DNA from: Apium graveolens
Taxonomy: Eukaryota; Streptophyta; Magnoliopsida; Apiales; Apiaceae
DNA length: 64,000 nt
NCBI RefSeq assembly: GCF_009905375.1
Contig: NW_027417689.1
Span: 1-64,000 of the forward strand
Direction of reading: 5' to 3'
Position 1 is the first letter of the stretch. Each line of letters begins with the position of its first letter. The notes under the pieces were generated by a model, which saw only the letters and a list, made by a program, of their open reading frames with translations, ran no database searches and had not been told where the DNA came from. The position numbers were made by a program, and so were the translations under genes. Positions 1 through 64,000 of this stretch are shown here, one piece after another.

Positions 1-1350
1 ATTTTTCCAATGAAATATTATTATATTAAACCGTTTATTATCTCACTAATAATTAAAACACTTTTTAATTATTAATCTTTTTTCTAAACTCTTTAGAAAT
101 AATTCTCTCACTTGATTTAATTTCCAAAAATTAAATTCTTAATTAATAATATTAAGAACTTTTTTAATTAATTTATAATCAATTAAATCTCATTTAATCA
201 ATTATTAAATTTGCCAATTAATTATTATTTCATAAATAAATAATTATCAGCCATTATTAATTAATTCCTCCACCATTAAATCATTCTCTTTTATGGGTGG
301 TGTTCCTGTTGGTTCAATATTAAGCCGGTAGTAGAAATAAATAGAATAAAATTATTTTATCATTATTTATATAAATTGTCTAATTCATTAAAATATGATT
401 AATTAATTAATCATATTTATTCTTCATCGTGAGGGATACTTCTCAGCATATCGCGACTATCCGGATAATACGAATTCACTGCTTAGAATACAAAGAACAT
501 ATTCAGTGAGTAGTTACCGTATAATTAATTCCTTCTACCCTACAATGTCACGATTAAATACAAGGCATGGAACTTGTGTCAAGCCTATCTTATTTAATCA
601 CTTGCTTTCCCATTCACTATGCTTAGTTCTATTTAATGTAAATTAGAAACTCGTTTCTAATTCATTCACTCTGGCCAGAGATTCCTGAACTAACATAAGT
701 GGATCAACATTGAACATTCTCTTCCTACACTGGAAGGGGTAGATCCTTTATTGATCATACCTATCTTCGTGTACAAATTCCTATACCCAGTAGAGCCCTT
801 ATAATTGTCCCTTGAGACTAAGAACTAAACCAAAGCATAGTTCAGTGTACACAAGAGACTTTGATGACCTCAAGTCTAAGGATACTTGTACAACTATCAC
901 TATATGAACAACTGCTGACACGTGAGTGAACTCCATCAGTTGTTCAGTTTGTGTGAGTCATGTTCAGTGAACTTATTCTATAATAAGCACCTACGTACTA
1001 GCTATAGTGTCACCACACAAATGTCTATGAGAACAGACATCCTTCATAATGAAGCAAGCATAGTATGTACCGATCTTTGCGGATTATTAATTACCAATTA
1101 GTAATCCTATGACCAGGAACTATTTAAGTTTAGAGTTATCATCTTTTAGGTCTCATTATTATGATCTCATCACAATCCATAAAAAGCTTTACTCTAAACT
1201 GTGGTATATCTTATTTAAATATTTAAATAGATAGAGCCCGCACTAAAAATAAAACAAGTCTTTTATTAATATCAATGAAATCAAAACAGATTACATAAAA
1301 GTTATTCCTAAATCCTCATACATGATTGGACTTAGGACATATCTCTTTCA
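1..1350 (-). repeat. 3' LTR of element A (partial)
   Basis: This sequence aligns along its length with the LTRs at 17015-18705, 23600-25255 and 29886-31531, and with the reverse complements of 53168-54827 and 59461-60902. It ends in ATATCTCTTTCA at 1350, the reverse complement of the LTR start TGAAAG. The polypurine tract follows at 1351-1360 (ATCTCCCACT, i.e. AGTGGGAGAT on the minus strand). The first roughly 300 bp of the LTR lie outside the window. Confidence 0.9.
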
Positions 1351-2207
1351 ATCTCCCACTTATACTAAAGCCAATCACTCTGGTATCTAATACCCATCTT
1401 GTCTTTATGACGATCAAAGTGACTCTGAGAAAATGGCTTTGTGAGTGGGTCTGCTATGTTGTTATGTGTGTCAACTCTCTCGACGTTGACATCTCCTCTA
1501 TTTTCTACTCAGATTCACCACCAAAATGATAAAAAATGTCCTGAGTCCTTCGCAAGTACTTATGGATGTTTTTCACTGCTTTCCAGTGGTCTTCACCTCG
1601 ATTGGACTGATATCTGCTCGTCACACAAATTGAATAAGCAATATCAGGCCTTGTACACAACATCGCGTATATGATAGATCCTATTGCTGAAGCATAAGGA
1701 ATCTTACTCATACGCTCACTTTCCTCAGGTGTCTTAGGAGACATTTTTCGGAAAGGGACACTCCATGGCTCATCGGTATGAGACCTCTTTTGGAGTTTTC
1801 CATGCTTAACCTTTTAAGCACTTTCTGGATGTATGTACCCTGGGTAAGACCTATCATTCTTCTAGATCTATCTCTATAGATCTTCATACCGAGAATGTAG
1901 GATGCTTCTCCCAAGTCCTTCATGGTGAAGTTCTTTGATAGCCATACTTTGACTGATTGTAGCATCGATATATCATTTCCTATAAGAAGTATGTCATCCA
2001 CATACAATACAAGAAATGTTACCACGCTCCCACTAACCTTCTTGTAGACACATGGTTCATCTATGGTTTTGATAAAACCAAACTCTTTGATTGTCTCATC
2101 AAAATAGATGTTCCATCAATGAGAAGCTTGCCTTAAACCATATATGGTTCGCAGCAGCTTACACACTAGGTGTTCATTTCCCTTGGAAAGAAAACCCTCT
2201 GGCTATG
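1351..2207 (-). pseudogene. Element A: broken C-terminal RT and RNase H remnant
   Basis: Reading on the minus strand, 2025-1708 carries the RT catalytic motif YVDD (in LVLYVDDILLIGND), followed in another frame at 1744-1505 by the downstream RT/connection motif CTRPDIAYSICVTSRYQSN. The first piece ends after a frameshift. RNase H is almost entirely missing: the reading jumps from FGGESE at about 1505 directly to VERVDTHNNIADPLTKPFS at about 1500-1420, the extreme C-terminus of Copia pol, with the polypurine tract next. The deletion removes the RNase H catalytic core. The remnant cannot make an active enzyme. Confidence 0.85.
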
Positions 2208-3590
2208 TCATATACACTTCCTCCTCAAGTTCCAATTGAGGAAGGTCGTTTTCACGTCCATTTCATAGTCGTAGTAAGCAGCAATCGCAAGCAAAATCCA
2301 AATTGATTTTAACAGGGCTACAGGAGAAAAAGTTTCATCAAAGTCAATCCCTTGCCTTTTTTTGAATCCTTTTGCCACGAGCCTGGCCTTATAGGTCTCC
2401 ACCTGGCCATTTGCTTCAATCTTTCTTTTGTTTACCCACTTAAACCCAATAGGCTTAACACATTCAGGCACCTCAACCAGAGTCCATACTTGGTTGGTAT
2501 ACATAGATTCCATTTCGGATTTCATGGCACTATGCCATTTCTCCGAGTCAACACTACTCATAGCCTCATTAGAGGTCACAGGGCCGTCATCATCAATGAT
2601 TGACAACTCATTGTCATTCTCAATGACAAGGCCATAATACCTCTCAGGTTGGCAAGACACTCTCCCTGACCTATGAATGGGCTGTTTCACAGAAGGTTGT
2701 TCAGTCTGAACAGGTGTTTCCACTTGACCTGTAGTAGTTTGTGCTTCTTGAACTTCATCAAGTTCAATTTTTCTCCCACTGTTTCCTTCAAGGATAAACT
2801 GCTTTTCCAAGAAGGTAGCATTTCTGGAGACAAACACCCGATGATCGGTGTAAAAGTAATACCCTAAAGTCTCTTTAGGATATCCCAAAAAATTACATTT
2901 TACAGATCGAGATTCCAGCTTATCTGGGTCAACTTTCTTGACATAGGCTGGACATCCCCAAATCTTAACGTGTTTAAGACTCAGTTTCCTTTCTTTCCAT
3001 ATCTCATATGGTGTTTGAGGAACAGATTTGGAAGGCACCTTATTCAGTAAATATGCTGAGGTTTCCAATGCATAACCCCATAGGAATACTGGAAGATTCA
3101 CATAGCTCATCATGGACCGAACCATGTCTAACAAAGTTCGATTTCTCCTTTCAGATACTCCATTCAACTGTGGAGTATATGGAGGAGTCCACTGGGAGAC
3201 TATACCATTTTCTTTGAGATAAGCTAGAAACTCTCCATTCAAGTATTCACCACCTCGATCTGATTGAAGAGTTATAATACTATGTTTGGTTTGTTTCTCC
3301 ACTTCATACTTATATTCTTTGAACTTTTCAAAGGCTTTAGACTTGTGTTTCATCAAATACACATATCTGAATCTAGATCGATCATCTATGAAAGCAATGA
3401 AGTATGAAAATCCACCCATGGCTTGCGTAGACATTGGTCCACATACATCTGTGTGTACCAATCCTAGCAAATCTGCAGCCCTCTCTCCATGTCCACTAAA
3501 TGGAGATTTGGTCATTTTACCCAATAGACAAGACTCGCATGTAGGATATGATTCAAAATCAAAGGGGTCAAGTAACCCTTCCTTATGCAA
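2208..3590 (-). pseudogene. Element A: integrase and N-terminal RT open frame (460 codons)
   Basis: This is the longest surviving pol frame of element A. The start of the frame keeps the second half of the integrase zinc finger (CESC, residues 18-21). The integrase catalytic triad is complete: D48 (HTDVCGP), D111 (SDRGGEY) and E147 ([13 protein letters not shown]), with 35 residues between D111 and E147, the DD35E spacing. The C-terminal part has the Copia GKW-like region ([22 protein letters not shown]) and then the start of RT ([38 protein letters not shown]). The frame ends soon after [10 protein letters not shown], where Copia elements normally continue into the RT fingers and palm; the next RT block lies in a different frame, so a frameshift near 2208-2250 breaks the protein. 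Integrase itself looks structurally complete apart from its N-terminal finger. Confidence 0.85.
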
Positions 3591-3659
3591 TGTCCGCAGT
3601 CTATTTTCACTAATATGACCTAGCCTACAGTGCCATAAATAGGTCAGATTTTCATCATC

Positions 3660-4262
3660 TCATTTTCTTTTATTAGTTTGTTCAATATAAAGTAAATCAT
3701 GCTCTACGTCACATATATACAGACCATTATTTAAAATGCCACGTCCAAAAATAACATTATCTCTAAAGATAGAACATTCATTATTCTTAATAATAAATGA
3801 AAAACCATCCACATCCAACATAGGAATAGAAACAATATTCCTCACAATAGAGGGAACGTAATAACAATTATTCAAAATAATAGTCTTGCCCGTAGGCATA
3901 TGTAAACTAAATGATCCTACAGATATGGCTGCAACCCTTGCTCCATTGCCCATACGTAGAATCACCTCATCTTTTTCAAGAGTCCTACTTCCCTTTAGTC
4001 CTTGCAATGAATTGCAAATATGAGAACCACAGGCGGTATCTAATACCCAAGTAGAAATTTGACCTAGTGACATATTAACTTCGATCATGAACATGCCTGA
4101 ATCAGAAGTGGTAGTCTCACTACCCTTCTTCAATTCTGCAAGGTAAACCTTGTAGTTCCTCTTCCAGTGCCCCAACTTGTTACAGTAAAAACAAACAGCT
4201 ACATTAGGACCAGTCAACTTGTGAGCATCTAGTATGCTCCGGAGTGATAGTGCAGAAGACAT
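3660..4262 (-). pseudogene. Element A: gag-protease remnant with large gag deletion
   Basis: The frame starts at the canonical gag ATG (4262) with MSSALSLRSILDAHKLTGPN. It then jumps at about 4203 straight into the CCHC zinc knuckle, CFYCNKLGHWKRNY, whose last Cys is replaced by Tyr. Compared with the gag at 56652-57914, about 230 codons of capsid region are missing. The protease-like region follows with LDTACGSHIC; elements C and D have LDTSCGSHIC or LDTSCGSQIC at the same place, so the usual D-T/S-G triplet is not canonical in any of them. The product ends at RTNKRK-like residues near 3660. The rest of the integrase zinc-finger region (3591-3659) is read through a stop or frame change. Confidence 0.8.
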
Positions 4263-5559
4263 GACGAATATAGTAAATCTGTAAATGATAAACACATAAC
4301 AACATTTAGCAAATATTCAATTTCATTTCAAAACACTATATGAATCGGGTCTTTATTCATAAGTGTCTCCCACTAGTTTATCTAATTTTTTCAACCCCCT
4401 AAGTGAAAATTAAGCATTCATAATGCTAGTGGGAATAGGGATCCTACATTCCATCACACAACCTCGGCTGTGGCACAAAACGTCATGTGATGTTCAATAG
4501 GCAGACAACTCTTGTCAATTACATCTTATGTTATTCCCTAATATAAGTTTAGCCTCTTGAATAATTGAGTCACGGCTGTAGCACGACAAACTCAATATTC
4601 TAAGTCAAGTCTAAGCCAACATTTCGTATAATTGAATCAGTCTCCAACGGCCCACGGCTGTAGCACGTACCGACCTTTAGATTCTAATTCAATGTACACA
4701 TCTCTATGTAATAGAAAAGTATTTCTTATTTCGAAATCAAAGCCCTCGGCTGTAGCACGAAACGACAATGATTTAAAAATAAGAACCACTTTCTACCATA
4801 TTGGAAGGCTATGACCGACTCAAGCCCGTTGTGTCATTGGCCAATTACTACTTGATATTATTTAATTTTAGAGGGATTATATTACGTTACAATCATAATC
4901 ATATTATAAAGAGATTCTTCCTTTTAAATTAAATATTTCAAATCAATAATCGATAATCAGATGATTCCCAGATCGGGTGGAGCATTGTCAATAGGCGTCA
5001 CTTAATAACCCTTTCTTACAGATAGAAATCTGTTGTTGACAGAATCATCCTTTCTCTCAATATTGAAAATTCATATTCAATTACGTGTTTCATAAACACA
5101 AGAATCTCATGATCGTATTCATAATATTTATCCTTAATGCAAGAAATGATTCCTATTCTAGATTTTCTAGAGAACGCCTTATATTGATTTAAGTTCACCT
5201 AAATCTATCATCGCATGGTAAACATAGGCATATATATCATATATAAAATTAAATAAACAAGTAAATGTAAAGTGCAATAAAGTAAATGTGTTTGGTTATA
5301 GCCCCATCCTATGTGATCTTTATCAAACTCATGATAAAGATCAAGGTCAATCTAATATGGTGATGGAAATAAATACAACTACTTATTACATAAGTCTTCT
5401 TCTTTGTTTAGACTTCTTGTATGCCTCGTCTTCTTCTTTGTATCACCTCCATTGGATAGCCTTCTTGAGTCTTCAATTACATTACATGATTGAAAGTAAA
5501 ACTAATCTAATGAACTTACAAGAATAACTCGAGTTACATTCAAGATTTATGATTACAAA
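4263..5559 (-). other. Element A untranslated leader, gag-proximal part
   Basis: There is no gene here. This is transcribed leader DNA between the primer-binding site and gag. Up to about 5240 it matches the leaders of C (28067-29040) and D (55680-56651). It contains four copies of GGCTGTAGCACG or close variants (starting 4466, 4574, 4656 and 4748), the reverse complement of the CGTGCTACAGCC motif of element D. Beyond about 5240 the similarity to C and D stops. The stretch 5555-5559 (ACAAA) is the left target duplication of element B. Confidence 0.75.
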
Positions 5560-6662
5560 TGTTATTCCCAGTGGACTAACAATGATATTTACAGAAGGGG
5601 GGTTGAATGTAAATCTCAAAACTTTTTCAAGTTTTGAGCAGTTTCTAAGGCTAAGTGTTAGAGTGATCAAATGTGTGTGAATTGCTTGAAGCTGATGCAG
5701 ACAGATATATATTCAAACACAAATGTAATGAGCACAAAGAACTTAAAAACTTTTCTGGTGGATTTGTTGTTCCACCAGAGATGTGTTATTTCAGAAAATC
5801 TGTGATTCAAATAATTAAATCACAGCTGCTTCCTAGTACAAACTAGATGATTTTCTCTTTTGATATTTCTAAACAGCTCAGGAAAATTCATGCCTAATTA
5901 CTAGCTGCTACTTGGTTTATATATCACCAAGTTTACAAGTGAAGACAAACTGTAAAATATAATTGAAAAGATTCTTCACATGTTTCTTCTTCATTTCTCT
6001 ATCCAATGCAATCTAGGATAATCTGAAAATCTTTGAATACTTCCTTGTTTGCATCAGAATGGAAATGCTGCATTTTCTTGATTCCTCCTAGAGGCTTCCA
6101 CATTCCAGTATGTCTCTGTCAACCCATGTGCCTCTGTCAGCTTGTGAATTGTCACTATCAACTGTTAATGAACTAAGCATCCGTTGAAGCTTTCATCCGT
6201 TGATGCCTTATCTGTTGAGGCTTTATCCGTTGAAGCTTTATCCGTTGATGCATTATCAGTTGAAGTCTTTATCCGTTGAAGCACTTATCCGTTGATGGAT
6301 ATTATCCGTTGAAGCATTAGAGACATCCGTTGAAGCTTTGTTTCTTATCCGTTGAAGGTGTTCAATATCCGTTGACACATCTTCACTTATACAAAATTAC
6401 AAGGCATAAAATATTTACAATTAGCCCTCCTATTTGTACATCCATTAGTAGTCAACATGACTGATTATTTCCTAACAACATCTAAGAATTACAGCTTGAA
6501 ACCAGAGAGTGAAATGTGCTACAATACTAAACTTATTGCTAGGTACAGCTACTCCTTCAACGGATAGCCAAGATGGTCTTATCCGTTGAGGCTACAAACA
6601 CTAGATTTCTACTTAAGTATTTTGCTTAACTTATCATCAAACTAATACACATATTCCTAACA
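5560..6662 (-). repeat. 3' LTR of element B
   Basis: The LTR is 1103 bp with TG...CA ends and is nearly identical to 15290-16392. On the minus strand it holds a TATA box (TATATAAA, 5916-5923). Upstream of that, at 6177-6376, is a cluster of ten ATCCGTTGA motifs plus two variants, and an inverted pair (TCAACGGATA...TATCCGTTGA) lies near 6556-6590. The polypurine tract abuts it at 6663. Confidence 0.93.
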
Positions 6663-6675
6663 AACTCCCCCTATT
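6663..6675 (-). promoter_or_regulatory. Polypurine tract of element B
   Basis: On the minus strand the sequence reads AATAGGGGGAGTT immediately before the 3' LTR start. This is the expected position and composition for the plus-strand primer. Adjacency to the TG of the LTR supports the boundary. Confidence 0.75.
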
Positions 6676-6970
6676 TATGTCTACTAGAACTGTAGGCATA
6701 AATTTGGGTTTAGCTTGATGATAACAAAACACTTAACAAATTTATAAACTGTAATAAAGCAGAAATTCAAAAGTGCTACAAAAATGTATATGCTGAGATG
6801 GAATTGAAGAATTACATTGTTTCCAAGGGTGCTCCTTTAGCCTGAGCAAATTACTTTCTTTTCTTTTGATCCCTGGTTTTCTTTCCTAGCCTCCTGTCAT
6901 TCTCCTCTATTTGAAGTTGAAGTTGTCTGTAGAATTCAACTTCATCTTCTTCATTGATATCTAACTTAGA

Positions 6971-7969
6971 TTAAATATCCTTGAGAGTTTCATTACTGGC
7001 AATCTTTAGCTGATCTTCAATTCTGAAAAATCTTCTGACTCCTTTGTTGTCTCTGAACTCCATCAACCAATGAGGTGATTTGTGAATTGTAATTCCTCTT
7101 TCTTGAATGAGTAAAGTTCTAGGCAAAGCATTGGGCTCCCTCCAAGTTTTCCTTATGTTGGCAATCTTGTTGAGAATCTCAGTCTTGGCAGTCCTGGTAA
7201 AGCCAGAATCCCTTTGTATGGCTGAGTAGACTCTGATCAAGGTAGAGTAGCCTTCATTCAGAATTCTGTGAAGAGGCCATGTTCTTTCCCCAGCTCCTTT
7301 GTATTTGAACACTAGTCTTTCTGGTAGCTGTCTGTAGGCAGCTATTCCCCTTACATCCTCCAGCTCATCCAGATAGAGTTCAATGTCTGAAAATTCTTTT
7401 ATGTCACAGATGTGAACATAATCATCTTTAGAGGTTTGAGGTTTAGGCTTAGGCTTCCGTGTGAATTTGATTGAGGCTTTAGAGGGTGTTGATTTGATTC
7501 TTCTTTTCTGCTTCTTTGATGGTGGAAAAGAGGTTAGGAAGGTGGGCAATTTGATGGTGTCCCAATCAATTGGTTCCTCCTTGGGAATGATTGTTTCACC
7601 ATGAATGTTCATGAAGGGGTCAGGTACAATGGATTCAGGAATAGAGGGTAGTGGTTTGGATATTGATTGGGTTTCTTCAGTCTTATCTACCTTCTTTCTC
7701 TTTGCATTGACCTTCTTTCTTTTCCCTTTCTGCCATTCTTCCTTACTTCTTTCCTCCATCTCAGTACCAACCATGTCCCCCATAGCTTCATCTTCACCTT
7801 TGACTTCAATTTCTTTCTGTTCTTCAGCCTGACTTGACTTTAGCTGTTTTTCAAGCTTTGCTTGTGCTCTTTTGTCAGTCTTTAGCTGTTTGGCTTCTTC
7901 CTTCAACCTTTTGGTTTCTTCCCTCTTGGCTATTGAGAATTTGGGATGTCCTTGCATCACACATATGCT
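6971..7969 (-). pseudogene. Element B extra ORF, C-terminal part (about 329 codons)
   Basis: This frame is in phase with the 1087-codon frame above it and is separated from it by a single TAG (7970-7972) and a few codons, so the two were probably one protein of about 1420 residues. It starts with a charged helical segment (KREETKRLKEEAKQLKTDKR, then a Lys/Glu-rich stretch) and basic clusters resembling nuclear signals (KRKKVNAKRKKVDK, KKQKRRIKS). A more folded-looking C-terminus follows (ELYLDELEDVRGIAAYRQLPERL, ERTWPLHRILNEGYSTLIRVYSA, SPHWLMEFRDNKGVRRFFRIEDQ). I do not recognise an enzymatic motif or membrane segment. An env-like role, proposed for the extra ORF of some Sireviruses, is not supported here. 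Function unknown. Confidence 0.65.
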
Positions 7970-10900
7970 CTATCCCTCTCTGAAGATAATAGCCATATTT
8001 CTCCTTACAGCTTCATCCATGGTCTCTTTGAGATATGCAATACTTCTACCTAAAAGCTTGTCCTCATCAGCTTTTGGAAGAGGAAAATCCACCTCTTTTA
8101 GAGGATTCTTTGTAGAGTCCTTATTGGATCTGTTGTTGGGCTTGAGAACCATAGGTTGCAGATCTTTGGAAGAAGTTTCTCCATCCTTATGCCTCCCTAC
8201 TGGCTTGAGTTCCATAATAATTGATTCCACTTTTGTGCTATGCTTCACAGATTGTGATTGAGAAGTTGTAGAACCAAATATTAGTTGCATCTTTTCATCA
8301 ATCTTCTTCCTTTGCTCTTTGACTTGCAATTCAGCTGCTGTTATCTGGATTAGATCAATTCTATCTAGCTTTCCTTTGACTTGAATAGTTAGAGAAGTTG
8401 TGATGACAGGAACTAGCACTTGAGAAATCTGAACTGTTGTAGATGGCTCTCCTTCCCCTTTCCCTTTATTCTCCCCCTTTTTGTTATCATCAAGGGTAGG
8501 GGTCAAGCCTTGTGCTTGTGCCAGCTGCATGAGTAGATTTGTTTGAGTTTGTTGATTCTGAAGAATGGTGACCATAGAGTCTTCAATGATTTGAACCCTA
8601 TCTTCCAATCTGGCTAGCCTCTTGTCAGCATCAGATGTTTTCCTCAGTCTCCCCAACAAATCTTGCATAGTACCATAGGGTATAACTGAATCCAATTTCT
8701 CAACATTGTAGGATTTCAGATCAGCAATGTCCTGCTTGAGCTCATCCACACTTAGATTTTGCTGGTAATGCTGCAACTGCAAGAGATGCAGAGATTCCAG
8801 ATGAGCTGGAAGAATTGCCTTGGTACCAACATCTTGAGTCTCCTGAAGGGCCTTCTGAATTGTCATGACTTGTCTGACCAAAGTGACACCAAACTCTCCT
8901 GGTGTTGATGGTTTTGCCCATGCCCATTCAGGAAGATCAGGAACAGAACTTGGGCCTGCTACTCCCCCTAAGTTCATGCTCTCATGCAAAGAATTAGAGT
9001 CATCATCATTAGAATTTACTCCAAATTCTTCAGATGGCTCACCAACTTGAGAAGGCAGCCTGTTGACAACAGCTTTGTCTCTGAGAAGAGATTCTGAAGT
9101 GTGTACAATGTGTAGTGTCTGTTCTGCCTCCACATTGCCCTGTGCAGCCAATAATTGATAGGCTGAAACAGGGTGAGTAAAAGTGTCAGCATCCAAGGAA
9201 ATGTTATCAATGACAACTTTGTAATGTTGCTGAAATTGTCTTTCCTTTTCTGCATCATCCACTTTCATTAACTCACTAGCAATGGCTGGATCCACCCTTA
9301 TAGCTTCTGTACCTGCCTTTCTTTCAATTTCTCTCTGTTCTTGCATCAGGGGCTCCCCCTGGCTCACACACACCCTCACACCCTCACCCTCACCTTCTAA
9401 GGTGGCACTCCTCTCACTCACTTTTGCCATGCTGGAAGAAATAGCATGCATATGGTGACTCTCAACCTCTTCTTTTGCCTGGGAGCAACCCAGCCTCTCA
9501 CTCAAAAGATCACTCCCTTCCCTCAAACCTAAAAGTGATTGTACAGTTGCCATGTCCTCTACAGTTGGAATTGTTTCTGTTAAGTGTGTAGAGACCATCA
9601 ACGGATAGGGAATATCCGTTGAAGTGGAAACTGATGGTATCAACGCATAACTGCTATTAAGCTTATCCGTTGAAGAACAACCACTTGTCAACGGATGAGA
9701 GATATCCGTTGAAGAAGGAAAAGATGTAGATATAGAAAGTGACATAATTGTTGAATCTGTGTGAATTGATTTTAAGTGTGGTGATACAGATTCTGCAACT
9801 ACATCTGAAAGAATTGGCTGATGATCCAACAAATCATCTAAAAGATGATGATCACCAGGTTTTGAGTGGGGCTCCTCCCTGAGTTTTAATGAGGGAGAAT
9901 CAGGAATTGATGTGAATATCATATCCACATCCAGAGAGGGTGTTGGAGAGTTTGATGAATGGTGTGTTTCTATATTGAGAGAATGGGGCTGTGATTCCAC
10001 ATTTACTGGAATCACATCAAGCTGAATTTGAGAAGGCACAGATACAGGTGGATGTATCTGTGCTGTGTGTGTCCCTTGTGTGGAAACTAGGGTCTTGGCC
10101 TTCCTTGAAAAGGCTTTAAATGGTGAATGTGTGGCTTCAGTGTCCCTCCCTCCTTTGTTCTGTGTCCCTGGTTGGGGACTATTTTCAATAGTTACAACCT
10201 TTTGGGAGGATGCAACTAGGGATGTGTTGGACTCCTTTTGAACCACCACAGTCTTTTGAGAGACTGTGGCTTGGCTGGTTTGGGTACCACTCACCTCTCC
10301 CACCTTATCCTGGGGGGCTTTTTGATGTTCACCCCTCCCCTCACCACTCACACCCTGTTCACTCCCTTCAGGGTTTATGGTAGTTGTTACAACTGTTGTC
10401 TTTTGAGAAACAACAGAGGTAGGTTTCTTTGACTTGACTTTGGAAACTTTAGATTTGGTGGCTTTGGTAGGAGCCTGTTTGGACAAAGACACAGGTTCCA
10501 TAGCCACACTAGAAGGCAAAGAAACATTGGGGTTGGAAATAGTAGGAGTTATAGAAGTATTTACCTCACTTACCTGTGGTGCATTCATGATTGGCAAGTA
10601 TACCAATGGCACCTGGCTGTTGAGGTTCATTCTCAAAAGGTCTGCAAGGACCCTTTTCTCTTGTGCCCAGCATTTGAGTTTATTATTCTCATTGGATATA
10701 ACCAAACCTTCAGCAACATGGTTAGCCAATAACATAAAGAATCTAGCATAGTAGATGTTATGTGGTCTATTAGCTTTGTTACCTAATCTGGAACCTAATT
10801 CTAGCATAACACAGTTGCTAAAATTAAAGTACCTATCAGAAACTAGCATATAGAGCATATTAACAAGAGATGAAGTGATAGCATCAAAATTGCTAATCTT

Positions 10901-11303
10901 CCCAGAGAAAACCTTAATAAAGGCATCTCCTAGAAAACTCCATTCTTTCCTAAGGCCTTTCCTTCTAATACTACCTAAACTAGCAGAATCAAAAACATAG
11001 CCTATGGAATCTAGCATAGCAGAGACATCTTTATCAGTGTATGGTGTCATGGCATTATTCTCAGGAAACTTAAAGCAAGATTGTATATCATCACAATTAA
11101 TGCAATAGTCCTTACCTTTGAGAGAGAAGGCAATAGTCATATCTGTGGAGTTGAACTCTGCAGTTGTCCAAATCTCCTCAATCACTTCACAGTAGATGGT
11201 TGTGATAATCAGAATGGGCTTCATTCTTTTCAACCAAGGCTATGAAATTATTCTTTTCATAAACAAATCTTGTTTGAGACATAATTTTGACTACTGGTGC
11301 CAT
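7970..11303 (-). CDS. Element B extra ORF, N-terminal part (1087-codon open frame, plus a frameshifted start)
   Basis: The open frame runs 11233-7970. Its true start is more likely the ATG at 11303 in another frame: that frame reads MAPVVKIMSQTRFVYEKNNF and continues to about 11190, while the long frame carries on with YCEVIEEIWTTAEF. A single frameshift near 11190-11225 would join them. The first 230 residues look globular (FSLKGKDYCINCDDIQSCFKF, RKGLRKEWSFLGDAFIKVFS, NRPHNIYYARFFMLLANHV) and resemble in layout the extra-ORF proteins common beside Copia elements in asterids, from memory. A long Ser/Thr/Pro-rich low-complexity middle follows. It includes STDISHPL- and STDIPYPL-type repeats encoded by the TATCCGTTGA motif and its complement. 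Near residues 830-930 there is a predicted coiled coil (DADKRLARLEDRVQIIEDSM). The frame ends at TAG 7970-7972. No catalytic motif is recognised. Confidence 0.75.
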
Positions 11304-11402
11304 TGTTGTGAGTAGAGGTTGCAGAGAAAAACTTGAGAATTTAGAGAGAAAGAGAATAAGAATTGTAAGAAAGCGTAAAGTGAGAATAAGAGTTCAATTG
11401 GG

Positions 11403-11410
11403 CTTTTATA
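11403..11410 (-). promoter_or_regulatory. Candidate internal TATA box for the extra ORF of element B
   Basis: On the minus strand the sequence is GTATAAAAGCCC, an excellent TATA box, about 100 nt upstream of the ATG at 11303. Between them is a pyrimidine-rich leader (TCTTTCTTACAATTC, CTCTTTCTCTCTAAATTCTC), typical of plant 5' UTRs. This layout suggests the ORF has its own transcript. Transcription itself cannot be seen from sequence. Confidence 0.5.
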
Positions 11411-11529
11411 CTTTCTTGAATTAAAACGTAAATAAAATGATTAAATGATACCTTTAAGTAAGTTACAGCCGTTCAAGAATAAATAAAAGTGTAGAAATTC
11501 TGAAAACTACCTTAAATACAAATACATAC

Positions 11530-11770
11530 AACACTGTATATCTGTATCAACGGTTGAGTAAAAGAATCAACGGCTGTGACTCACTTATAGTAACTGACGT
11601 GACACTTCAACGGATAAGGGAAATAGTTATCCGTTGATGAACAACACCATTTTATCCGTTGAAGGATAAAATTACCAGAAATGTATTTGTCTTTCAACGG
11701 ATAATAAACATCCGTTGATAGAACAATTTTGGCTTTCAACGGATAGAGAATATCCGTTGATAGGATAAGT
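11530..11770 (-). promoter_or_regulatory. Cluster of TATCCGTTGA motifs upstream of the internal promoter
   Basis: Seven good copies of ATCCGTTGA or its complement TCAACGGAT lie between about 11607 and 11765. They are arranged largely as inverted pairs with short spacers, for example TCAACGGATA-gagaa-TATCCGTTGA near 11737. Two weaker relatives (TCAACGG) are at about 11545-11575. The core CCGTTG fits the plant MYB-recognition consensus CNGTTR. Binding is an inference. Confidence 0.5.
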
Positions 11771-11844
11771 CTTAATTAAAGCCAGCTTTGTTCTTGCAGC
11801 AAATTCATTTCAGGCTTCAAGACAGATTATATAGATGACATAGA

Positions 11845-12636
11845 TTATGAATAATTAAGCATACCTAACTCACTTACTAATCTTGTGAATGTTGATTCAT
11901 CAAGTGGCTTGGTAAATATGTCTGCAATCTGCTTTTCACTTGGAACAAAATGAAGTTCCACTGTACCTTTCATCACATGTTCCCTAATGAAGTGGTACTT
12001 GATATCAATGTGCTTGGTTCTTGAGTGCTGCACTGGATTTTCAGTAATGGCAATGGCACTTGTGTTGTCACAGAATATTGGAATTTTGTCAACAGTCAGA
12101 CCATAGTCAAATAGTTGATTCCTCATCCATAATATTTGTGCACAGCAACTACCAGCAGCAATGTACTCAGCTTCAGCTATTGATGTGGAAATAGAATTCT
12201 GCTTCTTGCTGAACGATACTTTCTTTTGCTTTCCTTTCTGACAAGCATCACACAGTCCATCCCTTGTGAATTCCACTAGAGGCATTCCTCTAACTAAGTC
12301 CTTTTTGACTAGATCATTCATTGTCTTGAAATTCAAATGGGACAGCTTCTTGTGCCATAGCCAACTTTCAACTGGACTTGCTTTGCTGAGAAGACAAGTA
12401 ATGGATTCTGCATCTATAGAGTTGAAATCAGCTAAGTACACATTCCCTTTTCTAACTCCAGTTAGAACCACTTTATTGTCCTTTTTACTTGTGACAATAC
12501 AGGCTTCAGAATTGAAGGAAACAGTATTCCCTCTGTCACATAGTTGACTGATTCTCAATAAATTGTGTTTGAGACCATCAACCAATGCAACTTCATCAAT
12601 GATGACATTTTCTTTTGAAATCAAGCCATATCCCAT
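11845..12636 (-). pseudogene. Element B: integrase zinc finger fused in frame to RNase H (263 codons)
   Basis: Residues 1-142 are the GAG-pre-integrase region ending in the integrase HHCC zinc finger: H95 and H100 (WHKKLSH), C129 and C132 (CDAC). At about residue 143 (near nucleotide 12210) the sequence jumps into the end of Copia pol: SKKQNSIS, then AEAEYIAAGSCC with a catalytic-type Glu at 156, FCDN with Asp 190, and the terminal IADIFTKPLDE. Everything between is missing: the integrase DDE core, its C-terminal domain, all of RT and the start of RNase H. The deletion keeps the reading frame, so a stable chimeric polypeptide is conceivable. It cannot integrate or copy DNA. The frame opens downstream of a TGA (12643-12645), so it is also cut off from protease. 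Confidence 0.85.
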
Positions 12637-12790
12637 AGTGAATCATTTGTTGTCATCTCCAAAGGTTATGCTAGGGCCAGCTCTCTCCTTAAACTCTGTG
12701 AGCAGGGTGAAATCTCCTGTCATGTGTCTTGAACAACCACTGTCCAAGTACCATAAATTCCTTCTTTGTCCCTGCACACAACAAAATCAA
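12637..12790 (-). pseudogene. Element B: protease core, broken
   Basis: Read in the frame of the downstream pol fragment, this stretch gives NLWYLDSGCSRHMTGDF, the Copia aspartic-protease active site (D-S-G), then LLTEFKERAGPSITFGDDNK and a TGA at 12643-12645. The upstream zinc-knuckle frame (12791-14053) ends in a different phase, so a frameshift separates gag from protease. The active-site triplet itself is intact. Confidence 0.75.
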
Positions 12791-14053
12791 TCAAGTTGAT
12801 TTTGGTACCCAAGTTTCCTTGGGTCCAGCCTTGTTAGTCTTTTTCCTAGACTTCATTCCTCCTGCATCTTTTGACTTAGGTAACTTTGGGTCAACCTTGG
12901 TCTCAGATGTGGTTGGTTGAAGTGTAGGGTTAGTCACAGAATCATTTAACACATTTGATTGAATTTGATAAGGCATAGGTTGTGCAAAAATGTTATTCCA
13001 CATAGGCATATTGTATGGCATTTGAGGCATACTAAATGCAGTAAAATAAGGATTGTTAATATATGGCATGTTTGCAAAATGTGCATGAGGATTCTGGTGA
13101 GACATAACAGGCATATCATGCAGAGGTGACATAGACATGTTAGGCATGGAGGGATTTGAAGGCATGGGAGCATTTTTAACAGATTTGCAATTATCAGATA
13201 GGTGATTAACACTTTTACAATGCACACAGCTTTTTCTAGGAGCATACCTATCAGGTGTGTAATTGTTATGTTTATTAATCCCTACCTTCCCATTTCTTTT
13301 AGATTTTCTTTTAGTTTCCTTCTTATCCTCAACCAACTTAAGCCTATCTTTTAGCTGATCTAAAGTCATGTGTCCTATATTCACCTTACTGATATCTCTG
13401 GATGTGCTAGCTCCTTCTTTGACAAAGTTCTTGAGAGTTGAATTATTCTTTTTATTGAGATTTTTATTTTTAAAAGAACTTGCCTGTTTTAATTGATGAG
13501 CCTTCAATGGATGCTCCTTTTCTTCCTTCAACGGATAACTTTCATCATCCGTTGATTCCACATCCGTTGACAATCCATCAATTAATTCTAACTCCTTTTT
13601 GTTTTTCTTCCAGGCATCCTCACAGAATGATTCAATTCCCTGAACCTTTGCAATCTGAACACTAACATCCCTAGATGTTTTCCAGGCCTTGATTACCTCT
13701 TGCTCACTTTCTAACTGTGTAGAAAGAATTTCTACTTTCTTAACAGCTTCTGCTAGTTCACTCTCAACAGTCAAGCATTTAAGTTTTATCTTTTCAAGCT
13801 CAATTACCTGATCCTCCAACACAACATTCCTATCACTTAAAAACACATTATTCTCCTTGATTCTAGTGTTTTCTTTTGCTAGTGATTTAAGAGAAACACG
13901 CAAATGATATAATTCATTAGTCATATCATTTATGGCTTCATTGCATTCATGTTTAGAAAGCTGAGAGAGATCAGTAGTAATTACCTGGTTGCTTGATGAA
14001 CTAGTTTCATTTTCATCAGAATTAGCCATCAGGGCTAGGTTGACATATTCCAC
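12791..14053 (-). pseudogene. Element B: gag/pol linker with coiled coil and second zinc knuckle
   Basis: This frame is in phase with gag and separated from it by one TGA at 14084-14086, where the context QDD*AADG suggests a TGG (Trp) to TGA change. The N-terminal half is predicted coiled coil (NELYHLRVSLKSLAKENTRI, VVLEDQVIELEKIK, ESELAEAVKKVEILSTQLES). A CCHC knuckle of form C-X2-C-X4-H-X4-C follows (CVHCKSVNHLSDNC). Then comes a Met/Pro/Asn-rich tract (NAPMPSNPSMPNMSMSPLHD) and a basic C-terminus ending in KETWVPKST. The same coiled-coil and second-knuckle arrangement is usual in Sirevirus polyproteins. The stretch 13520-13570 carries three more ATCCGTTGA motifs inside coding sequence. Confidence 0.75.
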
Positions 14054-14083
14054 ATCATCATCTTCATTTACCCCATCTGCTGC

Positions 14084-15229
14084 TCAATCATCTTGAGTGA
14101 GAAAAGCTCTTTCATTTTGTTTGAGCAAATCAAAATACTTCTTTTTGTAATCAACTTGCTCAAATTTCTTTTTCACAGAATTTGGCTTCCTACACTCACT
14201 TGCAAAGTGTCCACTAATGCCAAAGTTGTAACATTTGAACTTTGATTTGTCCACCATGTTTTTATTTGGCTTAGTGAACTTTGTGTTTTTACTGAACTTC
14301 ATTTTTGCAAACCTCCTGGACAGAAAGGCCAAATGTTCTTCAATATCATCAGATTTATCCTGACTGGAATTGTCTTTATCCTCAGCAACTTGCTCTTTAC
14401 CCTTGCTTGATTCTGATTTGCTTGTGCCAATTTTGAGACTTGGCATTGTCTTCTCCTCATTCCTGGCTTCCATCTTCTCACTGTCAGCTACAAGAGCAAC
14501 TGTTCCTCCTTTTCTCTTTCCCTTTTCCAACAGCTCATCCTGCTCCATTTCAAGTTCATAAGTCTTCAAAATTCCATATAATCTTTCAAGTGTGAAGTTC
14601 TTATAATCTTGAGAATTTCTCAAAGAGACAATCATGGGCTTCCATTCCTTTGGCAGAGACCTAAGAAATTTTAAGTTGGAATCCTTGACTTGGTACACTC
14701 TACCATACAGCTTCAATCCATTCAACAGTTTCTGAAACCTGTTGAAGGTATCATTTAATGATTCACCTTCTTCAAAGTGAAAATATTCATACTGTTGAAT
14801 AAGAAGCTGCATCTTGTTCTCTCTGACCTGCTCAGTACCTTCACAGATGATTTGTATAGTATCCCAAACTTCCTTTGCAGTTTGGCTACTGATGACATTG
14901 TCAAATATATCTTGATCTAAGCCATTAAACAAAATGTTCATGGCTCTCTTATCCTTGCGGATTTCTTCCATGTCTTCAATCGTCCATTCTGCTTTTGGCT
15001 TGGGAATGGACTGTCCAACAGCAACTGTTGCAGTAGCAGTTGTGGCTACTTTGTGAGGGATGTGAGGACCATTTTCAATACAGTTGATGTAGCTTTCATC
15101 TTGAGAAAGAAGATGTAAATGCATCTTCACTTTCCAGTGATGATAATTATCTTTTTCCAGGACTGGGATCTTTACACCAATATCCTTCCTACTCATGATG
15201 GTAGCAGGAGGATTCTTCTGTGCACTCAT
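14084..15229 (-). pseudogene. Element B: gag (381 codons, defective zinc knuckle)
   Basis: Gag forms the retrotransposon particle and binds its RNA. The start MSAQKNPPATIMSRKDIGVK lies 60 nt downstream of the PBS, as usual. Residues of about 60-230 match the Copia gag (UBN2-type) pattern: DNYHHWKVKMHLHL, KRAMNILFNGLDQDIFDNVI, AKEVWDTIQIICEGTEQVRE, FHFEEGESLNDTFNRFQKLL, LRSLPKEWKPMIVSLRNS. The CCHC knuckle at residues 333-346 reads CYNFGISGHFASEC; the second Cys is Phe, so zinc binding should be lost. The frame ends at a TGA that interrupts the gag-pol polyprotein. It has more good coding sequence than the rest of pol, consistent with recent decay. Confidence 0.85.
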
Positions 15230-15275
15230 GATGTTAACAGAATAGATCCTTAAACTCTTTGTATGTTAAGAGCTT

Positions 15276-15289
15276 GTTCTGATACCAAT
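15276..15289 (-). promoter_or_regulatory. Primer-binding site of element B
   Basis: On the minus strand, two bases after the 5' LTR end, the sequence is TGGTATCAGAACA, which matches the complement of the initiator-Met tRNA 3' end (TGGTATCAGAGC) at ten of twelve positions. Confidence 0.75.
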
Positions 15290-16392
15290 TGTTATTCCCA
15301 GTGAACTAACAATGATATTTACAGAAGGGGAGTTGAATGTAAATCTCAAAACTTTTTCAAGTTTTGAGCAGTTTCTAAGGCTAAGTGTTAGAGTGATCAA
15401 ATGTGTGTGAATTGCTTGAAGCTGATGCAGACAAATATATATTCAAACACAAATGTAATGAGCACAAAGAACTTAAAAACTTTTCTGGTGGATTTGTTGT
15501 TCCACCAGAGATGTGTTATTTCAGAAAATCTGTGATTCAAAGAATTAAATCACAGCTGCTTCCTAGTACAAACTAGATGATTTTCTCTTTTGATATTTCT
15601 AAACAGCTCAGGAAAATTCATGTCTAATTACTAGCTGCTACTTGGTTTATATATCACCAAGTTTACAAGTGAAGACAAACTGTAAAATATAATTGAAAAG
15701 ATTCTTCACATGTTTCTTCTTCATTTCTCTATCCAATGCAATCTAGGATAATCTGTAAATCTTTGAATACTTCCTTGTTTGCATCAGAATGGAAATGCTG
15801 CATTTTCTTGATTCCTCCTAGAGGCTTCCACATTCCAGTATGTCTCTGTCAACCCATGCGCCTCTGTCAGCTTGTGAATTGTCACTATCAACTGTTAATG
15901 AACTAAGCATCCGTTGAAGCTTTCATCCATTGATGCCTTATCCGTTGAGGCTTTATCCGTTGAAGCTTTATCCGTTGATGTATTATCAGTTGAAGTCTTT
16001 ATCCGTTGAAGCACTTATCCGTTGATGGATATTATCCGTTGAAGCATTAGAGACATCCGTTGAAGCTTTGTTTTTTATCCGTTGAAGGTCTTCAATATCC
16101 GTTGACACTTCTTCACTTATACAAAATTACAAGGCATGAAATATTTACAATTAGCCCTCCTATTTGTACATCCATTAGTAGTCAACATGACTGATTATTT
16201 CCTAACAACATCTAAGAATTACAGCTTGAAACCAGAGAGTGAAATGTGCTACAATACTAAACTTATTGCTAAGTATAGCTACTCCTTCAACGGATAGCCA
16301 AGATGGTCTTATCCGTTGAGGCTACAAACACTAGATTTCTACTTAAGTGTTTTGCTTAACTTATCATCAAACTAATACATATATTCCTAACA
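15290..16392 (-). repeat. 5' LTR of element B
   Basis: This is the partner of 5560-6662, also 1103 bp. The TATA box on the minus strand is at 15646-15653. The ATCCGTTGA cluster lies at 15908-16110, roughly 255-460 bp upstream of the TATA box, and the inverted pair at about 16285-16320. ACAAA (16393-16397) follows as the target duplication. Confidence 0.93.
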
Positions 16393-16397
16393 ACAAA

Positions 16398-17014
16398 GAT
16401 TGAAGACATGCAAGTCGTATTTAAAACCAAAACCAAAACCATTACACTAAGGTTGAAAGGCCATAACCGTCCACCATGCTCATACAACACATAAAAGCAT
16501 GTTAAAACACATAATCTGATCTTAACATATCATATTATCCATGATCTAATCATAAAAAGAAAATATGACAAAAATCAGAATCAAATCAGAAAAACAAGAA
16601 TCACTGTTTACGGGCAGTAAACGACGGCAAACGCCTTACAGACGAGTCGTTGATAGCTTTTGCTATCAGTTTTGTTTAGACGCTCGTTTACCTATGGAAT
16701 AGGGTATTCGTTTGCGTAAATCGGACACCAGACCCAGATTTCAGCAAATCTGTAGGAGCCAATTCAGAATCCGTATCTAATATGATTCTCATAATTAGAA
16801 CAAACATAAATTATGTATATATCAATATATATACAGATTACATAATCATCTTATGATTATACAACTCACATGAATATCATATATTCAAAACTATACATAT
16901 ATAAGCATATTATATCAACATCAAATCATGGCGAATCACGTACATGCTCATATATCGAAAACAGTTAAACACATAAATGAATTAAAAAAATTTCGCAAGT
17001 AGCTCTCATGCCAT
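16398..17014 (-). other. Element A leader, PBS-proximal part (no gene)
   Basis: This is transcribed leader DNA of element A, separated from the rest by element B. It does not match the leaders of C and D. It holds two perfect stem-loops: GTTTAC-gggca-GTAAAC (16606-16622) and TGATAGC-tttt-GCTATCA (16651-16668). The PBS position (17002-17013) reads TGGCATGAGAGC on the minus strand, two mismatches from the usual TGGTATCAGAGC. Confidence 0.65.
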
Positions 17015-18705
17015 TGAAGGGTTTTTAGCACATAAACCCAGCGAAAACGTAAATTTAATCTTAAAAAAAAACGAAACCCTCCGCAGGATCCATGCAAAAA
17101 ATAATATTTAATTCGTAGTTCAGTATGTTTACCTTAAGAAGCTTTACGTTAATGGAAAGATGGAGGTCTTTAATAGCGATCCAAGAACGATGAACGGAGA
17201 TCCTTAGCAGCTGCTCCTCAAGTGTGAAGCACTCCACCGGTATCCACCAAGAAAACGATGTAATGGAGGAGGAGATGGAGAGAATTAGGGTTTTGTAAAT
17301 CTTTTGGGTTGAGGCAAAAATAGGGTTTATAATACTATATTTATAGGCAAAATTTTCAGCTGAAATTTTTTCCATAAAATATTATTATTATTAACCGTTT
17401 ATTATTCTCACTAATAATTAAAACACCTTTTAATTATTAATCCTTTTTCTAAACTCTTTAGAAATAATTCTCTCACTTGATTTAATTTCCAAAAATTAAA
17501 TTCTTAATTAATAATATTAAGAACCTTTTCAAAATTAATTTATAATCAATTAAATCTCTTTTAATCAATTATTAAATTTGCCAATTAATTATTTATTTAT
17601 TTCATAAATAAATAATTATCAGCCATTATTAATTAATTCCTCCACCATTAAATCATTCTCTTTTATGGTGTGACCCTGTAGGTTCAATATTAAGCCGGTA
17701 GTAGAAATAAATAATAATAAAAGTATTTTATCATTATTTATATAAATTCTCTAATTCATTAAATATGATTAATTAATTAATCATATTTATTCTACATCGT
17801 GAGGGATACTTCTCAGCATATCGCGACTATCCGGATAATACGAATTCACTGCTTAGAATACCAAGAACCTATTCAGTGAGTAGTTACCATACAATTAATT
17901 CCTTCTACCCTGCAATGTCACGATTAAATACAAGGCATGGAACTTGCGTCAAACCTATCTTATTTAATCACTTGCTTTCCCATTCACTATGCTTAGTTCT
18001 ATTTAATGTAAATTAGAAACTCCTTTCTAATTTCATTCACTCTGGCCAGAGATTCCTGAACTACCATAAGTGGATCAGCATTGAACATTCTCTTCCTACA
18101 CTGGAAGGGGTAGATCCTTTATTGATCATACACTATCTTCGTGTACAAATTCCTTATAGTTGTCCTTTGAGACTGAGAACTAAACCAAAGCATAGTTCAG
18201 TGTACACAAGATGACTATGATGACCTCAAGTCTAAGGATACTTGTACAACTATCACTATGTGAACAACTGCTGACACGTGAGTGAACTCCATCAGTTGTT
18301 CAGCTGTGTGAGTCATGTTCAGTGAACTTATTCTATAATAAACACCTACATACTAGCTATAGTGTCACCACATAAATGTCTATGAGAACAGACATCCTTC
18401 ATAATGAAGCAAGCATAGTATGTACCGATCTTTGCGGATTATTAATTACCAATTAGTAATCCTATGACCAGGAACTATTTAAGTTTAGAGTTATCATCTT
18501 TTAGGTCTCATTATTATGATCTCATCACAACCCATAAAAAGCTTTACTCTAAACTGTGGTATATCTTATTTAAACATTTAAATAGATAGAGCCCGCACTA
18601 AAAATAAAACAAGCCTTTTATTAATATCAATGAAATCAAAACAGATTACATAAAAGTTATTCCTAAATCCTCATACATGATTGGACTTTGGATATATCTC
18701 TTTCA
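17015..18705 (-). repeat. 5' LTR of element A (chimeric U5)
   Basis: From about 17190 to 18705 it aligns with the other Angela-like LTRs of the window. The first roughly 175 bp (the U5 end on the minus strand, starting TGAAGGGTTTTTAGC) do not match their TGTTGGATTTTAATCGC end. The right end is CTCTTTCA at 18705, followed by copy 1 of RepX. Confidence 0.8.
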
Positions 18706-21019
18706 TATGTTTTTCTCCCTTAACTTCAAAATACCTTTTGTGAACCCCTGCATTAATTACTTATTCTTCTTCGTCATCTTCTACTATAGCGGTTGTCGTA
18801 GCATTGTCATCGTAGCAACCATCGCACGCCTCCTTTAGAACTATTGTTCTAAGCTTCCCGTGATGATCGTCAAAAACCTTTATGTTAAACTCCATCAATC
18901 GTCATAATTTCTCATCGTTGATAGTCATCGTAAACGACAACCATATAAGGCTAGCCCTGTATGGGGTGCGCCCGGGACTCCAGAGACGTGTTCTCCGGAA
19001 CTCGTTTTTATTTTTTCTTGAAGATGATCTGACCCATTTTTTCGAAGATCCGATAAAATACCCATGATAATTTTATGACATAACACAACAGAAAGCTACA
19101 TGAATATAATTTGACTAAATACATGCATTGGAATTGATCCTTCAATTTTATCGGACATGTTCGACGTCACATGTTCAATGACACATGTTCGACATCACAT
19201 GATCCTTCAATTTTAGTGGACACATTTTTTAGATGTGCTTTGGGAAATGGCGAGATATCATTCTGCTTCTTGTTAAGCCCACAAAATAGGACAATTCCGG
19301 CATAGTTGAGGGATTAACCCCTTGTTAACATAAATTATATAAATCCTGATTGCCAGCCTATAGTGGTTTAGACATACTTGAATAGGAAATATTAACTTTT
19401 ATCTATATATTTGAGTCGGATAATATTGAAATTCGAGTATTTAGGTTCAGTGTAGATTGACTTTTAAATTTTCGCTTTTAGTTGCATTTTTGTAATAATA
19501 ACTTTTGTGATAAGTTTTTATAATAAATTGTATCTTCTTTTGGAACTTGAGTTTAAAATTAATAGTTCGAAAATTTGAACCGAGACCTCAATAGTTCCAC
19601 AAAAAAATATACACTTATCTTTGTGTCACTTATAAAGTCATCACCTTGCAAAATTTTGTTCAACCAGTTCCAAAAAAAACATGAAGAATAAATTCTTTGA
19701 CAACATATCCATTCAATTTAATTTGAATGAATAGAAACTTTTGCATGATTACTCAAATAGCATGAATATTGTACCCTTAAAGTTGTTTTGTTTATCCCCC
19801 TAAAATTTAATAATGAAATTTTACGATGATTAATGTGCCTGAGATGTTGGAGAAAACAATTTTTTTGGTATTGACGGATTTGATTATTCGAGCAATCTGT
19901 TTGAAAATGACAGAATTTAGGTATGAGATATAAGAAATAGCAGGCACAAGTTTGTTAGCTATAAGCGGAGAATTTACAATTCCCGTCTCTCATTCATGCA
20001 AATTTAAAAAGATAAAAAATGAAATTTGAGAACGCTAGTTTATTCATGAGGTTTTTGTAATTTCTGAAATATGTTTAAAACACTTAGAAATATTAGCTAG
20101 AAAATTTGTTATGTTCAACGGCTATAGTGTATGTAGGTAATTTGTCCAATCACGTAAAAATGTGTGTTTAAGTTTACTGTTCTGATAAATTTTAAATAAG
20201 TTTTGTTAAACCTTCTTCTATCCGGATCGTAACCAAAAATTTCTGAGAATAAGCTAATTATAGTATCGAGGAATGTCATGTTCTGTTCAGCTATTGCTCT
20301 GCAGGTTGATTAGGGAGACTATTAAATTAAACAGGTTTTGAAGATATCTACCGTTGCCCTCAAAGTTTTAATTAGCTCATTTATTCACTGGTATTTTGAG
20401 AGAGAGTCATCAAACTTAAATCTTGAAGAGAGTATGTGATGGTAAAATACTGATTATATATTTTCTGTTAGAATTTTTTTATTCATTCTAGAGTAAATTA
20501 TAAAGAGCTGGCCGTACCTTACAATGATTTTTAAAATAGTAGAATTTTTTTTAAAATTTTAAAATAGCTGTGAACTTTTCTTTTGACATTTCAAAAAATG
20601 ACTTTAGTCAACTCATGTTAAGTATTCACCATTGATTAATACATTTAAAGCGTAAACTATAGAATGTCGACTGTACTATAAAATTATTTTAAAAATAATG
20701 GTTACGCTTTTGAATTTTCAAAATAATGACATATTGTCATTATCAATGGTTATAGAGAGTTTTTTAGATTGATGGTAATATAAGGCGCCGATTAACAAAT
20801 CGCTTCATAATCACACTACATATGAGCTTTTTTTATATGTTGGATGGATACTCTTCTCTATATTTTTGATAAAATTTTGATTCATAATTTTATGTGAGAG
20901 TTGAAAAAATCGGAAGTGAAGGAATTTGATTGAATTAGAAAAAATGAAAAAATTTATAATTATTTGAGTTGTGTTTATATCTATTTGTATTATAAATAAC
21001 AAACATCATTGCGAGAAAT
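18706..21019 (+). repeat. RepX copy 1 (unclassified dispersed repeat)
   Basis: There is no convincing gene. The stretch aligns over its whole length, with indels, to 41.48-41.75, 45.13-45.51 and 49.56-51.22 kb. Shared landmarks are ATACCTTTTGTG, TATGGGGTGCGCCCGGG, ACATGTTCGAC, TTAAGCCCACAAAATAGGAC and a final CATTGCGAGAAAT. It carries short internal repeats of ACATGTTCGA (about 19155-19200). Class is unknown: no protein domain, terminal repeat or target duplication was found. Its left part is interrupted by element A. Confidence 0.8.
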
Positions 21020-22440
21020 CACTACAAGAAAAACGGCTAAATACAACCGGTTCAAAATCGGTCGTATTTAACTAAATACGACCGCCAACGGTGGTATTTA
21101 GCTAAATACGACCGGTTTTAAACCCGGTCGTACATATGGGTGTGATATTTAGTAGTCGGTTGTATTTAGTCTAAATACGACCGTCTAAATACAACCGGTC
21201 AAATTCAACCGTAGACGGTCAAATTTGAATTTTCATTTAAAAATTAAAAATCCCGCCCAAAAAATTCATTTTTTTTGAAAAAATTCAAAATGTAATGCTT
21301 ATAAATAAATACGGCCATACATAGATGAATTTATGATTCTAAATTCGACCAAATGCAGTCAAATTGAAAAAATTCAGGATTAAAAAAAAATCTCGCTGGA
21401 ACTGGAAAATTCCAGATTACGGTGAGCTTCAAAAATCCGGCAGTCAATCCAGAAGTTCAGATTTTGCCTGAAACGGGATCTTTCTATTCATTTTCATACA
21501 TCAAATCCGTCTACAACGAACCTACAATCCAGAAACAACCATATCAATAACACATCATCATTATAATCTATTTTTCGATCCAAAATGTTAACAACTCCGG
21601 CCAAATTTGAAATTATGTAAACTCAACCAAATTAGACACTCAATATCACAAAACAAAGCTAAAAATATATATAATCAATTATCAATAATCGTATTAATAG
21701 ATGATTAATATCAAGAACAAAAAACTAAATCCAAAATTATGCAAAATTCAACTTCACGTAAATAATGAATTTCACCTCGAATTTTTCACAAGCATACTCA
21801 TGTAATCTTCCCAAACACAAACCCACAACCAAAAATAGGTTTAAAACTGAAAATTTTAAAGATCCACTTAAGTTTTAGTTTGAAAAACGAAGATATAAGA
21901 GTGTTTTTCGGAGCGGGGGTGCTCACTCGGGTTTTAGAGAAGAGAGTAAGTTGATGTAAAGAAGAAAATGGGAGAAAAAGGATGATAAAATTTGGCCGGA
22001 AAATCAATCGGGAAGAGAAGAGGGGTAGCAGGAGGAGAGAATAAGGGAAGGGGGGAGGTTGGGAGAGAAAAGAAGGGGGAGGCTGCTGGAGGCGTGAGTC
22101 AAGCAAGTGGGTGAGGTAGGGTGGGTATTTTATTTTATTTTTGTTTTTATGTATAATTATATCCGTTGGATCATTATTTTGGGGGTTCAATTTGGTGCGT
22201 TAGATGTTGTTCACACGGATTGCTAACTTGTCATTAGATTGAACTGCATTTGGTTGAATTTAGGAGTGTCAATTTATTTAATTTCTTATAATTTATGTTA
22301 AGAAATTTAATTTTGTTTAATTCTAGGACATAAGTATTATAATTATTTAATCTTTTTCTTAAAAATGTTATAAAATCTTAATTTATTTGAACAACTCACT
22401 TTTTTAATTAAAATTTAAAATTATAATTTTGGTTGATTTT
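21020..22440 (+). mobile_element. CACTA-1: 5' terminus of a CACTA (En/Spm) DNA transposon
   Basis: It starts exactly with CACTACAAGAAAAACGG, the plant CACTA terminal inverted repeat. The terminal 230 bp hold many copies of AAATACGACCG/AAATACAACCGG in both orientations (21041-21220), the subterminal repeats expected as transposase-binding sites. RepX copy 2 at 51216 is an empty site, running straight from GCGAGAAAT into GAAGTGACGG. The 3-bp target duplication is probably AAT (21017-21019). I found no opposite terminus (CTTGTAGTG), so the right limit is arbitrary. The GA-rich stretch at 21.9-22.1 kb gives a Pro/Ser/Phe-rich open frame on the minus strand that I do not consider a gene. Confidence 0.75.
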
Positions 22441-22469
22441 ATCATAAATTCCCCTCTATTTTAACATTT

Positions 22470-23479
22470 GTACGGTAGCATCGTTTAATATTTATTACAT
22501 ATGGATGTCGATAGATATATATTAGTGATATAACCAAAATTTCATATCGAAATAGTTTTATTTGGTTTGCCTTTTTAACAGTCAAACTTCAGTTTGACTA
22601 GTACAGTGAACTACTTTTTATTCCTGCATTGGTGATTCGATTTTTTTAAAAATATTTTTCAAAGATCCAACCGTACGGATATCAATAGATATATATTAGT
22701 TATGTAAACAAAGTTTCATATCAAAATAATTTTATTGGGTTTATCATTTTAACAATCAAGCTTCCAGTTTGACTAGTACAGTTAATTACTGTTTATTCCT
22801 GAATTGGTGTTTCGATTTTTTTAAAAACAAATTTCAACGATCCAACCATATGGATGTCAATATATATATATATTAGTAATATAACCAAAATTTTATATCA
22901 AAATAATTCTATTTATTTTGCCATTTTAACAGTCAATTTTCAGTTTGACTGATACAACCAGTGTTTATTCCTGGATTGTTGTTTCGATTTTTAAAAAAAT
23001 ATTTTTCAACGACCCAACCATATGGATGTCAATAGATATGTATATTAGTGATATAATCAAAATTTCATATCAAAATAATTTTATTTTTTTTGCCATTTTA
23101 ATAGTCAATTTTCAGTTTGACTAGTACAACTAACTAGTGTTTATTCCTGGATTGTTGTTTCGATTTTTTTAAAATTATTTTTCAATGATTCAACCATACG
23201 AATGTCAATAGATATATATCAATAGATATATATATATTAGTGATAAAAACAAAGTTTCATATCAATATAATTTTATTTGGGTTATCATTTTAACATTCAA
23301 ACTTCAGTTTGACTAGTACAGCTAACTACTGTTTAAACCTGAATTGGTATTTCGATTTTTTAAAAAATAAATTTCAACGATCCAACCGTATTGATGTCAA
23401 TAGATATATATATATTTAGTAGTGACTTGACCAAAATTTTATATCAAAATAACTTTATTTGTTTTACCATTTTAACAGT
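22470..23479 (+). repeat. Tandem array, period about 175 bp, five to six diverged copies
   Basis: The anchor CAGTTTGACTAGTACA (or a close variant) recurs at 22590, 22765, 22941, 23113 and 23305, spacings of 175, 176, 172 and 192. Other unit landmarks are TGATTCGATTTTT, ATCCAACCGTATGGATGTCAATAGATATA and ATCAAAATAATTTTAT. The last unit is cut after TTTTAACAGT by the LTR-like sequence at 23480. The array is AT-rich and contains no gene. Confidence 0.85.
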
Positions 23480-23599
23480 TGTTATGGATTAAAAACTAAT
23501 ATATATGATTGTTGTATTTAGTACTAAGGAACGTGAGCTTCAAGGCTCGATTTGGCTGCTCTCGTGTTTCATAGCTTAACTCTACCTTTACGATATGCC
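23480..23599 (-). repeat. U5-like end of an older Gypsy-type LTR, split by element C
   Basis: On the minus strand, joined across element C to 31532 onward, the sequence reads ...GAGATACGTAGGCATATCG... and ends in AATCCATAACA, resembling the R-U5 region of plant Ty3/Gypsy (Tat/Athila-type) LTRs. No primer-binding site follows; the neighbour is the 175-bp tandem array, so this may be a solo or truncated LTR. The Gypsy assignment is tentative. Confidence 0.5.
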
Positions 23600-25255
23600 T
23601 GTTGGATTTTTATCGCAGCGGAGGCATGGTAAAACACTTTTACACATACAAAATCCAAATAAAAGCATATAAATCGTGGTAAAAACGTAGGGATCGATTA
23701 CTAACCTTTAATATGCGATCCAAGAGCAACGATCGGAGATCCTTAGCAGCTGCTCCTCAAACGTGAAGCACTCCACCAGTATCCACCAAGGAAACGACGT
23801 TAAGGAGGAGAAGGAGGTGGAGAAAATTAGGTTTTATAAAATTTTGGGGTTAGAATAAAAATAGGGTTTATAATGGTATATTTATAGACAAAATTTTCAG
23901 CTGAAATTTTCCCATAAATATTATTATTATTATCCCATTTATTATTCTCATTAATAATTAAAACACCTTTTAATTATTAATCCTTTTTCTAAACACTTTA
24001 GAAATAATTCTCTCTCTTGATTTAATTTCCAAAAAATTAAATCCTTAATTAATAATATTAAGAACTTTTTCTTAATTAATTTATAATCAATTAAATCTCA
24101 TTTAATCAATTATTAAATTTTCCAATTAATTATTTATTTCATAAATAAATAATTATTAGCCATTATTAATTAATTCCACCACCATTAAATCATTCTCCTT
24201 TTATGGTGTTACCCTGTAGGTTCAATATTAAGCCGGTAGTAGAAATAAATAATAATAAAACTATTTTATCATTATTTATATAAATTCTCTAATTTATTAA
24301 ATATGATTAATTAGTTAATCACATTTATTCTACATCGTGAGGGATACTTCTCAGCATATCGCGACTATCCGGATAATATGAATTCACTGCTTAGAATACC
24401 AAGAACCTATTCAGTGAGTAGTTACCTTACAATAAACTCCTTCTACCCTACAATGTCCCGATTAAATACAAGGCATGGATCTCGTGTCAAGCCTATCTAA
24501 TTTAATCACTTGCTTACCATTTACTATGCTTAGTTCTATGTAAATTAGAAACTCCTTTCTAATTTCATTCACTCTGGCGAGAGATTCCTGAACTAGCATA
24601 AGTGGATCAGGCTTGAACATTCGCTTCCTTCACTGGAAGGGGTAGATCCTTTATTGATCATACACTATCTTCGTGTACAAATTCCTATACCCAGTAGAGC
24701 CCTAATAATTGTCCCTGGGGACTAAAAACTAAACCAAAGCATAGTTCAGTATACACAAGATGACTATGATGACCTCAAGTCTAAGAATACTTGTACAACT
24801 ATTACTATGTGAACAACTGCTGACACGTGAGTGAACTCAATCAGTTGTTCAGCTGTGCGAGTCATGTTCAGTGAACTTATTCTATAATAAGCACCTACAT
24901 ACTAGCTATAGTGTCACCACACAAATGTCTATGAGAACAGACATCCTTCATAATGAAGCAAGCATAGTATGTACCGATCTTTGCAGATTATTAATTACCA
25001 GTTAGTAATCCTATGATCAGGAACTATTTAAGTTTAGAATTATCATCTTTTAGGTCCCACTATTATGATCTCATCATAATCCATAAAAAGCTTCACTCTA
25101 AACTATTGTATATCTTATTTAAACACTTAAATAGATAGAGCCCATAATAAAAACAAAACAAGTCTTTTATTAATATCAATGAAATCAAAACATATTACAC
25201 AGGAAGTTATTCCTAAATCCTAATTCATGATTGGACTTATGACATATTCCTTTCA
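23600..25255 (-). repeat. 3' LTR of element C
   Basis: The LTR is 1656 bp, TGTTGGATTTTTATCGC...CATATTCCTTTCA, adjoined by the polypurine tract ATCTCCCACT. It is similar to 29886-31531 with a few percent divergence by eye, so C is older than B. Confidence 0.92.
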
Positions 25256-27003
25256 ATCTCCCACTTGTACTAAAGCCAATCACTCTGGTATCTAATACCC
25301 ATCTTGTCTTTATGACGATCAAAGTGACTTTTATAAAGTAGCTTTGTGAGTGGGTCTGCTATGTTGTTATGTGTGTCAACTCTAATTCAATATAATATAA
25401 GAAATGTTACCGCGCTCCCACTAACCCTTTTGTAGACGCATGGTTCATCTACGTTTTTGATAAAATCAAACTCTTTGATTGTCTCATCAAAACGAATGTT
25501 CCATCTTTCGAGAAGCTTGGTTTAAACCACATATGGTTCGCAGCAGCTTACACACTAGGTTTTCTTTTCTCTTGGAAAGAAAACCATCTGGCTATTTGCC
25601 AGATCTCATAGTCGTAGTAAGCGGCAATCGCAAGCAAAATCCGAACTGATTTTAACAGGGCTACAGGTAAAAGGTTTCATCAAAGTCAATCCATTGCCTT
25701 TGTTTGAATCTTTTTTCCACAAGCCTGGCCTTATAGGTCTCCACCTGGCCATCTGCTATAATCTATCTTTTATATACCGTATACATAGATTCCATTCTGG
25801 ATTTCATGGCACTATGCCATTTCTCTGAGTCAACACTACTCATAGCCTCATTATAGGTCACAGGGTCGTCATCATCAATGGTCGACAACTCGTTGTCATT
25901 CTCAATGACAAGGCCATATTACATCTCAGGTTGGCGAGACACTCTCCCTGTTCTATGAATGGGCTGTTCCACAAAAGGTTGTTCAGTCAGAACAGGTGTT
26001 TCCACTTGATCCGTAGTAGTTTGTGCTTCTTGAACTTCATCAAGTTCAATTTTGCTCCCACTGTTTCCTTCAAGGATAAACTCCATTTCCAAGAAGGTAG
26101 CATGTCTGGAGACAAACACCCGATGATCGGTGTAAAAGTAATACCCTAAAGTCTCTTTAGGATATCCCACAAAACTACATTTTACGGATCGATATTCCAG
26201 CTTATCTGGGTCAACTTACTTGACATAAGCTGGACATCCCCAAATCTTAACGTGTTTAAGACTCGGTTTCCTTTCTTTCCATATCTCATACGGAGTTTGA
26301 GGAACATATTTGGAAGGCACCTTATTCAGTAAATATGCCGAGGTTTCCAATGCATAACCCCATAGGAATACTGGAAGATTTGCATAACTCATCATGGACC
26401 GAACTATGTCTAACAAAGTTCGATTTCTCCTTTCAGATACCAATCTGGAGGCGTCCACTGGGAGACTATACCATTTACTTTGAGATAATCCAGAAACTCT
26501 CCATTCAAGTATTCACCACCTCGATCTAATCAAAGAATTATAATACTATGTTTGGTTTGTTTCTCCACTTCATACTTATACTCTTTGAACTTTTCAAAGG
26601 CTTCAGACTTGTGTTTCATCAAACACATATCCGAATCTAGATCTATTATCCATGAAAGTAATGAAGTATGAAAATCCACCCATGGCTTGCTTAGACATTG
26701 GTCCACATACATCTGTGTGTACCATTCCTAGCAAATTTGCAGTCCTCTCTCCATGTCTACTAAATGGAGACTGCAGTGCCACTTTAAAGTGAGATTTTCA
26801 TCATCCCTTTTCTTTTATTAGATTGTTCAATCTGAAGTAAATTATGTCACATATATACAGACCATTATTTAAAGCACCACGTCCATAAAGAATATTATCT
26901 TTAAGAATAGAACATTCATTATTCTCAATAATAAATGAAAATCCAGCCAAGTCTAATATGGGAATAATATTCCTCACAATCAAGGGAACAAAATAACAAT
27001 TAT
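25256..27003 (-). pseudogene. Element C: fragmented protease end, integrase and RT remnants
   Basis: Short minus-strand frames in pol order: FSFIIENNECSIL (about 26.9 kb), the integrase D region with the normal motif partly lost (26530-26712), [20 protein letters not shown] with the integrase Glu (26216-26458), and [18 protein letters not shown] (25919-26170). RT is reduced to its N-terminal edge. At about 25600 there is a short deletion, and at about 25395 the sequence jumps from the position just before YVDD to the very end of pol (GTTGACACACATAACAACATAGC). All catalytic parts of RT and RNase H are gone. Stops and frameshifts are frequent. Confidence 0.85.
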
Positions 27004-28066
27004 TTAAAAAACAATAGTCTTGCCCGTAGGCATATGTAAATGAAATGATTCTACATCTACAGTAGCAACTCTTGCTCCATTTCCCATCAGTAGAATCACC
27101 TCCTCTTCCTCAAGAGTCCTACTTCTCCTTAGTCCCTGCAACAAATTGCAGATATGAGAACCACAGGAGGTATCTAATACCCAAGTAGAAATTTGATTTA
27201 ATGACATATTCACTTCTATCATTGAACATACCTGAATCAGAAGCGGTAGTCTCACTACCCTTCTTCTTCTTCAATTCTGCAAGGTAAACCTTGCAGTTCC
27301 TCTTCCAGTGCCCCACCTTGTTACAGTGAAAGCAAACAACTTTGCTCTTGGGGTCTTCAGCTTTTGGTGGAACCGACATTTTCTCACCTACTTTCTTCTT
27401 CTTGGAAGGGTTCCTATTCCTTTTCTTAGGATTGTAACCTTCACCAATTAGAAGAACAAAACTCTTCTTAGGGGGAAAATTCGATTCCGCAGTCTTCAAC
27501 ATGTTATGGAGTTCAGGCAGGCTGACATCCAACTTATTCATGTGAAAGTTCACAACAAACTGCGAGAACGAACTCGGAAGCGATTGCAAGACCATGTCTT
27601 GGTTCAGCTCCCCATCCATGGCAAAACCAAGTTGTCCAAGACGTTCAATCAAATTGATCATCTTAAGTACATGGTCATTCACATATGATCCTTCAGACAT
27701 CCTACAACCGAACAACTCCTTCGATATCTCATATCGAGCTGTCCTCCCTGCCACATCATACAACTCTTGTAGATGCATGAGGATAGTGTGAGCATCCATA
27801 TGCTCATGTTGCTTCTGTAGCTCAATGTTCATGGAAGCTAGCATGATGCATTGAGCAACATTTGCATCATCTACCCACTTACGATACACAACATGTTCAT
27901 CATTATGTGCATCACTAGTAGGTTCAGTAGGCTTAGGTGAGTCAATCACGTATTCCAGCTTCTCAATCCTGAGAACAATTCTCAAGTTTCGAAGCCAGTC
28001 AGCATAATTAGGACCAGTCAACTTGTGAGCATCCAGTATGCTCCTGAGTGATAGTGCAGAAGACAT
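27004..28066 (-). pseudogene. Element C: gag with zinc knuckle, frameshifted into protease
   Basis: The ATG at 28066 begins MSSALSLRSILDAHKLTGPN. The gag body is intact (WLRNLRIVLRIEKLEYVIDS, AQCIMLASMNIELQKQHEHM, HVLKMINLIERLGQLGFAMD, LPELHNMLKTAESNFPPKK) and is followed by a correct CCHC knuckle, CFHCNKVGHWKRNC. One extra base near 27225, compared with element D, moves the frame from SGMFMIEVNM to SGMFNDRSEYV. The protease continues in another frame (27255-27004) with LDTSCGSHICN and VILLMGNGARVA. Gag could still be made as a frame-terminated protein of about 300 residues with an aberrant tail. Confidence 0.85.
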
Positions 28067-29885
28067 AATGTATATTGTAAATCTATAAATGATAAACACA
28101 TAACAACACTTAGCAAATATTCAATTTCATTTTAAAAACACTATATGAATCGGGTCTTTATTCATAAGTGGCTCCCACTAGTTTATCTAATTTATTCAAC
28201 CCCCTACGTGAAAAATTAAGCATTCATAATGCTAGTGGGAATAGGGATCCTACATTCCATTACACAACCCCGGCTATAGCATGAACCACCATGTAATGTT
28301 CAATAGGGACAACTCTTGTCAATTACATCTTATGTTATTCCCTAATCAAACTTTAGCCTCTTGAATAATTGAGTCTCGGCTGTGGCACGACAAACTCAAT
28401 ATTCTAAGTCAAGTCTAACCCAACATTCCGTACAGTTGAATCAGTCCCCAAAGGCCCACGGCTGTGGCACGTACCGACCTTTAGATTCTTATTCAATGTA
28501 CACATCTCTATGTAATAGACGAGTATTTCTTATTTCGAAATCAAAGCCCTCAGCTGTAGCACGAACCGACAATGATTCAAAAATAAGAACTACTTTTCTA
28601 TCATGTTGGAAGGCTATGACCGACACAAGCCCGTTGTATCATTGGCCAATTACTACTTGATATTATTTAATTTTAGAGGGATGATATTATGTTACAATCA
28701 TAATCATATTATAAAGAAATTCTTCCTTTTAAATTAAATATTTCAAATCAATAATCAGATGATTCCCAGATCGGGTGGAGCATTGTCAAGAGGCGTCACT
28801 TAATAACCCTTTCTTACAGATAGAAATCTGTTGTTGACAGAATCATCCTTTCTCTCATATCAAAAATTCATATTCAATTACGTGTTTCATAAATACAAGA
28901 ATCTCATGATTGTATTCATAATATTATTATTAAGGTTATGAAACACTTTCACTATACTAGGTTGTCTAACAAACGCCTTATGTTTATTTAAGTTCACTTA
29001 AATCTATCATCGCATGATAAACTAAGCATATATCACATATATAAACATGAATAAACATCAAGGTAGACATTTTACATCATCTAGCATATTAGTCTAAGCA
29101 TTATACATCTCTATGTATCACATGAAGCATTTAAAAGCAGTTAAAACAGTTAAAAACAGCTTTAAAACACTTTCGGAAATATAAACAGTTCAAAACTTTT
29201 ATATAAACTAAAATTTGATCACTCCATTAGATCCGTCTCAGAAAAACGAATCCAACGATATATTGCATGCCTAAAACGGAGACGGGCTGTAACGCATTAC
29301 AGGAACGCGTTACAAGCCCTGTAACGCATTCCGGTGATGCTTTACAAGCCTTTTAAGCCATTAAAAGGTGTAACACATTCCGTGAATGCGCCACAGGGTG
29401 TAACGCATTCCCGGAATGCGCGACACCCCTTCGCGCGCGCGTGCGCCACACGCGCCTGCAGCAGCCGCCGTTGCTTCTGCACAGAAAATGAGCCTGACAT
29501 TCTTTCTGCCGTACCTGTTCTTTTTCTGTCTTTTCTTCCGTGCATTAGTCAGACAAGCAGCAGATGCAACAGATGTACAAATATATATACATACTTACAA
29601 TTTATATATATATGATTATTTAATTACGAATTTAATTACAACAACTTCAAAAATTCATAATAAATAATCTATACATCATAAAATTATGAAAAAAATACCC
29701 AGACGATCTACAACACTTGTAGAACCCAGATCAACATTCAAAATTATTATGAGAAACGATTTCTCATCAGACAAAATTAATCCATAATATAACTTGTAAA
29801 AATCATAATTAATTCATACAAGCACATAAAATTCTGAAATTTTTACCACAGATCTATATGCTTACAACCTAAGCTCTGATACCAT
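28067..29885 (-). promoter_or_regulatory. Element C leader with four-fold motif and palindromes, PBS at its end
   Basis: This is untranslated leader. Near gag it has four copies of the GGCTGTAGCACG motif (starting 28272, 28378, 28460 and 28552, the first and last slightly changed). Near the PBS it has four 27-nt imperfect palindromes with core GCATTCC-GGAATGC (29288-29314, 29320-29346, 29369-29395, 29399-29425). The GC-rich block 29280-29480 is unusual in this AT-rich DNA. The PBS is 29873-29884. Open frames over this block are by-products of the palindromes. Confidence 0.75.
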
Positions 29886-31531
29886 TGTTGGATTTTAATC
29901 GCAGCAGAGGCATGGTAAAACAGTTTTACACATACAAAATCCAAATAAAGCATATAAATCATGGTAAAAACGTAGGGATCGATTACTAACCTTTAATATG
30001 CGATCCAAGAGTAACGATCGGAGATCCTTAGCAGCTGCTCCTCAAACGTGAAGCACTCCACCGGTATCCACCAAGAAAACGACGTTAAGGAGGTGGAGAG
30101 AATTAGGTTTTATAAAATTTTGGGGTTAAAATAAAAATAGGGTTTATAATGGTATATTTATAGGCAAAATTTTCAGCTGAAATTTTTCCATAAATATTAT
30201 TATTATTATCCCATTTATTATTCTCATTAATGATTAAAACACCTTTTAATTATTAATCCTTTTTCTAAACACTTTAGAAATAATTCTCTCTCTTGATTTA
30301 ATTTCCAAAAAATTAAATCCTTAATTAATAATATTAAGAACTTTTTTTTAATTAATTTATAATCAATTAAATCTCATTTAATCAATTATTAAATTTGCCA
30401 ATTAATTATTTATTTCACAAATAAATAGTTATTAGCCATTATTAATTAATTCCTCCACCATTAAATCATTTTCCTTTTATGGTGTGACCCTGTAGGTTCA
30501 ATATTAAGCCGGTAGTAGAAATAAATAATAATAAAACTATTTTATCATTATTTATATAAATTCTCTAATTTATTAAATATGATTAATTAATTAATCACAT
30601 TTATTCTACATCGTGAGGGATACTTCTCAGCATATCACGACTATCCGGATAATATGAATTCACTGCTTAAAATACCAAGAACCTATTCAGTGAATAGTTA
30701 CCGTACAATAAATTCCTTCTACCCTACAATGTACCGATTATATACAAGGCATGGATCTCGTGTCAAGCCTATCTAATTTAATCACTTGCTTACCATTTAC
30801 TATGCTTAGTTCTATGCAAATTAGAAACTCCTTTCTAATTTCATTCACTCTGGCCAGAGATTCCTGAACTAGCATAAGTGGATCAGCCTTGAACATTCGC
30901 TTCCTTCACTGGAAGGGGTAGATCCTTTATTGATCATACACTATCTTCGTGTACAAATTCCTATACCCAGTAGAGCCCTAATAATTGTCCCTGGAGACTA
31001 AGAACTAAACCAAAGCATAGTTCAGTGTACACAAGATGACTATGATGACCTCAAGTCTAAGGATACTTGTACAACTATCACTATGTGAACAACTGCTGAC
31101 ACGTGAGTGAACTCCATCAGTTGTTCAGCTGTGCGAGTCATGTTCAGTGAACTTATTCTATAATAAGCACCTACATACTAGCTATAGCGTTACCACACAA
31201 ATGTCTATGAGAACAGACATCATTCATAATGAAGCAAGCATAGTATGTACCGATCTTTGCGGATTATTAATTACCAGTTAGTAATCCTATGATCAGGAAC
31301 TATTTAAGTTTAGAGTTATCATCTTTTAGGTCTCACTATTATGATCTCATCATAATCTATAAAAAGCTTTACTCTAAACTATGGTATATCTTATTTAAAC
31401 ACTTAAATAGATAGAGCCCGTAATAAAAACAAAACAAGTCTTTTATTAATATCAATGAAATCAAAACAGATTACACAGGAAGTTATTCCTAAATCGTAAT
31501 TCATGATTGGACTTAGGACATATTCCTTTCA
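29886..31531 (-). repeat. 5' LTR of element C
   Basis: The LTR is 1646 bp, TGTTGGATTTTAATCGC...CATATTCCTTTCA, partner of 23600-25255. ATGCC (31532-31536) follows as target duplication. Confidence 0.93.
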
Positions 31532-32290
31532 ATGCCTACGTATCTCTGTGAATTAGAGAATCAAGCTAAAAAATGTAGTTCTGATCTGTGGGGTGAGGCC
31601 CCTTATATAGATGTTGGGAGTCCTTGAATTAGACTTGGTATAGGAGACTTTGTGGGCAAGTCTCATAATTAGAATGGACTTTGGAGTCCTAGATAGTAGG
31701 AAACTGATTCCTTATCCTTTTAGGTCCCCTTGAGGCTAATCTGCAAGGATTTATATCCTTATCGTGACTCTTCTCAATAGCTGATTTTTCCCTTATTAAT
31801 TAATTTCGTAACTAATTAATATACAGGGTTTTGGGCCTTCTTTGTTCCATCTGGCCTGATCTGGTCCATCAGGCCTGATCAACATGCTAACCTTTCTGGT
31901 CTGAATATCATACATCTTCTTTTTGGGCCTTGCAGCCCAAACTGTAATATTTAATTATGTAATCAGGATTTATCTATCCCTATCATTTGCCCCCCAACTT
32001 TTGGGAAACCATATAAGATTTCGCAAAAGTTAAGTTCATTTATTCCCTTACAGGGTATCATTTTGCGTAAAGTGTGGAGCGACCTACACGTTTACAACGA
32101 TTTACTTCTATTCCTTTTATTCAGGAATTATCTTAATTTACAGGAATTTTTCCTTGACTCCGGGATTTTTCCCTAATTTTCTGGATTTTTCCCTTAATTT
32201 CTGGGATTTATCCTTATTTTTCTGGATTTTTCCCTTATTTTCTGGGATTTATCCTTATTTTTGGATTTTTCAGACTTCCAGCCCTTTTTT

Positions 32291-32612
32291 GACCAGGATC
32301 CTAGTCGAAATTTCGTCCTGGATCCTAGTCGAGATATGGGTCAGCCTTGCAATCCTGGTCGAAGGAGTTTGACTAGGATCCACGACCTGGAATTCGACCA
32401 GGATCCTAGTCGAACTCCCGACCTGGATCTAGGTCGAAAACTTACCCTTTTTTCAATTCCTAGTCTTGAGTTTATCGACTAGGATTTCGACCAGGATCCT
32501 AGTCGACATTTCGACCTGAATCCTGTTCAAGAATTCTCTGTTTTTCATGCTTCCTTGTCGAAGGATTTCGACTAGGATCTACGACCTGGTTTTCGACCAG
32601 GATCCTAGTCGA
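32291..32612. repeat. Array of near-palindromes GACCAGGATCCTAGTCGA, spacing about 100 bp
   Basis: Exact copies of GACCAGGATCCTAGTCGA start at 32291, 32396, 32489 and 32595 (spacings 105, 93 and 106). Several partial copies lie between them, such as CCTGGATCCTAGTCGA and GACTAGGATCCACGACC. The motif is a near-perfect inverted repeat around GGATCC. Confidence 0.85.
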
Positions 32613-33287
32613 TTTTTGACCTGAGGTCATCATAGAAGGAGTCAGGATCAGTGTTGTTCGGGAAGGCATCTGCCCCCCGTTCAATGAATTCTTCAGAATA
32701 TCAAAGAAAGGATTAAGAAACAAAGGCGAGACAGGAACTCTACCTTTAATTGACCTAGCCTTGCCTCGTTTGGCCATCATCTCAACCCCAAAGGTTAAAG
32801 GTGGTTTAACTATTTCAGACATCTTAGCAAACTAGAACCAGAAATGGCTTCTGGATTGAAAAATCACAGAGATTTTGTCATAAAGGAATTCTAAATGAAG
32901 TTCAAGGCCCTTTACGAACACGAACGTGGTAATTCATGATCAAGGCCCATCACGAATATGACCGAGACATATTGTCCAAAAAATCAAGGTTTAACCTTGA
33001 TTAAAGATTAATTGCGTTAATCGTCAAAATTAGTAAATAAATGAAGTTCAAAAATTCAAGACTCGAGTTATTGGCCAATCATAGCCATGTTGGAACCTCC
33101 TCGGTCATGACCAAAGGTCATAGAAAAAGAGGCCGAGTAGCCTCCCCGGAAGGCCTTCAGCCGACCAAGTATCCACAATCACGGTAGAAAGTTCTCAACC
33201 AATTAGAATGTCCACGGTCACGATCAAGTGTCCATGAACACCACTACGATCAAAGAGGGTCAATGGGGATCATAAATAAAAACTCCC

Positions 33288-33540
33288 GGAAGAGTAAGAT
33301 TACATTTGAAGGTACCACAACCTCTCTTGGAAGACTGGACTCGGAAGAGTAAGATTACATTTGAAGAGTTTTCAGTCGTGGTAGTCACCACGACCACTTT
33401 TGGAAGAGTGGACTCGGAAGAGTAAGATTACATTTGAAGGCTTTTCAGCCGTGGTAATCACCGCGACCATTCTTGGAAGAGTGAACTTGGAAGAGTAAGA
33501 TTATATTTGAAGGCTTTTCAGTTGTGGTAGTCACCAGACG
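33288..33540. repeat. Tandem repeat, period about 73 bp, four copies
   Basis: The anchor GGAAGAGTAAGATTACATTT (last copy with one change) starts at 33288, 33343, 33416 and 33489, spacings of 55, 73 and 73. The unit also holds TTTTCAGCCGTGGTAGTCACC. No coding sequence is evident. Confidence 0.85.
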
Positions 33541-34073
33541 ACTCTTAGAAGTGATTTTCCCAAAAACAGTTTCAACTTTCACGGATTATTGTTCTTGAAC
33601 TGCCGAAAACTGCACTTTTGACTTGGTTGTCAATTTACTCTGACTAACTTCAGCAAAACAATGGGACAGAAGATTTGTAGAAGAGAGATATAATTTAATT
33701 TAATGATACGTGATGTTTCCCTATCGTATATTCTATAATATTTAATTTTTATTACAGGTGAAATGTTCTTGTTTAAAGATCAGCATCCTCTTCTTCTGGT
33801 AGAATGCTATTCAACTTTAGTTGGATATAATATACTAGGATACATATGATGTTGTGGCAACATAGATTAGCTACTAATTATCATCAGTAATTCATGAGGT
33901 TTACAATGTGCTCGAATTGCTTTCTGTTAACTAATTTGCATACTTAACACTTAGGTTTAAAAAAATAAACATAGAACTGTGAGTGGACACCATTCAGTTA
34001 GCTGCACTGCTTGAGGCTCATACGTGCACGAACTTCAGACATTGTTCCTTGACCAATGTTCGAGGTAACTGAA
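33541..34073. other. Intergenic DNA, nothing recognised
   Basis: This is AT-rich single-copy-looking sequence between the LTR-like repeats and the PSMD9-like fragment. I see no open frame, repeat or terminal structure. It could include intron or 3' sequence of the fragment to the right. Confidence 0.5.
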
Positions 34074-34406
34074 TCATTTGAAGGAATTATCTTCCAGAAT
34101 GAAAAAGTAAAACGTACCCAAATTTACAACTATGGATACTGCATGAACTCGATTTGTTTGTGCTTCAGCAGGAAGCTTTGGTAGCAAAGCATCACCAAAT
34201 TCTACGGTCCCAAATTTGATTATTTGATCATCAAGTTGTAAACCATCTTCTACGGCCGGAGATGCCTCACTTATTTCATCAACCATAGCGAAGGGTCGTC
34301 CACCAGTTACATCCACATCCGTCGCATTGACACTTCTCTCAGAAATTTCAATTCCACCAATATTGGAAGCAGAAATAGCTTGACTAGTACCAATCATCCC
34401 TACCAC
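34074..34406 (-). pseudogene. PSMD9/Nas2-like PDZ-domain exon fragment
   Basis: The minus-strand translation contains GRPFAMVDEISEASPAVEDG, LQLDDQIIKFGTVEFGDALL and LPAEAQTNRVHAVSIVV, which matches the start of the PDZ domain of plant 26S proteasome assembly chaperone PSMD9 (Nas2/p27) as I recall it, including the preceding DVDV segment. PSMD9 helps assemble the proteasome base. A likely splice acceptor (GTGGTAG before 34399) and donor (GG/GTACG near 34117) frame the similarity, so it resembles one internal exon. The end of the PDZ domain (normally followed by a TW..RGLLGCHF-type segment) and the N-terminal helical domain were not found nearby. It is therefore a gene fragment, captured or stranded by transposon insertion, or one exon of a gene whose other exons I failed to see. 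Confidence 0.6.
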
Positions 34407-34976
34407 ATGTATATATCAGTTATTGTAGGGAGCAAACCTTTGTATAACCCTATTGAAGATAGATTTCTTGCATGCTTTTAGTGTGAGAATCAAGAGAACA
34501 TCAGTTTTATTGTAGAACTGCTAACATGTTTACAGAATATTACAACAGAGTATAGAGGATAGATGTATTAATATAATGTGTGTGCGGGTTCACTTGTTCT
34601 CTTGCATAACAACATAACACACATGATATCCTTGTAATTTTCTCTGTGATATCCTTGTAATCATTCTGCAACTTTAAAACAACATAACACATAGGATATT
34701 AGTGTTGGAGAGCACCGCTACTAGCATAAACATATACATTAAAAAATCCTGTACTTACTAATAGACAGTAGTGAAATAGCACATTTACTATACAACACAA
34801 GAAAGAAGATTAAGTGATGCAGTTCATGATTAAGCAATGCAGTTCCCCTAGCATATTCCTTCTAACATATATTCCTTCTAGCATATTCCCTCTGCATTTC
34901 AGTTCACAAATACCACATCGCCTTTTCAAATAAACCTTTTATACAAACTTAGAAAGTATTTAAGAGTATAAGATCT
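34407..34976. other. Intergenic DNA, nothing recognised
   Basis: Here lies AT-rich sequence with a short direct repeat (TGATATCCTTGTAAT at about 34623 and 34650) and repeated GCATATTCC elements near 34850-34890. No coding segment resembling the N-terminus of PSMD9 was seen. The last five bases, GATCT, may be a target duplication of element E. Confidence 0.5.
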
Positions 34977-35273
34977 TGTTCGGATTTTAGACCAACCGGT
35001 TACTTCTGTTGAGTATACAACAACGAAAGTAAAACCCAAAGTGATTAAAACAAGAACAAGAAAAATAAACGACAATCACATAGGACAAAGATTTACGTGG
35101 TTCAGAAATTCCTACTCCACAAGCCGCACTGATTTTGTATTGACCTCTCACAATTTGTTGTGTTATAATTTTACAATTACATGAGTATTTATAAGAGAAA
35201 AAACTAGGCCTAAATCAAAATTATAGTCCAAATCTGAAAAGTAGACTAATCCATAAACTCCACAAACCCAACA
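34977..35273 (-). repeat. 3' LTR of element E (297 bp)
   Basis: It starts TGTTCGGATTTTAGACC and ends CCACAAACCCAACA, with TGTT/AACA ends. The polypurine tract follows (ATCTCCCACTTGG, i.e. CCAAGTGGGAGAT on the minus strand). Short LTRs of this size are normal for TNT1/Tork-type elements. The left end is inferred from the TG and its inverted match. Confidence 0.75.
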
Positions 35274-35382
35274 ATCTCCCACTTGGAGTCTGGCCAATCT
35301 TCACTTCACTCTTGTAAGTCTAGTAAAATTAATTCTTCAATCAATAACTCTAACTAGTGCAATGCTTTCTCATCAATCAATT

Positions 35383-36654
35383 CTAAAGGCCATTTGAAGC
35401 TACGCAAAGCTTCAACTTTTCATTCGTAACCACCTTAGTCAACATATATGCAGGATTCTTTGAACCAAGGATTTTCTTCAAGGACAAAGTACCATTGCTT
35501 ATCAACTCTCTTGTAAAGTGATATCTCAGCTGGATATGCTTCATCCTAGCATGAAACACAGGATTCTTCGCAAGATGAATAGCACTCTGACTGTCGCTAT
35601 ACAAAGCACTGTCTGCCTATTTCTTGCCCAACTCCTCAAGAAAATTCTTTAACCAAATCATCTCCTTGCTAGCTTCAGAGATAGCCATATATTCTGCTTA
35701 TGTGGTTGAAAGATCAACACTCTTTTGAAGTCGAGACATCCAACTAACTGCGGTGCCACCCAAAGTGAAAATATAACCCGTTGTACTTTCTCTTATATCC
35801 AAACATCCACCCAAATCTGCATCAGAGAACCCTTCCAAGATAACATCTTTCTTGCTGAAAATGCAAACTTAGATGTGCCTTTCAAGTAGCATAACAACCA
35901 CTTGACTGCTTCCCAATGCTCTCTTCCTAAATTAGACATAAATCTGCTAACAACTTCCACTACATGAGCAATGTCTGGACTTGTACACACTATAACATAC
36001 ATTAAACTGCCAACTGTAGATGCATAAGGAACTTTAGCCATATCTTTCTTGCCTTCATCCGTTTTAGGTGATTGCTTCTTTGTGAGATTAAAGTGACTCG
36101 CCAACGGTGTACTTCTGGTCTTCGCATTTTGGACACTGAATTTCTGCAATAATTTCTCAACACACTTCTCTTGGAGATAATTTTAGAGTACCTTCAGCTC
36201 TATTCCTTATGATGCTCATACCAAGTATTTGTTTTGCTGTACCCATATCCTTCATCTCAAACTCCTCAGACATCTGTCGCTTTAACCTGTTGATTTCCCT
36301 CATGTTTGATCCTGCTATCAACATGTCATCAACATACAACAACAATATAATATAAGATGAATCAAATTGTTTAAAGTAACAACAATGATCCATAACACTC
36401 CTCGTGTTTCCATTCTTCATCATAAAGCTGTCAAACTTCAAGTACCATTATCTTGCTGCTTGCTTTAAACCATACAAGCTTTTTATAAGCTTGCAAACAA
36501 GATTTTCTTTCCTAGCTACCTGAAATCCCTCTGGCTGAACCATGTAGATGTCTTCCTTAAGATCACCATGTAAGAACGCAGTCTTAACATCTAGTTGCTC
36601 TAGATGTAACTCCTCTACAGCCACAATACTTAGCACAATTCTAACTGTAGTCAT
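35383..36654 (-). pseudogene. Element E: RT and RNase H remnants
   Basis: Frames in pol order are: 36654-36448 with LDVKTAFLHGDLKEDIYMVQ and LYGLKQAAR; 36441-36157 with the catalytic YVDDMLIAGSN; 36149-35793 with the connection motif TSPDIAHVVEVVSRFMSN; and 35604-35383 with the RNase H end, MYSDSQSAIHLAKNPVFHAR and the terminal MLTKVV. Each block is separated from the next by a stop or frameshift. The RT catalytic aspartates are present but the enzyme cannot be made whole. Confidence 0.85.
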
Positions 36655-36735
36655 CTTAAAAATGAGAGAAAATATATCGGTATAGTCAATACCCTTTTTC
36701 TGTTGATATTCCTTAACTACTAACCTTGCCTTGTA

Positions 36736-38022
36736 TCACTTGCTGCCATCATGTTCTTCTTTGATCCTGAACACCCGCTTATTATGTAAAGCCTTCTTTC
36801 CTGCTGGTAACTCTGTTAAAGACCAAGTCTCATTCTTCTCAAGAGAACTCATCTCCTCATCCATGGTTGATTTCCACTGAACTGAATCATCCACTTGTAC
36901 TGCCTCTAAATAACACTGGGGCTCCCCGTCCTCAGTCAATAACATATAATATGCTGAAGGAGAATATCTTTGTGGTGGCCTCATACTTCTGCTAGATTTT
37001 CTTACCTCATTCTGTGGAGTTACTGGAACCCTGTCATCAATATTCTCCGAACTCCCACTATTTCCTATAAGATCTGTTTCTGTAATATCTTCAAGTACTG
37101 CTTTCTCTTTCTCAGGTTGTTCCTTTGTAAACTCAGAATCGACTACAAGCTTATCATTATACATTGCATTCTCATTAAAAGTAACATCTCTACTTTTAAC
37201 GACCTTATTAGTCAGTTCATCCCAGAAATGGTAACCTATATCATCTGAGCCATAACCAATGAAGATACACTTCTTTGCTTTCAGATCAAACTTGTCCCTG
37301 TCGGAATCTTTAACACGCACATAAGAAACACAACAAAAAACTTGCAAGTGTGAAAGATTTACCTCTTTTTCCTGCCACTCTTCTTCAGGAATCTTGAACC
37401 CCAAAGGACTTAAAGGTCCTTTATTTATGAGATACGCTGCTGTGCTGACTGCATCTTCCCAAAACATCTTTGGCAACCCTGCATATAATCTCATACTCTT
37501 GTCCCTCTCATTCAAGGTTCTATTCATGCGCTCTGCAACACCATTCTTCTGTGGTGTCTCTGGAATAGTTTTAATCATTCTAATATCAAATTCCACGCAA
37601 TAACTTTTAAACTCATCACTACTATATTCACCTCCATTATCTGATATCAAACTCTTCACTTTTAAACCGATCTGATTTTCAACTTCAGTCTTCCACTTCT
37701 TGAAAGTAGAAAACACATCTGATTTATTCTTTAAAAAATAAACCCATACCTTTCTAGTGGAATCATCAATGAAAGTGACATATTAGCGAGATCCACCCAA
37801 CGATGCAACTGTTGTTGGACCATATACATCTGTATGAACTAACTCTAACTTCTTAGCCTTGGGGGTCCTCCCTGATTTTGCATAAGTAATACAATTCTGC
37901 TTTCCAAGAACACATGGCTCACATAATCCAACTTCCACATTCTTCAACTCTGGAATCTTCCCCTTTGAAGTTAACAACTTCATACCATTTTCACTCATAT
38001 GACCAAGCCTTTGGTGCCACAA
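36736..38022 (-). pseudogene. Element E: integrase remnant
   Basis: The 38022-37783 frame holds the zinc finger (WHQRLGHMSENG with two His, CEPCVLGK with two Cys) and the first catalytic Asp (VHTDVYGP). After a break, the 37716-36736 frame has D26 (SDNGGEY) and E62 (NGVAERMNRTL), 35 residues between them, then the C-terminal region (CIFIGYGSDDIGYHFW) and the linker to RT. All three catalytic acids survive, but the protein is split between D1 and D2. Confidence 0.85.
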
Positions 38023-38142
38023 AGTTGAAGACTCAATCTCATCAGCAACTGCATTTGCTTCATAGCTAGATTGTTCAACAATGTATAAAGTCCCATTTTT
38101 CTCTCCACGAGCATTAACTAGATTCCCCTTTATAACCTTCTA

Positions 38143-38580
38143 CTATCCGTCTCCGAAAGTAACTCGATACCCTTCCTTATCTAATTGACCCACATATAAC
38201 ATCATCTTCTTCAGTCCAGGAATGTACCTTACATCTTTCAACGTCCAGCTAGTTCCCAAAGAGGTTCTGAGATTAATATCTCCCATTCCCGCAATATCCA
38301 AAGTCTCATCATCAGCAAGACGAACTTTACCAAAATTTCCAACTCTAAAATTTAACATTAAATCCTTGCAAGGGGTAGCATGGATTGATGCACCAGAATC
38401 CATGACCCATGATTCAACCGAACATTCAACACAACAAATCAAACCATCGTCATCCACCACTTCTTCAACTACGTTAGCTGAATTATCCTCTTTACTCTTT
38501 CCTTTAGGATCCGTGAGAGACGTGCACTGATTCCTAAAGTGACCCTTATTCTGACAATTCCAACAAACAATATCCTTGTG
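38143..38580 (-). pseudogene. Element E: CCHC knuckle and protease
   Basis: Read on the minus strand, 38576-38524 gives KDIVCWNCQNKGHFRNQC, an intact nucleocapsid-type knuckle. The 38460-38143 frame has the protease active site D-S-G (SWVMDSGASIHATP) and VRLADDETLDIAGMGDINL. Upstream gag sequence stops at about 38630 after an Arg/Ser/Lys-rich stretch, marking the truncation point. Confidence 0.85.
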
Positions 38581-38640
38581 ATCTTTGGATTATCTTCTCT
38601 TCTGTGACTTTGATCTGCTACGCCCCTTATTCAGTAGGAC

Positions 38641-38999
38641 TTGAATTTATAAACAACTCTTACCTTATAATTTGTAGTTTAATATTATAGTGATCCAATT
38701 ATCTTTATATAGTTTTCTGGTTTCATGTGTTAACATTGCCGATCAATATAAGTAATACATTTTGATATTACTAATGTTTATTTTCCTAATGTTGATTAAA
38801 CTTACATACATAAAACAAAACACTTTTGTAAAGAAGAATTAAAATTTATTATTAGTTACTCAGCTCCCAGACCATCACGCTCCATTGAACATATAGATTA
38901 AAACAATAGAACCGGATGCAAGGAAAGACTGGGGTGTAACTTGTAAGCGACCGAGTAAGCCCCATTTTTTCCGACTTTTCCTTTATAAATAGATTCTGA

Positions 39000-39040
<41 letters not shown>

Positions 39041-41476
39041 AAGAATTTGGATTTGTTCCTTAAAAATAATATATGATACACGAAATTAATAATAACGATT
39101 ACTAATCTATTTTGTCGAGTATTACAACAAAAGTTTCAGCCTAGCATTGTAAATGATATATATATATATATATCTGTTTATATATCATTGTAATCATGGT
39201 ATGGAGAATTATACGAATATACTTATATCTGTATCCAATGTTATAAGATTCAAAAACATATAGTATTCACTTTAATCAGATACATATTATATTTGTTTTT
39301 TCTCGGATACGAATGCAGATATTTTGAACTGATATCAGAATTTTTGGATTTTGTTGACAGACTTACCGTATTGACGATTATTTGAAATAATATTTTTTCC
39401 CGTTCAGAAAAAATAAAACTGCGAACGTCATACTAATTTTATTTGTCTTTCAATCTAATTTTTTTATCTTTAAAATATTAAAAATGATACTTTTATATAT
39501 GTAAATATTATTTTTACAATTATATAATTTTTTTTATATATATACATTAATGAATACACACACATAAATATTATAAACTAATTGAGTAAGTTTTGAATTA
39601 TATATAGTTAATAATTATATACATATATTTTATTTAAATATTATATATATATATTAATGAATATACTGACATAAACACTATAAGCTAAATAAATAAATTT
39701 TGAATTATATATAATTATATGATTATATACATATATTTTATTTAATTATAATATATATTTAATTTTGACCCGGATTCAGATACGAATAATATATGTATTA
39801 TTTCGAATACGGATAATATTTATTTTTTCTCGGATATGAATGCCGATATTTCAGATAAATATCAGGTTTCTCTAATATTTTTGACAACCTTGGTTATGGT
39901 TCGGACTCCCAGTACTGAAAAATAAAACATTTAATAAAAACTGGGAGACACTTTTAAATACAGGTAGTATTTATTTTTTCTTAAATATAAATGCAGATAT
40001 TTCAGGTGGGTCAGATTTTCGTAATTTTTTTAAAAGTCCTGATCACGTTCCGACTCTCAGGAAAAGAGCCACAAAATATCTAATAAGAATGAGGAGACAG
40101 TCAAGTCTTTTACTTAATTATCACTTTGGAATGTTGACTCTTACTTCCAACTCCTAGGAGGCATTAATCACGTTATTTTAGTTATGGTTGAAAGTTTTTT
40201 CAAACAATACTAAATACAAGGAAAACGAATTATTTTGTCTCACATTGATATCTATTTTACATGTTGGTATAAACATAAAATACATTATCCTAATTATCAC
40301 CATTAAGGATATAAATGTTTGATATGATATTATTTGAGATTAATGATCCATATTAACAACGAAAAAGTAACATATTAACAGAGGAATATGGTTAACAAAG
40401 ATTTGAGATTCCCAGCCGAAATCAATATTTGCAGCGCTGGTCGGTGATGGAAAAAAGCACCGGATTGCATTGATTTGTGATTAAAAGATGGTTGAGATGG
40501 CTAGGATTTATATTTATCTTCTCAGAGTTCTCAAACACGTACCCTCAGAATGTGCATGCGTACCTCCTTTATCGGAGTTTGTTGATTTGTACTTAAGAAA
40601 CGACTGAGATTACTAGAGTTTATGTTTGTCTTCTCAGAACTCTCAAATACGTACCTTCACCATGTGCCTACATACCTCCTTTTATAGAGGATCAAGCCAG
40701 ACGTAATTCTTGGGGAACAAGAAATCTAGATGGACTTGGCTTCTCATTCCATGGCCCAATAGAAGTTATCGAACCAACTTCCTATTATAACTCGTAAATT
40801 GATTTGTTTTAGGAGTGCCCAGCTATGTTGCTAGTCAAAAAAGTCCAAGGCTCGGTTACGGCTTTGGAATTTCAAGAATAAGGAAACTCCCCAATAGGTG
40901 GATATCCCATCTATTACCGTTGTATTCGTCGATCGTAACCGCATGTATAACCATGACTTGCCGAAAATTTTTAAGTGCATTCTTGCCCCCTGATGAGGAT
41001 ATTTTTATCAAACTAAAGGACAAGTGACCCCAAGCGTATAAGTGCAAAGTGCGAGATAACCCCAAAGTCTCCTGACGAGGACAACCTGTCAAATGCAAAG
41101 ACAGGGCTCCCAAAGCACATAGTAAATGTTAACATTGTTCCCCTACACTGACAACTCGCAAGACTACAAAATGACACCTTCAATAAGTTTTTTGGGAAGA
41201 CGGACTCCCAGACACCCTTTTTACTACACAGGGCGCACCCTGATAGGGGTTGGAAGTTCTTCCGTGTGCCTAGGCCGAGAGCTCCTTCAGGGCTCCTCTT
41301 TTTCACTTGTGTAATCCTTATATTTTATTCACTTCCCATTTTGGTTGTGAGAGCAATCTCCATATTAATTTATTATAGATATCCATTTCACATTGCGGAG
41401 AGGCCACCCCGCGTGACTATATAGTACGGGGTGCTCCCTAAGGGATTCATGGACGCTTTTCCTAGCTCGGACAATT
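38641..41476. other. AT-rich intergenic DNA with local duplications, no gene
   Basis: Contents seen are: a TA microsatellite (39005-39037); a diverged tandem pair with period about 110 bp (about 39541-39752, landmark GAATTATATATA...ATACATATATTTTATTTAA); repeated CGGATACGAATGCAGATATTT blocks at about 39300, 39825 and 39990; and a tandem pair with period about 112 bp (40471-40690, landmark TTCTCAGAGTTCTCAAACACGTACC). The stretch 40.8-41.47 kb has GGGCGCACCC and GGGGTGCTCCC motifs also seen in RepX and may belong to it. No protein similarity was recognised. Confidence 0.6.
39005..39037. repeat. TA microsatellite
   Basis: About 16 consecutive TA dinucleotides. A shorter TA run lies near 39155-39172. 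Confidence 0.95.
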
Positions 41477-41748
41477 CCTTTCTTCTTGATAGCTTTATTC
41501 TTTATCCCTAAGATTCAAAATACCTTTTGTGGACTCCTTCATCAAATTACTTATTTTTTGTCGGTATCTTTTGCTATAGCGATCGTCGAAGCATCGTCGT
41601 CATAGCGACCGTCGAACGCCTCCTTTACAATTATTGTTCTAAGCTTCCTGTGATGACCCATCAGAAACCTTTATGTTAAACTCCATCAATATTCGTCGTA
41701 ATTTCTCATCGTTGATAGTCATCGTAAACGACCGTAATATAAAGTTAG

Positions 41749-44700
41749 TTTGACGCCCTCCAAATCCGAGGTCTAGATTTGGGGGTCACTATATACTAAA
41801 TCACAATATAATAGTCACAGCGGAATAAAGTATTAAATATGACACCTTGCATGCAACTGGATCAATCACATGTTATAGTATGAAACATGTACTAAAACAA
41901 ACCAAGTGTTATTACAAACCGTAAGTCTAATTAGTTTTACAACTTATTCAATTTTTATTACAAACCTCTAGACTATTCAAGCGTCCCAAACTGACTACCT
42001 GGAAAACACACCAAACTATCTACAAGCACTCGAATTCTGATCAAACTTGGATCTCAAGCCTGCTCTGGCTTAGCAGAAAGATTAAAATAATAAACAAGTG
42101 TGAGTGAAGAGATGCTCAACAAGCAGTATATAGTTTATAAGTGAACAACAATAACAATATCTGAGTAAAACCAGAAGCTGATATAAACTTTAACGTTTAA
42201 GCGACATTTTAACAAAACACATTTTGCACTATGCTGTTCCTGATGATCAGTCATAAAACAGCACCGGTATCCCGCAGTCATACCGTAAATGTAGGTATTG
42301 ATATCCCGCAACCATACTGTACTTATTGGATATCCATGAAAAGGCATATACTCGCCTTGCAAGATATTACACTTTCGTATAATAGCCCACGTTGGACCGA
42401 TGCCTCGGTCTCTTACGCTAACCAATAACCAATTCACAAAATTATTTTGATTAAAGGAGTCGTATCAATTACATCCTTATCCAATCAACTCCCCATTTTA
42501 CATGGTCCGGAGTTATCTCAACAACTAATGGCGAAATAACTAGAACAATTAGTTTCGCTAATCTCAACTCAAAGTTTCACTGTATAGAGTATATCTGGAT
42601 AATATAGTTATTCACTATCTATCGAATCAAAAGATTGGTTCTAGCAGAATGATTGCTAGAATAAAAGAATTTCAATAAACATATGAGTATTGATATTCGA
42701 TGCGCTATCAGAGTATTTATAAATAGTTCTCATATTTTGAATATGTAAACAATAAGCTATTCTGCATTTAGAATTGGGGAGAATACTTGCCTGGTATGCT
42801 CAATAACTTCTTACTATAACTCTGGCTTGTATCTGCTAGCTACTATCTCCGTCTAACACTTGAATGCACTCCTTGCTATTTGATTCTATAAATAAAAGGG
42901 CTATCTTAATTGACATAACCAAACTCAATCGACGTAACTATACGTCTTGAGTCTACCCAATCGGTTGTAACTAATCATGGCATTTTAAAACTGTAAACCA
43001 AATATCATGCATATCACATAGCACGTAATCATGGTATTCATATAATACGTAACCACATATAATACGTAACCACATATTTCATGTAACACATAAGTCAAAT
43101 CGTTAAAAGATATGTTTCAGAACGTTCAGAATTGAAATCAGGTTAATAACAGCATTTATCGATTAGATACTGAATCAGACTGATACACAATTCAATGACA
43201 TTTCATTACAAAAAAAATTAGGACTTGAAAGTATTTTTATTGGAAGCGTAATGTTTTTCTGAGTCTGTACGCGTTTGTTTCGTATTAAACGGACGAACGG
43301 TTTATTTATTATGATTAAAATAAGATTAAATCAATTAATAATAATTATTAATTGATTTTTAAATACCTAAATATATTTTAAAAAACTTAAAAATAATTTT
43401 TAGGATTTATTTGGCTTGATTATGAATAATTATACTTTATTTATTTATTTAAAAGTAAAATTAATTGATTAAACAAATTAATCAAGTAATTAAACCTTAA
43501 ATAATTAATTGAAATAAATTATAAATAATTAACACAAATCTGAATATTTGAAAATAATAAAAATAAAATAATAATTTTGTTTTTTTGGGAATTTAAAATA
43601 ATTCAATTAATTATTAAATAATTAACTAAATTATTTTTGGAATTTTAAAAAAAATCTTAGAAATTAAAAATTAAATTTCTAAATTAAAAATAAAAAGAAA
43701 ATTTCAAAACCACTTTTTAGAATTGATTTTCAGAAAGAGGGGGGATCAAACCCGGGTTGGTTTTGGACCCAACCGGGTCACCAGGAACCCCGGCGGGTTG
43801 GGGAAGAACACCTCCGGAGTTCTGGGCTTTCCAGAATCCGGCCGGTGATCCACCAACTCTGGCCGAGTTCCGGTGGTTCCCCGGGAGTCAAAAAACCGGG
43901 CTTTTACGAGTTTTCTCCCCCAATACCCTTCCTGATTCTCCCCAGAAACACGATCTAGCCGACAGCAGCCGCAAACGACCCGCCGTTCGTCCTCTCCGGC
44001 GAGCTCAACCCCAACGCCGGCGAACCCCGATTTTTACCAATTTAACACAAAATTCAATGATTCTGACGCCAAAATAATCCTTATTTCACGCCTAAACTAA
44101 TCAAAATCATAGAACTACCAGTATATCAGTTCTTAAGCCATTATTTCGAAATTAAAAACACAATAAACCAAGAACTCGACTTTAGGAAAAACAGAACCAA
44201 ATTTTATGTTTTAATATACTAAATTAATCCTTGAAACCTCAGGAACATTAATCAGTAATCAAAAACACCAAACAACCATCCTGTAATCAAAACCAAATTT
44301 AAATAATAAAAAATGAAAAAATGAAATAATAGAAGAATTAACCTAGGTTAATGATGTTTGTATCACTAGCTAGAGCTTGAAAAGAGCTTCAAATCGACTA
44401 TTTGAGCGTCACAAACGGACATCAGAATCACCTTCAATCTTTGAGTTTAATTCCTACCCTCAAGAACACCCCCACTTGTTCTTGATATTCTTTTTAATTT
44501 CTGATTTTTTTATAAAAATAAATAAAATAACTAAAAACTGCAGTTATTTATATTGATCAGAAAATTATATCCCTAAATTAATTAAGGGTGTTTTTATTCC
44601 CATGATTAAGATAATTAAGCCCCAAAATTATAATTACGGGGAATAATTTTAAAAACAGTAAAATATAAAATTTGTACCAAAATTTTCCAAAAATTGCGAA

Positions 44701-45128
44701 TAATGCAAAAATTCAAAAATATTGGGTGTTTGGAATACGTAAAATTTTTTAAAAAATAAAACATGACTTTTTGTGGACTTTAATGTTCCGGTGGGGTCCC
44801 AGTCCGTTTGTTTTCGAAAAACAACAACGATACTTAAATTAACAGAAAAAGTCGAACACGCATAAAACACATTTAAATGCACATAAAAGGAGATAATACG
44901 AGTATCTAGATAAAGACGCTAATAAATACGAGTCCAAATTAAAGATCGATTTATATAATTGCATTTTAAACACACATTAATGGCTCGAAAAATTTTCTGG
45001 TCCGCACAGGAAACACAAATAACAGCTACAACACATAATATTATGACAACAATCATTTTAAACTTATAAAACATATAATATTTATTCATTTAACATATAA
45101 TATTTACATAATTTTCCCGGATATTACA
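41749..45128 (-). mobile_element. Solo LTR 1, Tekay/Del-like Gypsy family (3.4 kb)
   Basis: On the minus strand it starts TGTAATATCC and ends GGGCGTCAAA, flanked by GTTAG (41744-41748) and ATTAG (45129-45133), a target duplication with one mismatch. It shares long blocks with solo LTR 2 in inverted orientation, for example GACTGATCATCAGGAACA, GCGGGATACCGGTG and GCGTAAGAGRCCGA. There are no protein domains, PBS or internal region inside. A GC-rich island at 43740-44040 yields a spurious Pro/Arg-rich frame. The Tekay/Del label rests on LTR length and terminal sequence only. Confidence 0.7.
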
Positions 45129-45183
45129 ATTAGCCTTGTATGGGGTGCGCCCGGGGCTCCGAAGACGTGTTCTCTGGAACTCG

Positions 45184-45210
45184 TTCTTCTTCTTCTTCTT
45201 CTTCTTCTTC
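45184..45210. repeat. TTC microsatellite within RepX copy 2
   Basis: About nine TTC units. In RepX copy 1 the same place reads GTTTTTATTTTTTCTTG without expansion, so the array grew after duplication. On the minus strand it gives a run of Glu codons in a chance frame. Confidence 0.9.
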
Positions 45211-45505
45211 CTTGAAGATGTTTCGACCCATTTTTTCAAAAATCAGATGAAATACCCATAACGATTTTATGGCATAACATAACAGAAAGCTGTATGAATA
45301 TAATTTCACTAAATACATGCATTGAAATTGATCCTTCAATTTTACCGGACATGTTCAACGACACATGTTCGACGACACGTGATCCTTCAATTTTACTGGA
45401 CACATTTTTTAGATGTGCTTTGGGAAAAGGGCGAGATATCATTTCGCTTCTTGTTAAGCCCACAAAATAGGACATTTCCGCCATAGTTGGAGGAGTGAGC
45501 CCCTT

Positions 45506-48500
45506 TGTGATATCCCGTATTTTCAGAATTATTATTATTAATATTTGAACATGTTTATGTGATTTAAAGAATAAAATGGTGGATATTTTATTCCTATTTG
45601 ACGAGTTGTGTTATTAAATGGTAATGTGCTAATTGTTGATTGTTATATCGATCCTTGTTAATATCTGAAAATATTTCCTTAAATGTATTATTTTCAAAAG
45701 TTTATTTGAAAACCGATCATTTTATTGGTATCGGTAAATTGAGTTCGTTTAGTAATATTCGGGATTGGATGGATATTATGTCTGTTATGTGTTGTATGTA
45801 ATATTAATTGTGTGGAACTCAATTGTGATTGAGGATTATTTGTATTATTAATTACTGAGTCGTATCGTTTTGTTTTTGTTTTTAAAAGTGATTTTATTGA
45901 AAATTTAATTTCATAAATATTTAAATTATTTTAAAAATTATTTTTATGACTTTATAATTACAATAATTATTTTTGGGATTTTATAAAATTTAGAAATCAA
46001 TATTTCATCAATTATTTAACCCTATATAATTTTCTGATTTCATTTATTTGTAAAATCCGTATTTAATTCCAAAATTCTTCAAAAATTACGAAACTCATAT
46101 TTATTTAAGTTTGGAATATTCCGAGAATTTTAAAATTATTTTGGGAATTTTTAGGATTAATTTATCCGTGCGTTGAATCGTTTAATTGATAAAAGCGGGT
46201 ATAAATTGCGTTTCAAAAATTATTTTAAAATTTCGAAATTTATGTTTTTATAAACTTCGGGATATTTGTAACATTTTAAGACTATTTTGGTGATTTTCTG
46301 AATTTGTTTCCAGTGGAGCTCGGTTCGTTAAATCGTATACTGCGGGTATAGAGCGCAAGTCAAAAATATTTTAAAAATTATGAAAATTTTATTTTAATAG
46401 TTTTCTAATAATTCTGAGAATTTTAGAATTTGTTTGATAATTTTTCTGATTTTATTTACCGGCGCGTTTATTCGATAAGTTAAAAAATGCGGGGCAAAAC
46501 AAATTTTCAGGTATAAATAAGGATATGTTGAGAAGAAGAAGAAAAAAAAAACGTGTCAAACAGCGCCTCCACCCCACTGCCACCTACCCCCACCCGCGTT
46601 AACCCCCTGCCCCCTTTCCTTTTTACCAAAAACAGTTTCTCCCCTTTTGTCTCTCTGTCTCTCTCCCTGTTTATATACTTTTAATTTTCAAAAATTCATA
46701 TCTTCTCAACCGTTCATCCAAATTTCAATTGGTATATATATAAATGATCAGCGCTTCGATACCTACGCATAGGTATATATATTGCAAGGTTTTGAGAAGA
46801 AAAATTGCGGGGCATATTTCTGTTATATTTCCGTTTTAATTTATTTTTGGGGCGTAGAAAAAGAGTTTGGAGGCGGTGATTACTACACATGGTATCTCAG
46901 CGTGTATATGTCTATGACCATTAATTTCGGATTTTTCTGAAGATATTTTCCGGACATCAGATATTCTCTTCGGGGTGATCTGAATTTATTTTGGGTAACG
47001 ATTCCGAAATTCCGCCTTCGTACTTGTGTATATTATAGCATGTTAATGTTTATATATTTATTTCATAATTTTTAAAAATTGATGGAGAAGTCACTTTTGG
47101 TTCGAGTTTTGGTTCAGGTGGCCGTGTTATTCATTTCAGGAGTGTTTATACGCGTAAATATAAATTATTGTGTTGATTGTTGTTGGTTGAGTCGATATGA
47201 TATCGACTGGCAGTCCGAGAAATAGAGGAGGTGCTGTCCGATTTCCAAGAGAATATTATTTTAAATTATTTTCCAGGCTCAATAATTTTTATAAAATTAT
47301 TTCGAGTGTTCGAGCACTATTATTTAGTTATAAATGATTCGGAGACCTGTTTTAATTCCGAAAAATGTTCAAAAATTCATAATAAATAAACCTTTCGTCC
47401 GTTTAATACGAAACGAACGCGTATAGACTCAGAAAAATATTCCTCTTTCATTAAAAATACTTTTGAGACCCAAATCATTTTTTTCGAAAGGTTACTTATT
47501 TTACAAGTCATTCTAAGTCGATTATTGATCGATAAATCGTATTTTGAGCCAATTTCAGTTTTAAACGTAACGACTCCTGTGTTATATGAATTATGTGATA
47601 CGTGAGTTATGTGATTACGTGTTATATGAATTATGTGTGTATGTGGATCAAGAGTCCTGTGATTGTCTGTTATATTTATGTGTGGGCTATCGTATGGGTA
47701 GATGATAGGATTTTGACGCGTAGTTCGTCGAGTGATTATCGTTTAGACAATTAAAGCTATATCTTTTAATTATAGATGCGGATCATTCGAGCTGATCGGG
47801 ACAAGACGTTGGATAAAGAATAAGGTGGAATGACATTGGATATCTGGCTTCTAGCAATCGCAGGAGCAGCATATCGGTGAAGTGTTGAAAAGAAAGACGG
47901 TGATACTTTAAGACAGAATGTCAGAATAGATGCGTCATTGCGAGTGTGACTAACTGCTAAAACCCAAAGGCAAGTACCCCTGACTTCACTTATCATTCAA
48001 GTAACGTTTATTTCAAATCATATTATGCAAGTATTGTTTTCCCTATTCTCTGTTCGGAATAGATAAATGTTTTACATATCGCTGAATTAAATAATTCTGT
48101 TTATGCAAATACTCATCTGCCATTCTATATTCAAAATAGTCAAGTGATTTTACTTATCCAATTACTGGATTTATAAATGTTTTGGATTTTGAGAAAAGTG
48201 ATTTGGTTGTGAATATTCCTACCCAAGTTAATGGGGGAATAAAATTATTTCGGGTGTCGAGTATCATGACCCCTTTTCAATAAAAGGTTTTGATATTGAA
48301 TGGTTACTGATTGCGTAAGAGGCCGAAGCACCGGTCCAGCGTGAGCTATTATACAGAAGTGTAATACGGAAGTGTAATATCTTACAAGGCTTGTTATGCC
48401 ATTTCTGGCGCCCTATAGGTACCGTATGTCTTCGGGATACGGGTAGTACCTATATTAACGGTATGGCTGCGGGATACCGGTGTTGTTTCATGACTGATCA

Positions 48501-49560
48501 TCAGGAACAACATAGTGCATAATTTGGTTCCAATCGATATTATTATATTGCTTTTGATAATCTTATGAGGAATGATTTATCAACTGTTTCTGTTTTGGAA
48601 TAATGGTAAAGTGCGGTTTTGATTCAGATTTTGATTTATGCTGATACTTAGTTTGTTGTTAAATATCAAAGATGGTATTAGTACAGATGATTGGTGTTGA
48701 CTTCATTATGAGATATTGTGAGCATCAAAGTTCGTAGTGATATCTAATTTGATATGATAACAAAATAAGTATTAATTTCAAGAGTTCGGTTTTGAGTAAA
48801 GTTTACGATTCAATCCAGAATCATTGTTTCATGTTAGAATTGTTTACGATATTTCCGTAAACACTGTTTTACGAGTTTTATTCTCGTCAAGATTCAAATT
48901 ATTGCTGAAGCATTTCGCTCAAAAATATCAAAATGGTTTTGAATATAATTAAGGAATCAATTATGGGGTTCCTCAACTATAATTTTATGATTCAGCAACT
49001 ATGATTTTAAATGTTCTGCTCTAATGCAGATGTAGGTTTTATATCAAAACGACCCCATATATGTCATAATGATCTTGCTGAGCATTTCTTTCGCTCATAC
49101 TTGTCTGTTTTTAAATTTAACCTCCAGTGAGGATTAGCTTGCTGTTTAACCGCGTAATTCGAGGAAGCAAGAAGAAGCTCTTGGAAGGTGGTTGGTCTAG
49201 GGTTTGCGAATTAGTGTAAGTTCTTTTGTGTAAAGTTGTTTATATTATATTATATTATAGTTGTGTATTTTATTTGGGCCTAGTATACTTCATTTCGAAG
49301 TTAAACTAGTGGGTATAATTTTGAGATTGAGATTTGTTGAAAAGAGTTTTAAAAGAAAGTAAAAGAAAGCAAAAAATTTATTGATGGAATTTGGATTTCT
49401 TGTTTCTAGAACTGTAACCCTAAAAGATCTTGGATTAGTTTGGGGTCATTTGTGCTAAATATCTTCCACTGTCATTTAATTATTGATTAAACAAGTTAAT
49501 TTGGATTGAGGTTTTATAGTGACGACCAAATTCTCTGATCCCGGATTTGGGGGCGTTACA
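45506..49560 (+). mobile_element. Solo LTR 2, same family as solo LTR 1 (4.1 kb)
   Basis: It starts TGTGATATCCCGTATTTTC and ends GATTTGGGGGCGTTACA, with a perfect 5-bp duplication, CCCTT, at 45501-45505 and 49561-49565. A TATA box (TATAAATAA, 46512-46520) precedes a pyrimidine-rich transcribed-leader-like stretch (about 46620-46670). The start sequence does not recur inside, so this is one LTR rather than a small complete element. It has no coding capacity. Confidence 0.8.
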
Positions 49561-51216
49561 CCCTTGTTAGCATAAATCATATAAATCCCGATTGCGAGCC
49601 TATAGCAGTTTAGAGATACTTGAATATAAAATATTGACTTTTATCTATTGATTCGAGTCAATAGTATTAAATATCAATAATTTAGCTTCTTAATTTAGGT
49701 TTCAAGTAGATTGATTTTTGAATTTTAATTTTTAATTACATTTTTCTAATAATTAGTTTTGTAATAAGTTTTTATAAAAAAATGTATCTTCTTTTGAATT
49801 TTGAGTTTAAAATTAATAGTTCGAAAATTTGAACCGTTACCTCGATAGTTCCACAAAAAAAAATATACACATGACTTTGTGTCTCTTATAAAGTCATCCG
49901 TTTGCCAAATTTTTTTCAACCAGTTTCAAAAAGTACATGAAGAATAAATTCTTTGACAGCATGTCCATTCAATTTAATTTGAATGAATAGAAACTTTTGC
50001 ATGATTACTCAAATAGTGTGAATAGTGTACCCTTAAAGTTGTTTTGTTTATCCCCGTAAAATTTAATAATGAATGTTTATGAATGATTAATGTGCCTGAG
50101 ATGTTGGAGAAAACATTTTTTTTTGGTATCGATGGATTGGATTATTTATGCAATCCGTTTGAAAATGACAGAATTTAGGTATGAGATATAAGAAATAGTT
50201 GGCACAAGTTCGCTAGCTATAAGTAGCGAATTTATAATTCCCGTCTCCCATTCATGCAATTCTGAATTAAAAAGATAAAAAATAAAATTCAAGTAATTTG
50301 TCTGATCACGTAAATATGTGTGTTTAAGTTTATTATTTTGATAAATTTTAAATAAGTTTTGTTAAACCTTCTTCTAATCGGACCGCACTTTTCTTGCCAA
50401 AAATTTTCGAGAATCGGCTGTTTATAGTATTGAGGAATGTCATTATCTGTTCCTCTTTGGCTGCGATTGCTCTGCAGGTTGATTAGTGAGACTATTAAAA
50501 AAATGAAAGGAAAATGGGGATAACAAACAAATTAAACAGGTTTTGAAGATATCTACCTGCGCCTTTAAAGTTTTAATTAGCTCATTTATTCATTTGTATT
50601 CTGAGAGAGAGTCATCGGACTTAAATCTTGAAGAGAGTATGCGATGGAAAAAAGATTAGTTATATATTTTCTGCTAGAAAACTTTTTATTCATTTTAGCG
50701 TAAATTATAAAAAGCTGACCTTACTTTATACTGATTTTTAAAATAGTAGACTAATTTTTAAAATTTTAAAATAGTTGCAAACTTTTCTTTTGACCTTTCA
50801 AAAAAAGACTACAATCAACTCGCGTTAAATATTCACCATTAACTAATACATTTAAAGCATAAATTAAAAAATGACGGCTATACTATAAAATTATTTTAAA
50901 AATAATAGTTACGCTTTTAAATTTTCATAATAATGACATATATCATTATAGATAAGTTGTAGAGAGTTTTTTAGATTGCTGGTAATACAAGACGTCCATT
51001 AACCAATTGCTCATGCTGATTATGAGTTTTTTTAATATGTGGGATAAAAGTTCTTCTCTATATTTTTGAAAAAGTTTTGATTCGTGATTTTATGTGAGTT
51101 GAAAGAAAGGGAAGAGAAAGCATTTGATTGAATTAGAAAAAAATGAAAAAAAATTATAATATTTAAGTTGTGTTTATATCTATTTATATTATAAATAACA
51201 AACTTCATTGCGAGAA

Positions 51217-51837
51217 ATGAAGTGACGGCTACATTAAATTCCTATAAATCTCGTAAAAGCTAAGCCATACTGATAATGACGGAGCCAGGATCCGAGTTGA
51301 GGGGTTCAAAATTTAAAGATTATTTGTGTTTGTTGATTTGATAGAAGAGGCTCGTATACGGATCGTCGTGAAATAATACCCGGAGCAGGAGATCTCTCCT
51401 AGTTTAAGGATGAGTTTAATTTATCTCTTATAGGCCATCATATCTTCCCCGTATATTGTCTCCAATGTAATGGGCATCCTAGAACTTGGAAAAAATACAC
51501 ACACACACACATATATATATATATACACATTCCCGATATCATATTAGTACTTTCTTTGTTTATTTTTAATAGTCGCTTGACTTTACTGCACTCATTTTTT
51601 AAGTTCTTTAATTGTATTGTTAAAATAATAATTTTTAAAATTTTATTTTTCTAAATAAAAGAATATAACTTAAACTTTTATTTATAAATGGAAAATTTTA
51701 AGAATGATGATTTTTACTAATCGGTTCATGCATTTTGAGATGTATGCAAATAAGTCAAAAGATAATTAAAATGAAACAGAGAGAGTACTTGTTCGAGAAT
51801 AAATTAATTTGCATGCAAGATATATATGACCTGTCAG
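51217..51837. other. Intergenic DNA with AC/AT microsatellite
   Basis: There is no gene. It contains TGACGGAGCCAGGAT...GGGTTCAAA (51277-51310), a phrase common in plant repetitive DNA, and a compound (AC)n(AT)n microsatellite at 51496-51528. The last eight bases (51830-51837) are the left target duplication of the hAT element. Confidence 0.6.
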
Positions 51838-52618
51838 TAGAGCTGGCCAATTGTGTGGGTTTGAACCGCCCGCTCGTAACCGGCTCGTAAGAAAACCCGA
51901 AATTATTCAGCCCGAATCGGGCCGGTTCAAGTCCGCACAATTCGTGCCCAGCCCGCACGAACCCGCACGAGCCACACGAGCAGCACAACCCAGTAAGTAA
52001 ATGAATAATTGAGAGTATAGGTTTGGTTATATACTGGGGAAACCACGTAACCATGTTTAATGGATATTAATATACTTAGTTGTCTTGAAATTAATCTTAT
52101 AAATTTCTTTTTAATTCTTTATTCAATTGCAAATTTTAACTTTCTTAATTATCTGTTAAAATTTTATTACGTGACAAAATGGAAAATTAAAGAAAAACAT
52201 CAAGAATAACATTATAAAATAAAAAATGTAAAAAGTTCAAGGAAAATGAGATGATAATTAATCGAATATGAAATTTGAGAATTAATCGAATATGCAGTAT
52301 TAGAAATTAAGATATATAAGCTGCTAGTCTTGAATTATTTAATCACCCTGTACTATTCGAATAATCAAATTATGCTTCTATACTATTCAAACAATATTCA
52401 ACCCGTATGAACCGTCAAATTCGGCCCGCAGTACTCGGATGAGCACGCGAACTCGCGAATCTCAGTTCCGGTTACGAGTCTTATTTTCTTTATTCAAGCC
52501 CGGCCCGGCCCGGCCCGGTTTGTAAATCTTATGTGCCTATTCAGTGTTCATGTTTCACGAGTTCAACCCGTATTCAACCCGGCCCGGCCCGTACGGACCG
52601 CCCAAGTGGTCAGCACAA
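51838..52618. mobile_element. Non-autonomous hAT element (781 bp)
   Basis: A perfect 8-bp target duplication, CCTGTCAG, flanks it (51830-51837 and 52619-52626), the hallmark of hAT elements. Terminal inverted repeats are imperfect: left TAGAGCTGGCCAATTG, right (reverse complement) TTGTGCTGACCACTTG, 12 of 16 matching. Subterminal regions are full of CCCGGCCC/GGGCCGG and CCGCACGA repeats (51850-51985 and 52390-52600), as often seen in plant hAT elements. There is no transposase sequence. Confidence 0.9.
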
Positions 52619-52636
52619 CCTGTCAGTGTATCTTCT

Positions 52637-52779
52637 ACGTGGAAAGGCCACAACAGGTTTACACATGGACTCACTCGTTGAGTCGCTCCTCTGAAAACAA
52701 CTCCACACTCCCCTTGTGGTTAACTTGTGTCAAACAATTTCAATACTCTGATTCTGTCACCTTTTTGCGTCTATATAAG
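52637..52779 (+). promoter_or_regulatory. Promoter of the 59-codon gene
   Basis: A TATA box (CTATATAAGT, TATATAAG at 52772-52779) is followed by a CA-rich leader (ACCTCAACACAAACC) typical of plant 5' UTRs, giving about 90 nt of UTR. An ACGTGG core (52637-52642), as in G-box/ABRE elements, lies about 130 bp upstream of the TATA box and only 10 bp from the hAT target duplication. Confidence 0.6.
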
Positions 52780-52896
52780 TATAAAGTATGGTATGCTAAA
52801 TACTTACACCACTCCAAGAACCTCAACACAAACCAACGTAGTAACATTAATTTAAGAACTCGATCGCTTGATTTCTTTTTTCAACACCTATAGAAA

Positions 52897-53076
52897 ATGT
52901 CAATTCTTTTCGAGATAGGTAGCGGAATGTGGTGGTGCGATAAGGGCATCCAAGAGGATTCAGATAATTATGATGGTGCTGCAAATTCAGATCATTATGA
53001 TTACGCTCCTGTAGAATCTGAGGGTGATGATGATGACGATGACGATGGTGGCTATGATTATGCTCCAGCTGCATAA
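52897..53076 (+). CDS. Small acidic protein, 59 residues, unknown function
   Basis: A complete open frame runs from ATG (context AGAAAATGTC, purine at -3) to TAA. The protein begins MSILFEIGSGMWWCDKG and then becomes strongly acidic: a DNYDGAANSDHYDYAPVE segment, a run of seven Asp (residues 44-50) and a C-terminal GGYDYAPAA. The motif YDYAP occurs twice (residues 34-38 and 53-57). There is no membrane segment; the short N-terminus has a WW-C cluster. A good TATA box and leader upstream, and the absence of retrotransposon similarity, suggest a real host gene. I do not recognise the family. It is boxed in: a hAT element ends 278 bp upstream of the ATG, and the 5' LTR of element D begins 92 bp after the stop, so the poly(A) signal may be shortened or supplied by the LTR. 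Chance ORF remains possible at this length. Confidence 0.65.
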   Translation: MSILFEIGSGMWWCDKGIQEDSDNYDGAANSDHYDYAPVESEGDDDDDDDGGYDYAPAA

Positions 53077-53167
53077 TTGCATTTAACAGTATGATATGTC
53101 GATCTTATTAACGATGGCAAAGGATATCATCCTGTGTATACTAATTAATATAGTATCATAGTTATAC

Positions 53168-54827
53168 TGAAAGGAATATGTCCTAAGTCCAATCATATAT
53201 TAGGATTTAGGAATAACTTTTATGTAATCTGTTTTTGATTTCATTGATATTAATAAAAGAGTTGTTTTATTTTTATTACGGGCTCTATCTATTTAAGTGT
53301 TTAAATAAGATATACCATAGTTAGAGTAAAGCTTTTTATGGATTATGATGAGATCATAATAGTAAGACCTAAAAGATGATAACTCTAAACTTAAATAGTT
53401 CCTGATCATAGGATTACTAACTGGTAATTAATAATCCGCAAAGATCGGTACATACTATGCTTGCTTTATTATGAAGGATGTCTGTTCTCATAGACATTTG
53501 TGTGGTGACACTATAGCTAGTATGTAGGTGCTTATTATAGAATAAGTTCACTGAACATGACTCGCACAGGTGAACAACTGATGGAGTTCACTCACGTGTC
53601 AGCAGTTGTTTACATAGTGATAGTTGTACAAGTATCCTTAGACTTGAGGTCATCATAGTCATCTTGTGTACACTGAACTATGCTTTGGTTTAGTTCTTAG
53701 TCTCCAGGGAAAATTATTATGGCTCTACTGGGTATAGGAATTTGTACACGAAGATAGTGTATGATCAATAAAGGATCTACCCCTTCCAGTGAAGGAAGCG
53801 AATGTTCAAGGCTGATCCACTTATGCTAGTTCAGGAATCTCTGGCCAGAGTAAATGAAATTAGAAAGGAGTTTCTAATTTGCATAGAACTACACATAGTA
53901 AATGATAAGCAAGTGATTGAATTAGATAGGCTTGACACGAGATCCATGCCTTGTATTTAATCGGGACATTGTAGGGTAGAAGGAGTTTATTGTACGGTAA
54001 CTATTCACTGAATAGGTTCTTGGTATTCTAAGCAGTGAATTCATATTATCCGGATAGTCGCGATATGCTGAGAAGTATCCCTCACGATGTAGAATAAATG
54101 TGATTAATTAATTAATCATATTTAATAAATTAGAGAATTTATATAAATAATGATAAAATAGTTTTATTATTATTTATTTCTACTACCGGCTTAATATTGA
54201 ACCTACAGGGTCACACCATAAAAAGAGAATGATTTAATGGTGGAGGAATTAATTAATAATGGCTGATAATTATTTATTTATGAAATAAATAATTAATTGG
54301 CAAATTTAATAATTGATTAAATGAGATTTAATTGATTATAAATTAATTAAGAAAAGTTCTTAATATTATTAATTAAAGGATTTATTTTTTGGAAATTAAA
54401 TCAAGAGAGAGAATTATTTCTAAAGTGTTTAGAAAAAGGATTAATAATTAAAAGGTGTTTTAATTATTAATGAGAATAATAAATGGGATAATAATAATAA
54501 TATTTATGGGAAAATTTCAGCTGAAAATTTTGCCTATAAATATATTATTATAGACCCTATTTTCATTGGAACCCCAAAAACCCAAAATGTTTGGAAAACA
54601 CAATTCTCTCCACCTCCTTCCTCCTCCTTAACATCGTTTTCTTGGTGGATACCGGTGGAGTGCTTCACACTTGAGGAGCAACTGCTAAGGATCTCTGATC
54701 GTTGTCTCCGAATTATTTTAAAGGTTAGATTCGATCCCCTCGTTTTTACTACGATTTATATGCTTTTATTTGGATTTTATGTGTGTAAAATTGTTTTGCC
54801 ATGCCCCGCTGCGATTAAAATCCAACA
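53168..54827 (+). repeat. 5' LTR of element D
   Basis: The LTR is 1660 bp, TGAAAGGAATATGTCC...TTAAAATCCAACA. A TATA box (TATAAATA, 54535-54542) leaves about 260 bp of R-U5. It is the plus-strand counterpart of the LTRs of C. Confidence 0.93.
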
Positions 54828-56651
54828 ATGGTATCAGAGCATAGGTTGTATGCATATAGATCTGTGGTAAAAATTTCAGAATTTTATGTGCTTGTATGAA
54901 TTAATTATGATTTTTACAAGTTATATCATGGATTAATTTTGTCTGATGATAAATCGTTTCTCAGAATAATTTTGAATGTTGATCTGGGTTTTACAAGTGT
55001 TGTAGATCGTCTGGGTATTTTTTTCGTAATTTTATGATGTATAGATTTTTTATTATGAATTTTTGAAGTTCTTGTAATTAAAATTCATAATTAAATAAGT
55101 AAATATATGTATATATATATGTTTGTATTGCTTGTCTGCATAATCTGTGATGTTGCACGGAGAAAGACACAGAAAAGGATGGCTGTCAGGCGCGGAGTTC
55201 GAGGCAACGGCGGCTGCTGCAAAAGAAAAAAAAGAAAAAAATGGGGTGTCACGAATTCCGGGAATGCGTTACACACCTGTGGCGCATTCACGGAATGCGT
55301 TATACCTTTTAATTGGTTAAAAGGGTTGTAACGCATCACCGGAATGCGTTACAGGGCTTGTAACGCGTTCCTGTAATGCGTTACAACCCGACTGTTTACA
55401 TTAAAATTGATTTTCTGGGAGTTTCGTAACTCCGTTTTAGGCGTGCAATATACCGTTGGATTCGTTTTTCCGAGACGGATCTAATGGAGTGATCAATTTT
55501 AGTTTATATAAAAGTTTTGAACTGTTTATATTTCCGAAAGTGTTTTAAAGCTGTTTTAACTGTTTTTAATTGCTTTTAAATGCTTCATGTGATACATAGA
55601 GATGTATAATGCTTAGACCAATATGCTAGATGATGTAACATGCCTACGTTGATGTTTATTCATGTTTATATATGTGATATATGCTTAGTTTATCATGCGA
55701 TGATAGATTTAGGTGAACTTAAATGAACATAAGGCGCTTGTTAAACAACCTAGTATAGTGAAATTGTTTCATAACCTTAATAATAATATTACGAATACAA
55801 TCATGAGATTCTTGTGTTTATGAAACACGTAATTGAATATGAATTTTCGATATGAGAGAAAGGATGATTCTGTCTACAACAGATTTCTATCTGTAAGAAA
55901 GGGTTATTAAGTGACGCCTCTTGACAATGCTCCACCCGATCTGGGAATCATCTAATTATTGATTATTGATTTGAAATATTTAATTTAAAAGGAAGAATTT
56001 CTTTATAATATGATTATGATTGTAATGTAATATAATCCCTCTAAAATTAAATAATATCAAGTAGTAATTGGCCAATGACACAACGGGCTTGTGTCGGTCA
56101 TAGATTTCCAACATGATAGAAAAGTAGTTCTTATTTTTGAATCATTGTCGGTTCGTGCTACAGCCAAGGGCTTTGATTTTGAAATAAGAAATACTTGTCT
56201 ATTACATAGAGATGTGTACATTGAATAAGAATCTAAAGGTCGGTACGTGCTACAGCCGTGGGCCTTTGGGGACTGATTCAACTGTACGGAATGTTGGGTT
56301 AGACTTGACTTAGAATATTGAGTTTGTCGTGCTACAGCCGAGACTCAATTATTCAAGAGGCTAAAGTTTGATTAGGGAATAACATAAGATTTAATTGACA
56401 AGAGTTGTCTGCCTATTGAACATTACATGGCGGTTCGTGCTACAGCCGGGGTCGTGTAATGGAATATAGGATCCCTATTCCCACTAGTATTATGAATGCT
56501 TAATTTTTCACGTAGGGGGTTGAATAAATTAGATAAACTAGTGGGAGCCACTTATGAATAAAGACCCGATTCATGTAGTGTTTTAAAATGAAATCGAATA
56601 TTTGCTAAGTGTTGTTATGTGTTTATCATTTACAGATTTACTTTATACGTT
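54828..56651 (+). promoter_or_regulatory. Element D leader: PBS, four palindromes, four-fold motif
   Basis: The PBS TGGTATCAGAGC (54829-54840) matches initiator-Met tRNA exactly. Four 27-nt imperfect palindromes with core GCATTCC/GGAATGC lie at 55247-55273, 55278-55304, 55327-55353 and 55359-55385. CGTGCTACAGCC occurs four times without change at 56154, 56246, 56338 and 56436 (spacings 92, 92 and 98). No coding sequence. Confidence 0.8.
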
Positions 56652-57914
56652 ATGTCTTCTGCACTATCACTCAGGAGCATACTGGATGCTCACAAATTGA
56701 CTGGTCCTAATTATGTTGGCTGGCTTCGAAACTTGAGAATTGTTCTCAGGATTGAGAAGCTGGAATACGTGATTGACTCACCTAAGCCTACAGAACCTAC
56801 TAGTGATGCACATAATGATGAACATGTTGTGTATCGTAAGTGGATAGATGATGCAAATGTTGCTCAATGCATCATGCTAGCTTCCATGAACATTGAGCTA
56901 CAGAAGCAACATGAGCATATGGATGCTCACACTATCCTCATGCATCTACAAGAGTTGTATGATGTGGCAGGGAGGACAGCTCGATATGAGATATCGAAGG
57001 AGTTGTTCGGTTGTAGGATATCTGAGGGATCATCTGTGAATGACCATGTACTTAAGATGATCAATTTGATTGAACGTCTTGGACAACTTGGTTTTGCCAT
57101 GGATGGGGAGCTGAGCCAAGAATTGGTCTTGCAATCGCTTCCGAGTTCATTCTCGCAGTTTGTTGTGAACTTTCACATGAATAAGTTGGATGTCAGCCTG
57201 CCTGAACTCCACAACATGTTGAAGACTGCGGAATCGAATTTTCCCCCTAAGAAGAGTTCTGTTCTTCTAATTGGTGAAGGTTCCAATCCTAAGAAAAGGA
57301 AGAAGAACTCTTTTAAGAAGAAGAAAGTAGGTGAAGAAAAGCCGGTTCCACCAAAAGCTGAAGACCCCAAGAGCAAAGTTGTTTGCTTTCACTGTAACAA
57401 GGTGGGGCACTGGAAGAGGAATTGCAAGGTTTACCTTGCAGAATTGAAGAAGAAGAAGGGTAGTGAGACTACCGCTTCTGATTCAGGTATGTTCATGATA
57501 GAAGTGAATATGTCATTAAATCAAATTTCTACTTGGGTATTAGATACCTCCTGTGGTTCTCAAATCTGCAATTTGTTGCAGGGACGAAGGAGAAGTAGGA
57601 CTCTTGAGGAAGAGGAGGTGATTCTACTGATGGGAAATAGAGCAAGAGTTGCTGCTGAAGATGTAGAATCATTTCATTTACATATGCCTACGGGCAAGAC
57701 TATTGTTTTAAATAATTGTTATTTTGTTCCCTCGATTGTGAGGAATATTATTCCCATGTTAGACTTGGCTGGATTTTCATTTATTATTGACAATAATGAA
57801 TGTTCTATTCTTAGAGATAATATTCTTTATGGACGTGGTACTTTACATAATGGTCTGTATATATGTGACATAATTTACTTCAGATTGAACAAACTAATAA
57901 AAGAAAAGGGATGA
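56652..57914 (+). CDS. Element D: intact gag plus protease frame (about 420 codons)
   Basis: This is the best preserved coding region among the Angela-like copies. The ATG at 56652 (MSSALSLRSILDAHKLTGPN) is preferred; the frame is open from 56619. Gag body motifs are WLRNLRIVLRIEKLEYVIDS, CIMLASMNIELQKQHEHMDA, ELYDVAGRTARYEISKELFG, KMINLIERLGQLGFAMDGEL and LPSSFSQFVVNFHMNKLDVS. A basic region (KKRKKNSFKKKKVG) precedes a correct CCHC knuckle, CFHCNKVGHWKRNC. The protease follows with LDTSCGSQIC and VILLMGNRARVA; the D-T/S-G site is altered to D-T-S, so activity is doubtful. The frame ends at TGA in FRLNKLIKEKG*. Gag alone could still form particles, which fits a trans-mobilised element. Confidence 0.85.
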   Translation: MSSALSLRSILDAHKLTGPNYVGWLRNLRIVLRIEKLEYVIDSPKPTEPTSDAHNDEHVVYRKWIDDANVAQCIMLASMNIELQKQHEHMDAHTILMHLQELYDVAGRTARYEISKELFGCRISEGSSVNDHVLKMINLIERLGQLGFAMDGELSQELVLQSLPSSFSQFVVNFHMNKLDVSLPELHNMLKTAESNFPPKKSSVLLIGEGSNPKKRKKNSFKKKKVGEEKPVPPKAEDPKSKVVCFHCNKVGHWKRNCKVYLAELKKKKGSETTASDSGMFMIEVNMSLNQISTWVLDTSCGSQICNLLQGRRRSRTLEEEEVILLMGNRARVAAEDVESFHLHMPTGKTIVLNNCYFVPSIVRNIIPMLDLAGFSFIIDNNECSILRDNILYGRGTLHNGLYICDIIYFRLNKLIKEKG

Positions 57915-59340
57915 TGAAAATCTCACTTTATAGTGGCACTGCAGTCTCCATTTAGTAGACATGGAGAAAGGACTGCAAATTTTCTAGGAATGGTACACAC
58001 AGATGTATGTGGACCAATGTCTAAGCAAGCCATGGGTGGATTTTCATACTTCATTACTTTCATAGATGATAGATCTGGATTCAGATATGTGTTTGATGAA
58101 ACACAAGTCTGAGGCCTTTGAAAAGTTCAAAGAATATAAGTATGAAGTGGAGAAATAAACCAAACATAGTATTGTAATTCTTCGATTAGATCGAGGTGGA
58201 GAATACTTTAATGGAGTGTTTCTAGATTATCTCAAAGTAAATGGTATAGTCTCCCAGTGGACTCCTCCAGATTGGTATCTGAAAGGAGAAATCGAACTTT
58301 GTTAGACATAGTTCGGTCCATGATGAGCTATGCAAATCTTCCAGTATTCCTATGGGGTTATGCATTGGAAACCTCAGCATATTTACTGAATATGGTGCCT
58401 TCCAAAATCTGTTCCTCAAACTTCGTATGAGATATGGAAAGAAAGGAAACCGAGTCTTAAACACATTAAGATTTGGGGATGTCCAGCTTATGTCAAGTAA
58501 GTTGACCCAGATAAGCTGGAATATCGATCCGTAAAATGTAGTTTTGTGGGATATCCTAAAGAGACTTTAGGGTATTACTTTTACACCGATCATCGGGTGT
58601 TTGTCTCCAGACATGCTACCTTCTTGGAAAAGGAGTTTATCCTTGAAGGAAACAGTGGGAGCAAAATTGAACTTGATGAAGTTCAAGAAGCATAAACTAC
58701 TACGGATCAAGTGGAAACACCTGTTCTGACTGAACAACCTTCTGTGGAACAGCCCATTCGTAGGTCAGGGAGAGTGTCTTGCCAACCTGAGAAGTAATAT
58801 GGCCTTGTCATTGAGAATGACAATGAGTTGTTTATCATTGATGATGACGACCCTGTGACCTATAATGAGGCTATGAGTAGTGTTGACTCAGAGAAATGGC
58901 ATAGTGCCATGAAATCCGAAAAGGAATCTATGTATACGGTATACGAAAGAATGATTAGAGCATATGGCCAGGTGGAGACCTATAAGGCCAGTCTTGTGGC
59001 AAAAGGATTCAAACAAAGGCAATGGATTGACTTTGATGAAACCTTTTACCTATAACCCTGTTAAAATCAGTTCGGATTTTGCTTGCGATTGCTGCTTACT
59101 AATACTATGAGATCTGGCAAATGTCCAGATGGTTTTCTTTCCAAGAGAAATGAAAACCTAGTGTGTAAGCTACTGCGAACCATATGTGGTTTAAAGCAAG
59201 CTTTTCGAAAGATGGAACATTCGTTTTGATGAGACAATCAAAGAGTTTGCTTTTATAAAAAACGTAGATGAACCATGCGTCTACAAAAGGGTCAGTGGGA
59301 GCGCGGTAACATTTCTTGTATGGTATTGAATTAGAATTGA
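57915..59340 (+). pseudogene. Element D: integrase and RT remnants
   Basis: The GAG-pre-integrase/zinc-finger region is deleted: the frame passes from the protease end directly to SPFSRHGERTANFLGMVHTD. Integrase survives in pieces: [15 protein letters not shown], an LDRGGEY second-Asp region, and [19 protein letters not shown] with the Glu. Then come [18 protein letters not shown] and the RT edge (58828-59055: [34 protein letters not shown]). After about 59105 a short deletion, and at about 59320 the jump to pol's extreme end, match element C. There are many stops. Confidence 0.85.
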
Positions 59341-59450
59341 CACACATAACAACATAACAGACCCACTCACAAAGCTACTTTTTAAAAGTCACTTTGATCG
59401 TCATAAAGATGAGATGGGTATTAGATACCAGAGTGATTGGCTTTAGTACA

Positions 59451-59460
59451 AGTGGGAGAT
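59451..59460 (+). promoter_or_regulatory. Polypurine tract of element D
   Basis: AGTGGGAGAT sits directly before the 3' LTR start TGAAAGG, identical in A, C and D. Confidence 0.85.
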
Positions 59461-60902
59461 TGAAAGGAATATGTCCTAAGTCCAATCATGTATTAGGATT
59501 TAGGAATAACTTTTATGTAATCTGTTTTTGATTTCATTGATATTAATAAAAGACTTGTTTTTTTTATTACGGGCTCTATCTATTTAAGTGTTTAAATAAG
59601 ATATACCATAGTTTAGAGTAAAGCTTTTTATGGATAATGATGAGATAATAATAGTGAGACCTAAAAGATGATAACTCTAAACTTAAATAGTTCCTGATCA
59701 TAGGATTACTAACTAGTATTTAATAATCCGCAAAGATCGGTACATACTATGCTTGCTTCATTATGAAGGATGTATGTTCTCATAGATATTTGTGTGGTGA
59801 CACTATAGCTAGTATGTAGGTGCTTATTATAGAATAAGTTCACTGAACATGACTCGCACAGCTGAACAACTGATGAAGTTCACCCACGTGTCAGCAGTTA
59901 TTCACATAGTGATAGTTGTATAAGTATCCTTAGACTTGAGGTCATCATAGTCATCTTGTGTACACTGAACTATGCTTTGGTTTAGTTCTTAGTCTCCAGG
60001 GACAATTATTAGGGCTCTACTGGGTATAGGAATTTATACACGAAGATAGTGTATGATCAATAAAGAATCTACCCCTTCCAGTGAAGGAAGCGAATGTTCA
60101 AGGCTGATCCACTTATGCTAGTTCAGGAATCTCTGGCCAGAGAAAATGAAGTTAGAAAGGAGTTTCTAATTTGCATAGAACTACGCATAGTAAATGGTAA
60201 GCAAGTGATTGAATTAGATAGGCTTGACACGAGATCCATGCCTTGTATTTAATCGGGACATTGTAGGGTAGAAGGAGTTTATTGTACGGTAACTATTCAC
60301 TGAATAGGTTCTTGGTATTCTAAGCAGTGAATTCATATTATCCGGATAGTCGCGATATGTTGAGAAGTATCCCTCATGATGTAGAATAAATGTGATTAAT
60401 TAATTAATCATATTTAATAAATTAGAAAATTTATATAAATAATGATAAAATAGTTTTATTATTATCTATTTCTACTACCGGCTTAATATTGAACCTACAG
60501 GGTCACACCATAAAAAAGAGAATGATTTAATGGTGGATGAATTAATTAATAATGGCTGATAATTATTTATTTATGAAATAAATAATTAATTGGCAAATTT
60601 AATAATTGATTAAATGAGATTTAATTGATTATAAATTAATTAAGAAAAGTTCTTAATATTATTAATTAAAGGATTTAATTTTTGGAAATTAAATCAAGAG
60701 AGAGAATTATTTCTAAAGTGTTAGAAAAAAGGATTAATAATTAAAAGGTGTTTTAATTATTAATGAGAATAATAAATGGGATAATAATAATAATATTTAT
60801 GGGAAAATTTCAGCTGAAAATTTTGCCTATAAATATACTATTATAGACCCTATTTTCTTTGGAACCCCAAAAACCCAAAAAGTTTGGAAAACCCAATTCT
60901 CT
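59461..60902 (+). repeat. 3' LTR of element D, truncated by CACTA-2
   Basis: It aligns with 53168-54609 and then stops in CCCAATTCTCT. The 5' LTR continues CCACCTCC at this point, whereas here CACTACAAG begins. About 220 bp of LTR are displaced beyond CACTA-2. Confidence 0.92.
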
Positions 60903-63900
60903 CACTACAAGAAAAACACAATCAGACAACACCGATCAGACAACACTCGACCAAAAAAGTGTTGCCCGAATTTTTCATACAACGGTTTTTTCTGCAACCA
61001 AAAAACTGGTGTTGTCTGACGTTGATTACTACAAGCAATTAAAAAATGTTTTCTAGTAAAACAAATCAGACAAGTATTTTCGAAATTAAGGTGTTGTGCG
61101 AATGGGAAGGCTTTAGCATTAATACAACGCTTTAAAATCCATTGTCTAGTTGATGGAGACAGACAATCTTTTCTAAAGTGATGTTGTGCAAATGAGTAAG
61201 TTTGCACAACGAATTTTAGAATGCATTGTCTGAAAATGATTGAGATAACGTCTAGTTTAACAGTTGTGGAAATGAGACAAGTGTTTTTTCTATTGGTTAT
61301 TTAAGCTTGAATCGCACAATGTACACATTAGGTGTTGTCTAAATGATACCTCATAGACAAGTGTTTTTATCACCTATATCAGACAATGGTCTAATTCTTA
61401 AAACTAGTTGTCTTTCTTACCAAATTTAAAAACATGTTGCACAACAAAATGTTCAAATAAACCGTTGTCTGATTTATTACAATAAAAATATTAAACAATT
61501 TAAAAAACAATTCCAAACAATTAATTTTAAATTTTTTTAAAACTACAAATTCTAATTAAATCCACTTTCATCCAGATTAAATATTTAAATTTTATATTTC
61601 AAAATAGTTTAATTATCTACTTTATAATTAACAAAAAAAATAATCACAAGTACTTCAAATTTACATTGTTAATTGTTCAATTCAAACAAGTGTTTTTCGA
61701 CAAAACACGTTGTATTAATCTACCTTATACAAGTTTTTTTAAAATTAAACACTTGTAACAGTCAAACAACCGTTATCGATATTTATCATCTGTTGTAAAA
61801 TTTATAATACTGCAACAATCTTAAAGAAAAAATCGTTGTAGAATTTCAACAACAGTATTTCCTAAAAAACGCTTATGTAAAGTAACTTACCACAACATGA
61901 TTTTAGAAAAAACCGTTGTCTATACTTTTACTAGTTTTTATTTTTTTTGGAATAATTATATGCCACCGTTAATTAATTTATACGAGTAACCAATAACTTA
62001 CACCAAATTAATTTATGTTTATTAAGATTTAAAATCATCTTTTTCATAGATTTTTGAATTCTTTTACCTATTACTATTAGATGTTACACGATTATTAATA
62101 GCGTCAACAGATAATCACACTGATGAGGACATAACGTGTAGATTAAGAATGTAACTCATAATATCTATTTATTGGTTTTGCAGACTTCGTACGAACGTTA
62201 ATAGCGTTAACTTACGAATATTACTCATAATAACATAAAACAACACATAATTTATATACTAACTTATAGATATAAGTTATAATAACGATATTAGGATTTA
62301 GTTGACATTATATAGGAATGTTAATAGTGCTACTTTTCAGATAAAACTCGTTATAATATTATTCGGCGTATCATATGTGTGCTAACCTACAAATATACCT
62401 AATAATTACACTTCAAATTTACATTGTTAATTGTTCAATTCAAACAAGTGTTTTTCGAAAAAGCACGTTGTATTAATCTACCTTATACAAGTATTTTTAA
62501 AATAAAACACTTGTAACAGTCAGACAACCGTTATCGATATTTATAATCTGTTGTAAAATTTATAATACTACAACAATCTTAAAGAAAAAACCGTTGTAGA
62601 ATTCCAACAACGGTATTTCCTAAAAAACACTTATGTAAAGTAACTTACCACAACATGATTTTAGAAAAAACCGTTGTCTATACTTTTACTAGTTTTTAAT
62701 TTTTTTTCGGAATAATTATATGCCACCGTTTATTAATTTATACGAGTAACCAATAACTTACACCAAATTAATTTGTGTTTATTAAGATTTGAAATCACCT
62801 TTTTCATAGAATTTTGAATTCTTTTACCTATTAGTATTAGACGTTACACGAATATTAATAGCGTCAACAGGTAATCATATTGATGAGGACATAACGTGTA
62901 GATTAAGTTAAAAATGTAACTCATAATATCTATTTGTTGGTTTTGTGGACTTCGTACGGACGTTAATAGCGTTAACTTACGAATATTACTCGTAATAACA
63001 TAAAGCAGCACATAATCTATATACTAACTTACAGATATAAGTCATAATAACGATATTAGGATTTAGTTGACATTATCTACGAATGTTAATAGTGCTACTT
63101 TTCAGATATAACTCGTTATAATATTATTCGGCGTATCATATGTGTGCTAACCTACAAATATACCTAATAATTACAATTCAAATATACATTGTTAATTGTT
63201 CAATTCAAACAAGTGTTTTTCGAAAAAGCACGTTGTATTAATCTACCTTATATAAGTATTTTTAAAATAAAACACTTGTAACAGTCAGACAACCGTTATC
63301 GATATTTATAATCTGTTGTAAAATTTATAATACTACAACAATCTTAAAGAAAAAACCGTTGTAAAATTCCAACAACGGTATTTCCTAAAAAACACTTATG
63401 TAAAGTAATTTACCACAACATGATTTTAGAAAAAACCGTTGTCTATACTTTTACTAGTTTTTAATTTTTTTTCGGAATAATTATATGCCACCGTTTATTA
63501 ATTTATACGAGTAACCAATAACTTACACCAAATTAATTTGTGTTTATTAAGATTTGAAATCACCTTTTTCATAGAATTTTGAATTCTTTTACCTATTAGT
63601 ATTAGACGTTACACGAATATTAATAGCGTCAACAGGTAATCACATTGATGAGGACATAACGTGTAGATTAAGTTAAAAATGTAACTCATAATATCTATTT
63701 GTTGGTTTTGTGGACTTCGTACGGACGTTAATAGCGTTAACTTACGAATATTACTCGTAATAACATAAAGCAGCACATAATCTATATACTAACTTACAGA
63801 TATAAGTCATAATAACGATATTAGGATTTAGTTGACATTATCTACGAATGTTAATAGTGCTACTTTTCAGATATAACTCGTTATAATATTATTCGGCGTA

Positions 63901-64000
63901 TCATATGTGTGCTAACCTACAAATATACCTAATAATTACACTTCAAATTTACATTGTTAATTGTTCAATTCAAACAAGTGTTTTTCGAAAAAGCACGTCG
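60903..64000 (+). mobile_element. CACTA-2: CACTA transposon, left end and part of the body
   Basis: It starts CACTACAAGAAAAACAC at 60903 inside an LTR, with TCT (60900-60902) as probable 3-bp target duplication. The first 700 bp carry many GACAAC/GTTGTC and AACGG/CCGTT motifs in both orientations (for example CAGACAACAC, ACCGTTGTC), the subterminal repeats of such elements. From 61652 it turns into a long tandem array. No transposase was seen before the window ends, and the right end is outside. Confidence 0.85.
61652..64000. repeat. Tandem array with 758-765 bp period inside CACTA-2
   Basis: The landmark TTCAAATTTACATTGTTAAT and following bases recur so that units begin at about 61652, 62410, 63175 and 63940 (lengths 758, 765 and 765, the fourth cut by the window). 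Units two and three are almost identical; unit one is a few percent different. Each unit carries AAAAACCGTTGTCTATAC, ACAACGGTATTTCC and CAACCGTTATCGATATTT, so subterminal-type motifs are multiplied with it. No open frame. Confidence 0.93.

Follow-up and report, generated by a model that had tools for sequence, protein, structure and literature searches.

Clusters of a repeated motif in Sirevirus LTRs and ahead of env have already been described, under the name of RM boxes, by Bousios et al. (2010; PMC2829016). These boxes lie upstream of the TATA box in the LTR and upstream of env; they share a CGG-CCG core and a high copy number, have extra copies at the env start in two elements and differ in sequence between elements, and their regulatory role was left open in 2010 (PMC2829016). 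Clusters of palindromic motifs have likewise been described in the LTR cis region of the maize Sireviruses Opie and Ji (Bousios et al. 2016, via PMC5311732 and PMC10760457). VANDAL transposons encode a protein whose target is a nine-base motif that has accumulated by tandem repeats and differs among families (PMC5735166).

The window analysed here is a whole 64-kb stretch of celery (Apium graveolens) DNA. It contains a retrotransposon, element B, with the following parts:

5560-16392, minus strand: element B, a Sirevirus-type Ty1/copia retrotransposon without integrase and reverse transcriptase (ORFs, Pfam, junctions, LTR alignment)
15290-16392, minus strand: 5' LTR with 12 motifs at 15909-16319 (motif count, LTR alignment, junctions)
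15646-15653, minus strand: TATA-like string, 256 nt past the final motif in the 5' LTR array (consensus only)
15276-15289, minus strand: ATTGG spacer of Sirevirus type with the primer-binding site TATCAGAAC (published as TATCAGAGC)
14084-15229, minus strand: first part of the gag ORF, with Retrotran_gag_2 (ORF and Pfam)
12791-14053, minus strand: second part of the gag ORF, where the motif encodes STD..STD..YPL (ORF and translation)
11845-12636, minus strand: pol remnant with a GAG-pre-integrase domain, its tail being RNase H by eye (ORF and Pfam)
11405-11410, minus strand: TATAAA string, 197 nt past the linker cluster and ~107 nt ahead of the ATG at 11303 (consensus only)
7970-11233, minus strand: env-like ORF, 1087 aa as found in the window (ORF)
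6971-7960, minus strand: second env-like ORF, 329 aa (ORF)
6665-6672, minus strand: polypurine tract AGGGGGAG, starting 10 bp ahead of the 3' LTR (junction sequence)
5560-6662, minus strand: 3' LTR with 12 motifs at 6179-6589; of the family's 13 sites, the one at 6210 has decayed (motif count, LTR alignment, family LTR copies)

The ORFs, domains and junctions of element B indicate a Ty1/copia Sirevirus that carries deletions; reverse transcriptase is absent from its ORFs and their Pfam matches. Its two LTRs are identical at 1093 of 1114 aligned bases, and a target duplication, ACAAA, flanks it at 5555-5559 and 16393-16397 (junctions read by eye). The 5' LTR junction has the Sirevirus arrangement of CA/ATTGG followed by a primer-binding site one base different from the published form, and the polypurine tract has its Sirevirus position. 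The same octamer recurs at 8471, 8962 and 9353, within the env-like ORF. A search of IMG/VR returned no relatives.

The nine-base word ATCCGTTGA/TCAACGGAT occurs 39 times between 5560 and 16392 (12 copies per LTR and 15 internal ones) and has no copy in the remainder of the 64-kb window outside element B. Across 500 dinucleotide shuffles of the element its mean number was 0.010 and its maximum one, and chance was rejected as an explanation. An earlier sequence-only reading had claimed a high motif number, with about twelve copies per LTR and three internal clusters, and our counts bear out both the numbers and the cluster positions:

15909-16105, minus strand: 5' LTR array of ten half-sites in a single orientation (motif positions)
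16287-16319, no strand: 5' LTR inverted pair, its 9-mers separated by 15 nt (motif positions)
13504-13570, no strand: gag cluster, with intact motifs at 13528, 13547 and 13562, a CpG-decayed fourth at 13504 and one inverted pair (motif positions)
11607-11760, no strand: linker cluster ahead of env, with seven motifs and three inverted pairs (motif positions)
9598-9712, no strand: env coding cluster, with five intact motifs and a decayed one at 9640, pair gaps 7, 16 (one arm decayed) and 7 (motif positions)
6557-6589, no strand: 3' LTR inverted pair, its 9-mers separated by 15 nt (motif positions)
6179-6375, minus strand: 3' LTR array of ten half-sites in a single orientation, with 10 CpG, O/E 1.27 and GC 0.40 (motif positions, composition)

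Eleven of the 12 copies in each LTR share one orientation, ten of them forming the array and one belonging to the sole inverted pair (6557/6581 and 16287/16311). The claim that many copies form inverted pairs holds for eight head-to-head pairs (one per LTR and six internal, with 7-15 nt separating the 9-mers) and fails for the main LTR array, which is unpaired. A CCGTTG cluster near 62.6 and 63.4 kb was considered as possible kin and dropped, its flanks being different.

Membership among the reported Sirevirus repeats had been left open; the motif is of the RM-box kind (PMC2829016), sharing with RM boxes a high-copy CGG-CCG motif in the LTR before a TATA string and further copies ahead of env. 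RM boxes number at least eight, most of them 200-400 bp into the LTR and in the next 300-500 bp; element B has 12 per LTR, its array lying 287-483 bp from the LTR start, and the seven linker copies stand upstream of env as in the published elements. Palindromic units are represented by the eight inverted pairs, yet in the LTRs 20 of 24 copies are half-sites without a partner; unlike the RM boxes described in the available text, the main LTR array consists of half-sites. The CGG-to-CCG distance is 11 nt in the celery pairs with a gap of 7, against 4-6 in most of the RMs listed there (Table 3, as read). With regard to the published CpG island, the clusters reach a CpG O/E of 1.27 and 1.55 but a GC content of 0.40 and 0.34, and the TATA strings lie 256 and 197 nt from the clusters, whereas the published distance from island to TATA box averages 37 bp (PMC2829016). 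The idea that clusters precede two presumed promoters is supported: a TATA string lies beyond the LTR cluster and another beyond the cluster before env. Both are, however, consensus matches in AT-rich DNA, and we found other TATAWA strings at 15441, 11833, 6746 and 5711 on the element strand. Compared with the palindrome clusters of maize Opie and Ji (via PMC5311732 and PMC10760457), the celery LTR array is mostly non-palindromic and unfolded. Finally, whereas the RM copies in the available text of PMC2829016 lie outside gag and pol (in the LTR, the linker and, for two elements, the env start), the celery motif also lies inside gag, in mid-env and in the pol of relatives, and it differs in a coordinated manner between sister lineages. 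The coding copies in three registers, the near confinement of CpG to the motif and this coordinated difference go beyond the published descriptions that we found.

The presence of the motif in coding sequence, asserted by the sequence-only reading, was confirmed: it occurs in gag and env and also in the pol spacer of fuller relatives, and it is read in three registers, as STD, Y/HPL and SVE/SVD. The pol spacers of six elements hold 26 intact copies in a register (SVE/SVD) other than those of gag and env, these pieces coming from elements located by motifs elsewhere in them and including the near-identical, duplicated stretches L047 and L048. QRI in pol was rejected as a further register, the underlying DNA being CAAAGG. 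Selection on the peptides STD and Y/HPL could be invoked to account for the coding copies, as 20 of 63 gag relatives and 7 of 46 env relatives have STD with Y/HPL following within 12 residues, against means of 0.01 and 0.03 after shuffling. We rejected this explanation and give it almost no credence: pol reads the same DNA as SVE/SVD, the LTR is untranslated, the peptides of the sister lineage have jointly changed to PTD or SMD and Y/HPS, and the env stretch falls in a region for which a poor model gives no confident structure. Because of the three registers, the CpG retention and the coordinated sister-lineage change, what is maintained appears to be a DNA word and not a peptide.

The retention of CpG is pronounced. 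The motif accounts for 39 of the 52 CpGs of element B, and outside it the CpG O/E is 0.035, with TpG at 1.35 and CpA at 1.32. All eight ACG (5) and CCG (3) codons of the gag2 and env ORFs lie in the motif, and none of the 176 other Thr/Pro codons counted in these ORFs is ACG or CCG. Within 30 LTR copies of the family (the best matches, both window LTRs included, and young because they were chosen in this way), 16 of 720 motif CpG cells had decayed after insertion, versus 5 of 2520 other motif bases; the replicating lineage keeps its motif CpGs although they decay once inserted. The relatives L039-L046 were located through the motif. Gag sites reached via neighbouring LTRs, and not via the motif, comprised 28 intact and 4 decayed ones, with no other CpG in 1224 nt. 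Persistence in other copies of the family had been proposed as a check, and motif and pairing are both kept there.

A sister lineage (II) carries YCGACGGAT (type II) at the matching LTR, gag, pol, linker and env places, and the env pair spacing of 7, 16 and 7 is kept. Lineage II was sampled through the best gag protein matches to P0054 (best 20 of 100 scored places for gag), with LTR, pol, linker and env pieces taken from 10 of these 20 places. The LTR pieces aligned in 9 of 10 cases and the pol and linker pieces in 10 of 10 each; one of the 10 first env pieces aligned to the probe, the others lying mostly before the site, and 7 of 8 refetched pieces were env. Together, the sampled pieces hold 179 type-II and 5 type-I motifs, counts that are not independent as many of the sampled copies are young and related. 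Nine lineage-II pieces sampled earlier (L073-L081) yielded 23 type-II motifs and no type-I motif, L073, L078 and L080 having neither. Four type-I motifs occur in L090, the LTR piece of the lineage-II element nearest the query and one of the 10 LTR pieces, which does not align to the lineage-II LTR. Lineage II also retains more CpG outside the motif than lineage I. Loss of one CpG out of two could convert type II to type I with the binding factor unchanged; the second CpG is kept at most lineage-II sites.

The difference between the lineages bears on the suggestion that the motif is a MYB site, according to which a host R2R3-MYB or MYB3R would bind it and switch the LTR on, like NtMYB2 on tobacco Tto1. 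Among plant LTRs, that of Tto1 is reported to be under MYB control and that of tomato Rider has been proposed to be. CCGTTG fits CNGTTR, and CAACGG includes AACGG, the core of the MSA element bound by MYB3R (PMC8964727). However, the equivalent sites of the sister lineage read CGACGG/CCGTCG, with neither AACGG nor GTTR, so that the sequence expected wherever such a site is used is present in lineage I and lost in lineage II, and MYB control would not require copies in the gag, pol and env coding sequence. The MYB explanation is weakened because the sister motif is without the AACGG core, and we regard it as unlikely.

The inverted pairs might alternatively act in RNA, forming transcript hairpins for packaging or as sources of small RNAs. 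Folding is seen in four internal clusters (z-scores of -6.9 for env, -6.6 for the linker, -5.3 for gag and -3.9 for pol) and in the LTR pair (-3.7), and maize Sirevirus palindromes have been reported as small-RNA hotspots; but paired clusters fold by construction, and hairpins alone would permit any palindrome instead of one fixed word everywhere. The ten-copy array of the 3' LTR gave a z-score of +0.64, its fold being equalled or bettered by 153 of 200 shuffles, and two lineage-II LTR stretches gave +0.22 and -2.6. With the LTR array unfolded, a hairpin was rejected as the common function, and an RNA role in general is improbable. A neutral origin, with an old repeat propagated by slippage and gene conversion and the lineages shaped by loss of CpG, would agree with the resemblance of the LTR and pol arrays to tandem repeats (steps mostly of 15-22 nt and of 24 nt, respectively) and with the possible decay of type II into type I. 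It is nevertheless very hard to sustain, since one word recurs at five scattered locations, in either orientation and in three registers, its CpG is kept when nearly all other CpGs are lost, and the flank TGA follows ATCCGT at 27/27, 366/368 and 26/26 lineage-I sites.

A repeated word with a changed sister version at matching places suggests that some protein reads this DNA and thereby recognises the elements. We consider it probable, at roughly two chances in three, that this Sirevirus family maintains the motif as a lineage-specific site for DNA recognition, of RM-box type and read by a putative factor that binds double-stranded DNA. Spread across LTR, gag, pol, linker and env in steps of ~2-3 kb, half-sites and inverted pairs alike would be read by this sequence-specific factor, which would assist transcription initiation at the LTR and probably also at a second start ahead of env. 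The coding copies would add binding sites along the body of the element and could keep the entire element in one chromatin state, and the factor or its specificity would have to differ between lineages I and II. Counted against this recognition-site reading were the fact that promoter control alone leaves the coding copies unexplained, the type-I motifs of L090, the extra CpG of lineage II and the possible decay of type II into type I.

The reader might be encoded by the element itself, in a manner similar to VANC: such a protein would bind its own dispersed motif and counter silencing, protein and motif co-diverging. The celery word resembles the VANC21 and VANC6 targets of VANDAL (PMC5735166, PMC10398659) in that it is nine bases long, arrayed and different between related families, here the type-I and type-II lineages, and it too covers the element. 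VANDAL, however, is a DNA transposon with a known self-encoded binder and, in the available text of these papers, non-coding targets (as reported for VANC21), whereas the celery motif is also coding and its binder is putative. In addition, Pfam gave no DNA-binding domain passing the cut-off, either for the env-like ORF or for the relatives tested, and the env-like model is poor (mean pLDDT 39.8), for which reason we rejected its structure as evidence of DNA binding. A VANC-like mechanism is accordingly possible but doubtful. We hold just as tentatively the wider proposal of an element-wide address code in these Sireviruses, in which a CpG-bearing word placed every 2-3 kb from LTR to env would be read by a co-diverged element-encoded protein with VANC-like anti-silencing activity, the coding sequence being bent to fit. 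Weak Pfam matches to Myb/SANT-like (P0005, P0016) and Transposase_32 (P0002, P0004) fell below cut-off and were given no weight.

Coding placement, CpG retention and the lineage difference make RM boxes look like a testable recognition system, and the type-I and type-II words, differing by few bases, can be used side by side to find the reader. If the latter is element-encoded, plant retrotransposons would possess a self-recognition device of a sort familiar to us from VANDAL DNA transposons alone. A host factor would be confronted with about 200,000 sites in the celery genome, where TATCCGTTGA occurs 204,701 times (6,193 when reversed) and TATCCGTCGA 50,865 times (1,226 when reversed). In a gag tree of 46 rows (those not covering the gag stretch were dropped, 45/107 being kept), labelled from peptides with the classes Q, LS and 'other' assigned by hand, the Apium L and S peptide types form sister clades, L also being found in Heracleum and mixed forms in Daucus.

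Element B, a Sirevirus-type Ty1/copia retrotransposon, carries the clusters of the nine-base motif:

5560-16392, minus strand: element B, with two LTRs, a target duplication, and a Sirevirus-type PBS and polypurine tract

Its LTRs align over 1114 bases (~11 flanking bases among them) with 21 differences. The target duplication is ACAAA (by-eye reading of the junctions), the Sirevirus-type junction consists of ATTGG and the PBS TATCAGAAC, and the polypurine tract is AGGGGGAG. The retained coding parts are gag as two ORFs, a pol remnant with a GAG-pre-integrase domain, and env-like ORFs; a domain search of the ORFs detected no integrase or RT domain in the element. A protein search with the env-like ORF yielded 46 relatives, the source-named ones coming from Apium, Heracleum, and Daucus. 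The pol remnant (11845-12636) has kept an open reading despite the missing integrase and RT, its GAG-pre-integrase part continuing, by eye, into an RNase H-like tail.

The type I motif, ATCCGTTGA/TCAACGGAT, occurs 39 times in element B and nowhere else in the 64-kb window, against a mean of 0.010 in 500 shuffles of the element, which bears out the abundance claimed in the sequence-only reading. The inverted pairing claimed there applies to part of the sites: the internal part contains six inverted pairs, four with a gap of exactly 7 nt between 9-mers, and two copies in each LTR form one more, but the other ten LTR copies build an array of single orientation, with steps mostly of 15-22 bp and longer ones where they span decayed sites. 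Genome-wide, TATCCGTTGA occurs 204,701 times versus 6,193 for the reversed word, the paired pattern TCAACGGATN{1,28}ATCCGTTGA at 59,608 places per strand versus none for its reversal, and the CpG-decayed form TATCTGTTGA 56,091 times versus 12,194. The variant ATCAGTTGA holds fixed positions among the LTR motifs (window 6255 and 15985) and among the motifs of pol pieces L047-L050 and L052; it may be either a decayed motif or an alternative form with a function of its own. A repeat at 62400-63600 (~765 bp apart) carries a small CCGTTG/CAACGG cluster twice, which we rejected as the motif, its flanks (AACCGTTGT) being unlike.

Element B has 52 CpGs, 39 of them inside the motif. Outside it, CpG observed/expected is 0.035, with TpG at 1.35 and CpA at 1.32, the signature of methylation decay; CpG values elsewhere in the window are 0.50 to 0.84. 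Thirty near-identical LTRs have 10-13 motifs per copy and 0-2 CpGs outside them. In these LTRs, cells departing from the commonest base number 16/720 for motif CpG bases, 5/2520 for other motif bases, 142/10317 for other C/G and 59/19553 for A/T; the motif CpG thus decays after insertion while the replicating lineage retains it. Every ACG (5/5) and CCG (3/3) codon of the gag2 and env ORFs lies within the motif, versus 0/176 for the remaining Thr/Pro codons that were counted (Fisher P 3.6e-14, with an ACA codon overlapping the motif by a single base omitted).

The suggestion that the motif invades coding sequence was correct for gag, env, and the pol of relatives, and all three reading registers occur. 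Translation gives STD (register 0) or Y/HPL (register 1) in gag and env. The integrase-RT spacer of pol is absent from element B; six other elements have 3-5 motifs apiece there (26 in total), where coding-strand ATCCGTTGA reads SVE or SVD (register 2) and four of the six spacers end with TCAACGGAT translated as STD. Other copies also keep the motif: among 20 stretches sampled via neighbouring LTRs, the eight that were gag had 28 intact motifs, 4 that were CpG-decayed, and, across 1224 bases, not a single CpG elsewhere. Four diverged celery relatives located through the motif (L039, L040, L044, L045; gag pieces 44-65% and env pieces 37-70% identical) carry it in LTR, gag, pol, linker or env, the pol of L039 being verified by 69% identity to protein P0045. 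Among distant proteins, 20/63 gag and 7/46 env relatives have STD followed by Y/HPL within 12 residues, where shuffling gives means of 0.01 and 0.03. A further set of gag relatives, many of them not spanning the stretch, has it in 10/66; the Heracleum and Daucus matches are at protein level only. Proteins P0124, P0125, and P0126 combine STD with HQL or YQL, a third variant at protein level that occupies two places in the gag tree and would fit a motif TCAACTGAT/ATCAGTTGA. P0124, named interaptin-like and assigned to Rhizophagus irregularis, is 46% identical to gag over its full length, probably because the assembly contains plant DNA.

Gag protein P0054, which shares 49% identity with the window gag2, was the query of a genome search that retrieved a sister lineage, lineage II, whose sites read YCGACGGAT (type II). 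Type II outnumbers type I there by 57 to 3 in gag (20 copies), 49 to 1 in LTRs (9 alignable of 10 pieces), 27 to 0 in pol (10 pieces), 27 to 1 in the linker (10 pieces), and 19 to 0 in env (8 pieces), 179 to 5 over all five parts; LTR, pol, linker, and env add 75 CpG-decayed type II sites. In lineage I, element B has 39 type I and no type II sites, the pol pieces have 26 and none, and the 30 LTR loci 377 and four, all four in flanks. The bases after ATCCGT are TGA at 27/27, 366/368, and 26/26 lineage I sites, and mostly CGA, CGG or CGT in lineage II. Env pair gaps of 7, 16, and 7 nt are common to both lineages, and the peptides shift jointly (e.g., STDISHPL to SMDIAHPS). Genome-wide, TATCCGTCGA occurs at 50,865 places versus 1,226 reversed. 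There are two counter-cases: LTR piece L090, from the element nearest P0054 and unalignable to the lineage II LTR, has four type I motifs, and L039, type I in most parts, has two type II words in gag. Type I could derive from type II by loss of one of two CpGs. However, lineage II retains the second CpG (26 decayed versus 201 intact, 82 with the first CpG decayed) so the two lineages apparently each preserve a distinct motif flank.

These sequence comparisons show that the DNA word itself is maintained, whichever strand it lies on, whether it stands singly as a half-site or in a pair, and both inside and outside translated sequence. RNA folding of the clusters would be another explanation. Env, linker, and gag fold strongly (z -6.9, -6.6, and -5.3), and folding is clear in pol (-3.9) and the LTR pair (-3.7), but it is absent from the main LTR array (+0.64) and from one lineage II LTR stretch (+0.22), a second such stretch giving -2.6. 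A double-stranded-DNA-binding factor probably reads the motif. MYB factors, proposed earlier, match type I only, since type II CGACGG contains neither AACGG nor CNGTTR.

The clusters do precede TATA-like strings as had been noticed, with TATAWA 256 nt past the LTR cluster and 197 nt past the pre-env cluster. A factor bound there would fit a role in switching on the LTR promoter and a second start site ahead of env, in line with what Bousios et al. proposed for RM boxes, which they described in Sirevirus LTRs and before env (PMC2829016, seen in part). The celery motif differs from RM boxes, as far as described there, in also lying in gag and pol coding sequence, in three registers. Promoter control does not explain these coding clusters. 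In one copy with all parts, cluster centres are 2583, 2267, 2038, 2094, and 3048 bp apart; with sites each 2-3 kb, the factor might act over the whole element body. In the literature accessible to our search, we met no report of copies within gag or pol coding sequence, of the three-register reading and CpG contrast, or of a coordinated motif difference between sister lineages; overlap with Bousios et al. 2016 is possible on all these points.

The nearest working analogue is VANC of VANDAL elements, a self-encoded protein binding a family-specific nine-base motif (PMC5735166, seen in part). As that word reportedly differs between families, the celery word differs between lineages, and an element-encoded protein might likewise bind its own motif. 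Because the env-like ORF gave no DNA-binding domain in a domain search and its predicted model was too poor for use, we treat this reading as hypothetical.

Pieces of another Ty1/copia element (61-98% identical over 100-300 bp stretches; integrase/RT-like ORF at 2208-3590) recur at window 1-5059, 17367-18604, and 23907-28857, and five tandem copies of a ~175-190 bp unit, 61-86% identical to the reference copy, lie at 22510-23411. In the celery assembly (G000), LTR copies stand ~19.5 kb apart three times running at C9:91.99-92.03 Mb, and two complete motif sets with identical inner spacing ~22 kb apart at C1:2.833-2.868 Mb, which suggests tandem duplication of element-bearing stretches.
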